Positions 1-64,000 of a DNA stretch of 64,000 nucleotides are shown here, one piece after another. How positions within the stretch are numbered: the stretch's first letter is position 1; every line of letters begins with the position of its first letter. The stretch covers positions 124,001 to 188,000 of the forward strand of contig RQOL01000780.1 of the NCBI GenBank assembly GCA_013076295.1, written 5' to 3'. This stretch comes from Sanderia malayensis (Eukaryota; Cnidaria; Scyphozoa; Semaeostomeae; Pelagiidae). The notes beneath the pieces are model-generated. The model was not told the origin of the DNA and searched no databases. It saw nothing but the letters and a program-made list of their open reading frames with translations. The position numbers and the translations under genes are program-made.

Positions 1-166
1 TTTCATGTGACGCCATGCGCACACATAAATTTTGTTTCCGCCATCTTGGAGGACAACCTGGACGACAAAGCCAGGCACCAGTACAGGACCGTGGAGATTT
101 ACAAGGAATAACGTGTTTATAATCATCGTTCTCATTCGTGAAAGTGCAATTTTAGAAACTGAAGAG

Positions 167-582
167 ATGGTCAACTTCTGTGCTGTGTTTGGCTGTTCTA
201 ACCGTTCTACAAGGGAAAAAAATAAAAGCTTTTATCGGATACCAAAGATTCTTCAACGTGGTGATGAAGCAATGCGTGATCTCTCAATCAAAAGGAGAAA
301 GGAGTGGATATCAAAGATCAGTCGGAAAGATACAGACCTATCTGCTTCACATCATTGAGTATGCGCAGAACATTTTGTATCAGGCAATTTGAATTGTGAA
401 TATTCGGTAGCTGGTAGCTCTCTGTTACTACACTATATTTGCCAAAAGGTTCTTAAAAATGATTTAAACTATTTTCTAGGTAAGCCATCTGCACTTCATG
501 ATAGAAACAGTCCAGACTGGATACCCACTCTGTGTCTTGGTCACATGAAGTTCAAGCCAGCAACTGATATATTGATGGAAAG
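167..582 (+). pseudogene. THAP zinc-finger exons of ISL2EU-type transposase
   Basis: THAP domains are C2CH zinc fingers that bind transposon ends or promoters. The start MVNFCAVFGC (167) gives the first two cysteines, and VCAEHF (from 359) gives the final C-x2-H pair. Two features interrupt the domain. A TGA at 356-358 stands directly before VCAEHF, where this family usually has Arg; CGA to TGA would explain it. A 96-bp segment (384-479) that begins GC and ends AG lies between VSG and KPS; removing it gives the usual VSGKPS junction, so I read a GC-AG intron. The exon ends at 582 before GTATTG. The family's downstream HTH and DDE parts follow at 2193 on the same strand, so this is most likely the first part of that transposase gene. 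Domain call is solid; the link to 2193 is inference. Confidence 0.75.
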
Positions 583-586
583 GTAT

Positions 587-1988
587 TGTTGTGTGGGTCG
601 TTGTAACTATAAATGTTTTCTTGTAATTGACACGTATTTGTTTACAGTATTCTTAAGTATGAGCGTGGTTGGCTGGTGCACCCGCTTGAAAGTGTGAAGG
701 CGCGTGCCAATCCACACTAGGGTCCCAGGTGCACAAGAATGGAGCACCATGTCACCACGCTTGTTTTGATTAATATTGTGAACTTAAATAGAGTAAAGGA
801 GTAGAGTTGGGTTCAGTTTTTGAGTTTAAGATTCAGAAAGTCTGAAGACAAGTGGTACAGTGGCGGCCTTCGGGTCAGCCGTACCACATCCCTACGACAC
901 ATTGGTGGCCAGTGTGGGTCTTCGACGAAACGATCAGACGAGCAGTGGTTCTTCGACGAAAAATTCAGACGAACAGTGTGGGTCTTCGACGAAACGATAA
1001 GACGAACGGTATGGGTCTTGACGAAGTGATCAGAAGAAAACGAACAGAAAAGCAACCTCAAAGCAGAAGAAGAAGTATAACAAGTAACATGCAAAAATTG
1101 GTTTATTGGTGAGTTGTTGGTCTGATCTTTGATAGCAGCATTGATGACCACAGATTCAAATCTAGCGAAGTGCAACCACGAGTGCAATAAGCACTTGCTA
1201 TTGAAGAACAGTATCCTCGATTTCACTTGTAATCACCACAGAACAGAACAACGACAATTAAAAGAATGGTTCTTCGTGACTACAACCAAAAGGCCATAAT
1301 TATGAAGAAGACTCGAAAGATTTACAAACTTAGGAACAACGACATGGTATGAGAATCTCAACTTAATTATATTTTAAGATGTATTTTAATAGGCTGATGA
1401 TTTGGTTTGGACTGGTTCGGATTATTATATTTGTTGATTAGGTGATGGGAAATTCCACCTCGATGATATATTGTATTTTTATTAAATAAATTTAATGCCC
1501 TTCAGATGTGTTAGAAAATTTGAGAAAAGTTGAGTAAACATGATTAAGTCCGCAAGAGAAATTTTGTTAATTTTAATTGGTCATATTTGTAATTAAATAA
1601 TTATATAGGTTAGTTATTCTTGTCAACCTCAGAGATTAGATTTTCAATGAGGACATTGAATTTGGTAAGGGAGCTATGTTGTGTGGGTCGTTGTAACTAT
1701 AAATGTTTTCTTGTATTTGACACGTATTTGTTTACAGTATTGTTAAGTATGAGCGTGGTTGGCTGGTGCACCCGCTTAAAAGTGTGAAGGCGCGTGCCAA
1801 TCCACACTAGGGTCCCAGGTGCACAAGAATGGAGCACCATGTCACCACGCTTGTTTTGATGATTATTGTAAACATAAATAGAGTAAAGGAGTAGAGTAAG
1901 AGCAGATTAAGCTAGATTCAGAGGAAAAAAAAGAAAACAGTCTGAAGACCAGTGGTACAGTGGCGGCCTTCGGGTCAGCCGTACCGCA
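587..1988 (+). mobile_element. LTR-like direct repeats flanking ~0.8 kb, non-autonomous candidate
   Basis: Two direct copies of about 300 bp (587-888 and 1677-1988) both begin TGTTGTGTGGGTCG and both end near GTACC(A/G)CA, so they have TG...CA ends as LTRs do. A purine-rich stretch (around 1663-1672) lies just before the second copy, as a polypurine tract would. The 788 bp between them contain no retroviral domain. The whole unit lies in the presumed intron between the THAP exons and the HTH/DDE exon. I found no clean target duplication, so a non-autonomous LTR element (TRIM-like) is the best reading, but a local duplication is possible. Confidence 0.45.
912..1041 (+). repeat. Four degenerate ~33-bp tandem repeats
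   Basis: The word GTGTGGGTCTTCGACGAA and its variants recur at about 912, 945, 976 and 1009, giving a period of 31-33 bp. The array lies inside the unique part of the LTR-like unit. No function can be assigned. Confidence 0.6.
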
Positions 1989-2192
1989 CCGCAAAACGTT
2001 CGTTGTTTTTATTGCGTCAGACCTTAGCGTTATCAGCACCATCGCAGGCGAGACATCGCCTACCGAGCTTCTGGTTACCGTCCCCAGCTCTGGGTGAATT
2101 TCAACAGAAACACCTCACGACAGTATAATCGAATTCAGTCTTGATTAAAACGGAAGAGAGATTGCATTTCAGAAGAAGAGGAAAATTTTGCC

Positions 2193-3217
2193 ATGGTCGA
2201 AAATTCACTATCTCACTCTGAGTTCAACCCTGATGAAGAGCAAGTTAACCATGTTGAGCGCCAAACAGATATGTCAGGTGCAGATATTGAAACTTGGCAG
2301 GGTGGGTGTCAATCTTTGCAACATGAAATCAACAAATTAACAAAGGCAAAGTCTAATCCTACTTTTGGCACTGATGCTTTCTTTGATTCTGATGAAAAAG
2401 TGCTGCTGTGCACAGGGCTTACAAACCAGAAATTGCTGAAGATATTATTTACATTTTGTGCTCCAGTTGTTACTATTAGTGCAAATGCTGCTCTTACTCC
2501 CTTTCAAGACATGACCCTTACTCTTTGCAGACTTCGGCTGAATCTGAATGTAAAAGATCTTGCCTACAGATTTGATGTGTCACCTGGAACAGTTTCAAAG
2601 GTATTTCATAAATGGATAGAGATTCTTTATTACAGACTAAAGAATATGATAAAGTGGCTTGAAAGAGAGCAACTTATTGAAACAACACCTATGTCTTTTC
2701 GTAGAGTATTTAGCACAAAAGTTTGATCTATCATAGTGGATTGCTTTGAGGTTCTCATTCACCGTCCAAGTAACCTAAAGCACGGGCCCAAACTTGGTCA
2801 TCATATAAACATCATAACACTGCCAAGTTTCTTATTGGAATTTGCCCCCAAGGTGTAATTTCATTTATTTCGAACGCTTGGTGTGGTAGAGCCAGTGACC
2901 AGTATATCACTGAAAACTGCCAATTGCTGAACAACCTACTGCCAGGAGATTTCATCTTAGCTGACCGTGGTTTTGATATATCAGATTCAGTTGGCTTCTA
3001 CAATGCTCAAGTGAAGCTTCCAGCATTTACAAAAGGCAAAAAACAATTGTCTGTATGGATGGAAGTTGAACAGAGTAGAAGAATTGCATCAATAAGAATT
3101 CATGTTGAAAGTGTCATAAGCCTAGTACGCAACAAATATAGTATTTTACAGTCAAAACTCCCATTGTATTATTTGATAAAAGAGACAAAGATGCTTGCAT
3201 TATTGACAAGATCATAA
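2193..3217 (+). pseudogene. ISL2EU-type transposase, HTH_Tnp_4 plus DDE_Tnp_4 (copy 1)
   Basis: Cut-and-paste transposase acting on the ends of its own element. The first part (2193-2726) has the helix-turn-helix region, with LTPFQDMTLTLCRLRLN and VKDLAYRFDVSPGTVS. The DDE nuclease follows: IVDCFEV after 2728, then [12 protein letters not shown] near 2950 and RIHVESVI near 3100 (usually RIHVERVI). A TGA at 2724-2726 and frame changes between 2726 and 2924 separate these blocks, so the gene is broken. The THAP exons at 167-582 are its likely 5' part. A YqaJ-PHD nuclease fragment follows on the opposite strand, which is the usual two-gene, convergent plan of ISL2EU elements. Family assignment is strong; the exact exon limits are uncertain. 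Confidence 0.8.
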
Positions 3218-3307
3218 CCATTTGTGCTGCACTTTGCAACTTGTGTCCATCAGTTATACCCTTCCAGTAAAGAAGTACCACTTGTTAATAAAAGTTCTGA
3301 TAAGCAG

Positions 3308-3796
3308 TTACCGTTTCTTCGATAGTTTGTTCAGTTCTTTTGATAATGTGCAGTCTGGACAAAACCATTTTTTTCTCTTTGGCACTTGCTTTAGGTTTAA
3401 GCATTTCATATGAAACCATTCATATGGGCAGTGCTCATTGTCACACGCGATCATTGGTCCATCATCTGGGCCTTCGCAATAACAATATGTTTTTCCAAGT
3501 GTTTCATTTCTTGGGCATTTTAGAACGTCAGTAGTTCTTGGCTGTGAATAAAATTTTCCGAGCATTTCTACAAGAATGGCATTGGTTAATAGCCTGCGGG
3601 ATTTTTCAATGCATTCATTAAAAAATTGGCCATCAAATGTAATTCTCTCCAACTGCCAGTCCTTCTCCGTCCAAATGAGAAAATCACCATACTTCCTGTT
3701 TGTACAAAACAGTTGTGCCTGGATCTGGTAGAAGTATGTATGTGTTCTAATCAGTTTGACTTCTCCATCAATTTTTGCTAAACATATTTTACTTTT
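3308..3796 (-). pseudogene. YqaJ nuclease C-terminal part with PHD finger (ISL2EU copy 1)
   Basis: Accessory protein of ISL2EU elements: a YqaJ-type (lambda-exonuclease fold) domain followed by a PHD finger. Read on the minus strand, HTYFYQIQAQLFCT matches the end of the YqaJ domain. The PHD finger has the cysteine/histidine series CYCEGPDDGPMIACD, CPYEWFHMKC and WFCPDC. The catalytic part of YqaJ (GxSPDG, EIKCP) is missing, because upstream of about 3796 the frame runs into a Tc1/mariner fragment without a stop. The result is a chimeric open frame 3308-3910. The gene converges on the transposase at 2193-3217. It is a truncated remnant. Confidence 0.8.
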
Positions 3797-4693
3797 GTAG
3801 TTGGGATTATTTTCTTCAGAGCTCTTTCTCCAAACCCTCAACACACCGGAATCATTATTTAGCCCAAAACAGCACTCGTCGCTGAAAATCACATCTTTCC
3901 AATTGTCCACTATCTAATCTTTGACAGCCTTCACCAAATTTTTTCTTGCAGCTCTACTTATTTTGAAATAAGTGGTTCTTTTTGACGGGAATAACTTTTG
4001 ATGCCATACCGTAAATGACGAAATTAGTGCCCCCTGCCAAGTAACCGCCCCTGCCGAATAAGGGACCCCGGGGTAAAGGCAATTTTTGTAATGAGCGCCC
4101 CTGCTTGAATAAGCGCCCCCTAAACAAACGGGGCACTTTTACCTGAATTTCTAATGGTTGATTCAGAGCATGAAGGGGATGAAGAAATTGACATCTTATA
4201 AAACATTTTAATTTTCAATTCTTTTGAATTACACTCGTTATAATACTCATGAAAAATGAACTGAAATACACCTGAGCAAAAATTAATAAGCGCCCCTGCT
4301 GAATTAACCGCCCCCGCTGAATTAGCACCCTCTCTAAAAGTATACCTTTTAAATAAGCGCCCCAGCGCTAATTTTGTCATTTACGGTATCTGTGCAGTAT
4401 CCGTCTTGCAGTACAAAAAGATAGAGATTTAGCCGGTAATTTTTCTCTGTATTTGTTTACAAAGTGACTTCAAGGTGTCAAAACAACCTTCGCATACGCT
4501 AGGCTTCACAATTCGTTCTTCTCTTTCACTGAACGTTTTAGGCCGAAAGGAATGTCCTTTTACTTACAGCCGCAGAACCTGTATTTTGACACTTTTTTAC
4601 AATATTGTAAGCATTGGACTTTGTGCATCCAACAACTTTTTGAAATTTTAACATACGAACATCTGGAAGTGAAATTTCCTTCCCTCTTACCAT
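3797..4693 (-). pseudogene. Tc1/mariner-type transposase relic, split by a MITE
   Basis: On the minus strand the relic starts MVRGKEISLPDVRM at 4693, typical for an N-terminal HTH of the Tc1 group. It then runs through TGSAAV to the DDE part, where WKDVIFSDECCFG (3860-3910) contains the second catalytic Asp region and GVLRVWRK follows. The segment is interrupted at 4007-4388 by an inserted MITE. Without the MITE the frame reads continuously across the site (DTAQIWHQKL). A TAG stop lies just before VDNWKD (about 3915). The 3' end is lost at the junction with the YqaJ-PHD fragment near 3796. This is a dead copy. Confidence 0.75.
4009..4386. mobile_element. 378-bp MITE with TA target duplication
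   Basis: The ends are inverted repeats that start CCGTAAATGAC(G/A)AAATTAG(T/C)GC. Both sides are flanked by TA (4007-4008 and 4387-4388). Inside are several copies of a GCGCCCC(T)GCTGAATAAG-like word in both orientations. It has no coding capacity. It sits in the Tc1/mariner relic, and taking it out with one TA restores that reading frame, so the boundaries are firm. TA duplication points to a Tc1/mariner-superfamily enzyme. Confidence 0.85.
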
Positions 4694-4728
4694 GCCAGGA
4701 AACTTTTTCTATAACTTTGTAAATATGA

Positions 4729-4909
4729 TGATTCAATATCCTTGGAGGCCATTCGCTGGACATTGTACACGGGTTTGTTGTACAAGCTTCGACTTCACTA
4801 AAATGTCGTTGATGTTTTGGTTACACTTAAATGCCAGGATAGGGGTAGTATTCGAAATGTTAATAGGGGTAGCATTATATAGGTCAGTATCTTCCTGAAT
4901 ATGGTGCCA
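4729..4909 (-). pseudogene. Penelope-like element RT C-terminal fragment, inverted copy
   Basis: The minus strand encodes PILAFKCNQNINDILVKSKL, the end of the reverse-transcriptase region of Penelope-like elements (a stretch such as ISFRRNKNLRDTLVRSKL in relatives). The same segment is present in the opposite orientation at 6353-6514 at clearly less than full identity. The two are separate insertions of related elements or an old local inversion duplicate. Confidence 0.6.
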
Positions 4910-5054
4910 GTGACAGGTGAAAGCCCTGAGTTATCATACGCCCGTGTAATGCGATGCTTGGTATAATATCATGTGATCATATAACCTTTATTTTTGAAAA
5001 AAATGTTATGAAAGACAAAAACAATATCTTTTTAATGTTCAACCTTCTACCATC

Positions 5055-6480
5055 ATGCTTCTCTTCATTTCGTTTACAATATACATAAATGGGGCTACAC
5101 CTGAAGTGAACACATCCAATCTCAGGACACTTATACACCTAGCTGGCATTAGAAGACATCATAGCAAACGCCGTTTACGAAAAAATGCTGTAAAACGATC
5201 CCTACAATGCACCATCCAGAACAATTGCGAGTGTTCCTTTTTAATTCACATTTTGAGTAATCATAGTCTCACGCAAACAAAAATTGATGTACTCTCAAAC
5301 GGATTATCCTTAGGCTTATTTCCACACAAAAATTAGATGGGAACCCCCCGAACCCAAGAACAAAAGCATTTTAACATGCATACAAAACCTACAAAATGAT
5401 ATTTCTGACTTATATTACAACACAGGCCCTCCACAAAATCTCTACAAAGCTCAAAAAGAGCCTATTCATGAACTTGCATCATTGCGAGACATCATCATCA
5501 AGTCTGCTGATAAAGGAGGGAAAGTAATAACATGGTCACGTGATGATGACTTAAGTGTGGCCTACCACCAACTTAACAATATACAATCACAGAATAGAGA
5601 TATACAGAAGGCCAACTCGTGTCGGTATCCTTTGAAGCTCATGGTCATGGATTTTGTGGAGTCCTTAAACTCGTTTTCATGTAGCCAGTGGCCAAACAAT
5701 AGGCGAACAATAGGAAAAGAGAATAGGCCTATGTTCAATGGCGAATAGTGACAAAATGCAGTGGTAGGGAAAGCGGGTGTTGTGTGTGAATGTCATTAAA
5801 AGGGCGTTACGTACAAGTGAAGAAACTTTCACTGATACACGGAATAACAAAATGAAGGCATGATTATTGTGTTTTTTTGATTTATTGTACTTAGCATATA
5901 ACACAACACGTGTTTTGGAGTCCTTAACCTCGCTTACATGCGTGACCATCGAAAATGCTCGAGTTGGCCTTCTGTATTATCTCTATTCTGTGATACAATA
6001 CCCATTCCAATACTGCAAGACCCTATGAATGATTTAATCCTGATTTTTCGGCCTTCCTTACTCATTTACATTTACACTCACTGGAAAGAGGGTGTTATCT
6101 ATAGCTAAGCCGTATGGTATCGCTGCATCGTCACTGATGATCTTGACTTTGAACTACACTTGCAGCAACTTCAAAAGCCACACTTATTAAATGAGGTCTC
6201 ACAATTTTGTTTTCAACAGGGTACGTGCACTATCACAGAATGAGCTACTAAAACCTAACAAGGCCCAACAGAGCCGCAAATTACCGAGTGTTGTCAGATA
6301 TCATACAACCACCATGGGCTTGGCTGGGAGCTTTGCTACAATGACACTAGGGTGGTACCATATTCATGAAGATACTAACCTATATAACATTTCGAATACT
6401 ACCCATATCCTGGCATTCAAGCGTAACCAAAACATCAAAGACAGTTTAGTGAAGTCGAAGCTTGCTCAATAAACCTCTTG
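5055..6480 (+). pseudogene. Penelope-like reverse transcriptase relic, split by a MITE
   Basis: Penelope-like elements encode a reverse transcriptase that usually has a GIY-YIG nuclease. Three pieces in order support the call. LTQTKIDVLSNGLS (near 5270) matches the region before the RT core. IIIKSADKGGKVITWSRDD (near 5490) matches the conserved KPADKGGAVV motif. PSVVRYHTTT and ILAFKRNQNIKDSLVKSKL (6280-6470) match the end of the RT. The catalytic YxDD region is absent, frames change several times, and a 405-bp MITE sits at 5588-5992. A dead, internally deleted copy. Confidence 0.65.
5588..5992. mobile_element. 405-bp MITE with 7-bp target duplication (copy a)
   Basis: The termini are inverted repeats CACAGAATAGAGATAATACA (one base shorter on the left) extending about 30 bp. 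The flanks are the direct repeat ATACAAT (5581-5587 and 5993-5999). A second full copy, 406 bp and in opposite orientation, lies at 58519-58924 with its own 7-bp duplication. There is no ORF of note. The superfamily is uncertain; see findings. Confidence 0.85.
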
Positions 6481-6514
6481 CATGTCCAGCGAATGGCCTC
6501 CAAGGATATTGAAC

Positions 6515-9428
6515 CATCTGAACCATATAATAACTGTTTTGTATTTTTCACATAGCTTTGTTTTGTACTATACTTCCACATAGCTTTGCCTTCCACTTGC
6601 AGGCATTCATTTTTATCAACTTATTCCAACAACAAGAATGAAGCTCCTCTCCTGTGATTTTGTCGAAATAAAAATGGCGTTGTTCTGGCTTCTCGATTAT
6701 GGCCAAACATAAAAGTTAACAAACAGATAAGCCAACCAAATATCATTTTCCGGATGTTTCTAAAAAGTCTCACTGCACGGCAGCAAAGATTTTCGCGAAT
6801 GATGAATTGATAATAAACCATGATGCCGCTAAACGGAGGTGGATTTGAGGCCACGCCCAGGCTAGAATGACACAAACACTAACCTCGATTGAACTGCATT
6901 TTCAGAAACACACAAACAAGATTTTTTCTCGACAAGGACTCAATTATATTCTGCTGCGCGGCCGCCTCACTTCTTTCTGCTCCACAGCAGCAATTAGCCA
7001 TATATTCGTTAAGCAAATGAAAAAAAAAATTGGATATATCATGCGGACTGGTGTAGGATTTGCAAGATTTGGCGCATTTCTGCTCCCGGGGATGTGTAGA
7101 GGAATTATCGAACAATGACAGCTGACAGAAGAGCAATGATGAATGAACACGGCATTCCAGTAATTTACCTGATTCAAGTCAGAATCCGATATGAGGCCAC
7201 AACACAGATCACACAATCCCCCCCCCCCCACCAAATAATAACTTGAGCAAGCATGTGCAATTGATCAAAGTTTGGGCACAACTTCAGCGTTTACGGGTGC
7301 CAACATTACTAGTTTCGAACATTCTCGAAAAAAGTAAAGGAAAAGAGAATAATATTTGGGCCGTTTATAATTTACGAGACAGTAAGTATATTTCTCTTTT
7401 TCATTTCTTACGAATTGACTGCCCTTTCTACTCTCTAAGATTTATACTTCAAGGAAATATCTGGTTAAAACCAAAACGAGTAGCTACTTGCAAGGAAATA
7501 GGAAGCACGTGATCAGATACAAAAATACTTCAAACATAATCATATAATTTGACATTAACAATTGATTATACTAAATTAAGAGCTTTGATGTATTAAATGT
7601 ATTCTACTAAAATCTCTGATCTCATAGTTTTAGCTAAGGTGCAATTCGTCTAGGTTGCCATTGGATTAGCCATACTCGAATCTTTATTTAGCCAACCTCA
7701 TCCTGGCTTATATTTTACAGCGGAACATATTGATGTGGGTATATATGATAGGTAGCTGTATCTGGACAAAAAGTTATTGTCAATCGTCCAATCCAAAGAA
7801 TGGCCCTACATGCAATAGATTTTTATTACTTTCCTGCAATGATTGCAATAAAACAATGCAGAACAAAGTAATATTTTATTTTGTGGATCATTAAGTGCAC
7901 TTTACCAAAAGCCAACTTGTATTTCTTTTTCATCACAATGTGAGAGATAGAACATGTGGTTGCCATTTTTCTCTTTCAGAGCCAAAACTCCTGTGGAATT
8001 GCTTGGGATGTCATCTCTCGATATACTCCATTGTATGCTGGACTGTTGTTTTAATTCATCTTTGAATTGGACCTATGGAGAAACACAAATGTTTTCAAGA
8101 ATTCATTACGATCAGTTTTATATCCACTTTTTTATTGGCTACAGTGTGCTCCTATTATAGGCTATAATGAACAGATATTTTCTTGAAATCACAGTTGAAA
8201 GCAACACAAGAACTTACCTGAATGCCACTTTCCATAGCTGAAAGTATTTTGCTATTTTCAGTTTGCCATAACCGAATAAGTCCTTTGATGATCTGTTGTG
8301 GTGAATCATTTCGGCATGATTTCCCCAGAACTTGCACGTGGGCACAATACAATGCCTCATCACCATTGGACACTCATACTGATGGGATAGGAGGTAGTTT
8401 CTATCCGAATATAAGAATTAGAATTGTAAGACATAACTATTTCAATAAAGTTTAGGCGCAATGCCGTATAGAGCAACATGTCGTAGACTTTTACACATAT
8501 AAGTATCTTGTCAGCGATGTGGCACTGCAACCAAATTTGTACTCTACTCTTCTTCCAATGCATTACAATGAAATATGACTGGCCAATCAAATGCCGTTGG
8601 CATTTTCATGAAAATTTTGGAAAAGCTAACATCGGTTTTTTTTTCTTCAAATTGGAACTGACTTCATTTTCAAAATGTTTCGGAACTCGGGTCCTGTTTC
8701 AATTTGAAGAATGTCATGATATTTACTACCCCATGTTGCTTATGACAGGTTGATCATTTCACAGACTTTACTTTCTGAAATATTTTGGCTCACATTTAAT
8801 ATAAGAACCGACCTGCACTGAGGATGCCGTGCATTTCAAGGGCCTTTGAAGGGAAACAAATTCCTCATTGAAGACTTTCTCATTTGTTAAAAAAATTATT
8901 CGGAATTCCCAATATTCGAATAGTCAAAAATATGCCATTCAAAAAAAGACTTACACTGCAGTGACGTTATGTACAAAGTTTTTAAGGTTGTTTGGGGAAA
9001 GGATTCAATGAATAAGCTCATTATCTTTCAACTGGTCTCCTTCAGGAACTCGCGCACATTTTTATTAAGTTTCAATTTTCAAAATATTACCCACAACATT
9101 ACGTATTTTGTCTTACATAGTTGTTTTTACAGGGTTTTCTTTTTGAGGTCTTCGCTTTGTTCAGTAATCTTTATGCAGCTCTACTTGCGAAAAATTTATG
9201 TTGATGCTGGCAGTTCAGATTAAAATTCAAAACAACTGAGAGAGTTTCAATTTGCCACCAACTGCTTGCAGCTCCAAATAACGTCTATTCAAGTCTTACT
9301 TCCCGACAATGGTTTGTGTATTGTTCACTATAAGTAGAATAAGCGTATTGAGTACCTAGACAATATAATTAGCTTGGGATTCGGCAGCAAACTGATCTTC
9401 TGTGCGGCAAAGTAACACTTAACATAAT
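6515..9428. other. No recognisable gene; 2.9 kb of unique AT-rich sequence
   Basis: I see no coding signature or repeat structure here. Open frames are short and overlap on both strands. A run of twelve C occurs at 7218-7229. Presumably intergenic or very old repeat sequence. Confidence 0.5.
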
Positions 9429-9469
9429 TAGTGGGTGGAATTAGTGAAATAATTGTGGGATTTGTGTTA

Positions 9470-9910
9470 AAAGCATGAAAATTGGCAAACATAGCCAGTT
9501 TGATACGCTGAAAAAGATAGAGTTTGGAGCCAACCCGAATATTGCCCCCATGTGCTGTTTTTAGTATAGGGTACTCGGTCCCAGTCCTCCAAGAAATTAT
9601 TTGTTATATCTATTAGCTGAATTATGCTAAAAGCACAAAATATAGCATACATAGCCAGTTGGATACGCTAAAAAATATAAAGTTAAAAGCCGACCTTAAA
9701 TTTGCCCCCATATGCTATTTTTAGCATAGGGTACTCGGCCCCAGTCCTCCGAAAAATGATTCATTGTATCTATTAACTGAATTATGTTAAGAGCACAAAA
9801 ATTGGCATATAAATAGTCAGTTTGATACGCTGAAAAATATAAAGTTGAAAGCCAACCTTAAATTTGGCCCCATGTGCTGTTTTTAGTATAGGGTACTCGG
9901 TCCCAGTTCT
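9470..9910. repeat. Left terminal array, 3 x ~160 bp
   Basis: The landmark GTATAGGGTACTCGG or its variants recurs at about 9563, 9723 and 9885 (periods 160 and 162). Each unit also has a CATAGCCAGTTTGATACGCT-like block. The array is the inner part of the left end of the 9429-13096 element. Confidence 0.9.
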
Positions 9911-10103
9911 CTAAAAGACCATTTAAACATGAAAATAAGCATGCGTGACCAGTTTTGCGCGCTTAAAATGTTCGTATATCAGGCCAATCCGAAGTGGCTC
10001 TTATATGTTTTCTGACTTGACTTAACAAATGTCATAAACGTAACACCGTATAAAATAACTAAGCATTCATCGTTATTACTTACTTCGTATAAATCTTCTT
10101 CAT

Positions 10104-12566
10104 TCAGTTACAATCTCCTCCACAAAAACACATAGCAGTGCAGTTCAAACTGGCTTTCTTACATTTGCAGGCATTTTTGCAACCTTTCTTGCAATTGCAT
10201 TTGACTAGGATGCTAATAGCATCAGCTACTTCTGGAAGAGTCGTCCACACAGGTTGCCAATATTCATCAACTTTTTCCCAACCACACATTTCAGGTTCCG
10301 GTAGAACTTGTAGGTTTGACAACATTTGATTCCAGATGTTTGCTTGGTATGAAGCACGCAAAATGTGCTGTTTCAATGCTCCCTGCGATGGCAGAATGTT
10401 TTCCAGCGTTCTATTTTTGTGTGAAAATAGCATTTGCCGTGTTGCATTAACGCTCTCCAAGGTACTGCCCCGGTCATAAAGGTAAACGATGAATTGTTCT
10501 ATTATTGCAAAGCATTCGTTTATTTCCGTTCCTGGATGATTCATCACTTGAAGAAGAGCTTCCGTTAGATCTTCATATGAATTCCAAATATCCATGACAG
10601 TTTTCTTCCCCCTGCCAGCAAGAAACGAGACTGTGTCACAACCCGTAAGGGAGTGAAACATCGGGAGAGCAAGTGATCTCTGTAATCCCAAAAATTGAGA
10701 AACTTCATTTACGTTGATGTATCGGAAAGTTTTTCCAGACCCAAATGCTATATACAATTTCAAATTCGGAATGCGAACGACGGCAGCAACCCCAAGGACC
10801 ATAACATCTGTATCCACAGTTTTGATAACAGCATTTTGCATATTTTGCCTTCTAATAGCATCGTACAAATGTAGATACATTCTTGAGTCTGCTTCCTCGT
10901 GATTACAAGGGGAGATAATGGACGAATCTTGAGGTGGCAACGTAAGAACTTCACTGCCGATTGTAATTGCAAACGATTTTTCTCCGTTTTTGAGATTTTG
11001 ATGGGAAAAATTGGCCAAATAAGAAAACAGTTCCGTTTTGTTATCACTGTGCCTTAAGAAGGAATTCCAATTTGCTGGGACTATGTAGTTGTCCTTAACT
11101 CTTTTTCGACTACCTTCACCTCGGTGGGATCTTGCCGTTGACTTGAGTGAGTCTTTCACGTAAACGTCAAATACAACATCAAGTCTTTTTACATCCCTCA
11201 ACTTTTGACCAAGAAATGGTAGAAACTTATCTGATGCGTATTGCTTGAATGTGGTACCACGTATTGGAGGTAAGCCGTTTATAAGTGCAGCACCATCGAT
11301 AATCATGATATCCGCAGCTGGTATGTCAGACATCGTTGCGGAATCCACTTTTGCTTCAAAATATTTCAGTAAATTTGCCTTGTTTCCTGATCTTAGCTCG
11401 TTGTTTTGTGATAGCGCCGGTGGAAAGCTCTGATTTTCATGTTGAAAAAAATCTTCGAGTTTGCCTTCCCGATTTTGGCAGGCAATGAATAATCTTGAAA
11501 AAAGATTAACGTCGCTCTTGAGGTTTCTGATCTGCGTGGTTTGCTTTTTTGGACCTTTTACGGCATCGAAAATATACAATTTGTTTCTTTTGATGGTATC
11601 AGTTAACGGCACTGTAGTATGCAATAGCCTGTCAGTTACATATTGTTTATAATTGTCTGCTCCTACATCTTTGATTTTTTCAAGGTTTTTCACCGGCAGC
11701 CCACTTCTGATTTGTCCGGAGTTAAGAACAAAAAGACAATCTTCTGATTCTTCTAAAAATGGGTTTCCGTACTCATTTATCGTTGATATCAAGGATTTGA
11801 CATCATTCTTAAACCTCACTTCCTCTGCAATTGTTTGTTCATGATGTTTCTTACTTTCGCTAGATTTGGTGTACGAAGCAGACTCTTCAAAATCACTGAG
11901 AAGTCCAGCAACATGCGGTCCTGAAATCAGCCACCGCTCTAGGGCCTTTTCATTATCGGTAATTCCAATAATTCCACCATCACCCTTGATTAGTTTGTTG
12001 TTCTGTTCATGAGCATGATCGATGGAGATACCTGAGAACACTTTCGTAGAATTATGAACAACAAACTTTCCTCTGGCAAAATTTTCATACACATTCGGGT
12101 GCTCCTGTTCAAGGTTCTCCATATCTCGTATATGAACAGGAAGCCAACGCGAATAATTGACTTTGTCCAAGGCGAAAAACCAAGGTGCCATCTTTGCCAT
12201 CGAATCCAGGTATAACGAAAAATCTCCTTTTCTAAGTGACCGTACAAACATTAGAAGCAAAATTTCTTTTTCCAGGGTCATGAACCAATATTTGAACTGA
12301 GGTAGATGATTCCTTTCCGCACAAAACTTTTGAAAACTTGGCTCTTCATATGCACTCTGCGCTTCTTTTAGTAATGCAAATAAGGCTGTGGCAGTTACTT
12401 GATGTGCATATCTGGTACGTTTAACGTGTCCACAATGCAAAAGTGACTCAGCTCTTCCTGATGTCGTGACGTTTGCTTCCTCGAGAGATTCGATCCACCC
12501 GCTGCCTTTCAACCAACTACCAATTAATCCCATGAACGCCATCTCAATATGGAGCCCACCCATCAT
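10104..12566 (-). CDS. XPG/PIN-like nuclease-transposase fragment with CXC domain, 820 codons
   Basis: A long intact frame from a family spread through invertebrate genomes, often labelled tesmin/TSO1-like CXC protein. Residues 1-240 include GGLHIEM (3-9), WLPVHIRDM (141-149) and DHAHEQNN (183-190); the last resembles the final acidic position of an RNase H-fold transposase. Residues 420-650 carry IIDGAALING (D424), HEEADSR (E557, E558, D560), TVDTDVMVLG (D585, D587) and TGCDT (D644), the spacing of acidic motifs expected of an XPG/PIN-type nuclease. Residues 789-820 form a cysteine-rich CXC (CNCKKGCKNACKCKK). The first Met is followed at once by family-conserved sequence, and the frame stays open upstream for at least 9 codons (reading VYVSLVV before MMGGLH), so the true protein started further upstream and its N-terminal domain is missing here. 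The role as transposase is inference. Confidence 0.7.
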   Translation of the reverse strand: MMGGLHIEMAFMGLIGSWLKGSGWIESLEEANVTTSGRAESLLHCGHVKRTRYAHQVTATALFALLKEAQSAYEEPSFQKFCAERNHLPQFKYWFMTLEKEILLLMFVRSLRKGDFSLYLDSMAKMAPWFFALDKVNYSRWLPVHIRDMENLEQEHPNVYENFARGKFVVHNSTKVFSGISIDHAHEQNNKLIKGDGGIIGITDNEKALERWLISGPHVAGLLSDFEESASYTKSSESKKHHEQTIAEEVRFKNDVKSLISTINEYGNPFLEESEDCLFVLNSGQIRSGLPVKNLEKIKDVGADNYKQYVTDRLLHTTVPLTDTIKRNKLYIFDAVKGPKKQTTQIRNLKSDVNLFSRLFIACQNREGKLEDFFQHENQSFPPALSQNNELRSGNKANLLKYFEAKVDSATMSDIPAADIMIIDGAALINGLPPIRGTTFKQYASDKFLPFLGQKLRDVKRLDVVFDVYVKDSLKSTARSHRGEGSRKRVKDNYIVPANWNSFLRHSDNKTELFSYLANFSHQNLKNGEKSFAITIGSEVLTLPPQDSSIISPCNHEEADSRMYLHLYDAIRRQNMQNAVIKTVDTDVMVLGVAAVVRIPNLKLYIAFGSGKTFRYINVNEVSQFLGLQRSLALPMFHSLTGCDTVSFLAGRGKKTVMDIWNSYEDLTEALLQVMNHPGTEINECFAIIEQFIVYLYDRGSTLESVNATRQMLFSHKNRTLENILPSQGALKQHILRASYQANIWNQMLSNLQVLPEPEMCGWEKVDEYWQPVWTTLPEVADAISILVKCNCKKGCKNACKCKKASLNCTAMCFCGGDCN

Positions 12567-12599
12567 AACAACAAGACTAACATATACGGTCGATGATTT

Positions 12600-13060
12600 C
12601 TCGGAAGACTGGGACCGAGTACCCTATACTAAAAACAGCACATGGGGCCAAATTTAAGGTTGGCTTTCAACTTTATATTTTTCAGCGTATCAAACTGACT
12701 ATTTATATGCTAATTTTTGTGCTCTTAACATAATTCAGTTAATAGATACAATGAATCATTTTTCGGAGGACTGGGGCCGAGTACCCTATGCTAAAAATAG
12801 AATGTGGGGGCAAATTTAAGGTCGGCTTTCAACTTTATGTTTTTCAGCGTATCAAACTGGCTATGTATGCCAATTTTTGTGCTTTTAGCATAATTCTACT
12901 AACAGATACAGTGAATGATTTCTCTGAGGACTGGGACCAAGTACCCCATGCTAAAAATAGCACATGGCGGCAAATTTCAGGTTGGCTCCAAACTCTATCT
13001 TTTTCAGCGTATCAAACTGGCTATGTATGCCAATTTTCATGCTTTTAACAAAAAACCCAC
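12600..13060. repeat. Right terminal array, 3 x ~160 bp, inverted to the left array
   Basis: The complement landmark (G/A)AGTACCC(T/C)AT recurs at about 12616, 12779 and 12939 (periods 163 and 160). Each unit is the reverse complement of the left-array unit. The array begins within ~35 bp of the start of the 820-codon gene. Confidence 0.9.
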
Positions 13061-13452
13061 AATTCGGCTTGTTTTTGACACTTATTCCACCCACTAAATT
13101 TTCAAATTCCCACGTCATCCTCGATATGGTTAATCCCGAGGCTAAAGCCTATCCCCCAAAGAGATAAGTGGTATGGGTATCGTGTCTGAGAAGCATTGAG
13201 ATGAATTGATTGTAGGAGCAGAGCTGAATGCAGTTGGAATTTATGTACCATTTATTGACTTTTTGAAATCATTAAAGATCCTTCAGCATTGAATTCATAG
13301 CCTGTGTCCCAGTCCACCCACTCATGTTGACTGTGCATGGTTCTCGAAATTCCTGTTCAACCAATTTCACGAAAAGTGAGATAATTTATGCAGCATCAAA
13401 ATTGTTATCGTGATTTATGCGCATGCAGACGAGGTACAGAATATAAGAATAA

Positions 13453-13800
13453 CTAGCCGGGGGCGCTCGCGTTCGCTCACTTCCCGGAGGGGGGCAAGTG
13501 AAAAAACTTAATGTGGTTGGCGCACTTTGTGCGCTGTATTCGCGAACGCTCATGCCCCTTTCAACCCCACTTACAATGGGATAGCTCGCTGCGCTCGCCT
13601 GAGCTCGGCGCACTTCATGCGCTGCATTCGCTAACGCTCATGCCCCTTTCAACCCCACATACAATGGGTTAGCACGCTGCGCTCGCCTGTCTATTTATTA
13701 TCCAGAAACATTGACTGATAGGGCGCACTTCGTGCGCTGCATTCGCTAACACTCGTGCCTCTGCCTACTCCTCTTACACAGCTTGGCTCGCTCCGCTCGC
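13453..13800 (+). repeat. Left outer module and ~3 units of the 114-bp satellite
   Basis: After CTAG the module runs through GGGGCAAGTGAAAAAACTTA to the first GCGCACTTTGTGCGC hairpin word. Versions of that word recur near 13520, 13608 and 13722. It is the inverted counterpart of 28590-29193. Confidence 0.8.
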
Positions 13801-14139
13801 CTGATAATCCCTGATAAAACTTTGGGCTTGTTTACATTAGGCCTAAGCATCGCAACTGTTCTCGTGAAGTCGGAAGAGAGCCAATCAAATTGCAGCAAAT
13901 GGCAAAATGCGTCACGTGAACAGCGAACACTTTGTTCGAAATTGGAGTTTCGTTACGCGAATTTGGAAGTTTAGCCAGCGTAAACCGTCATTTTTTCGTG
14001 AAAGCCAATTAGGCGAACTTTAACAAAGAATTTCCTAATCTTTTAGTCGAAACTGCAAGCTCTCATATAGATAACTTTCTGGTTCAACCGGCAAGGAACA
14101 GCTCACTTAAAAATAGGACAGATTAAGGGCCTCAGAAAA

Positions 14140-14285
14140 AAGCCTTTATGGATACCTCCTTCGCCGTTTTGGCCCATTGTTTTGAGGCATTCGACCTATT
14201 GTTTTAGGTCGAATCAATTCTTTTTGGCAAGGAAAGTGCGTCATCACGTGACTCAGCAGAATATATATTTTAGATCAGAACAAAC
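14140..14285 (+). promoter_or_regulatory. Inner terminal block with ATTGTT boxes, CACGTG and TATA
   Basis: Within 130 bp upstream of the helicase start lie AAAAAAGCCTTTA (14138-14150), CCCATTGTTTTGAGGC, TCGACCTATTGTTTTAGG, TCACGTGAC (about 14244) and ATATATATTT (14260). The same order of words is found inverted at 27840-27990 and twice in the palindrome at 39250-39540. The conserved set and the position just before a start codon suggest a promoter. No experiment supports this. Confidence 0.5.
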
Positions 14286-16429
14286 ATGGCTGATGCGGAA
14301 AATGATGAGAGTTTGCATTCATGGTTTGAAAAGGCATTTGGTTTCATAAAGTTTCATTTCGACATAGATTCTTTGTACGAAGATCAAATTAAATTGATAA
14401 AGGCGTTTTACGACCATAAAAATATATTTTTCAATGCACCTAAGGGTTATGGAAAATCAATCGTGTTTCAGTTGCTGCCATGGGTGCTTGGCATCGTTCA
14501 GGAGCAGAACATAGGGTTTTCAACTTTAATTGTGATCTCACCACTAAAATCCATGATTGAAGATCAATGTATGTGCAAGTGGGAAGTTGGAGTATCCTGC
14601 ATTGCTTTGTGTGGCCAAAACTCTTTCTCTGACCCTGCTCAACAAGACAAATTTTATTATGATGATGACGATGGTAGTGATGGTACAAAAGATATTTGTC
14701 GCAATGTAAGAGAGGGAGATTATTCACTAGTTTATGCTACACCAGAATGTATGCTTGGCAAGAATTCGTGGAGAAAAATCTTAAGTTCGGAAGAACTTGG
14801 GGATCACTGTATTGGAGTTGTATATGATGAAGCACTCATGATTGCACAATGGTAAGAAATGAAATATGATAGCCTACACTCTTTATATTTTATAACAATA
14901 AATTTTTTTGAAGCTGGCTGTTCTTAGATGTTCTACCATTTTCTGCCTGAAATGTTCTTACAAAATGTTCTCATGATTATTTTGTAATATTATCTTGAGT
15001 TAACGATGTGGTTATCTTGTTGTAAAGTTTTGGCAAAATTCAAGGCTTGTGTTCTTATAAAATTGTTGCTTTAAAAAATGGCAGAAACTTTGATTGAGCA
15101 CTAATAGTATTCACTCCTTACAGGGGATCAGATGAAAATGGCAAGAAACCTTTTAGGAGGTTTTATGGTGAACTACATGAATTCAATTGCCTGCTAAGCT
15201 CTGAGACACGAATTGGGTTGTTTACAGCCACAGCAACAAAACAAACCAAGTTGAAAGTCCTTGGAATGCTTGGAATCGACCCATCTGACACCTTCTGCAT
15301 CGAAAAAAGTCCTGACATGAAAAACGTAAAATATAGTGTTCAATATATCGATGTACCATGTACCATTGCAATGTACCATACCATCGATGTACCATACCAA
15401 AAGCAATGTACCATTGCTTTTGGTATGAGCATAAATTGTAGCAATGTGCATGAGTCAATTCATTTTGGAGCCCCTAAGTCTTTGGAATCATATGTCCAAG
15501 AAAGTGGAAGAATTGGACGTGATGGTCAACCTAGCATTAGCAGGATCCTCTATAATGCAATGTTGCTCAGAGGAGCTGATTACGAAATGGTATCATATAT
15601 CAAAGAAAAAAATTGCCGGAGAAATTGTCTCATGAAGAATTTTGAGAGCTACAAAACAGAGGCAATAGAAGGTTGCCTTTGCCGCGATAACTGTGCAAAG
15701 TTATGTGACTGCTCCTAGTCCAGGCGGTGAGTGAGGTAGGTATCACCTGCGTGGGTAATTAATGGGACAAGCATATTCTAGACCATTTTTTGACGTAGAA
15801 TCCGAATCTGGATGTTATTCATGAGAACGAGGCTGCTTTTTTAGATTTATAGAATAGGGTCAAATTTATAGAAGGCTGCGCAAGTTCGAAATTTGCAAAC
15901 AACGAGTGAAAATGGTTTTCTTGTGACTATAGCTAAAACTCGTTTCCTAAAGCAAATGAAGGCAACTTCGGTGTTTTAGAGCAACCTCGCTTTCAACCTG
16001 TCAAAGAACTACAAGTTAATATTTAAATCATTTTGGTAGAGCAACGCTTGAAGCTTGTGAAAAGTGAGTGGTCTGTGGATGCCCAAGTGCTATAAAGCCG
16101 CGGATCAGGCATCTCGGGTCCAGGGCTATTGCGTGCAGTGCCCACAGGGGTATAAGAAAGGTGAAATGATCCTAGTTCTCCTTTGAACAAATGAGCCCTC
16201 AGTGAGAATTGTAACCTATTGTCACTGAAGGCCATTGTTCTGCTCTCAAATTGGTTAAGATATGGAGAGTGCTACGTCGGCTATAGTCTGGAAGCAAAAG
16301 TACATACGTATGTCGGTTGGACAGAGTTCAAGGAATGGATCCAATTTCTGATAAGCAAAATCTTACTATCCAATACTCAGATAAAAACAAAAACCCTTCT
16401 AAAAGGAAAGGTAAATGGGAAAACATTAA

Positions 16430-17620
16430 GGGGTAATAATGGGGGTGAAACCAGCTATTGAGTTCAAAGTTCTGAAGTCAGAGCCGATTGAAAAGGCGCC
16501 CAGTGAAGCTTCGGCAGCGAGCCGGGATCCTGGGTCGTGAACCGTTAGGATCAGGTCACACTGTGTAAAGTGAGAGACCATACCATCGGACTTCCAGCCG
16601 ATAAAAGTGGCAATTTCAGATGAGGAACGCCAAGCAAAGCCAACGTGATTGAGCAACCACTTTGCAGGCCATGAGCCGTTTCCCCTTCGAAGATTGACAG
16701 GTCTTGTATGTGTTTCTTGAGTCTATTGGTGTCGGCAGAGCCAGTGAATACGAGGGTGGTAATATGGCCACGGATGTCCAGGGGTCTAAACACTCCAGGC
16801 GGCGACGACGGAGCGTTCATCAATTTGCCCTTTCTGACGTCTTGATTAAAGACGAGAAGGGATTTGTCGGGGGAATCATCACATCCATCGACTTTACGCA
16901 GCCAAGATCGGAGGCCCTGTTGCCTGAGAAGAAGTTGATGCTGAAAAACGCCAGATCCCGTACCAACGCGTACAGGAGGGATGGGGAGTCCCACGAAGAG
17001 AGGATACGTGATTTTAGATGGTCACATATTTTCTCCAGCTTGTCCATAAAAAGAGGAGAAACTTGACGTTGTTAGACTCTAGCTATGGATTGTTGCTCTT
17101 TCACGACAGAGAGATAGTCATGGACTAAGTGATCAGCTGCCGGGTTACCAAGGTGGAGGTCCTCATTCCAAGAAGTGCCTATAGCGTTGTTTTTAAAGAT
17201 GGTGCGCAGCTTGCCAATATAGCTGTCAATTGTACCGGCAGCTAGGCCCCGATAGCAGTCGCAAGAGGGTTGTGGGCCCATTGAGCGGCACGGATCAGTG
17301 TGGGAAATAGTTTTTCCTAATGGGTCCTTCCAAATTAGAAAATCAATCACGTTCTGGGGGCCTTTGGTATGGCTTTTGTTTCTTGAAATCACGCAAGGCG
17401 TCTTTTCGGTCCTCAATTTGTGAGGTGTCAACATGGACCAAGGGAGGAGGGCTGACAAAGTTGGAGGCTGCCGGACGACCACATTGTTGGCCGAAATGAC
17501 AGTCAAAATCATTTGGGTGAAGACATGTGATGCTTCTTGTCGCCGGTTTCCAAGTGCGCGTTACACACACTGCAAGTTAGCAGGCGGGAAAAAGGGAGGT
17601 TGAGGATGAGCAGTTGCACA
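16430..17620 (-). pseudogene. Tyrosine recombinase with N-terminal zinc-finger-like part
   Basis: On the minus strand the gene begins with a cysteine/histidine region (CSVCNAHLETGDK near 17560). A core-binding part follows with GTIDSYIGKLRTIF (near 17220). The catalytic part has FSGNRASDLG (first Arg), FEGETAHGLQSG (the HxxR box, with Gln where Arg is expected) and IGWKSDGMVSHFT, where the active-site Tyr is expected near the end but His-Phe are found. At least three frame changes break it. Key catalytic residues appear lost, so this copy should be inactive. Confidence 0.65.
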
Positions 17621-17762
17621 GGATAAAAGCAAGAGAATGAATGATATTGTTGTTTTATTTTAACAGATAGATGCATTGCAAAACTAAAAAATGACACTTA
17701 AGAGGGCATAAGATAACCTCAGTGAAAAAATTGCAAAGGCAACGCAGAGATAATAAACAGAA

Positions 17763-18412
17763 TCAAAATATCGAAGAAAAACCCATAAGTCCCATTGAAG
17801 AGGCTTGCTGTGCCAGCCTTGGGTCCTCTTTGGAGGGTATTCTAGGGTTCCCAACTGTCGCTTGGCACTGACCAGGGGCTTCTCTGTCGCATGCGATGTT
17901 AGAAGAGGCCACCAAGATTTCCAAGGACAGACATCCGGGATGACCATGGAGACTGAGCAGCCTGAACTCCGCAGGAATCTCAAAAGTGGTCCTATTAGGA
18001 CAAACGGGGGGAAGACAGACGTAGTACCTCTCGAGGGGAGTGAGTTCCTGAGCAAAAACATTCGTGGCGCAGGTTTCTTTGCAGGGGAACAGTGAGTAGA
18101 AAGGTAGTCTGAAACCATTTTTGAAAATGCGGGCGTTGTCAACAATGGCCATGAGGTCAAACGTTTGAGGGCCAAACGAGTGATCGACGACAGACCAAAC
18201 AGGGTCTGAAAGACGACAGTCAATATCGGAACGGAATCGGAGAGTTCATCTGCGAGTTGTTCTGCAGATGGTACGAAGTGTAGGTGGAGAGAAATGTTCA
18301 GCCGAAGGGTAAGTTCAAAAATTTGTTTGATCTCCTTGTTGAGAGAAGGGTTGCGACCTCCCTCATTGTTCCAAAAATGAAAGAGGTTGGTATTATGTAC
18401 ATAGGCATCCAC
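17763..18412 (-). pseudogene. RNase H-like and downstream region of DIRS-like pol
   Basis: The start MDAYVHNTNLFHFWNNEGG and the later LHFVPSAEQLADELS match the end of a retroelement RNase H domain (…YVPSxxNxADxxSR). The next part in shifted frames (VFPPFVLIGPL, KPLQWDLW) is a conserved segment seen in DIRS-like and related recombinase polyproteins. The RT that should precede it is absent, because the inverted end begins about 40 bp upstream. Confidence 0.55.
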
Positions 18413-19379
18413 ATGAGCATTTTCATGAAAAGCATCCAGATTAGGAAACGAGCTATACTTTTAAGCTACTATAGTCACAAGAAAACCATTTTCACTCGTT
18501 GTTTGCAAATTTAGAACTTGCGCAGCCTTCTATAAATCTAACAAATATGAAGCAATATTACGCAATATCTTAAGAAAGCTGCCTCGTTTTCATGAAAAGC
18601 ATCCAAATTCGGATTCTACGTCAAAAACTGGCCTAAAATATGCTTGTCCCATTAATTACCCACTCAGGTGATACCTACCTCACTCACCGCCTGGACTATC
18701 CCCAGCATGTACTGACTGGGCAACCATGAGACTGAAACCTGAGAAAATTGAGGTAACAAAAACAAAGAAAATTCAGGAGGTGTCCACGGAACAGAAAAAC
18801 CAACTTCAAATGCTTCTTGAAGAGTACAGAAGAAATCTAAATCATAGGAGAATGATTCATCTACCCAATACATACAGTGAGTTCAATGCCTTCCACATTA
18901 ATCAAGTTTTAAGCAGCAGTCAACACATATTTTCCCTGCAAGATGTTTATGATCATGTTGAAATATGGCGCAAAGTTTATGCTTTGAGCATATTATCTAT
19001 ATTAAAAACTGTGTTTGAAGACATAGTTGAAGATGTCGCGTTTGCAGGTGTGCCTGATTTTGATCAATCAATGAATAGTTTACCAGATGAATGGGTAAAT
19101 ATTAGAGACGATTCTGAAGCAGAGGATCTTTTAATGTGGGATATTTCTATGTTAGAGTTCTATTGTTCTGTTGAAGAGTGTTCCTATGACACACTCCATG
19201 ATGGTAAAGATACAAGTATAGATCAACCCGAAAAAGAGCTATCTTTAAGTCAACTTTAGCATAACCCTAAGCCACAAGGTTCTGGATGTATTTGTTGCAT
19301 GTGCTACCCTATTTTCTTCAGCGTGCCTTTCTTTTATTCTCCACTTCTTGCTTGTGTATATCTATCCAGTTGTAAAAAC

Positions 19380-22300
19380 TATGATAATCAAAGTTTGTAA
19401 GCAGACTTGGTTTGAAATCCTTAAACACGGAGTATTTTCTGTTAGAGCGTTTTCATTCATAAGTTGTTCTACAATTTTCGCTTTGTCCTTTTTAGAAGAT
19501 TTTGCGACGTGTTTTCCACTCCTTTTGATTATCCCCGTCATTTCATCAAAGTCCTCAAACAATACCTTGGTACACCCAATTGCTTTCATGTATCGCTGGA
19601 GAGTATTCCTGTTATGCTGATTTGGTCCCAGTTTTCGTTTTAGTAATTTCACGATGCGTATATAATGCCCCATTGTTAAATCAATGGGAATGTTGCCACC
19701 TAGACCTGTCTTTCTTTTCACACCGCGATTCCATACAAGGCGATAGGACTCTCTTGGAGACAACAGGCAATTGACTTGGCACAAAAGATAGAGTCCCTCC
19801 AAGCAATATTTTCGACAGGAAGAACCATCTGCCTTCATGTATGGAAGTAAAAACCTCCAACACCGTAAGATGCGGTCTCCATCCCCTTCTGAAGCTGCAT
19901 CCTTAAAATTTCTCACAATCATAAGATACTCCAGCAATGAACATTGGTAGTTATACATATCATCACTGTCATCAAAAGTCTTGCTAGCAATGACTTTGTG
20001 CATACCATGTGCTGCCTTTTCATGGTCTTTCTTACGCTTCCCGTTAAATTGAAAAGTTCTCAAACAGGAAGGCTCTTGGCACTTAAATTTTCCATCTGCA
20101 GTTTTCATAAGCTGTGCTAATTATTGCTCTGTTTCAATTTTTGCCTGCGTCATTTGCACTAAAGCTTCTGTCTTTAAGACGAAATAACTGACAACATCGC
20201 TGGCTAATTTGTTTAAGAAACCTTTTTTGGAATCCTTGCTGGCAACTCTCAAAGAGCTTGGAAGAGCAGATTCGTCTGGGTCTTCATCTAAAGTTCCAAT
20301 ATTCAGAATGGTCATGGTGGCAGCTAACACTCTTGACACTAGCCCCAAGTCCAAAAACTTTTTGCAGGCAGCATATCTCCTTTTAACATCAGTGACAATG
20401 TTGGACTTGGTCAGTGCCGTGTGAACAGAATGCCTATCTGGTATAGAAAGTAATCCAATATGAAGTGAATCTGGAATCATGTAAATGGTGCCATAAATAT
20501 AAACACATCCTACCATTTTATATTTTGTCGCTGTATCTCTGGAATGTTTGTGGATGACGTGTTTAGTGACAGCATCTTTCAGGAAATGGAGGCACTTTAT
20601 ATCCTCAGTGATTATTCTTTCTACCATCACAATATAATTCTTGCTTTGCAACATGTAGTCGTCTTGGCGGAACAAAAAATTTGCATTATCAAACTCTTAC
20701 AAATTTCTCTGCAGAGAAACCATGCTGAGCCTTTCATTGTCAATTCTGTTTGGAACAAAGCCAATCACACATTCGTGTAAGTCTATATTCTGATTCTCCT
20801 CAGTCATGTCATGCAGTTCAACATGGGTGTCAACGTTGTCAAAGCACAGCTGAAAAACAATGACTTTGTCGTTATTGTTGTTATTGGTCATTAAATAATG
20901 TTAGTAGTGATTGTTCAATGAAAATGAAAAAAGAATTCCTTGAGCAAGAAAGAGAATTCTTTAAGCCAATGCTTTGCCCAGGAAAAGAATTCTTAAATGG
21001 TTGAAACGGATAGGATTTTAATATGGATCAACAAGGCGGCAATCTTAGCATTGAGTGAGGCTAGCTAGGAAACTTTCATACCTTGAATCCTTTTGAATCT
21101 GTCTCACTGGCATCAAGGTATGAAGCTTTAGAGTTGATACGAATATTTGTTGCTTTTTCTGAATGTTTTTTAACAACAGGACTAGATTCTGAAAATTGTA
21201 AAAAAGGGTTTATTAGAGAAACACACTAACAATTTTAACAGAAAAACATCAACAATTTAGGATGTATGAGAAAGGAGATTTTAACATTAACGTACGGGCA
21301 CAATTTCTCAGAGCAAGCATAGTAAAATCAAATTCCAAATCCAAGGGTGGTATGTCTTCAATCAGAGCCATACGCTGAGCATGGATGGCTTTGGATGCTT
21401 CTGATAAAGACGAATTTCCATCAGTTGCAGTTTCAGCAATCGGTGTACGCTCTGGTACTGCAAATGCAGCTTGGAGTTTCCTTTTCTCAATTTCCATCAA
21501 TCTAGTGACATCAGCATCATGCATGACCCGAAGTTGATCTAGCTTCTTGTTGAAATAGGTGTGTGACACAGCTAATCTCATGGACTTTAAGCGAACCAGT
21601 GTTGACTGAAAGAAATATTTAATGATTAATAACCAAGAACCAATTCTTGAGGGTACATTTAATAATTTACAATCTGCCGATGTGAGTTTCTTATAAACGA
21701 TTTTCCTATAAAACAACAACGTGTAATTCAGGTCCTTGTCAGATGTTTGTGGTAAAATGCACAAAAATGCGACCTGCTTTAGGTGTAGCACATGTAAACA
21801 TGATAACCAAAGTATTAAAAAATCCAACTCACCGTGTATGATGAATCGTTGATTATCAAAGAAATCAATAACTGAACTGCAATCATCGGCTGAGATCTGT
21901 TATTCAAGCATACTGATGCAACAATCACTACAGCAGTGTTCACATTATGATCATCTGATTTGTGAGATGCTTTGGATGCAACCTTTAGAATATTGAAAAG
22001 GACAGGGCAACGCTCATGCATTTCTTCACCTGCTTTCTCGAAGGTGAAAGACAAAAGATCATCTGTGCCTGTCCTCTTTAAAACACTGCAGACATCTTTC
22101 TTGATAAACTTCTTTTTTACTGCTCCTTCATCTGCCGTAACTTGCAACTTTCTTTTTCCTAGAACTTGGCTTGAAAATATATTTCTTCTGCTCGGATTTT
22201 TGTTCTGTGTAATACCATCATTGTTACCAGTTGGAATTTTTACAGTTTCCCTGCACATTTCTTGGCACTACTTATTTATCTCCTTGGCAAGCAGATTTAA

Positions 22301-22666
22301 GACATGAGGTCTTATCAAGGGATGGCTGCATGCAAATTTTGCTATACCTTTATTCTGTGTTGCAAGAAGATAAATCGCCATTCGAGTAAGATCGGGAGGC
22401 AATCTTCTACTCCTATCACCAGTTGGCCAACAGACATGAACATGGGCAACCACATCGCTATCTTTGAATTGCCGGAATGATACATTAGTTTGCTCATCTT
22501 TGTCTGTTCTTACCAGTGCCGTGTTTTCAAGGGGGCTTGAATCGTTTGGTTCGCTGTGGCTGCTGTTATGTGATTGATTATTTTCAACCGATTTATTTGG
22601 GAAACTTTCATGCTGCTTTCTGAGCTCTTGCTCAATTTTTGATGTTTTTTCTCGAGACTCTTTCAT
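19380..22666 (-). pseudogene. DUF6589-family gene, four exons, three in-frame stops
   Basis: DUF6589 proteins are common in repeat-rich invertebrate genomes and are of unknown function; a transposase role is plausible but unproven. Exons on the minus strand: 22666 to about 21833 (donor GTGAGT), 21605 to about 21290, 21188-21082 (GTATGA donor), and 20849 to about 19380 (acceptor TTTTTCAG). Family marks are LCFDNVDTHVE and MTEENQN in exon 4 and, near the end, GDRILRCWRFLLPY, LSPRESYRL, GNIPIDLTMGHYIR and SGKHVAKSSKKDKAKI. In-frame stops: TAG 22268-22270, TAA 20697-20699, TAA 20121-20123; the frame continues through each with family sequence. It faces the helicase tail-to-tail and the zinc-finger gene head-to-head. 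Confidence 0.75.
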
Positions 22667-23520
22667 CCAAAATTTTTGGGGATTAATGTAGTATAACTGT
22701 TAAGGATTTTTATTGATTACATTGTTTCAGCTCCTAACAGTTTTGCTTATTAGTTATTGTTGACACATAATAATCATTTTGGTTACTATTTTAAATATGA
22801 CATGTTTGAGAAAAAAATAGCTATAACAAAATATGAAATGACAAATTAACTCAGATGCTCCGTGCTTGATTGTGCTTGTTGTCCCGCCCTGCCCCAGCAT
22901 GCCTAGCATCTAGTACGGCACTTCATGTTGTTTGTTGTTTCAACAAGTTTACATTTCATTCAATGAGAAATTTCCAAAGTGATATCATACTTGGTAGTCT
23001 CATTCCAAATCAAAAGTGAATAAGTGAATGTTTAAATCTGAGGCACATACCTTATATGGGCAGGTAAACAGAAACACAGATCACAAACACAGAACACAAC
23101 ATTTTCCCCCAATCACCAACATCTACTCGTTTGCGCATTTGCTTCGCGAGTCAAAAACTAAAGGAGATAGAATGCCGTGTGTAGTAATGATAAAGGATTT
23201 TTGTTCTTACAAATTCTTGTCTTATGGTAGTATGTTAGCACCTTCGTTAATTTAAAAAATGTATTTCGCTTGACATTACAACAACAAAATATCCACTATG
23301 ATATATATATATTTCGAGTTATCTGTTAAAAACAAAAAACAATATACTTAATATTTAGAAAAGATATTGCAAAATATAGATCCAGTTTCAATTATGCCAT
23401 AGTCAATAGAAAAAACTATGCTCTGGAAGCCTTTTGTTTCGGTCTCTTGTTCTCACAGAGAACTCGAATAAGATTTTATTTTTATCACGTGACCTAAGTA
23501 GTGGGACAAAACTCACGAAA
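22667..23520. promoter_or_regulatory. Head-to-head intergenic region of DUF6589 and zinc-finger genes
   Basis: The two genes diverge from this 0.85-kb stretch, so it probably holds both promoters. A segment at 22880-23010 recurs inverted at 33476-33605 at high similarity (shared blocks include AAATGTAAACTTGTTGAAAC). A short TATATATATATTT run is at about 23300. No finer site can be named. Confidence 0.4.
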
Positions 23521-24064
23521 ATGGCGGACAGCAACGACGACTTCATTCGAGGTGAAACTCTGGATGTTGTCTTAGATTTATTGGACGAAGAATTGCTAGA
23601 TGAAATGTTCCAAGACGGTATTAACGTAGCACTAGAAGATATCAATGTTCAGGAGAAGACTTCAGCGAGTTTTAGCTGTGAAACATGCAGAAAATATTAC
23701 AAGACGAAAGGAGGCCTAAACCGACACACAAGAAAAAAACATAGCCTGCTGAGTGACCTGAACGAAGACAATGAAAGAGCCACTGACTTAACACCAGCTG
23801 TTATTGTTGATCTCGTGGAAAAATCTAAAGATGAACTGCTGCAAAATAGTTGCTATCCAAAATTCATGCGGGATGTTATTGCTGATTACCAGTTTCAATT
23901 GAGCGAAGGCCTACGCAGTGAACTAGAAATATCCTCAAAAAATATGCTAATGGAGAAAAATTTTATTCTTTTTTCTACGGCAAACTATGAAGAATGCAAG
24001 TACATTTTTTCCAGACTTGCAACCACCAATGTCAACACTACTTGCCAAGATGCTTGGAGACAGC

Positions 24065-24189
24065 TGCTATGGACTCCCTATGGACTTTATTGTTTTATCT
24101 ATTGACTTGTAAAAGTGATTCATTCAATTGGTTATGTTCATGAAACTCACACGCGTCTGTGTCTGACTCTGATATACTCTAAACACAAC
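24065..24189 (+). repeat. 5' LTR
   Basis: Starts TGCTATGGACTCC and ends near CTAAACACAAC. The matching 3' copy is at 26968-27092. The only difference I see is CGCGTC here against CACGTC in the 3' copy. Confidence 0.9.
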
Positions 24190-24247
24190 AAATTCGCGAC
24201 AAGGAAAAAGTGAAAGAAACTTCTAGATAACGAAGGAAACCCGGAAA

Positions 24248-25432
24248 ATGACTGCAAAACTAGATCTGACACCGCTTCCAAGCGTGGATCCTCACATTGA
24301 CCCAAGTAACCTAGGAACTTGCTGGAAAAGCTGGATCAAACGCTTTCATACATTCATCAAAGCGGCAAACATAACAAACAAGACCCAACAGAGAGCATTA
24401 CTACTGTACCAAGCAGGATTCGAGGTGCAAGAAATCTTTGACACGCTTCCCGACACTGGCAGAGATGACGAATTTGATAGAGCAGTCACAGCGCTCACGG
24501 AGTATTTCGCTCCCAAGCAGAACACTGACTTCGAGATTTTTCGTTTTCGACGGGCGAAGCAACTTCCCCAAGAAACCCTTGATACTTATCACACTCGCTT
24601 TCGAAAATTAGCTCAAACGTGTCAGTTCAATGCAGATAACCTGGATCAAGAAATTAAGCAGCAAATGATTCAAGGATGCTCCAGCTCCTCGCTGCGAAAA
24701 TACGCCTTGAAAACAACAGACATCACATTGAAAGACATCTTGCTGAAAGGAAAGTCAAACGAAATTAGCAAACAACAAGCCAACGAAATGGAAAACGCCT
24801 TTCCAACCACAACCTCAGACATGCAAGCAATGCACATCAGATCTGCTGCACCCAAGTTACCTAGAAAATCAAATTTTCAACCAAAAGGGGAAACACACAA
24901 AAAACAAACCAAGAAAACCTGTTATAACTGTGGAGTTGATTTCCCACATCAACATGGCCCGTGCCCAGCTCAGGGGAAAACATGCAGTTACTGCAATCGA
25001 AAAAATCACTTCACGCGATGCTGTAAACAACGAGCCAAGAAACAAGAGCAGAAGGTTCACACAGTTGCAACTAAAGAATCAAACACGAGCTCAGATGAAA
25101 GCTCTGACCAGTACGTTTATTGTATGGAAAATAAAATGGAAAACACAAAGAAACTGCAATCTGCTCTCATAATCAAAGGTCAAAAGGTCCTATTTCTCGT
25201 GGACAAAGGAGCAAGTGTCAACATAATGGACGAGAACTCATTCAACAAAATCAACCGGAAGACAGGGACACCAATCAAACTCAAACAGTCCAAAGTGCGA
25301 GTTTATGCATATGGATCCAAAACGCCTCTTGAAATGATGGGGGAATTCGAGGAAACAATCGAAACGAATCAAAGAATCACGTTAGCAAAATTCCATGTTG
25401 CAAGGGAACCTCCTCAGCTCAACAACAGCTGA
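24248..25432 (+). pseudogene. gag with CCHC finger and start of protease
   Basis: The frame opens at MTAKLDLTPLPSVDP. A capsid-type helical region (residues 20-190) is followed by two cysteine knuckles, CYNCGVDFPHQHGPC and CSYCNRKNHFTRC; the second is a clean CX2CX4HX4C. Near residue 317 comes FLVDKGASVN, the protease active site, with Lys where D(T/S)G is expected. The frame then ends early at a TGA (25430-25432) because of a shift at about 25405; the natural continuation is in another frame from 25395. The altered active site and frameshift indicate a non-functional copy. Confidence 0.75.
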
Positions 25433-26824
25433 AAACTTGAATCTTATCAAGATCAACATCAATCATGTGCAAGAAAAGGAAACAAAGGAAGAACAAAGGA
25501 AGCCAAACCCACATGACCCAGCGGTCAACATCCAGTCAGAAGAATACGTCAGTCACTTACTAGACAAACACAGCAATGTTTTCAAAGGAGTAGGAACTTT
25601 GAAAAATCTTCAGGTCAAATTACACACAAATCCTGATGTGAAGCCAGTCGTTCAACCGCAACGTCGGATACCCTTTCACATCAGGAAAAAAGTTTAAAAT
25701 GAATTGGACCGCCTGGAGAAAGATGACATTATCGAGCATGTGGAAGGAGCGACGAACTGGGTAAGTCCTTTGGTGATAACCCCAAAGAGAAACACCGATG
25801 ACATCAGAACATGCGTTGATATGCGTTTTCCAAACACTTCTATAGAACGCACTAGACACCCTATGCCAACAACAGAGGAACTCATTACCGACCTGCATGG
25901 TGCATCAATATTTTCAAAACTGGACCTGAAACAAGGTTACCATCAGCTAACCCTGGCAGAAGAATCCAGAAATCTCACCAGGTTTTCAAAACACAAAGGC
26001 TTGCGACGTTATAAGAAGCTCTGTTTCGGGGTAAATTCAGCTGCAGAAATCCTCCAAAACGCAAGATCTCAAACTATTCAAGACATCGAAAATACAAGAA
26101 ACATGTCAGACGACGTCATCATATGGGGTAGATCTCAGGAAGAACACAACAAAGCACTCGCTGCAGTTCTACAACGCTTTGAGGAAAAGGAAATCACCCT
26201 AAACAAAGAAAAATGCTGTTTCAACAAAACACAACTGAAGTTCCATGGACTTGTTTTCCAACAAGAAGGAGTGAGCCCAGATCCGAGTCTCATTCAAGAC
26301 TTTGTAGACATACATACACCACAAAATGTTCACGAAATAAGAAGCTTGATGGGCATGTCTCAGTATTAGTATTTATCGAAAATAAAAAAAATAAAAACGC
26401 AAAATTCGAATGGGGAGAAGATCAAGAAAAAGTTTTCGAAACATTGAAGAATACGTTACAATCACAACCAGTCATGGCATACTTCGACATCAACAAACAC
26501 ACTGAAGTAGCATACGATCAACGCCAGCACACGAAAAAGTCAGGAATCCAGGAAGGATATCTTGTTCTTGTAAAACAAGGAAGAAAAGATAAGACCACAA
26601 GCAGATTCAACTCCAATCCGTACCGTGTGACAGAGATCGCTGGGACAAGAATAACTGCAATCAGATCAGACCATGAGATTACACGCAACACATCATTCTT
26701 CAAAAAGTACAATCCACCCGATGACGAAAACATTCAGATTACTAAATCCGATAGTGAAGTTGAATCGAGCGGTGATGAAAACGAGACCGAAATCGAGCAC
26801 GAGGCAGTTCATCAATATCCTTAA
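25395..26824 (+). pseudogene. pol remnant: RT, then truncated integrase tail
   Basis: The RT part carries LDLKQGYHQL (motif A region) and MSDDVIIWG in the catalytic xxDD position. A TAA at 25696-25698 precedes it, and a TAG at 26367-26369 ends the frame in GMSQY. After the RT, FEWGEDQEKVFETLK marks the RT/RNase H boundary. Near 26515 the sequence jumps to GIQEGYLVLVKQGRKDKTT and RNTSFFKKY, the chromodomain-free tail of an integrase. The internal deletion removes RNase H and the catalytic part of integrase, so mobility would require another element's enzymes. Confidence 0.75.
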
Positions 26825-26967
26825 AGAATCAGGCGAATGCCAACGTTATATGGAGAAGTTAATACTAATTAAATTTTTATAATAACGAGAAACTGATTAG
26901 ATAAGTATTATTTTCTTTTATTTAAACATTGTCAGTAATACTCTATTGCTGCGAAGAAAAGGAGAGA

Positions 26968-27092
26968 TGCTATGGACTCCCTATGGACTTTATTGTTTTA
27001 TCTATTGACTTGTAAAAGTGATTCATTCAATTGGTTATGTTCATGAAACTCACACACGTCTGTGTCTGACTCTGATATACTCTAAACACAAC
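26968..27092 (+). repeat. 3' LTR
   Basis: Matches 24065-24189 with one visible difference. It is preceded directly by a purine run, as a plus-strand primer site would be. Confidence 0.9.
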
Positions 27093-27640
27093 GACAACAT
27101 TTTGTTTTCTTTTTCAAGAAATAAAATCAGCTCCCTTGCCCAAAGTCTTGTGACCCAATTAGCACAAAACAAATCGGTGGCCTCCAGTATTTGGCTGGAT
27201 ATGTGGTGATGTAGTTTTTGAAAGAATAAACAAGAAATAGTTCGAATTACAAATCTGAGTGCAGCCAATCTCTCATAGCAGTGCTGAACAATTTTATAGA
27301 GGAGGAAAATACATCTCAAAGCTTGATTCCAGTCAAACACGAGGAGGTTTAACTGTTGTTAAGAAAGAAATTCAGAAAATTTGTTTGAAGAAGTCTTCAG
27401 AGCCCACACTTCAACACCCAGCCATGTAAAAAATAGATTTGCAGCCAATGGTGAACAATCTATTGATGGACACAGTAGTCATCAGCATGTATAACAGTTT
27501 AGTTGAAACTGCTACTTCACAGATTCAAAAAAATCTGCTCGAAAACATGTTAAAGCTATACCTTCGTGTAAGAGCATTTTCATTTGCAAGAGATATTACA
27601 GATAAGTACAAATATGCATAAAAAAGAATAAAACTAAAGC

Positions 27641-28590
27641 TTTGCGGAAGGGCATCAAAAAGGCAACAGATCAACCAGATGTTAATGAATACGTATTTAA
27701 CTAACTTCTAGGAACAGTTGCATGATTTGGCTTCTTTTTTTTAATTGTACATTGTAAACTAAAAACACACAAGTAAGAACCACAACCCCGTGCAGCATAG
27801 CACATACACAGTCAATTGATGCTAATCACTAATCTAATATATATATTCTATGATGTCACGTGACGGTGGCGAAACTCTGCCTAAAACAATAGATTCAACC
27901 CGAAACAATAGGTCGAACGCCTCAAAACAATGGGACGAAACGGCAAATCGGTGATCAATAAGGCTTTTTTGAATGGGATGGCACAAGGCTGACACTTGCA
28001 TGGAAAGGCTCCGTTTCTGGAGTAGGCAAAAGTTATCTATTTTTGGAAGCCTATTTTAAAAGAATTTTTGAGTTATTCCATTAATTATTCTGCTAATTGT
28101 GCTATCACGAAAAAACGACGGTTTACGCTGGCGAAACTTCCAAATTCGCGTCCCCGACTCCATTTTCGAAAAGAGTATTCGCTCTTCACGTGATCCGTTT
28201 CGCCTTTTCCTGCAATTTGATTGGCTCTTTCCTGGCTTCACGTGAAAAGTCACGCGTTTTTTGTTATCATGCAAATTAGCCCTCGGGTTGAACAGCAGGT
28301 ACTTTTGGAGAAGACGCGTATTTTTGTTTTCAACACAAAGGATAACTGGGCGCCTTTCAAAATGTTTTACGACCTGAATTACCTTTGTAAAGCCTTGCTA
28401 ATTGTTTGAGAGACCTCTGAAAAATTACAGGAAACAATTGAGAACACAGGTGATAGCTTTGTTTTGTTTTTTGAGTGAGATAGTTTTAGTTTTTGTACGA
28501 CCGCCATTGTTGCTTCGGCATGCTTGCGACGCTTAGGCCTAATGTAAACAAGCCCAAAGTTTTAACAAACAAATTATGATAAAGGGTGAT
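27641..28590 (-). promoter_or_regulatory. Inner right terminal block of the giant element
   Basis: Read on the minus strand from the outside inward it has CTTGTTTACATTAGGCCTAAGC-like sequence (28525-28560), CACGTGAAG and CACGTGAAC-like sites, AAAAAAGCCTTA, CCCATTGTTTTGAGGC, TCGACCTATTGTTTCGGG, GTCACGTGAC and AATATATATA (about 27838). This is the same order as at 13800-14285. No gene starts from it, so if it is a promoter the gene has been lost. 27641-27830 holds nothing I recognise. Confidence 0.5.
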
Positions 28591-29193
28591 CAGGCGAGCG
28601 AAGCGAGCCAAACTGTTGCAAGAGGAGTAGGCAGAGGCATGAGCGAAGCGAATGCAGCGCACAAAGTGCTCCCTATCAGTCAATGTTTCTTGGTAAGAGA
28701 TAGACAGGCGAGCGCAGCGAGCTAACCCATTGCACGTGGGGTTGAAAGAGGCATGAGCGAAGCGAATGCAACGCACGAAGTGCGCCCTATCAGTCAATGT
28801 TTCTTGGTAAGAGATAGACAGGCGAGCGCAGCAAGCTAACCCATTGTTCGTGGGGTTGAAAGAAGCATGAGCGAGGCGAATGCAGCGCACGAAGGGCGCC
28901 TTATCAGTCAATGTTTCTTGATAAAAGATAGACAGGCGAGCGCAGCGAGCTAACCCATTGTACGTGGAGTTGAAAGAGGCAGGAGCGAAGCGAATGCAGG
29001 GCACGAAGTGCGCCCTATCAGTCAATGTTTTTTATGATAGATAGACAGGCGAGCGCAGCGAGCTAACCCATTGTACGTGGAGTTGAAAGAGGCATGAGCG
29101 AAGCGAATGCAGCGCACGAAGTGCGCCAACCAGATTAAGCGTTTTTTACTTGACGGGCTGGGGCGAACGAGCGAAGCGAGTGATGACCCCTAG
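28590..29193 (-). repeat. Right satellite array (5 x 114 bp) and outer module
   Basis: The word CAGGCGAGCG(C/A)AGCGAGC recurs at about 28591, 28705, 28819, 28933 and 29047, a period of 114 bp. The outer module AACCAGATTAAGC...GACCCCTAG closes the array at 29193. It is inverted relative to 13453-13800 and to 34701-37197. An open frame of 179 codons across it is a by-product of the period being a multiple of three. Confidence 0.85.
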
Positions 29194-29238
29194 TCATTTT
29201 TTATAATACTGTTTGACTTTTTCTTTAACTTAGTGTTA

Positions 29239-32200
29239 TCAATGCTGTACCAGGAAATTTTTTCGTTTTTGCTTATGTGCTCCTTCTGTATTGCCCGTAA
29301 CAGGAACAATTGAGCACTGCATCCGTATAGTATTAGCATTGTACCCAAACTGATGCAATGAAGGATTGTCATTTCTCCTCCCTAAGCTTCTTTGCATGCC
29401 GAAGTATTTTTCAAGAACATCTTGGTTAAATTTCTCTGCTAAAACGAATTCAAAACCACTTTGTAAAAGAAACTTTGTCACCTCAATAACAGAATGAACT
29501 GTTATTTTGGTGCCCTCTTATGTCTTGGCAGACAAGAACATTTGCGCTTTAGCATTTTTTGAGAAAGTCTCACGTTTCTCAATGCTCTCCTTCCTGTCAG
29601 ATAAAATCTTTGACAAAGAATGTTCCAGCCATTCAAATCTTTCATCGTTTACACCTCTATATAGTAATAAAAATGGCTTTCGTTTTTTCCACCTTCCAAT
29701 TGATTCCTGACATTTAAAGCATCAAAAAACCTATCCATGTTTCCAAAAAGATCTGCTGTTGCATACATGTCTTGGGGATAGTATTCTTTAATAACCTTGG
29801 CAACAGAATCGCTTAACAATAGAACTGCCAATCGTACATTACTGCATGAAAATGGAGTCAGATAAATATGTTCTTGTGACAGCTTCGAAATACTTTTCAA
29901 GCCACAGCTCATCTCGTTTTGTGCAATCTTACAAAAATGACCCGATAAAATATGTTTTCCATCATTTCACATATATCTTGTTTTTTTCCCCATCACCTAT
30001 CAATGTGAAAAAAATATTTATTGAACGCATACTTTTATTGCAAAATCAAGTTGGGCATTGATTGTATTATCCAATTAAGAAAATTATAATGAGGAATAAT
30101 TTAAAATTTTCATGACTTTTCAAACAACCCAATTTTGGACCACCGAATTTTACCAAAATCAAAGTTCCTTACCTGAATGATAAACACAGTTTCGAGTTGT
30201 CTTCATTAGATGAGGTGGATCAGAGAAGAACCAAATAAACCGATCTGGTGCATATAAATTTACAGAATGATGAACAACATCAGAACTTCCTGCTCCATCC
30301 AATAGCTCATGCATCCGGTAAAATTTCCTATTTGATGATGCTCCATCAGAAACAGCAGCAATAACAGGCAAATTGCAAGCCAGTTCCAGTATTGCAACTG
30401 CCTCCCAGAATGTGGTCATAATTTGACATGCTGTCACCCCTTTTGTTGCAAAATATGCAAAACTGAACTTTAAATCCGATGCCAAACCCCTGACATAGTA
30501 TACCAGGGTGTGAGTGGCTAACTGGTCAACATCATCAAAGCAGGAGTAATTTAGGTCTTTGTCACCTTAATCGACGAAATCAATCAGTTCTCCAGTATGT
30601 TTGTTGTACACAAAATTCTCCTGAAACTTCACCTCATCAATAGAAATAACTATGTATCGCTGAACACCTTTAAGCAATGATAGAGTTTCAATCAACTCAT
30701 TGATCACTTCTGGGTTAAAACCTGCTTTTGGCCTAATTGCATTTCTATGGTCCCCTAATGTTCTGCGACGTGGAAGGGTTAATATTTTTGCATTTCAAAG
30801 TTCATCATAGGCAGATGCAGATTTTGATGCCAAGGAAAGGCAAAATCGTATGATCATGGGATGGTATTTCTTGCTACCATTACGCAAAGGTCTAGTTTGC
30901 TGGTCCCAAAAGAGTTGCATGAATTGTCATGCATTTTCAATGTTATCATTCATAATACCAGATATGTCATTTGAGAGCTGATCATCAATTTCCACACCTG
31001 CAGATTTTTTTCCAGCCTTTCAATTTTACTTTTCAGCTGTGATGTTTTCATTCTCTCCTCCTGCAAGGCTAACTTTACCCGGTTTGGGCGTGTCTGTGAC
31101 AATAGAGCATTGGCATGTGCACAAATGTTATTCTTGCTTTGCTTGAAAATTTGATTTTTCTTGGCACACTCTGTAAAAATGACACAAGTGGAACATATTC
31201 ACCCATTTCTTGTGAGGAGGAGGCAATTCTGTGCTCTTGAAAATGATTTGGCTCGCTGGAAGCTTTCACCATTCTTATGTATCTCAAGTTGGCATGGAAT
31301 ATGATGGGTTATAAGTTCATCAGACCTGATATCAGCAACCCCTGGACACAGTTTGTGATTTGACAGATCTTTAACAAACTTTAATATTGTGGTGTTTGTA
31401 ATGGATCTTTTCTGTTCCGTATAAAGTTTGTCATCATGATCCCAAGCTTTCGTCAACAATTACCTCTAATTCAGGAACAGTGTATGGTCTTTCGAAATAT
31501 TTGAATGATATATTGCTTGAACTATTGGTGATAACCCATCCATTTGCAGATAACTTTAATTTTCCAACATGGGCTGCAAACTCACTGAAATTCTTGTAAG
31601 TTTTTACTTCCTCTTGTAAATGAACAATATTGTCTTTCACAATGTTGAGATGACGTCTTTCAGTTATTTTTGCATGCTCGAAAGACTTCACTGGGAGATT
31701 TCATTTTAGAAGTGCACCAAAATCCAGAGACTTCCACCCAGTTTATGCAATTAAGTTCAATAATTTGTAAAATGATTTTTCATATGTAACAAATATATAT
31801 GCCTATATATGTTTTGGGTAGAAAACTATTTCTGTTTGTGAACAAACCAACATTAATTGGAAGCCACAACACAAATATCATAAGCTTTACCAATTTTAAA
31901 AAATACTCAATATTTTCATAAAATTGTAGAATTTTTGGCATAAAATAAACCAGGTGGCATTAGTTAGGCCCAGTGTTTACAGGGGACTCTTGGTCTTCTT
32001 TTCGCTTGGCCTTGCTGCCTGTGCAAGGTGATACAATTAAAGTGCCCAACAAATAAAACTAATATCACAGAATATCACTGATCATTTACAGAGTATATAA
32101 CAGAGTATTCACTGATCATTTACTTGTCAGTTCAATATCTCTTTCATCGTAATGTTTCCCGCAAATCCAAACATTTCCAGCTGCAATTTGGTGCTTGAAA

Positions 32201-32363
32201 TCTTCATTGACAGCCTGTACTTTTTTATTACATTTAACGTTTCATTTTTCCAAGCAATGAAATATTGTGACTTTCGCTGTGATATTCTAAAAAGTCTGAT
32301 CCCAGCAAAAGATTGACGACGAGAGGTTGCACAACCTGGCACTGCGCCATTTGAACCAACCAT
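29239..32363 (-). pseudogene. P-element-like transposase with THAP domain (THAP9-like)
   Basis: The THAP part is at 32363-32110: MVGSNGAVPGCATSRR at the start, then after a frameshift IAAGNVWICGKHYDERD, the closing C-x2-H. The first zinc ligand seems replaced by Gly (usual CAVPGC). The transposase follows in pieces on the minus strand: NISFKYFERPYTVPELE (31500), the GDxx-type domain VTACQIMTTFWEAVAILEL and VIAAVSDGASSNRKFYRM (30300-30480), NLYAPDRFIWFFSDPPHL (30220), and the C-terminal [17 protein letters not shown] and [11 protein letters not shown] (29290-29420). Frameshifts and stops separate the pieces. A dead copy lying directly outside the right end of the giant element. Confidence 0.75.
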
Positions 32364-33475
32364 AATATCAAAATATCGTAACTAACATGCCAACAAGATC
32401 AGAAAACAACAATCAATCAATGCAACAACACAAGCAAAACTCCAGCAACCTTTTCCGCGTGTCCCCGCATTTTGGTCACATGTTACTAATAAAACAGAAC
32501 AAAGAGTTAGAACAATGGGCTTCCAGATCATAGTTTTTGACCTGCGAAGCGCAAGCGAGTAGATGTTGGTGAGTGGGGAAAAATGTTGTGTTGTGCTAAT
32601 TAACGTGTATCGAAAGTTCCAGCACGGCGACGGGTGCGAGTCGACATGATGCTAAAGGGGAGTGCAGGAAGAAACCCACGTAATGGCCTCGTAACCAAGA
32701 AGTTTGGTGCACAGATAAGCACGAACTGTCGAATTCGGACCAAAAACTGTAGCAAATTGGGACGAAACATGCTGTTACTATTTACTTTTATAATCAATTA
32801 TTATAATCATTTTTATTACGTAGTTGGGTGATTCCCAAGTAAAGAATATAAATAGGGGTGCTTGCCCCCCTATAGCAGGCTTTTGTTTTATTGAAATATA
32901 TATATATCGCTTCATTCAGTTGCTGAGAACTGAAAATAGTTACTTCACAAAAAGTGTTTGTTTTGTGAGAGTTTACTGCGGATAACTGTCAACGAAAGAT
33001 ATTAACACGGCCAAGAGAAAAGAGAGAAAGATAAAGTCACGGATACATCAGAGGTATCGTGAAATTTATGTTTGCTCGTGCGTAAGCCATTAAGTGGCGT
33101 TGAAATTGAAGACCAGACGGTCTAACTGTTCGAATCACGTATATTAGTGTATTTTAAGCCTTTGATATATTTTATTACCGTTCGTAGCATTTTTACTTGT
33201 TAAATACATTGTTGAGACAATCAGTAAGCCTTTTGTTTGCTGTAATTGTATTGGATTTGCCTCGTCCGTTCTCGTAGTAGGTTAAGGTAATCGGGGAATT
33301 ACTCCTACGTTGTTTTATTTTAATTCGCGTATATACAGTCTTCTTGAGTTATCGGACAGAGTGTTTTACCTTAAGATTCCCGACAGTGTTCCGTGTCTGT
33401 GTTTCTGTTTACTTTGCCGCTATAAGGTATGTGCCTAAGTTTCAAACGTTCATTTTTGATTTGAAATGAGGCTGC
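32364..33475. other. No gene; TATA-containing 0.6-kb block, possible solo LTR
   Basis: TATAAATA at 32847-32854 is followed by a small hairpin (GGGGTGCTTGCCCC) and an AT run, then about 500 bp without coding signature. This arrangement fits a promoter or a solo LTR. I could not define ends or a target duplication, and no second copy lies in the window. Confidence 0.25.
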
Positions 33476-33605
33476 CAGGTATGATATCACTTTGCAAATT
33501 TCTCATTGGATAAAATGTAAACTTGTTGAAACAACAAGCAACATGACGTGCCATACTAGATGCTGGGCATGCTGTGGCAGGGGGGACCATGAGCACGATG
33601 ACGCA
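33476..33605 (+). repeat. Inverted copy of the DUF6589 upstream segment
   Basis: Matches the complement of 22880-23010 over about 130 bp with scattered differences (shared TATGATATCACTTT, AAATGTAAACTTGTTGAAAC, TACTAGATGCT). The downstream gene is absent here, so this is a detached fragment of the same repeat family. 33606-34140 shows nothing further that I can name. Confidence 0.65.
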
Positions 33606-34144
33606 CGGAGACTGTTGTCATCGTGCGGATGACGGAGCTCACATCACGGAGCTCGTTGTTGGAACCATCAAATGAAATAAAGAAATTTTTCTAGCTGTAT
33701 GCTTATGCAACTAATACAAAAATTATAGTATTTCATTTTTGTTTTGGAAAATGAAAGTTTTCTAACCTTGATAAAACAAGATCGAAAAATGAAGTCAAAA
33801 TGTTTGCTTGAGTGGTCTCAAAATAAATGTTTTTTGAATTTGCTGCGTTCAATCTTGAAAATTTAATTCAGGATATTTTATATCCAGGAGTTAAAAGCGT
33901 ATAGTCAATAAATAATGTCAATAATCTTCACTTTCTGGATAATACAGTGAAATGAGAGCTATCTGTTGCGTCGCGAGTCACCTCAAGGTTCCTTTGATTT
34001 CTATTGACTATGATTATACGGAAGCAGACATTGTGAAATAGTTCCACAACTATGACCATGCATAAAGATTAAAAATTAACTATGACCACCAATAACGAGA
34101 TTAACGGTATTATTTTTCCTAGAAAAAAATTATTTGTGTCAATA

Positions 34145-34700
34145 GATGACCCCCTGTTTGATGTCAAACATGGCCTGAAAAGATCACTTTGACCTGAACT
34201 GGAATTTTTTCTCATTCTTGTACAACTGAGGCTTGGTTTACTGGAGGAAGACCTTGCATACAGAGCACATTTATCTTAATCCCAGGTATCACGAATATGC
34301 ATCACATGGTTTGATTTTCTTCACAGCCGTTTTCGCTTGTTTCCAATATGGCCTTCAAGAGTTTGTATTCACAAAGCAATGCCCCAAGGCTTCAAAGAAA
34401 CTTATCCGTCAACAAGAGTTGTGATTGACTGCACTGAGATTTTTAATGATATAGTGGTTCTGTAATGGCTGACAAGGGTTTCGATATTTCAGATGACCTA
34501 CCACATGGAGTTACCCTTAACATGCTCGCTTTCCTGCAAAGACAAAGGACATTTAGATTTGCATATTTACATGAAGAAAACGAAACAAAGCAAATTGCGC
34601 CTGTGAGAATTCATGTTGAGCGGGCAATTTCTAGAATAAAAAAATTTAGAATACTGAGTACTGTTTTCCCAATTTCAATGGCTGCAGATTTGAATAAATA
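34145..34700 (+). pseudogene. ISL2EU transposase deletion derivative (copy A)
   Basis: Pieces in order: VQLRLGLLEEDLAYRAHLS (HTH region), FRLFPIWPS, then RVVIDCTEIF, the first catalytic Asp of DDE_Tnp_4. Directly after it the sequence jumps to VMADKGFDISDDLPHG (second Asp) and then RIHVERAISRIKKFRI with the final Glu. The normal ~50-60 residues between the first two Asp motifs are missing. The same jump occurs in the copy at the right edge of the window (63780-63830). The gene is cut at 34700, where a satellite-armed element end begins with CTAGGGGTC. Confidence 0.75.
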
Positions 34701-37197
34701 CTAGGGGTCATCACTCGCTTCGCTCATTCGCCCCATCCCGTCAAGTAAAAAAAGCTTAATCTGGTTGGCGCACTTCGAGCGCTGCATTTGCTTACGCTCA
34801 TTCCCCTTTCAACCCCACTTACAATGGGTTAGCTCGCTGCGCTCGCCTGTCTATCTTTTATCAAGGAACATTGACTGATAGTGCGCACTTCGTGCGCTGC
34901 ATTCGCTTCGCTCATGCCTCTTTCAACCCCACGTACAATGGGTTAGCTCGCTGCGCTCGCCTGTCTATCTATTATCAAGATACATTGACTGATAACGCGC
35001 ATTTCGTGCGCTGCATTCGTTTCGCTCATGCCTTTTTCAACCCCACGTACAATGGGTTAGTTCGCTGCGCTCGCCTGTCTATCTTTTATCAAGAAACATT
35101 GACTGATGAGGCGCACTTGGTGCGCTGCATTCGCTTCGCTCATGCCTCTTTCAAACCCACGTACAATGGGTTAGCTTGCTGCGTTCACCTGTCTATCTAT
35201 TATCGACAAACACTGACTGATAGAGCGCACTTCGTGTGCTGCATTCGCTTCGCTCATGCCTCTCCCAACCCCTCCTACAATGGATTAGCTCGCTGCGCTT
35301 GCCTGTTTATCTTTTATCAAGAAACATTGACGGATAGGGCGCACTTCGTGCGCTGCATTCGCTTCGCTCATGCCTCTTTCAACCCCACGTGCAATGGGTT
35401 AGCTCGCTGTGCTCGCCTGTCTATCTTTTATCAAGAAATATTGACTGAGAAGGCGCACTTCTTGTGCTGCATTCGCTTCGCTCATGCCTCTTTCAACCCC
35501 ACGTCCAATGGGTTAGCTCGCTGCGCTCGCCTGTCTATCTATTATCGAGAAACACTGACTGATAGAGCACACTTCGTGCGCTGCATTCGCTTCGCTCATG
35601 CCTCTTTCAACCCCACGTGCAATGGGTTAGCTCGCTATGCTCGCCTGTCTATGTTTTATCAAGAAACATTGACTGAGAAGGCGCAATTCGTGTGCTGCAT
35701 TCGCTTCGCTCATGCCTCTTTCAACCCCACGTCCAATGGGTTAGCTCGCTGCGCTCGCCTGTCTATCTATTATCGAGAAACACTGACTGATAGAGCACAC
35801 TTCGTGCGCTGCATTCGGTTCGCTCATGCCTCTTTCAACCCCACGTGCAATGGGTTAGCTCGCTATGCTCGCCTGTCTATCTTTTATCAAGAAACATTGA
35901 CTGAGAAGGCGCACTTCGTGTGCTGCATTCGCTTCGCTCATGCCTCTTTCAACCCCACGTCCAATGGGTTAGCTCGCTGCGCTCGCCTGTCTATCTATTA
36001 TCGAGAAACACTGACTGATAGAGCACACTTCGTGCGCTGCATTCGCTTCGCTCATGCCTCTTTCAACCCCACGTGCAATGGGTTAGCTCGCTGTGCTCGC
36101 CTGTCTATCTTTTATCAAGAAATATTGACTGAGAAGGCGCACTTCTTGTGCTGCATTCGCTTCGCTCATGCCTCTTTCAACCCCACGTCCAATGGGTTAG
36201 CTCGCTGCGCTCGCCTGTCTATCTATTATCGAGAAACACTGACTGATAGAGCACACTTCGTGCGCTGCATTCGCTTCGCTCATGCCTCTTTCAACCCCAC
36301 GTGCAATGGGTTAGCTCGCTATGCTCGCCTGTCTATGTTTTATCAAGAAACATTGACTGAGAAGGCGCAATTCGTGTGCTGCATTCGCTTCGCTCATGCC
36401 TCTTTCAACCCCACGTCCAATGGGTTAGCTCGCTGCGCTCGCCTGTCTATCTATTATCGAGAAACACTGACTGATAGAGCACACTTCGTGCGCTGCATTC
36501 GGTTCGCTCATGCCTCTTTCAACCCCACGTGCAATGGGTTAGCTCGCTATGCTCGCCTGTCTATCTTTTATCAAGAAACATTGACTGAGAAGGCGCACTT
36601 CGTGTGCTGCATTCGCTTCGCTCATGCCTCTTTCAACCCCACGTCCAATGGGTTAGCTCGCTGCGCTCGCCTGTCTATCTATTATCGAGAAACACTGACT
36701 GATAGAGCACACTTCGTGCGCTGCATTCGCTTCGCTCATGCCTCTTTCAACCCCACGTGCAATGGGTTAGCTCGCTGTGCTCGCCTGTCTATCTTTTATC
36801 AAGAAATATTGACTGAGAAGGCGCACTTCTTGTGCTGCATTCGCTTCGCTCATGCCTCTTTCAACCCCACGTCCAATGGGTTAGCTCGCTGCGCTCGCCT
36901 GTCTATCTATTATCGAGAAACACTGACTGATAGAGCACACTTCGTGCGCTGCATTCGCTTCGCTCATGCCTCTTTCAACCCCACGTGCAATGGGTTAGCT
37001 CGCTATGCTCGCCTGTCTATCTTTTATCAAGAAACATTGACTGAGAAGGCGCACTTCGTGTGCTGCATTCGCTTCGCTCATGCCTCTTTCAACCCCACGT
37101 CCAATGGGTTAGCTCGCTGCGCTCGCCTGTCTATCTATTATCGACAAACACTGACTGATAGAGCGCACTTCGCGCGCTGCATTCGCTCCCGCTCATG
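34701..37197 (+). repeat. Terminal module and ~20 units of 114-bp satellite with 684-bp higher order
   Basis: CTAGGGGTCATCACTCGC begins an outer module like the one at 29193 inverted, ending AATCTGGTTGGCGCAC near 34773. Then follow about 20 units of 114 bp. Each unit has several short palindromes: GCGCACTTCGTGCGC, AACCCCAcgtacaaTGGGTT and GCTCGCTGCGCTCGC. The variant TTGACTGAGAAGGCGCACTT followed by CTTG recurs at 35441, 36125 and 36809, exactly 684 bp (6 units) apart. A 913-codon open frame spans the array only because 114 is divisible by three. No matching right end in inverted form is found before the palindrome. Confidence 0.9.
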
Positions 37198-37341
37198 CCC
37201 ATACATACATACATACATACATACATACATACATACCTACATACATACATACATACCTACATACATACATACATACATACATACATACATACATACATAC
37301 ATACATACATACATACATACATACATACATACATACATACA
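37198..37341. repeat. (CATA)n microsatellite
   Basis: About 140 bp of almost pure CATA tetranucleotide, with three CCTA interruptions. Its complement (TATG)n lies at 40826-40930 on the other side of the palindrome. Confidence 0.95.
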
Positions 37342-37445
37342 TGGGCCGGGTTCGGTCGCTTCGCTCCCTCCCCGGAACCCGTCAAGTAGACAAAGCTTAA
37401 TCTGGTTGGCGCGCTTCGCGCGCTGCATTCGCTGCCGCTCATGCC

Positions 37446-38355
37446 GATACATACATACATACCCTGCAATAAATACCCTACAATACATACCCTACAATAC
37501 ATACCCTACAATAAATACCCTACAATACATACCCTACAAAACATACCCTACGATACATACCCTACAATACATACCTTACAATACATACCTTACAATACAT
37601 ACCCTACAATAAATACCCTACAATACATACCCTACAATACATACCCTACATACATCCCTACAATACATACCCTACAATACATACCCTACAATACATACCC
37701 TACAATAAATACCCTACAATACATACCCTACATAACATACCCTACAATACATACCATACAATACATACCCTACAATACATACCCTACATAACATACCCTA
37801 CAATACATACCCTACAATACATACCTTACAATACATACCCTACACTACATACCCTACAATACATACCTTACAATACATACCCTACAATACATACCCTACA
37901 ATAAATACCCTACAATACATACCCTACAATACATACCCTACAATACATACCCTACAATACATACCCTACAATAAATACCTTACAATACATACCCTACAAT
38001 AAATACCCTACAATACATACCCTACATAACATACCCTACAATACATACCCTACATTACATACCCTACAATACATACCCTACATAACATACCCTACAATAC
38101 ATACCCTACAATACATACCTTACAATACATACCCTACACTACATACCCTACAATACATACCTTACAATACATACCCTACAATACATACCCTACAATACAT
38201 AACCTACAATACATACCCTACAATACATACCCTACGATACATACCCTACAATACATACCCTACAATACATACCCTACAATACATACCCTACAATGCATAC
38301 CCTACTATACATACCCTACGATACATGCCCTACGATACATATCCTACGATACGTA
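37446..38355. repeat. Minisatellite of TACCCTACAATACA-type units
   Basis: About 0.9 kb of 14-15-bp units with variants ACAATAAA, ACATAACA, ACACTACA and TACCTTACA. The complement array is at 40396-40690. It is not a telomere repeat. 38356-38507 is unique GC-richer spacer. Confidence 0.95.
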
Positions 38356-38507
38356 CTACGATGCAACATTTCTAAAGAAAGTAAAGGTGGGAGGTCGGAT
38401 CCTCCCCCTGGCAATCGACCGCCCAGCGCCCACCCTGCCGCCCCCCTAAAAGCCGTTTCTTCTGAAAGTGAAAAAATGAATTCATCAACCTACTTTACAG
38501 ACAGTAA

Positions 38508-39394
38508 AACTTTCAAATTTAATTAACGTGGCCAATTTTTGTCCTACAGAACCCACGAAAATATCAACATGAAGCTAATAGCTCGGCGAACATTTATCGA
38601 AAGTATTTGGGTGAAAAAAACAAAGTTTTGGCAGGTTAAAAATTAATTTTCGCAAATGCAAAACACACGCGTGTTGCTTGAAAATTTCGTGTTTTGCAGC
38701 AAAACCCAAACTCGGCCAAAACTGTCCAAAACAGAGGAAAATCAACAAAACAAAAAAAACAAAGCCATATAACTTTAGTTCTTGGGTAAATAAACAGTTA
38801 TCGAAAGTTTAAATGGAGAAAATCGGCCCAGAACGACCCGAGAAAATCAAAATTGTCTTCGTGTTTTGGTTAGGCCCTCGAGCCAAAAGAAAAACGTGAG
38901 GTTAAACAAAACAAAACTCGTGATATTTAAAGCAAAAAACAATTGAATAAAGGAAATACCTTGAAATTATTGTCCACCAATTGTCTCCACAGGTCGTGAC
39001 AACAATTGACACGTCCTTACAATTGATTTCCGGCACGTATTCACGTTTAAACCCGAGCAACTTGCCGCCCGTTCAACCGAAAAAACACGTGCTTCTCCCT
39101 GCTCGTTTTGCATCTCATTAACTCGGTCCTCGGAACTTTCTAGAAGGTCGGAACACAAAATTGGCCATAACTCCCGAACCGCTGGGGTTAGAAATTAGCG
39201 GAAAGCTTTAGTTTCATCAGCACAATGCAGCGATCATTTCCATACCAATTTGCACCCTTATTGACCCCCAGAAAAAAAGCCTTTGAGTGGCAACGCCCGC
39301 TCCTTTGATCCCATTGTTCGGTCGAACGTCGATTGTTCACCAAACAATAGGTCATTGTTCACAGTCGGCGGGTCACGTGTCGACGTAGATTATA
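38508..39394 (+). repeat. Left arm of the large palindrome
   Basis: About 890 bp that match the complement of 39404-40290 with few differences. The inner part has CAGAAAAAAAGCCTTTG, CCCATTGTTCGGTCGAAC, ATTGTTCACCAAACAATAGG and GGTCACGTGTCGACG. Confidence 0.9.
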
Positions 39395-39403
39395 TCTCTA
39401 TTA

Positions 39404-40290
39404 TATAATCTACGTCGACACGTGACCGGCCGACTGTGAACAATGGGCTATTGTTTGTTGAACAATCGACGTTCGAAAAAACAATGGGATCAAAGGAGCG
39501 GGCGTTGCCACTCAAAGGCTTTTTTCCTGGAGGTCAATAAGGGTGCAAATTGGTATGGAAATGATCGCTGCGTTGTGCTGATGAAACTAAAGCTTTCCGC
39601 TAATTTCTAACCCCAGCGGTTCGGGAGTTATGGCCAATTTTGTGTTCCAACTTTCTAGAAAGTTCCGAGGACGGAGTTAATGAGATGCAAAACGAGCAGG
39701 GAGAAGCACGTGTTTTTTCGGTTGAACGGGCGGCAAGTTGCTCGGGTTTAAACGTGAATACGTGCCGGAAATCAATTGTAAAGACGTGTCAATTGTTGTC
39801 AAGACATGTGGAGACAATTGGTGAACAATTATTTCAAGGTATTTCTTTTATTTAATTGTCTTTGGCTGAAAATAGCACGAGTTTTGTTTTGTTTCACCTC
39901 ACGTTTTTCTTTTGGCTCGAGGGCCTAACCAAAACACGAAGACAATTTTGATTTTCTCGGGTCGTTCTGGGCCGATTTTCTTCATTTAAACTTTCGATAA
40001 CTGTTTATTTACACAAAACTAAAGTTACATGGCTTTGTTTTTTTTGTTTTGTCGATTATCCTCTGTTTTTGGACAGTTTTGGCTGAGATTGGGTTTTGGT
40101 GGAAAACACGAAATTTTCATGCAACACGCGTGTGTTTTGCATTTGCGAAAACTATTTTTAAACCTGCCAAAACTTTGTTTTTTTCACACAAATACTTTCG
40201 ATAAATGTTCACCAAGCTATTAGCTTCATGTTGATATTTTCGTGGGTTCTGTAGGACAAAAATTGGCCACCCTAATTGAATTTGAAAGTT
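39404..40290 (-). repeat. Right arm of the large palindrome
   Basis: Complement of the left arm, with a loop of nine bases between them (39395-39403). Small indels exist (for example the run before the GTCGAAC block), so the two arms have diverged slightly since the event. 40291-40395 is unshared spacer. Confidence 0.9.
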
Positions 40291-40395
40291 GGTGAATCGT
40301 GTTTAAATTGCTATTTTTTTGCAGGGGCTTGATTTCACGGCTATTTTTGATGAAGAAAATCATGCCTTGGACTTCAAAAATGAACAACTAAAATT

Positions 40396-40725
40396 GTATG
40401 TATTGTAGGGTATGTATTGTAGGGTATGTATTGTAGAGTATGTTATGTAGGGTATGTATTGTAGGGTATGTATTTTAGGGTATGTATTTTAGGGTATGTA
40501 TTTTAGGGTATGTATTGTATGGTATGTTATGTAGGGTATGTTATGTAGGGTATGTATTGTAGGGTATGTATTGTAGGGTATGTATTGTAGGGTATGTATT
40601 GTAGGGTATGTATTGTAGGGTATGTATTGTAGGGTATGTATTGTAGGGTATGTATTGTAGGGTATGTATTGTAGGGTATGTATTGTAGGGTATGTATGTA
40701 TGTATGTATGTATGTATGTATGGGC
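40396..40725. repeat. Minisatellite (TGTATTGTAGGGTA)n then (TATG)n
   Basis: Complement-type array of 37446-38355 but only about a third as long. The last 35 bp are TATG repeats that run into the outer module GGGCATGAGTGGTAGCGAATG. Confidence 0.95.
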
Positions 40726-40825
40726 ATGAGTGGTAGCGAATGCAGCGCGCGAAGCGCGCCAACCAGATTAAGCTTTGTTTACTTGACGGGCTCCGGGGAG
40801 GGAGCGAAGCGACCGAGCCCGGCTC

Positions 40826-41060
40826 ATGTAAGTATGTATGTATGTATGTAGGGTATGTATGTATGTATGTATGTATGTATGTATGTATGTATGTATGTAT
40901 GTATGTATGTATGTATGTATGTATGTAGGGTATGTATGTAGGGTATGTATGGAGGGTATGTATGTAAGGTATGTATATTATGTATAGTATTTATATATAG
41001 TATATAGGGTGTGTATTGACGTATATATTTATGTATAGTATCTATAGTAACTATGTTAAT
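40826..41060. repeat. (TATG)n microsatellite and degenerate tail
   Basis: Near-pure TATG with TAGGG interruptions up to about 40970, then a degenerate TATAGTAT-rich stretch. It mirrors the CATA run on the left side of the palindrome. Confidence 0.9.
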
Positions 41061-42875
41061 GTTAATATGTAATGCTTCTAATTTCTAACTTTTGTAATTC
41101 TTCAAAAAAGATCAATGCAAAACAGACACTGTCCTTCTTTTTCAACAAATTATCTTCAATTAACAATCTTAAAATGAACTCACCTGGCTATAATAATGTT
41201 CACAAGGAATGACCACAAACAACAACCATTCACTTCATGTTTGGGCACCTGAAACAAGAAGTCATCATATAATACACTGTATAGCATGTTAGCTCATCTC
41301 AGTTCTTTTCATCTGGCTTTAAGTCTATAAATGTAAGTAATTTATTTTAACTCCAAATCATTAATTACCCGCACCCCATGAATTCATCATGCCAAAAAAA
41401 TTAGTATGATGACCTTCTTACCTTTGCTCAACCTTCCATGGCCTACTGTCATTATTGGCTTTCCTGTCTAAAGGCATCTTTTGCAGCATATAACAACCCT
41501 GACACAAAATCAAGGTTGTTAAATACAATTAAATAAATTCATGTAATTTGTTGTTGTGTTTAACTGCCCATGTTAAATCCATCACCATCATATTGATAAC
41601 AGCTATAATAATCAGCTCGAAATATTCATTTGTAGTTATTATGTATAAAGTTCGCTAATTCATTCATTTTTTATACGCACAAGTTCTCTTCCATAACTCT
41701 GCTGATGAAATCAAGCAAAGCAACAACAACAAGAATCATAAGCGAGCAACAACGAGGCAATGCGCCGAATAGAGGCTACAATGCTTTCAAATTGGCGCGA
41801 ATTCAAAATAGCAATTGCGTCTTCACTTTGTTCCTATAGCAAATGTAAAATTTTTTGTCCAACGTCTAACGTTTGAAAAAATTGCCAGAAAAAATAAATA
41901 TATTAAATATTGTCAAAAAGATAACTCGACAACGTTTTACTTCGTTATTGGTAAGTTGAATGTCAAAATTTATCTTTCCTAAACACTCCTTATATACACT
42001 GACAACGTCTTTTTTAAAGCAACTTTTACTTTCATTACATCGCAATTCATTGCCTTTTTTAGCATTGCTTATATATCCTGCTGCATTGCTCAACTGGTTT
42101 CTTAGCTGATATCTAGCCAGTTTTCTTATTGAAAAAGTAAAGTAAAGTAAAGTTTTTTTATAAAGTAAATATTCAATTATTTCTATTTTTTTATAAAGTA
42201 AGTATTCAAGATAATCAATTCATCCAAAACATCTTTCTTCTTTTGCAAAAACAGGGTTTCAAAAAAAGTTGATTCCTCTGAATATTTCGTGAGTGTGACA
42301 ACAATTGTTCCTATACAAAGCCTATTTAATTAATATTTAAATGCCTCACCCTGTCATTCACAATCATATCCCAAATCTGAAGCATAGCTACTATATTTAA
42401 AGTGGTAATAACAATTGCAACAATTTCTGATCAATAGAAAGCAAACTTACTGCGCAATGCAAATAAAATCTAGCCTGTACAAACACATCAAATGTAGGAT
42501 TATGCATTTTTCTTTCTCAACATGAAATAGATGATTAACCTTTCCACTTAATAGTTTATCACCACTGTCTTTCTTTTAGTTGCTAAAGAACACAATAGAA
42601 AGACTGATGTAGGTGACAAGATAAAGTGCTGCAATATTTTTACTTGCAAACTTTAAAATAACCAATAATTTCATTCAACAATCAAGAGTAATTCCAAACA
42701 TTTCTTACAATTATGTTTTAAATTATTTATTTTATCTTGCAGTTCACCACAAAACAACATTAACCCATCCAGTTGCTCACAAAAATCACTCTTATTTCAA
42801 GTTTTAACATTTTCACTTAAATTGGGTTGCATATAAAACACATTTTTTTCTTTTTTTTATACCACCACTTGCAAA
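41061..42875. other. No gene recognised; upstream of the Helitron gene
   Basis: AT-rich sequence without coding signature. A short AAAGTAAAGTAAAGT run is at 42137-42152 and a related TTTTTATAAAGTAA(A/G)TATTCAA word occurs twice (42156 and 42190). It may include the 5' end of the Helitron, which I could not place. Confidence 0.4.
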
Positions 42876-45800
42876 ATGCCAAAAAAAGCCAGAAAAAACA
42901 TCACCGGCATTAGGCGCTGCGATAAATTACAGAAAGCAAATCGCCGAAGTCGTGCAAATAACCAACAGCCTCATCCTGCTGATTTACCACCGATAATACG
43001 GTACAGGGAGCAGTGAATGATCTTCACCAGTTGCAGCAAGAATACCCTCAGCAACCAGCCCCAGAATATCAACCACTCCCAGTTCATCATCCACAGATGC
43101 AGGCATTGTATGTGCCATGGCAACTACCTGCGATGCTTCCCCACTACGGACTTATAGCAGTTCACAACCAATAAACAATGGCTTACAATATCCTGCAGCA
43201 CTGGCCCCTCAACTTCAGGTACACAACTCAATAATTTGTGCTAATCTTTTCAAAATAAAAGAACTATATATTATAAAACTATTCAAAATTAACAACAATC
43301 AAAACCAAACCAGTTATTATATCAACCAAATTATCAATATTTTTCCATCTGCAGGTACCGCCGATGGTTATGCAGTTGCAACCACCCCTTCTGAATCGTA
43401 ATCATGAAGGTCAAGCAGCAATACAAACGGCAGATGTGGAGATGCTTAATGTAAATCAAGCTCAAATACAGAATGAGGTAAATTAAAATTATTAACACAA
43501 ACTAACTACAGTTAGGCAACTCCATTTTCCATAACCCAAGTCCCTCATGCAATTTCCCTACTTGAGACATGTTTATAACTTTCCATGTATATTTATATCA
43601 ATTTACATAATCACACAGTAATGGCATTAAAATTTCTAATAACTAATAATCAAAATAACTAATTTCATTTAATTTTCATTATCAACAGATACGGCCAATG
43701 CAGATGCAACCCGAAACACATATTGAAAATGAATATAATGAAATTGAAAGGCCGGCACAACCTGATGAAATCAACGTGGAACAACACATTCCCATTCCAC
43801 ATGATAATCAGGTAAAACAGACTACCATCACAATTGGCTTAGAATACACCAGTCATTCTCTATAGCACCATGTCAGGAAATTATTTTGCTCTCTAAATAG
43901 ACATATCTTCACAAGTTTCAGTTTTATGCATTTCAAAACACATGACTGAATTATATTAACTAGATTACATTGAATTTCAGGATCCACAAGTATTGCCTGC
44001 TGCTATGCAATTGCAAGCCAACGTTCAAAATGACAATGAAGAGAATGAAATAGCGGTACAACCACAAGAAGTTGAAATGCAAGACGAAATCCCACCACAA
44101 CACCAAGATGATGTCCCTCAACCCATCGAACAACAAGCAAGGGAAGTAAATCAACCTATTGTTGAAATTCCTCAATTCTCCCCAATGCCTCATCATCTTG
44201 GGAAAATGACGAGGACATGTATTCACTGTGAAGCAAAATACTTCCGAGAGGAACTCAACTCAAGAAGGCAATACAACAAATGTTGCTTGGGAGGATTAAT
44301 AACTCTCGATCCCATTCAACCACCCCCGGCAAATGTGATGCATTTATACACTGGAACTACTGATGAATCTAAATATTTTCTCAAAAATTTCCGTAGATAC
44401 AATTCACTAATGGCGATGGCATCCTGGACAGCTAATGTTGTAAGACACGCTAATGCAGGACCACCAGTCATCACCATACATGGAAGTGCATACCATATGA
44501 CAGGTAAATATAATGTCCGTCTCTTATCTCTTATATTATGCTACATTTTCATATAATAGCTTCACATGATGAAACGGATGTTGACAGAACACTCAATTCT
44601 TTTCCGACCCAACATGCAATGGATAAGCTCTCTATGCTTGCCTGAATATGAAGAGTTGTCCAATCGAAAATCAAGGCGCTTTATGATGCTTTCATAACAA
44701 AGCATTTGCTGCATTGAAAATTACAGTTGATATAACGAAGTACAATTTGTAATGTTTCCTTGCATTCAACAGGGGTAACTGAAACTGACAGGTCCAGAAA
44801 ATATGCAGAATTATATATTATGGACACCCAACAGGCACTGCAAGAACGTCAGAACACAGCCAGAGAACAAAACTTGGACTTAGACATGGTGGCGCTGCTG
44901 CAAAACGAATTGATGGCAGTAAATCGGTTTGCTCAACATTTTAAAACAATGGGAGAAGTACTGGAAGAGCAAAGGCAGCAAGCCATTGCCAATGGCCAGC
45001 CTATTCCCACGTTCAAGATGATTATTACCGGTCGCCCAGAACAAGATCGAAGATATGACAATCCTACTGCCAGAGAAATTGCAGCAGTCTACACTACACG
45101 CAATGGCGGTGCTCCTAATCCCGAGAATAGAGAGCTTCAAATTCGAACAAGGCGTGGTAATCTTATGAAGATTAATGCCTTAGATCCCGTTGCGGATCCT
45201 CTAACCTATCCATTGTTGTTCTTTCAGGGTGATCGAGGTTACAGCTTGGACCTTCAACGTCTACCTACACGTGAAGGACAAGGCCAGCAAAATGCTAATC
45301 GTAACCACCGTATTAGACTCACAATCGCCGAATATTATTCGTACCGAATACAAGTCAGAAATCAACTGTCTACCATCCACAGGGCAACACTTCTCTTTCA
45401 ACAATATTTAGTGGACGCATACACCAAAATAGAAGGAAACAAGCTCAACTGGATTTTGCACAATCAACGGCAATTACGTGCTGACAGTTATCGAGGCCTA
45501 ATGGATCACCTGAACAGAAGGGCTGAAATCGAAAATCAAATGGCCAGGGCAAACAATCCCAACCAACCCCTTCATATTGATGTCGGTCGTGTTGTGATAC
45601 TTCCCTCATCTTTTTCAGGCAGTCAACGAAATATGTACCAGAACTTTCAAGATGCAATGACTATCGTCAGAAAGTATGGCAAGCCTGACATCTTCCTAAC
45701 CATGACGGCCAATCCCAGATGGAAGGAGATTTCAGAGAACATTCTACCACACCAGAAGGCAAATGACCGGCCTGACATCGTCACACGAGTATTTCAACTC

Positions 45801-48800
45801 AAACTACAAGAACTACTGGAAGATATCCTTCACAAGCACATTCTGGGACACACTATTGCACATGTATATGTCATCGAATTTCAGAAGAGAGGACTACCAC
45901 ACGCTCACATGATTCTGTTCCTGTCTGAGGCTGATAGACCGCGAACACCCGAAGAGGTAACATCTACAACAATAATTTATATATAGAGTACGATATATAA
46001 TCATCAGTTGTATTGCTTAGTAAAAACACAATGCATTTTGATGTGTAGAACTTACATGTGATATTTTTCCTCGAAACCTACAGGTAGATCGACTCATATC
46101 AGCTGAAATTCCGGACCCACAGGATGCAAGATATCACAAGTTAGTGCTGAAGCACATGACACATGGACCATGCGGTGATATAAACCCCGGATGTGTTTGC
46201 ATGGAGAATAACAAATGCAAGAAACGATTTCCGAAAGATCGCACTGCCGAAACACAACTTAATGCGAATGGTTATCCACTCTACAGACGACGCTGTCGTC
46301 ACCCAGTCAATCTGGAAGATCGACTTCTAGATGATACATGGGTTGTGCCACATAATCGCCATCTTCTACTCAAGTATCAGTGTCACATTAATCTCGAAAT
46401 ATGTAGCACTGTGAAGTCCGTGAAATATATTTTCAAATATATTCATAAAGGACAAGACATGGCACACGTGGAAATTCTCGAAGGACAGCAGCAACAAGTA
46501 CCTCAAGATATTGAGCACGATGAAGTACGCCAATACATCAACGCTCGGTATATTGGACCACACGAAGCTGTTCACAGAATATTCCAATTTTCAATGCACG
46601 AAAAAAGTCACACTATAAAACGTCTGCATGTTCATTTACCTGATCAGCAGACCGTATACTTTCAGGATAATGGAAGGGTCGAACAATTACAAAACATCAA
46701 TGAAAAAACCACATTGACGTCTTGGTTTGAGTTGAATGCACAAGACCCGGCTGCACGCCAATATCTCTATCACGAGATTCCTGAACACTATGTTTTCAAC
46801 GAGCGCACCAAAACATGGAAAGCAAGACAACGGAGAACAATGCCTGTTATAGGCAGAATATATCAAGTTCACCCACGACCATGTGAGCAAAGATTCGCAC
46901 TAAGACTATTGCTTCTCCATAAACGAGGTGCCACGTCCTTTGAAGATCTTCGTACGATAGAAGGAAACCTATGCAATTCCTTCAAAGACGCTGCTTTAGC
47001 TCTAGGTCTCTTGGAAGATGATGCTGAAATCATACGCTGTTTGCAGGAGGCAGTCATTTTCAACATGCCAGTACAACTGAGACAGTTGTTTGCAACATTA
47101 CTCCTTTTTCAAACACCTTCTGACATCGCAGCACTCTTCAACATGTTCAAAGAAGCATTAAGTGAAGACTTTGTACGACGTGATCAACTCAATCATCCAG
47201 ATATGGCCATAGCTTTTGAAGACCGACACATGTATCAATGTCTACATGACATTGACGAAAATTTGAAAGTACATGGTCAATCGATCACTAATTATGCTGA
47301 CCTTCCTCAACTTCCAGCCGACTATGTCATTCCTGAACGAGGTACTAATGTGTTATTTTCAAACATGTACTGTATTATTAAGAATATAATAATGTATCCT
47401 AAGATCGTGCAGACAAGGCATTTACTATTTTTGCACATGATTCTCCTAGCTTTCTTTCCAATTTTATTGCAATATATTTCACTCATTATTACAGAGGAAG
47501 ATGACATGGATGTTGGCAATGCCAGAGAGGAAGGAGAACGAATGCTGGCCGCATTGAACCCTGAACAGCGAGCCATATACACGGGAATCACTGATGCTAT
47601 CAACGCGCAATCCGAACAGAACTGTCACTTTGTTGACGGACCGGCTGGAACCGGGAAAACTTTCCTTTACAACACGTTGGTTCACAATCTGCAAGCCAAT
47701 GGACATAAAGTTCAGTGCATGGCGTGGTCAGGAATTGCTGCAACACTGCTCATAAATGGTAGAACTTCACATTCTACCTTTCAAATTCCTATACCACTTC
47801 AAGCTGAATCAACGTGTAATGTCAAGAGACAGAGCAGGAGAGCACAGGTATTGCGCGAAACTACCCTTTCATATGGGATGAAGCTTCCATGATTCCCGCA
47901 CTTGCATTACAAGCAGTCGACCGACTGCTTCGAGACATTACACATGTCGACAGACCATTTGGTGGCAAGTTCATGCTACTTGGTGGTGACTTCAGACAAG
48001 TTCTACCTGTCGTCACAAAGCAGGAAGGGAAAGAATTGTAGCAGAGACTCTAAAATCACACCAGATCATTGATCTATGGACAAAGTTTCAGCAGCATCGT
48101 TTACACACCAACATGAGAGCCGTTCAAGATGATTCATACCGTGAATTCTCAGAATGGCTTCTCAGACTTGGCAACAAGCAAGAAGCACACGATGCACTGG
48201 ACAACGTCATTCTGCCACAACAGATATGCACTTCGTCTAAAGAAGACATGCTGAACTTCATTTTTCCCAGGCCGAACACACCAGATTCACACCTAATGAT
48301 GGATCCTGTAACAATGTCTGAACGCTGTTGTCTGACTCCAAAGAATGACTTATCACATCAAGTGAACGACTTAATTCTGGACAGACTTCAAACAGCCGAA
48401 AGAACTTATTACAGCACAGACAGTGTTGTCACAGACGATCCAGATGAGGAAGAGGCCTACCCCATTGAATTTCTCAACCAACTCACTCCAATGGAATGCC
48501 TTGCACAGACTTAAACTCAAGGTAGGAAGATACAATCTTTCATCCTATTACATTAAATTATTATGTGCAAAGGTAGTGCACCATAAAAAAGCCGTCATTA
48601 ATCACAATAATATTCATTGCATTAGGTTGGTGCAACGATCATTCTTCTGCGGAATCTCAATCCAAAGAAAGGTCTTTGCAACGGAACAAGACTCATAGTT
48701 CGGCATCTCCGACGTCACGTGATCACAGCAGAGATCATTACAAGGAGCACAGAGGACAACGGGTCATGATTCCCAAGATCACAGTCTCCACTCAGGACAC

Positions 48801-49044
48801 GGAAATGCCGTTCAAAATGAAACGCCGACAGTTTCCAGTCAGACTTGCATACTGCTTGACAATCAACAAGGCACAGGGGCAATCCCTGAGGTATGTTGGT
48901 TTGTACTTACCTGAGCCCGTGTTCACACATGGTCAGTTATATGTGGCCATGTCAAGAGCAACATCATTTAACGGGCTCAAAGTATTCCTCCCAGAGGAAA
49001 CACACAGGAAAACAAAGAACATTGTTTTCCAAGAAGTCCTGTAA
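42876..49044 (+). pseudogene. Helitron Rep-helicase gene, spliced, frameshifted
   Basis: Helitrons move by rolling-circle replication with one Rep (HUH) plus Pif1-type helicase. I place exons at 42876-43218, 43355-43477, 43689-43811, 43981-44503, 44773-45956, 46084-47341, 47495-48521 and 48626-49044, all GT-AG. The first four code for a Gln/Pro-rich N-terminus and a zinc-finger-like CIHCEAKYF...CC. The HUH motif is FQKRGLPHAHMILF (about 45880-45920) and the two-Tyr region VKYIFKYIHKG (about 46420-46450). The helicase has GPAGTGKT, WDEASMIP, GGDFRQVLPV and QFPVRLAYCLTINKAQGQS. Exon 1 has an early stop (about 43014), and frameshifts occur near 47870, 48020, 48500 and 48745. All catalytic blocks are recognisable, so decay looks recent. 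The 5' TC and 3' hairpin-CTRR ends could not be placed. Confidence 0.85.
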
Positions 49045-50214
49045 AGGCTTCATCCTAGAGCGACCATCTGCACAGTTGCTCTACAGAGGGCTGCCTACCA
49101 AAACGCACATACACACATTCAAGGGTACGGGTATTGTGTGTCAACGCAGATCACGTCGCACATAAGTGTGATGTACAGCCGTTACTGGCACCTTCTAGAA
49201 TGCATTCATTCTAGATAACACTGATCTGCGGAGACCAACTGGACATTACCCCTCCACATGTCCAGGGGTGACTGCACCACACACAGCAGTCGGCACAGTC
49301 CTGAATCCTGCGTAGCGCCCGATTATTAAGAGTTATGCGTTGCCATTTTCTCCGATATTGCCTATGGGAAAGTGGATTTCCTTACTCTGTGAAAACTGCA
49401 AGTTGTCCCTTAAGGATAGTTACTTTTTGCAAAAATCGCACTATCAATAACATCCCCCTCTCCTTTTAATACATGAAAACTTGATCTAAAATCTATAAGG
49501 CCCCTTTAGTGTTTACTGTTATATACTTCCAATTTCAATTGCATTTTCACCAACAAGGAAAACTCGAACAAAGGTTACTCCTTGACGCTGGTGTTCGAGC
49601 TTTTAACTAATGTAACCGGCAATCTTATTCTTTTTTTGCTATGTACAAACGTAATCCTCAAAACAAACGACCGCGTTATTGAAAGAATACATTCACGCAG
49701 TGGCAGAGATGTATGCTTGCTGAGAGTGAAGTGCTATTGAAGAATCCAATTGAGGTACTGTCATTTTGCTAAAGACGTCGCTTAACCAATCAATTTTGCA
49801 ACCTGAACTACGGATTGTATGTATCAATTTTTATGATATTGACAATTCACCAATTTAATAGTAGACTTATCATGACTCAACCCTTCGCATTCGTACTTCG
49901 CATACAATACAAATATCTATCCACGTCCTTTCAAAACATTTTTTGTACTGTATTGTATATCTTTCAGATCTTCCGCATTAATAATAAGGTTTTTAAATTA
50001 GCGATTTACGTTTTCAATAGTAGATAGCCAGAGATAGATACTTTTATCTTCGTTACAGTTTCAATATTCATATATTTGTGTATTTGTCCCATATAAATCT
50101 CCATTCAATAATATCATAACAAAATTTATTGACTTCGTTTTTAATTAGATGCATTTCTGCTAATATCATTGAAACGAGGCGAGACTTCTGTCTCCATTTC
50201 AAACGCCTTGTGCT

Positions 50215-50810
50215 GTCTATGTATGATTTTCATCTATGTTATGTCTCATCATCGCACTATTGTTGCCTGTCGGGTCTAAGTTTTGTCTCCCAACAAATGG
50301 CATCGAGTGGATTTTGTTGCTGAACTCAATGAAATTATACCTCATAAAGCCTTCCTGGCTCAAAGGAAACAACTACCTTGCTGTTCACCAAAGGTAAATA
50401 AGGTTCATTTTCATTTTGGACAATCAAACAATGGATATTTAGATATAAGCGAATTTATATACTGAAATGAGAGAAAATAAAGCTCATGTATACCCTTATT
50501 GACTTAAAGGAGACAACTAGGCTGCTATGAATCAGAGGTCAACAATGTATATTTTCATTTCATCCCTTTAATTTGATATGTTGAATGGAAATTGCTTAGC
50601 TTAGGCCATTTCTACTTTACTCACGGTTTACATATAGTTTGTTAGGCCAGAATTCTAAATTTTCCAATGTTTTTTCACTACTTTGTTTTCAGAAGAAATG
50701 TGCATTGCTCTACCAAATCTTCCTGGGGTTTTTATTTCCGTGAATATAGTTCCTAACCAATTTATTGACTTTGTGGCTGCCTTCTTTGTTTTACAAGCAA
50801 AGCTCATTGA
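50215..50810 (+). repeat. Old direct duplication, copy 1
   Basis: Shares ordered blocks with 54320-54775: TGTATGATTTT, CTGAAAT(G/A)AGAGAAA(A/G)TAAAGCT, TTGCTTAG...AGGCCA, ACATATAGTTT and TTGTGGCTGCCTTCTTTG. Many differences and gaps indicate an old event. The nature of the unit is unknown. Confidence 0.55.
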
Positions 50811-53800
50811 TATCCCAACATGAACCTGCTTTCAATTTCTGTTTATCCAAAATGTTTAATTGTTGTAATGTACATGAAGGAAACCAGTGAAAGTCAAGTT
50901 CAACCCTGGGAAAAATTCCACACTTTATTTACTTACCACCTTCCTCATTGCACATGCATTGCATATCTCTTTTGTCTACCACACTCATTAATACTCTTTT
51001 CCTATTTTTGTACAGATTCATTTAGTCAAAGGCAATGGAAAATTCAATCAATGGTTCAAAGTGTTCTCTTCAAATTATTTCCCAAGTCAGGTATAATATT
51101 CAAGGTATGATGCTCTCTGTTCCATATGAATCAATTAATGCACCTTGCTTAAAAAGCAGACTCAATAAATAAAGGCTCAATAATATTTCTACATTGACTA
51201 CCACTAAATGTTCTCTTAACAATTCTCTTACAGTATTCTAAACCTGTAGGTACTTAATTCTTCCTCATTGTCACTTAATGATGTTCCTTATCAGGCAGAT
51301 GTGTTGTCGTAAACTCAGTGTGCCAGGAACAGACGGCAATGATTTCACAACCATTACAGCACAATATTTTCAAATTTAGTGGGAAGCATACATTGTATCA
51401 ATCACTGATAGAAACCTCCATTACACTGGACAAAACAAGCTAAGATGGCTGTTACCACACAAGCAAACATTATTAATGCATTTTAATAATCTATATTTGC
51501 ATAAATATGTCTTTGTTATCTTACTTCAATATTGAGAGTCTTGCATGATAAGTTTCCCATTGTAGATATCTTTTTAACCAGAACCTCATAGTGTATGATG
51601 TCTCCTCATTCATTCACTGTGGAAGTGCTTGACAAAGTATTTCTGTTTTTTTTTTAATCAACAACATTCCAATTGTATATATCATTGACACTTGCTTACG
51701 TTTTCAGTATGTAGACACTGTATTACATGAACTGTACTACCATCTTACAATGTGTCTTATATCATAAAGAGCTTTCCCATACAATTAACATGCAAGCACA
51801 GAAACTTATTGAATCCTCTGAACAATTACAACATAATGGCAACTTGAAGTGACAAGCTTTTTTATAAGGAACCTATGTGTATAACGTAGAAAACTTAAGA
51901 AACATTTACTACTACAGGCCAAATCACTAAGGCATCTTTTAATTTTTAGTATATTAATATTTCCGCACTATTTAAAATTAGGAAGCCGGTTCCATTATTT
52001 TCAGTACTTTTACATTATAAGCTTCTTCATGTGTTAACCTCTTATCTTTTCACGTAGCAAAACGATGAATTTGAATGCTTTTCTTGCGTCTCTACTAATT
52101 ACGTCCACCAAATGCCAAACTTAAAATTAAAAACTTTTACAACTACTGAGTGGTCAAAGAGATCTCAAAATAACAAACTTAAACAACTAGGCCCTCAGCT
52201 AGGTTCCTTATATGTATTCTCATCGCAATTGTAATTCTAATAGTTATCGCATAATTCCAAGTTTTGTTGCTCTTGAAATCTACAATCACACTACAATCAA
52301 TGCAGCACCACGTAATGTTCTGGAGCTAATACTATTATCATCAGATAATCAGGAATTTCGGCGTCCTAGCAACAACAATAGCGGCGCGAAATTAAAATTT
52401 CTCTTGCGTCATAGAGGACTTAGCGTGCGTAAAAAATTTTTTAACTCACACAAGAAAAACAACAATTTACGTAAGTACATGTATTTTTAATGTTGCTTTT
52501 ACTTTCACATAAAAATACAGGCTATTTATAACTAAACAGCTTTAAAAAAGCTCAAAGTGCTATATTTTATGTCACAATTGCCATTGCAGTGGATATTATC
52601 ACAATAACAATTTTATCCTTTACAGGTTCACTTGAAATAGATATTTTGCGACTACTTCTACGTAAGTTCATGTATTCATTCTGCGTTTTCTGCCGCTTTA
52701 GTCTCTCCCTTCATTGTAAGAAAGATAATTATTATTCATTATCTGCAAAAAAAACTGTGTCATATTAATACATTCAAAGTATATATTATTGAAACACAAG
52801 AGAACTGCAAGGCAAATTCAAACAACTATAGCTTATTAACTCACCTTTCATTGATACAATGACAATATATTTATATATAGTGTAAACATGGATATGAAAT
52901 GATCTCGCCATTGAACATGACTTGAAGAGCTGGTCACTTCTGGCTGAATTGCAACAATGTGCAAAGGAGCCCACAATATTCATTGTGGTGAGGAAACACA
53001 GGTGAAATTGAAATTACCTTCATCTTTATATTGATAAATTTAACAAATGCTGTGAATAGCAAGGTTATCCAACTCTTTACAAGAAACACATTGTATCCTA
53101 TCTTTTAACAATATTGAGTCACTCTTCTAAATTCATTCCTATTGTCGTAGCTCTTCACTTCAAAGAATATCCCACTGAAGAGAGAATGTGGCAACAAATT
53201 CAACCATTAAAAGAAACAAGTTCAATTTGTAAGCCTCGAAGGAGGCACCTCTCAAAATGAATTAGCGTAAGTTGAATGCTAAATACCCACCTCATCCGTT
53301 CGTAAAACATATTGCTCACTTTAAACTTTTTCTGAAACAATGTATTCTTTCCTACAGCACATTAAGAAATAAAATAAAATTCTAACAAAAAAGATTCAAA
53401 AGATAAAAAGAAAACAAGAAAAATAAACAAAAAAATGAAAGAAACGAGGTGCATGTGGGCAGATTGCCAACGAAGAAATTCTATGTCTTGTCAGGGGAGA
53501 GACAGAAGTAAATGTAACTGTAATTGTGTTATGTTTTTTTTTGTTTTTCTTCCACTGTTATTTGTTTCTTTGTTAATGTTAATTGTAAACGTAGATTTGC
53601 ATACAATTAATAATAATAAATTGCGAAATAATAACAAGACTATTACCTTTGAGAAACCATGCATTTCGCCAACAGTACCTTTAAACTCTTCTTTAACATC
53701 CTGTGACACAAACCGTAACAATTTGCAAGAAATGTACTTCAAAAACCCGTCTTTATAAATGAAGTACATGGCCTTTCGCATGCGTCATGGCTTCCTATAT

Positions 53801-54319
53801 TTCAATACTTACCAAAAGAAGAGCAGTCAACAATTCCCTTCTTTGACATCGCACCACACAAATTATGCACTACCTGAAATTCACGAATAATAGATGTAAT
53901 AAAACGTAAGAAGCAAACAATCTTATCTCATTTTCCAGTGCAGACAATGTATCTTAACTCTAGCATCCGTTCTTCTTAAATGTGGCCTACTCTCAAGGGA
54001 TTTTATGAAATACTATATTTCCTCAAGTCTTATACGCTGGGAAAATGAATCAAAACCTTCACAAAAACCCTACAGATTCATTTTAAAGATGTAACTTGAA
54101 AGATCGCAATGATATAAAACGATGTGCAAAACCTACTTACCATCGCCAGTGACCCAGTGCAAGAGCAGAAAAGACGAAAGGAAGGACGCAATGCCAGCAT
54201 GTTCTTTGTTGAGTTCAGTCTTCTTTTCTTTCATGGGTTGGGTCTGGGCTGGGTTAATTGTTAGCCAATCAAGCTCAATCAGATAATCACGTCCAAACGA
54301 GGCTGCATAACAATAGAAT

Positions 54320-54775
54320 TTGTTGTATGATTTTGATTTATGCTATGTTTCGTCAACGTAGCAATTTATCATGCTGGTCGTGGTGGTCCTGTCCAAATAT
54401 TCGTTTCCCAAATCTTGGATCGAAACGGAACTTAATGCTGAAATAAGAGAAAGTAAAGCTGAGAGAAACATTCATTTTGCCGCAGCTCAGGAGTAAGTAG
54501 CCTTTATTTTTTAGTTTCACCCCATTCAAGTTCCCATATAATTGCTTAGGCCAATTGTATTTCACTCATTGTTTGTTAACATATAGTTTCTTGAGGCCAA
54601 AATTGACAACTCCGCTTATGTTTCAAGGCTTTTTATATTTCATAATTTGGGAAAGAGTGTTTAATGCTGTACCCAAATGTTTCAGTGGCTTTGATTTTGT
54701 TAAAATATTTTCGTTGACGGTTCTTTTCATTTTGTGGCTGCCTTCTTTGCCTTACCAGCCAAGCCCAATACTCTT
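54320..54775 (+). repeat. Old direct duplication, copy 2
   Basis: Second copy of the unit described at 50215-50810, about 4 kb downstream in the same orientation. Confidence 0.55.
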
Positions 54776-54930
54776 ATGAAACTCCTTTCCCCATGCAATT
54801 CCCATCCCATTGATGATGATTATGAAGTATTTTTGCATTCGTTATCCACGGTGTCTGGTGCTTATCCTTATGTTCTATATGATTGAAACTAACGTAAAAC
54901 CAATCCCACCCGTGGAAATCTTTTGCCGTG

Positions 54931-55030
54931 NNNNNNNNNNNNNNNNNNNNNNNNNNNNNNNNNNNNNNNNNNNNNNNNNNNNNNNNNNNNNNNNNNNNNN
55001 NNNNNNNNNNNNNNNNNNNNNNNNNNNNNN
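54931..55030. other. 100-base N gap
   Basis: Assembly gap of exactly 100 N, probably of unknown true length. It removes the 5' part of the transposase gene that follows. Confidence 1.
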
Positions 55031-56174
55031 AAGCACAAACGCTGCTTGATTTGCCATGTGAGGACTCTTTCGAGTCAAAGTCAGCTTGCAACAAGGACTC
55101 CTTCCAAATCATCGAGTTGATAGAACACGAAGAAGAGTCAGGACATGTATCAGAAAGAGAAGGGAACAAATTATTTTCAGAAAATGAAAACTTAAGGCAA
55201 GAGGTGGAAGAGTGGAAGGAAAAGTACCTGGAGTTATGCGAGTTCAAAGATAAAGAAAAAGACAAATTCAAGAAAGAGATACAAAAACATTTGAAGACAT
55301 CTATTCGATCCAGTGCTGTGGAAGGGGATGACAAAAAATGCAAGTTGAAGACAGGCCTCTCCTGGAGTTCATTTGAAACCCTTTATGAATATCTACACAG
55401 ACGTATAATGCAAAACTCCAAAACCCAGTGCAAAATTCTTATAAAGGAGCAAATTTTTCTCACTTTAGTGAAACTCAGACAAAATCCATCAACTGCACCG
55501 ATGGCACATCTTTCAGACATTGCAGTATCAACATTTGTTACTATTTCTTACAGATATCTGAATCTTCTCTATGCGAAAATTGGCTTTCTTGTACACTGGC
55601 CTGATAGGGAGGTAATCTTCAACACAGTGCCTCCAATATTCAAAGCTAAATAGCCCAGACTAACATGCATTGTGGACTGCTTTGAAATAAACATCGAAAG
55701 TCCAAAGTTACATGCAGCACGAGCAGCCACATACTCTAATTACAAGAAACCAACAACTGTCAAATATTTTATCGCTTGTCATCCTGGAGGTGCAATAACC
55801 TATCTCAGCCCTGGTTGGGCAGGGCATGCTTCTGATGCGGAAATTGTGAGGAAATCCGATTTTATGACCTATAAACATTTCATGCCTGGTGACCAGATAT
55901 TAGTTGATAAAGGCTTTACTTCGCGCCAGATTTCATGAAGGGGAAACCTCAAATGCCTGCTTCAGAGGTGGAAAATTCAAGAGAGATTTCGAACGCAAGA
56001 ATTCATATAGAGAGAGTCATTGGTGTTTTGAAAAATAGATATCATATATTAGATGGACCTTTACAATTACGCCTTGTCAAATCGATCAAGGAAGAAGGTA
56101 AGGAAGTAAACAACATTTCTGTAATAGACAAAATTATATGGAAGAAGGAGTCATATACAAGGAATGATACATAA
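55031..56174 (+). pseudogene. ISL2EU-type transposase (copy 2), 5' end in the gap
   Basis: After the gap comes a coiled-coil region (NKLFSENENLRQEVEEWKEK), then the HTH region LIKEQIFLTLVKLRQN and HLSDIAVSTFVTIS. A TAG at 55651-55653 stands where FKAKYPRLT would be expected (TAC to TAG). The DDE part follows in the same frame: TCIVDCFEINIE (first Asp), GDQILVDKGFT (second Asp). A shift near 55930 leads to ARIHIERVIGVLKNRYHIL with the last Glu. The N-terminal part, possibly a THAP domain, is lost in the gap. The convergent YqaJ-PHD gene starts 44 bp after it, the same two-gene plan as copy 1. Confidence 0.8.
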
Positions 56175-56899
56175 TAATGAATTTCATGTAAAAGCCTTTC
56201 AGAGAATTCAAAAGAGTTTAGCTGTATATTTGATTTCCATTGTTTTTTCTTCTATGTGCATTTCTGCATTTGGTGCTACAGTACCAGGTCTTTTTCCTAG
56301 GCTTTGTCTTTAATTCGACACAACTGAAATGAAACCATTGATACTGGCACTTTTCGTTATCGCAGCCAACCATTTCTTCATTTGGTTTCTCAGCCTGACA
56401 CTTGTAGTAAAGAACCTTGCAGGTGTATCCTGGGCCATTCTTCTTCACTTGATAAGACAGGGAGTATGTGTTGATTCCAGAAACAATTAAACTTTGCCAA
56501 CATGCTTTGAAGGTACAAATCATCCCGTGCAACATAAGATAGAACACAGTCAAGCACAGACCAGATGACAAAATGGCAGTAATTTGCTTTACAGATATAC
56601 ATCTGTAATTGCACCTGGGCGAAATACTTATGATTTGCTTTTATGGGCCCATGTACACGAGACCAAAAATTCATCCTAGAACAGTGGGGAGTATTACCAT
56701 AAATTCCGAACGCCAGCGTTTCCGGATAAAATTTTCTAAAATCTAAAATGATTTCAGGTAGCACATTAACCCCAATGATTGATTTGATAATTGGCTTCCT
56801 TATCGCACCTGTTTTTCTGATTGAAAAAATAATTTGAATCTCATAATTGTTTTCATCTACGGCGCTGGTACACATACACGAGTAACCTCTGTTATCAAA

Positions 56900-57870
56900 A
56901 TGGCTGGCTTTAGGCAATTTGTATATCAGAATTTTTCTGAAAATGAAAACTCTGGGACTCAAAATACAGAATTTTTTGAAGATTCTCAGGATCCAAGCCT
57001 TTACATGAGTCAGCCTGTATCTTATGTAACACTGAGTTTTAGCAGAACCAGTACTCCGCTATCAAGATCGTTTGTACCATCACGTATGCATGGATTTCCA
57101 ACACTGTTCATAGCACCTGGGTTTGGATCTACAATGCCTTATTCATTTGCACTATCATTTTTGGAGCAATATAGAGGGATCAGCAGCCAACAAAGCACCT
57201 CAAGGTCTACGCCAAGAGAAACACCTTCAACTTCAGGGACAATCTGTACAGTTTCCTCAGCTGCAGCTTCAAAGAAAGGCAGAAGGGCTTGGACGACAGC
57301 ACAAACAGATGTTCTTGTGAATGCCTGGAGAGAAGCATTTGTGGAATTAGAAAGCCACAGGAATAATAGGGCATGGAAGCAAATTCTGATTAAGGTAAAC
57401 GAAGCAGGCGAAAAGAGAACACTGGAACAAGTAAAGAAGAGGGTCAGCTACCTGAAAGACAAATATAAAGATGCCAAGGCCAAGAACAAGAAAAGTGGCG
57501 AAGCAAGGAACACACCTCAGTATTATGATGTCTTTGATGAGGTTTTGGGGGGGAAAGAGCGTTGTTCAGTTGGGTGAGGTGCAAGAAACGGGCACTGTAG
57601 GCGTGGTAGTAGGCCAAGATATGATCGCAGATGTTGAGAACAGTGATGAGCAAGACGTTGATGGGCAAGAAAGAAATGCTCAAGAGGATGGTGTTGCTGT
57701 TGCGAACCCATAGCCACAAAGATAAAAAAAGAAGAAGGCATCAAAGTCCTCCACAGCAACACAACTTGCTGAATGCTTAACCAAGCTACAACAACAGCAA
57801 GAGGACACAATGACACAGTTTTTGGAAGGGATGCAAAAATTTGAAGAAAGGAATTTCAACCCCAGTAAAA
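56900..57870 (+). pseudogene. Myb/SANT-like partner protein of Harbinger
   Basis: Harbinger elements need a Myb-like protein to bring the nuclease to the ends. The likely start is MAGFRQFVYQ at 56900. A Ser/Thr-rich N-terminus leads to the trihelix/SANT region: RRAWTTAQTDVLVNAWRE, then QVKKRVSYLKDKYKDAK. The frame ends at 57577 in a G run (57548-57553), and acidic sequence resumes in the next frame (IADVENSDEQD), followed by the Lys-rich KKKKASKSS and ECLTKLQQQQEDTM. So one frameshift in a homopolymer and a further stop break it. It converges with the nuclease gene. Confidence 0.75.
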
Positions 57871-58083
57871 AGATTTTCTTATATTGTTTTGTTTTTAAAT
57901 ATATTATTGTCTTCTTGTTCTTATCACATGTTCTATTTTTATTGTTACAAAAATATAGACTTGCATGTTGCCTGACGCTGTTTCTTGTGAAGGTTGTGTT
58001 ATAATTTTTTATTTCCCATGTGAACGGAAATTGCAACCCTATTGCATTTGACTGCTTTGTTTAATGCAGGAAATAAAGAGCAT

Positions 58084-59870
58084 TCAGAATGAGAAACCAA
58101 TATGTATTAATAGTAAAAGAACAACAAGAAATGACAAAATGTAAATAATGCAATGTTCAAAGTCACTAGAGTATCGAGCCGTCTTCCAGGTTACAAATGT
58201 AATCAACCAAAGGATCCCTGATGGTTTCCCAGATTCACAAAAACTGCCAGGAATGTTTTCATTCGCATTGTCACTGTATGGATCAGTAACCTCCTCCCCA
58301 GGCTCATTGCGTTCCTGACAAATATTGTGTAAAACACAACATGCCATTACAATATCTGCAACATATGATGGTTCCAAGCAAACTTTTCCTAGCAACAAAC
58401 GCCATCTTCCTTTCAATATGCCAAAGGCTCTTTCTATTAAAACACGTGCCTGGGACAGTGACAAGTTAAAAAGCTGCTCGGTGTTAGCCATGTTTTGTGA
58501 ATGGGCAAATGGTTTGATCACAGAATAGAGATAATACAGAAGGCCAACTCGAGCATTTTCGGTGGTCACGCATGTAAGCGAGGTTAAGGACTCCAAAACA
58601 CGTGTTGTGTAATATGCTAAGTATAATAAATCAAAAAAACACAATAATCATGCCTTCATTTTGTTATTCCGTGTATCAGTGAAAGTTTCTTCACTTGTAT
58701 GTAACACTCTTTTAATGACATTCACACACAACAGCCGCTTTCCCTGCCACAGCATTTTGTCACTATCCGCCATTAAACATAGGCCTATTCTCTTTTCCTA
58801 TTGTTCGCCCATTGTTCTGCCACTGGCGACATGAAAACGAGTTTAAGGACTCCACAAAATCCATGACCATGAGCTTCAAAGGATACCGACACGAGTTGGC
58901 CTTCTGTATTATCTCTATTCTGTGGTTTGATTAACCAATCATTTATAGGATAGGCTGCATCACCAACAAGATAAGGTTTCAAAGAGATTGATCTTGATAG
59001 CTTAAAAAGTGGTGCTTGTAAAATCTTTCCGTCCATGGCATCTTGATAGAGCCGCATATTCCTGAGTATACGCAAGTCATGCACAGAACCTGGAAAGCCG
59101 GCTGAGACACTAATGAATTTCAATGTCCCATCGCAAACTACTTGAATTCCGATGTTATACCGTTGCTTGCGGTCAAAAAATCAACTGTACTGTCTTTTGG
59201 AGCCAAAATTTGCACATGTATTCCGTCAATGGCACCCAAAACATTGGGCAATGGAGATAACGTTTCAAACTTTATTAATGTTTGTTCGCATTTTTCTTTG
59301 GTTTTAGGCCAGACAATGGACTGATTTCTAAGATGTACCAAGGCACCAACGAAGTCTTTTGTGATACGACCAACAATACAAGATGAAACCCCAAATGTTT
59401 GACCAATTGATCGGCATGATCCATCATTTACAAGCCACCAGATTGTCACAGCAACCCTTTTAGGGAATTGTGTTTCTCATATTGGTCTCACCTTTCTCCA
59501 TAAATCTGTGCACGACTGAGCAAATATAGTCGAAAGTGTCTCGAGAAACTCTATAATGTGTAGTCCAAAAATCTGGATACAGGTCTTTGCTTGTATTGAG
59601 ATCAGCATTGTAGTATACATCAAATTCATTGTGCTGGCGGTGGAAAGCCCATGCCTCTCTATCGTTATAAGCATTTGAAAAAAAATGCACAGGCGCTTGT
59701 TGCATTTGTAAGTTTCTTATTCTAATATATTCAGCAACAAAAGCCATCATTCTTTGCAACGAACATTGTCGATTTTGTTCCAATAAATATACAGTTATGA
59801 GAAGCAACATAAAAAATTCTTCGTCAGACATTGTGCTTGTAAAAGAAATAACAGAGAAAGAAGACAACAT
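58084..59870 (-). pseudogene. Harbinger DDE nuclease gene, two frameshifts and a MITE
   Basis: Cut-and-paste nuclease. Blocks on the minus strand: N-terminal LYPDFWTTHYRVSRDTFDYI (59540), VTIWWLVNDGSCRSIGQTF (59440), VLGAIDGIHVQI with the first Asp (59220), SVSAGFPGSVHDLRILRN (59060-59110), LVGDAAYPINDWLIKP with the second Asp (58930-58980), and ERAFGILKGRWRLL with the catalytic Glu (58420-58460). A one-base gain near 59465 and a one-base loss in a T run near 59180 shift the frame. A 406-bp MITE splits WLIKP from FAHSQN (58519-58924). Removing it gives WLIKPFAHSQN, the family sequence. Confidence 0.85.
58519..58924. mobile_element. 406-bp MITE with 7-bp target duplication (copy b)
   Basis: Inverted relative to copy a at 5588-5992 and clearly the same family throughout. 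Ends CACAGAATAGAGATAATACA, flanked by GTTTGAT on both sides (58512-58518 and 58925-58931). It sits in the Harbinger nuclease gene. Confidence 0.9.
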
Positions 59871-60114
59871 TTAATCCGCGTTGACATGTATCACCGAGAA
59901 AACAAGAATGCTGGCGAGCATCCCAATACTAATTAAGCGACCCTTTTTATCCTTACCAAGATGTTTGGCTGGTAGAATTTCTAAAAAAGCCCATGTACAC
60001 GGGAAAAGGAAGTTGCTAACTTGGCAATCCCTCCAAATATTTAGAAAAGTAGCTCGTGTACATGGGGCCTATGTTTCCATCATGGTCTAAGTGGACTCTG
60101 TTGTCACTCACATA

Positions 60115-61042
60115 CAGTCAACTCGGTCTAATTCGAACTCGTGTAATTCGAACTTTTATTAATTCGAACCAAATTCTGTGGTCCCTTGAAAAATTCCTAA
60201 CAAAGCCTTATAAAAAAACCTCTATAATTCGAACTTCTGTAATTCGAACTTTCTGTAATTCGACCATTTATTTTTGTACCCTCAAAGAAAAAAGTAATTC
60301 GTTACTCATGATAGAACTTCTTTTTTTGCTCTTGTCTCTGGCAAGCCCATTGAAGCTTGTGTCATTGGGCAGATTGAAGCAAATTGGCTTACTGGGACTT
60401 AGTACGGGATGCCAGACAGTGATTTTTACGACCCATTTTAAGCGTGACACTTTCTAGATGTTTAGATTCGATAAGTTGAACTTTATCAATGGCACTAACT
60501 AAAGTACCCAAACCTGTCAAGCTCATTGAAGATGCAGAGGAGGTATTAAGGCGAATATAAACGAAATTTCAATTCTTTTCGATGCTGAACTGCCGGTTAT
60601 TGTTACAAAAAATTGGAGCGTTCTATCTCATGAAAAAGGTTATCTATATAACACCTATATAATTAATAAAGCGTTAGAAGCTAAAAGACAACCAGAGAAC
60701 CCAACGGATAAATATGCAGTGGGTGTGCTCAAAGATGACAAAGTTTGGGGCACTTAGACAAAGGCAGTAATGGACGCTTTGCAAAACAATTTTCCAGGTT
60801 GTGACGAAATCCATATATTTTTGTTTTCTATTATAATAATTATTAAACTGTTTTGCTTCTTTAAAATGCCTTTAGTCCATAACAATGGTCATAAAAATAT
60901 AGTTTATGGCCATAAAACTGAGATATGGGGGTAACTAGGGGTAAAATATGGCACTTACATGAAAACTCGTATAATTCGAACTTTCTGTAATTCGAACAAA
61001 TTTGGATTCCCCCATAGAGTTCGAATTAGACAGAGTTGACTG
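60115..61042. mobile_element. 928-bp pogo/Tigger-like element with HIRAN-like fragment
   Basis: The ends are inverted repeats starting CAGTCAACTC(G/T)GTCTAATTC, flanked by TA (60113-60114 and 61043-61044). ATTCGAACT words repeat inside both ends, a habit of pogo/Tigger elements. The middle (60495-60800) has no transposase. It codes with breaks for KNWSVLSHEKGYLYN, then RQPENPTDKYAVGVLKDDK and, one frame over, GHLDKGSNGRFAKQF, which resembles a HIRAN-type region of invertebrate proteins. It may be a captured host or repeat fragment. It lies in the YqaJ gene. Confidence 0.7.
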
Positions 61043-62329
61043 TATGTTGCAAAGGTTGTACCCTCATTGGAGAGATTGAATGGGCATTTAATTTCCGAAA
61101 CTCCTTTCCCACAGCAATCACAGTTGACATAACCATCTGGAGATTCCCCGATCCACAGTTCCTTCGCAGAGATCCGCAATCCAGCTTTTGATGTTTTTGG
61201 GTTGCTGTGATTTTTCTGGAACTTACTAGAGAGTATGATTTTCCCTTGTGGCAAAAGAGTATTCTCGTCGTGCAACCCACATACTATCTTTTGGTATGTG
61301 CCAAAAGCATCTTTTTCGTGATCCCCCCCCCCACATAATTGCAGGGACTTGGTGCAACTGGTGAAAGCTGGGGAAACATATCTCTTGAGCAAGGACTTTG
61401 CTGGATTTTCTGCTTCTTGTTCAGTACTTGGTGGGCTTTTGAAGCTGTTATCCTGCCAACTCTTTGTTCATGCCATAGCATTGTGTCTGTCTGGCCTAGC
61501 GTAGCCTTTTCCAACGCGTCAATTTGATTTTCCGTTATGTGCACATAATCGCCAACCAATGTCCCATTTGAAACCTTGATGATATCTTTCAATGGTGGAG
61601 GGAAACCTGTCTTCTTCTCTGCACATTTTTTCCAAATGTAATCCTCAGCATGGCCATTGAAAGTGCTCAGATCAATTGAGGGTGACTTTTTCTTATGCAA
61701 TAAGCTTAACAGTATTTCTTGTTCATCTTCTGCTGCTGCTGAGGCCAAATTGTTCTTCGGTGCATTTTCTTGAGAAAGATTCTTTTTTGCTTCGCAACTA
61801 TAAAAATTGATGTCTCCTATAGTTTTTGCCTCAACAGCTTTGATAAAATAATCATTCCACTTGCAAGCTTGGCTTGTACATGCTAGTTTAGTTAAACCTA
61901 GCCACACTTGCTGCCTCCACAAGCAGCAACATGTGAGCAAGATTCTCCCAAGATGTAAAAATAAAATAGTACAAATAGCTATTGTGCATTTGATCAGTTA
62001 ATTACAGTATTTACTCAAATAAATGCCACCCCTAAATAAATTTTGGAAAGCATCAGCAAATGCATAAAACTTCTTAGTCTTTCAGAGAAAGCTATTGTAT
62101 TGAATACAATAAAACAAGAACTTACCCTGCTTTGCAAGTACAATGTGCTAAAATAATTATGATAATCATACGATTATCATATTTATACAAAACGGAGATA
62201 AGATTACGCTTAAATTTAAGGGGAGTGAGAGAATCAAAATGAGAATATAAGCCAGTAATCGCCGTTTTGTTGATGCGAGCCAATAGGATCTATTGATCTT
62301 ATGCTACATTTCATATTCAAGTTACCCGT

Positions 62330-62928
62330 ATTAAACGTTTTCTTAGTCTTAATGGTTACCCTCTGCAACTTATTGACTATACTATTCGTATGTTTCTTAA
62401 TAAATTATATCAGCCCCTATTTGTAAAGATACTGTTCCACACAAAAAATTTTGGTTTGTCTCCCTTTTTAGGATTCATTCTCTTCAAATACGTAAAAAAC
62501 TTAATAAGATTTTTTCTGAAGCCTATCCGTATATTAAACTTCATTTCGTTTTTTCCTCCTCTAAACGTATCTCGTCTTTCTTTCATTTTAAAGACCGTTT
62601 TCCTGTTTCCATTTGTTCTCAGGTTGTTTATCAATTTAAGTGCACAGGTTGTATTGCCTGTTGCTATCGGAAGACCTCCCGCCATTTAGCCACTCGCAGC
62701 CGAGAACATTTGGGAATAGGAAAAGCAGGTCAACCTGTTAAGTCTTCCTCTTCGGCCATACTAGACCACCTTATTGCCTCTGGGCATGAGGCCACTCTTG
62801 ACAACTTTTCTATTTTAAAGAAAGCATCCAATGAGTTTGATCTCCTTTTGTTTGAAAGCCTTCTCATCCTACGTGACCACCCCTCCCTTAACAATCAAAC
62901 GTCTAGCATTCCCCTACAGCTATTTTAA
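62330..62928 (+). pseudogene. Penelope-like element 3' part: RT end and GIY-YIG domain
   Basis: NGYPLQLIDYTIRMFLNKL (about 62352-62407) matches the end of the RT region. After a frameshift near 62465, RIHSLQIRKKLNKIFSEAYP leads into the nuclease part: FHFKDRFPVSICSQVVYQF, CTGCIACY, RKTSRHLATRSREHLGIG, ILDHLIASGH and FELL-like LLLFESLLI, ending PLQLF. The YIG of GIY-YIG is changed (CYRKTSRH where CYIGKTSRH would be expected), so the nuclease is damaged. The 5' part of the element is absent. It is a truncated 3' copy of the type expected from target-primed reverse transcription. Confidence 0.75.
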
Positions 62929-63053
62929 TTTTCTTTGTTTTTCATTGCATTTTAGTTTGTATATTGCCTCTAAACTATTTCACGATTGTCTTCTTTTCCT
63001 TTAGTTATGCCTTTGTTTGCTAAAATATAAATATTGCATTTAGTCTACTTTTT

Positions 63054-63095
63054 GTCATCTGAGGATGCTGACAGTTATTCATCAAAACGTTATGG
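63054..63095 (+). other. Degenerate hammerhead-ribozyme-like core
   Basis: GTC is followed by CTGAGGA (63059-63065), an 18-base stem-loop-sized spacer, and AAAACGTT (63084-63091). The hammerhead consensus is CTGATGA...GAAA; two core positions differ here. Penelope-like elements are known to carry such motifs, and this lies just after a Penelope 3' part. Probably a decayed ribozyme. Confidence 0.3.
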
Positions 63096-63099
63096 AATT

Positions 63100-63690
63100 T
63101 TTACTGTTTATGTCGTAGCTATTTTAATTCAATTTCATGGATTTGTCAATTTGGATGTCCATGCCTAACGTCGTTTACATTTTGAAATTTCTACATGCAA
63201 TTCGCTTCCCCATTTCTATGAGTATAGTGTTGTAATTGATTTGATATAAGGGCAGAAGCAGAGAGACTACAATCTTACTCGAATAGTATACATAAGATAA
63301 TGGTAAAAAGCCTATTTACAGTGGATTATATTTGAAACATGATCACAGAATAGAGAGGACATGATATGAATATGGGGTCTGGATCCGACCTAAGGAAGAT
63401 CTTTACAACACATTCCCCCAATTTGAATTATAAAATAATCAAATTACAAGCATATATAAAGGGTATAGAAATGTTTATAAAATGAAAAACCGAACAAAAC
63501 GAGTACAACAATTTCAAACTTTAAACTGTTCTGATGATAAAAATACGACTTCAAAATGTAACCATTAAAAACTAGGATTTATCCCTGCGACATAACTCTC
63601 CTATTGCAGCATTTTGCTTGGGCCTTTCAGCCTGCTGTGCCGTTTGTGTGTTTCACTTTTGCGCAGCTGGCGGCATAGGCATGATCGCTT
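63100..63690. other. No gene recognised
   Basis: AT-rich, no repeats or motifs that I can name; partly 3' flank of the Penelope fragment. Confidence 0.4.
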
Positions 63691-64000
63691 GTTGACCTGG
63701 TTGCTTTGCGGGTCTTGCTAAAGGTAAGGGCTGAATTCTTACTGGCTGAACTCCATGTGGTAGGTAATCTGAAATATCAAAACCCTTGTCAGCCATTACA
63801 GAACCACTATTTCAATAAAAATCTCAGTGCAGTCAATCACAACTCTAGTTGACGGATAAGTTTCTTTGAAGCTTTGGGGCATTGTTTTGTGAACACAAAC
63901 TCTTGAAGGCCATATTGGAAACAAGCGAAAACGGCTGGGAAGAAAATCAAACCATGTGATGCATATTCGTGATACCTGGGATTAAGATAAATGTGCTCTG
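63690..64000 (-). pseudogene. ISL2EU transposase deletion derivative (copy B), cut by window edge
   Basis: On the minus strand from the window end: RAHLS-type HTH end, FRLFPIWPSR, RVVIDCTEIF, then directly GSVMADKGF-type sequence, the same fusion as in copy A at 34145-34700. After LPHG the sequence differs from copy A (it continues Gln/Pro-rich, KQPGQQAIMPMPPAAQK, to a stop). The match outside that point is very high, so the two copies come from one deleted source element. Confidence 0.75.

Follow-up and report, generated by a model that had tools for sequence, protein, structure and literature searches.

In 2020 Kojima reportedly described AcademH as the helicase-encoding members of the Academ transposons. 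Kolobok elements have TTAA as their target, and P-type elements have TIRs and duplicate 7-8 bp of theirs. DUF6589 is, to our knowledge, a Pfam family without a function, and no mention of it was found in the literature searched. In the portions of the sources available, the target duplication of AcademH is given as 9 or 10 bp (PMC10045372), and Helitrons are described as a source of satellite-like arrays and as inserting without target duplication (PMC9659126).

The locus considered here is the span 13453-29193 of a window of 64,000 nucleotides (the whole stretch of DNA that was analysed) from Sanderia malayensis. A first-pass annotation had read this span as a single giant transposon, with a RecQ-like helicase, a DUF6589 protein and a C2H2 protein lying between inverted, satellite-armed ends. 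We find instead at least six separate insertions, nested in one another: two Helitrons, one element with the helicase and DUF6589, and one each of DIRS-like, LTR and P-like type. The explanation as a whole, in which the supposed ends are Helitrons, the C2H2 gene is that of a P-like element, and the helicase and DUF6589 genes form a TIR transposon with a DDE-type DUF6589, has in our estimate a probability of about 0.9. The features are as follows.

9428..13097, minus strand: neighbouring element, which we take to be AcademX-like; 490-bp inverted ends, 91% alike; 839-aa ORF
13298..22700: helicase/DUF6589 DNA transposon, AcademH-like; left TIR TAGCCTGTGTCCCAGTCC at 13298; gene homology to about 22087
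13453..14274, minus strand: left 'end', by its anatomy a non-autonomous Helitron; 5' TC at 14274-14273, 3' CTAG at 13456-13453; 114-bp-type repeats
14286..15715, plus strand: RecQ-like helicase gene, first part; exon pieces 14274-14855 and 15098-15718
15716..18698, minus strand: DIRS-like retroelement inserted into the helicase gene; end repeats inverted and 83% alike
18699..19259, plus strand: probable 3' part of the helicase gene; collinear in C616 (L055/L040); ORF 18672-19259
19362..22087, minus strand: DUF6589 gene (probable transposase), convergent to the helicase; PF20231 E 1.5e-15; exon homology
23398..34012: P-element-like transposon; left TIR CATAGTCAATAG.., right TIR ..CTATTGACTATG; C2H2 gene, transposase and nested inserts
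23410..24105, plus strand: C2H2 gene of the P-like transposon, interrupted by the LTR element
24059..27092, plus strand: LTR retroelement (gag, RT) inserted into the C2H2 gene; LTRs at 24059-24189 and at 26962-27092
27833..29193, plus strand: right 'end', a non-autonomous Helitron; 5' TC, 3' CTAG; 114-bp repeats 28591-29127
29239..31198, minus strand: P-element-like transposase exons; TNP-like RNaseH_N, GTP-binding and RNaseH_C

The two inverted blocks

The inverted block order that had been noticed is real. An inverted counterpart of the block at 13453-14274 lies at 27833-29193, a likeness far beyond chance, with the repeat parts (13495-13803 and 29152-28819) 78% alike and the inner parts (13855-14278 and 28250-27829) 72% alike. 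The right block is a non-autonomous Helitron inserted between A and T. It is absent from all three places that hold a close relative of its host element (L060, L061 and L064, with L065 being the same place as L064 and counted once), where the empty sites read CACTA(A/G) running uninterrupted into TCATTTTT; the CTAG at L061, where the others have CTAA, counts against this. The left block shows, at the level of sequence, the same anatomy on the opposite strand, its insertion point lying 11 bp upstream of the helicase ATG. For the left copy itself no empty site was found. A tandem pair of Helitrons in L077, however, has a clean empty site in L078, with the flank 99.8% alike. This comparison and that of the right block agree on insertion between A and T without target duplication, and they fix the 5' edge at TC and the 3' edge at CTAG, with which the left block also ends. 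The CTAG at the outer edges, which had been proposed as the target duplication, is the Helitron 3' terminus.

A search pattern that itself included CTAG found ten right-type 3' ends, and the following base was T in every one. With a strict 5' pattern, which includes TC, 19 ends were found: 11 follow an A, 4 abut the CTAG of another Helitron and 4 do neither. The 3' hairpin does not stand out in stability from shuffled sequence, 160 of 200 shuffles folding equally well (z 0.82), and no Rep/helicase ORF was noticed in the two blocks. Both blocks are dispersed at many places without the rest of the span. The right inner block has 39 matches elsewhere at 93-96% (40 including itself, with 40 of 1,773 first-look candidates scored) and the left block has 73 matching pieces (40 of 3,007 first-look candidates scored). 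The tandem repeats sit inside two separate Helitrons and are not the ends of a larger element.

The elements between and around the blocks

The C2H2 gene belongs to the P-element-like transposon, and the accessory DNA-binding role that had been suggested for it within one large unit does not hold. It travels with 27093-27832 at four places (C778, C780, C303:3990018 and C375), none of which has a helicase or DUF6589 match within 25 kb. The flanks of the P-like element carry the repeat ATTATGC/ATTATAC, with six of seven bases agreeing, and its empty site could be read across at nine places among 43 matches. Its transposase exons lie outside 13453-29193 and match PF21789 (3e-6), PF21788 (2e-7) and PF21787 (2e-10), although the piece 30950-31198 has no Pfam match. 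The LTR element, whose two LTRs are 97.7% alike, is absent from L060, L061 and L064. The DIRS-like element is likewise absent from the helicase/DUF6589 copies in C616, C202 and C655, where 15715 joins 18699, though the C202 and C655 copies look like duplicates of one another; its RNase H/tyrosine-recombinase-like ORFs were recognised by eye only and have no Pfam match. All three of the non-standard genes reported between the blocks are present, but the span holds more than three, because the DIRS-like and LTR elements are nested there.

The left edge of the helicase/DUF6589 copy in the window is sharply defined. The alignment with C616:7151279-7151441 starts exactly at 13298 and runs inward; of 19 matches, 15 are confined to the outer side of 13298, with 14 of these 15 stopping at 13298-13301; and the TIR motif is present at 13298 as the left terminus. 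The right terminus of this copy was searched for and not found. The helicase matches Pfam DEAD (3e-7) and Helicase_C (4e-5), both above cut-off; the NCBIfam RecQ matches (6e-13 and 9e-21) score below their cut-offs because the pieces are fragments. Searches against the PDB matched WRN/RECQ1 with a best E of 6e-4, and the 3' part at 18699..19259 has no Pfam match. The DUF6589 gene has an in-frame TAA at 20121-20123 and a G in place of an invariant E, and no exon carrying the two D's was found there. In the sister copies in C616 and C734 the motif of this exon is present, albeit with weak scores (E 0.029 and 0.24), in a stretch of 2.3-2.8 kb that is missing from the window at 20398. This stretch was initially read as an insertion in the sisters, but since it carries the D..D motif it is more likely that the window copy has lost it. 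With the in-frame stop, the substituted E, and neither the D..D exon nor the right terminus found, the window copy is predicted to be dead and unable to move.

The helicase/DUF6589 family

The genes of the RecQ-like helicase and of DUF6589 converge, and together they make up a repeated family of DNA transposons flanked by TIRs. DUF6589 lies within 10 kb of the helicase at 41 of 84 helicase places, 39 times in convergent orientation, where uniform placement would give about 0.9 pairs; the 43 helicase places without DUF6589 within 10 kb count against the association. Allowing up to 2 mismatches, the TIR was matched 159 times and a reversed control not once, and among the 100 TIR places listed there are 20 neighbouring pairs less than 12 kb apart, 14 of them facing inward. 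Two inward-facing TAGCCTG pairs bracket both genes (C45:1002851-1009158 and C303:2182656-2189253), giving copies of about 6.3-6.6 kb (n=2). The TAGCCTG termini form an imperfect palindrome. An 8-bp target duplication, TTCTTTGC, was read directly in L077, an internally deleted copy, and the duplication length of the family is based on this one copy. In tests at predicted places the pattern of duplication plus TIR succeeded at 1 of 4, falling exactly at C303:2182648, and in a further set at 0 of 5. The suggestion that the three genes form one mobile unit therefore stands for the helicase and DUF6589, which do recur together, but between TAGCCTG termini quite different from the two blocks, and it fails for the C2H2 gene.

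The similarity of the two blocks in inverted order, and the fact that the helicase and DUF6589 belong together, speak for a single giant transposon from 13453 to 29193 with satellite-armed ends. Yet each block is dispersed on its own and shows the Helitron-type edges TC and CTAG, and three P-like copies that lack the right block keep its flanks, left and right. Moreover, the helicase/DUF6589 element has its left terminus 155 bp beyond the outer edge of the left block, and the C2H2 gene is part of another element. The dispersed blocks, the empty sites of the right block, the C2H2 gene at places without the other two genes and the helicase/DUF6589 pairs between other termini amount to the refutation that the first-pass annotation had itself specified; one giant unit was rejected, and we give it practically no credence. 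That the helicase and DUF6589 are instead host genes or Helitron cargo, and no transposon at all, is suggested by the Helitrons that adjoin or sit inside several copies, for example in C616, C202 and C734. This too seems very improbable: the 39 convergent pairs and the elements' own termini argue against it, as do the Helitron-free stretches of 229-323 bp between terminus and helicase in L046, L047 and L078 and the copy bracketed by the 8-bp duplication. With the false giant transposon set aside, the locus illustrates how Helitrons rich in repeats, when they lie in opposite orientations, can pass for terminal repeats.

DUF6589 had been proposed as the possible transposase of the unit, and the pattern of conservation supports this as likely. 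It has a conserved D..D..E pattern, with the D..D pair (GDQLTVER ... ADFH) in one exon, the E motif (NIxxDxxxExxN) in a separate exon, and a C2H2 finger between them. When scored as part of PF20231 the D..D exon was above cut-off in two of five copies and below in three. From this pattern we infer that DUF6589 is probably a DDE transposase, with a finger that may serve in DNA binding. This transposase would move the helicase/DUF6589 element by cut and paste, and the helicase would remodel or unwind DNA during excision or repair. This gives DUF6589 a testable role, with named catalytic motifs and termini, and many unannotated DUF6589 genes could be read as transposon genes.

Comparison with known transposons

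The two blocks resemble Helitrons with central tandem repeats, such as DINE-1 of Drosophila, in their 5' TC, 3' CTAG and internal satellite-like repeats and in inserting at A/T without duplication; they are unlike them in that the 3' hairpin is not significant. Similarly, the element carrying the C2H2 gene is like the P element and THAP9-like transposons in its TNP-like RNase H and GTP-binding insertion domains and perhaps in a flank repeat length close to 8 bp. It is unlike them in that its other strand carries a C2H2 gene, and the window copy is heavily interrupted.

For the helicase/DUF6589 element several classes were considered. Zisupton/KDZ shares the 8-bp duplication, as far as the available part of PMC12730594 describes it, but its KDZ transposase domain was not seen: with eight pieces of DUF6589 taken from seven loci, the D..D exons among them, no family other than DUF6589 scored above the Pfam cut-off. 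KolobokH and Kolobok-1_CCri likewise have a RecQ helicase, which one of them carries on the complementary strand (PMC9587614, available portion); Kolobok was rejected in that TTCTTTGC is duplicated, with no TTAA.

As an Academ-type DDE transposase, DUF6589 has the D..D..E pattern and a weak match only, to the AcademX-like protein of the neighbouring element. The DUF6589 profile matches this protein with an E of 7e-4; the Pfam score is 0.032, below cut-off, and hhalign gives an E of 0.0037 but a probability of 9%. Such weak matches to the profile mean little, because the C2H2 gene of the window also matches it through its finger (E 0.002). The neighbour's 839-aa protein had no match in the PDB up to E 1, and the only fold made, from the single sequence, has a pLDDT of 35 and gives the DDE reading no support.

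It is possible, though we think it unlikely, that the element represents a lineage apart from AcademH, with a RecQ helicase, a DUF6589 transposase and 8-bp duplications. The 8-bp duplication (one copy) against the 9 or 10 bp of AcademH would favour this; the accompanying helicase, which fits AcademH, and the weak match to the AcademX-like neighbour speak against it. The fuller proposal, in which such a non-AcademH RecQ lineage has TAGCCTG palindromic termini and DUF6589 serves it as a DDE transposase that includes its own C2H2 finger, is equally tentative; if it were true, all DUF6589 genes would come from transposons, as working genes or as relics. The closest known kind is AcademH, whose DNA transposons likewise combine transposase and helicase (PMC10045372; PMC10799480, from the portions available). 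As the duplication is 8 bp here (one copy) and 9 or 10 bp there, a comparison made by description only, it is likeness to AcademH and not membership that we claim.

Two Helitrons at the supposed transposon ends

The first-pass annotation had proposed 13453..29193 as one giant transposon, with three genes (RecQ-like helicase, DUF6589 and C2H2) between satellite-armed inverted ends. The ordered block at 13453-14285 is indeed repeated inverted at 27840-29193; similarity is 78% in the repeat portion and 72% in the inner one. The features are as follows.

Features of the region (window positions)
9428-13097: neighbouring element, 490-bp inverted ends made of 160-bp repeats, one 839-aa ORF (10104-12623)
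13298: left terminus of the helicase/DUF6589 element copy
13453-14274, minus strand: left block, Helitron-type
15716-18698: DIRS-like insert
23398-34012: P-like element, CATAGTCAATAG at its start and CTATTGACTATG at its end
24059-27092: LTR element within the C2H2 gene
27833-29193, plus strand: right block, Helitron

In the genome searched (184 Mb, 918 contigs, the window being C734:124001-188000), a DNA search with the left block matched at least 73 pieces (best 40 of 3,007 first-look candidates scored). The right inner block matched at least 40 places counting its own, 39 of them elsewhere at 93-96% (best 40 of 1,773 scored). Both blocks are therefore dispersed repeats. Relatives of the right block elsewhere are far closer to it than the left block is.

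The right block is a Helitron. It starts with TC at 27833 and ends with CTAG at 29193. Three places whose sequence is closely related to its surroundings lack it, namely L060 (C778), L061 (C303:3990018) and L064 (C780; L065 is this place over again). The empty site reads CACTAA|TCATTTTT in L060 and L064 and CACTAG|TCATTTTT in L061. A tandem pair of right-type blocks lies at about 2343-5706 of locus L077 (C103), while L078 (C679), with a 99.8% identical flank, is uninterrupted at the insert position, GATCCTGATA|TTAAGAAATA. By this comparison the L077 insert has first bases TCTAATAT and last bases CCCCTAG and lies between A and T without duplication. CTAG was followed by T at 10 of 10 right-type 3' ends in the loci examined, though the search pattern itself includes CTAG; the ten take in the right block of the window and a further end near 34700. 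Strict 5' ends (n=19) were preceded by A (11), another Helitron's CTAG (4), T (2) or G (2). The fold of a Helitron-typical 3' hairpin was not significant.

The left block, 11 bp ahead of the helicase ATG, has the same edges on the opposite strand and is likewise read as a Helitron. No empty site was found for the left-block copy itself; in the C616 sister copy a Helitron with different inner sequence occupies the same spot, so the insertion site is probably old. Given the Helitron-type edges of both blocks, the outer CTAG, previously suggested as a target duplication, is the Helitron terminus. With the blocks dispersed and the right one absent from three related places, the single satellite-ended transposon was abandoned.

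Helitrons placed directly behind another Helitron's CTAG form tandem arrays in L077 (2343-5706), L072, L053 and L004. The 114-bp repeat is present 21 times at 34693-37199, within a further Helitron-type end, and the outer module recurs at 37356-37445 and 40723-40812, adjoining 4- and 14-bp repeat arrays. Satellite arrays inside Helitrons are described in passages of PMC9659126.

The C2H2 gene in a P-like element

The C2H2 gene, previously assigned to the helicase/DUF6589 unit, sits in a different, P-like element. Region 27093-27832 has seven genome matches, every one near a C2H2 copy: C734 (window and second copy), C778, C780, C303:3990018 (two pieces) and C375. Within 25 kb of the C2H2 places on the last four, neither the helicase nor DUF6589 has a match. 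Copies of the C2H2 element start at about 23398, and L060, L061 and L064, which lack the LTR element, continue beyond the Helitron site into 29190 onward (to 30388 in L061), where P-type transposase domains are encoded on the minus strand. When the two flanks of the P-like element were joined as a query, at least nine places read across (C738, C831, C630 twice, C616, C734, C404 and C123 twice), among 43 matches (best 40 of 396 candidates scored); these are empty sites of the element. The right flank, 34013-34690, resembles by eye a broken Harbinger/ISL2EU-type transposase.

The helicase/DUF6589 transposon

The helicase and DUF6589 genes form a single transposon. With neighbouring matches merged, there are 84 helicase and 94 DUF6589 places, and the two genes recur together, as had been proposed: DUF6589 lies within 10 kb at 41 of the 84 helicase places (39 convergent, 2 divergent, none on the same strand) and not at 43, against about 0.9 expected under uniform placement. 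Its termini are of TAGCCT type. At each of 8 loci examined, the 700 bases ahead of the helicase contain a stretch that begins TAGCCT, recognised in four by scripted motif (at most 4 mismatches) and in the other four by eye. Allowing up to 2 mismatches, the terminus TAGCCTGCGCGCAGACTC is matched 159 times across the genome and its reversed control not once. Among 100 places listed, 20 neighbouring pairs are less than 12 kb apart, 14 inward-facing and 6 not. Both genes lie inside two of the inward pairs (6,308 and 6,598 bp); eight others span 0.4-1.4 kb, a size that fits short non-autonomous derivatives. L077 2320-8209, an internally deleted copy, has a terminus at each end and an exact duplication of 8 bp, TTCTTTGC. 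When predicted duplications were tested as patterns, one of four in the first set was at the exact expected place (C303:2182648; chance fit of the degenerate flank about 0.7%), with three additional matches at other places; the second set gave none of five at expected places, one of these ends possibly falling in an assembly gap, and ten matches elsewhere.

The window copy is a relic. C616:7151279 aligns inward from exactly 13298. A search across this terminus gave 19 matches, 15 covering outer sequence only (14 stopping at 13298-13301); these belong to a dispersed repeat that was the insertion target of the element. The others are the window's own sequence, C732 (both sides), C655 (weak, from the terminus on) and C616:7151279. 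This dispersed repeat is back at 22700-23397 and from 34013 onward. At C831, C630:73313, C616:7265126 and C734:105014 both parts share a strand and are separated by 2.9-3.5 kb; at other places the distance is greater. The window copy has therefore probably lost its right terminus together with some host sequence. The DIRS-like insert is missing in C616, C202 and C655. The window's DUF6589 gene has an in-frame TAA, G in place of an invariant E, and no match to the exon with two D's; in the sister copies on C616 and C734 the GDQLTVER-exon motif (weak, E 0.029 and 0.24) is within a stretch missing from the window. Outside the window, about 40-60 kb off at C734:192259-203265, the region is present a second time in inverted orientation, with 91-98% identity depending on the part; this copy has its LTR element partly deleted and shows the DUF6589 D..D exon motif missing in the window copy. 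The element at 9428-13097, with termini TAGTGGGTGGAAT and a possible 3-bp AAT duplication, is presumably AcademX-like.

DUF6589 and known helicase transposons

In an alignment of 16 DUF6589 sequences, the E of NIxxDxxxExxN is invariant and a C2H2-type finger is shared; in the profile this finger also matches ZIC3 and YY1 structures. Of 26 sequences searched, 17 have an upstream exon with GDQLTVER ... ADFH or a near variant; the window is not one of these 17, and some loci may stop short of this exon. The exon scores as PF20231 in all five copies tried, above cut-off in two. The D..D..E order is the one that a DDE transposase requires, which makes DUF6589 the probable transposase. A profile of 23 DUF6589 pieces matched the neighbour's 839-aa protein (E 7e-4) and, nearly as well, the window's C2H2 gene via the finger (E 0.002); hhalign against the 839-aa protein gave E 0.0037 with a probability of only 9%. 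The word DUF6589 was absent from the literature searched.

Excerpts of PMC10799480 name AcademH and KolobokH as sources of helicase, and RecQ is described for KolobokH in part of PMC9587614. Duplications of 9-10 bp for AcademH and 3-4 bp for AcademX, with lengths tied to helicase and nuclease, are reported in sections of PMC10045372. The helicase/DUF6589 element works like AcademH, but its duplication is 8 bp; we therefore describe it as AcademH-like and not as an established member of AcademH.
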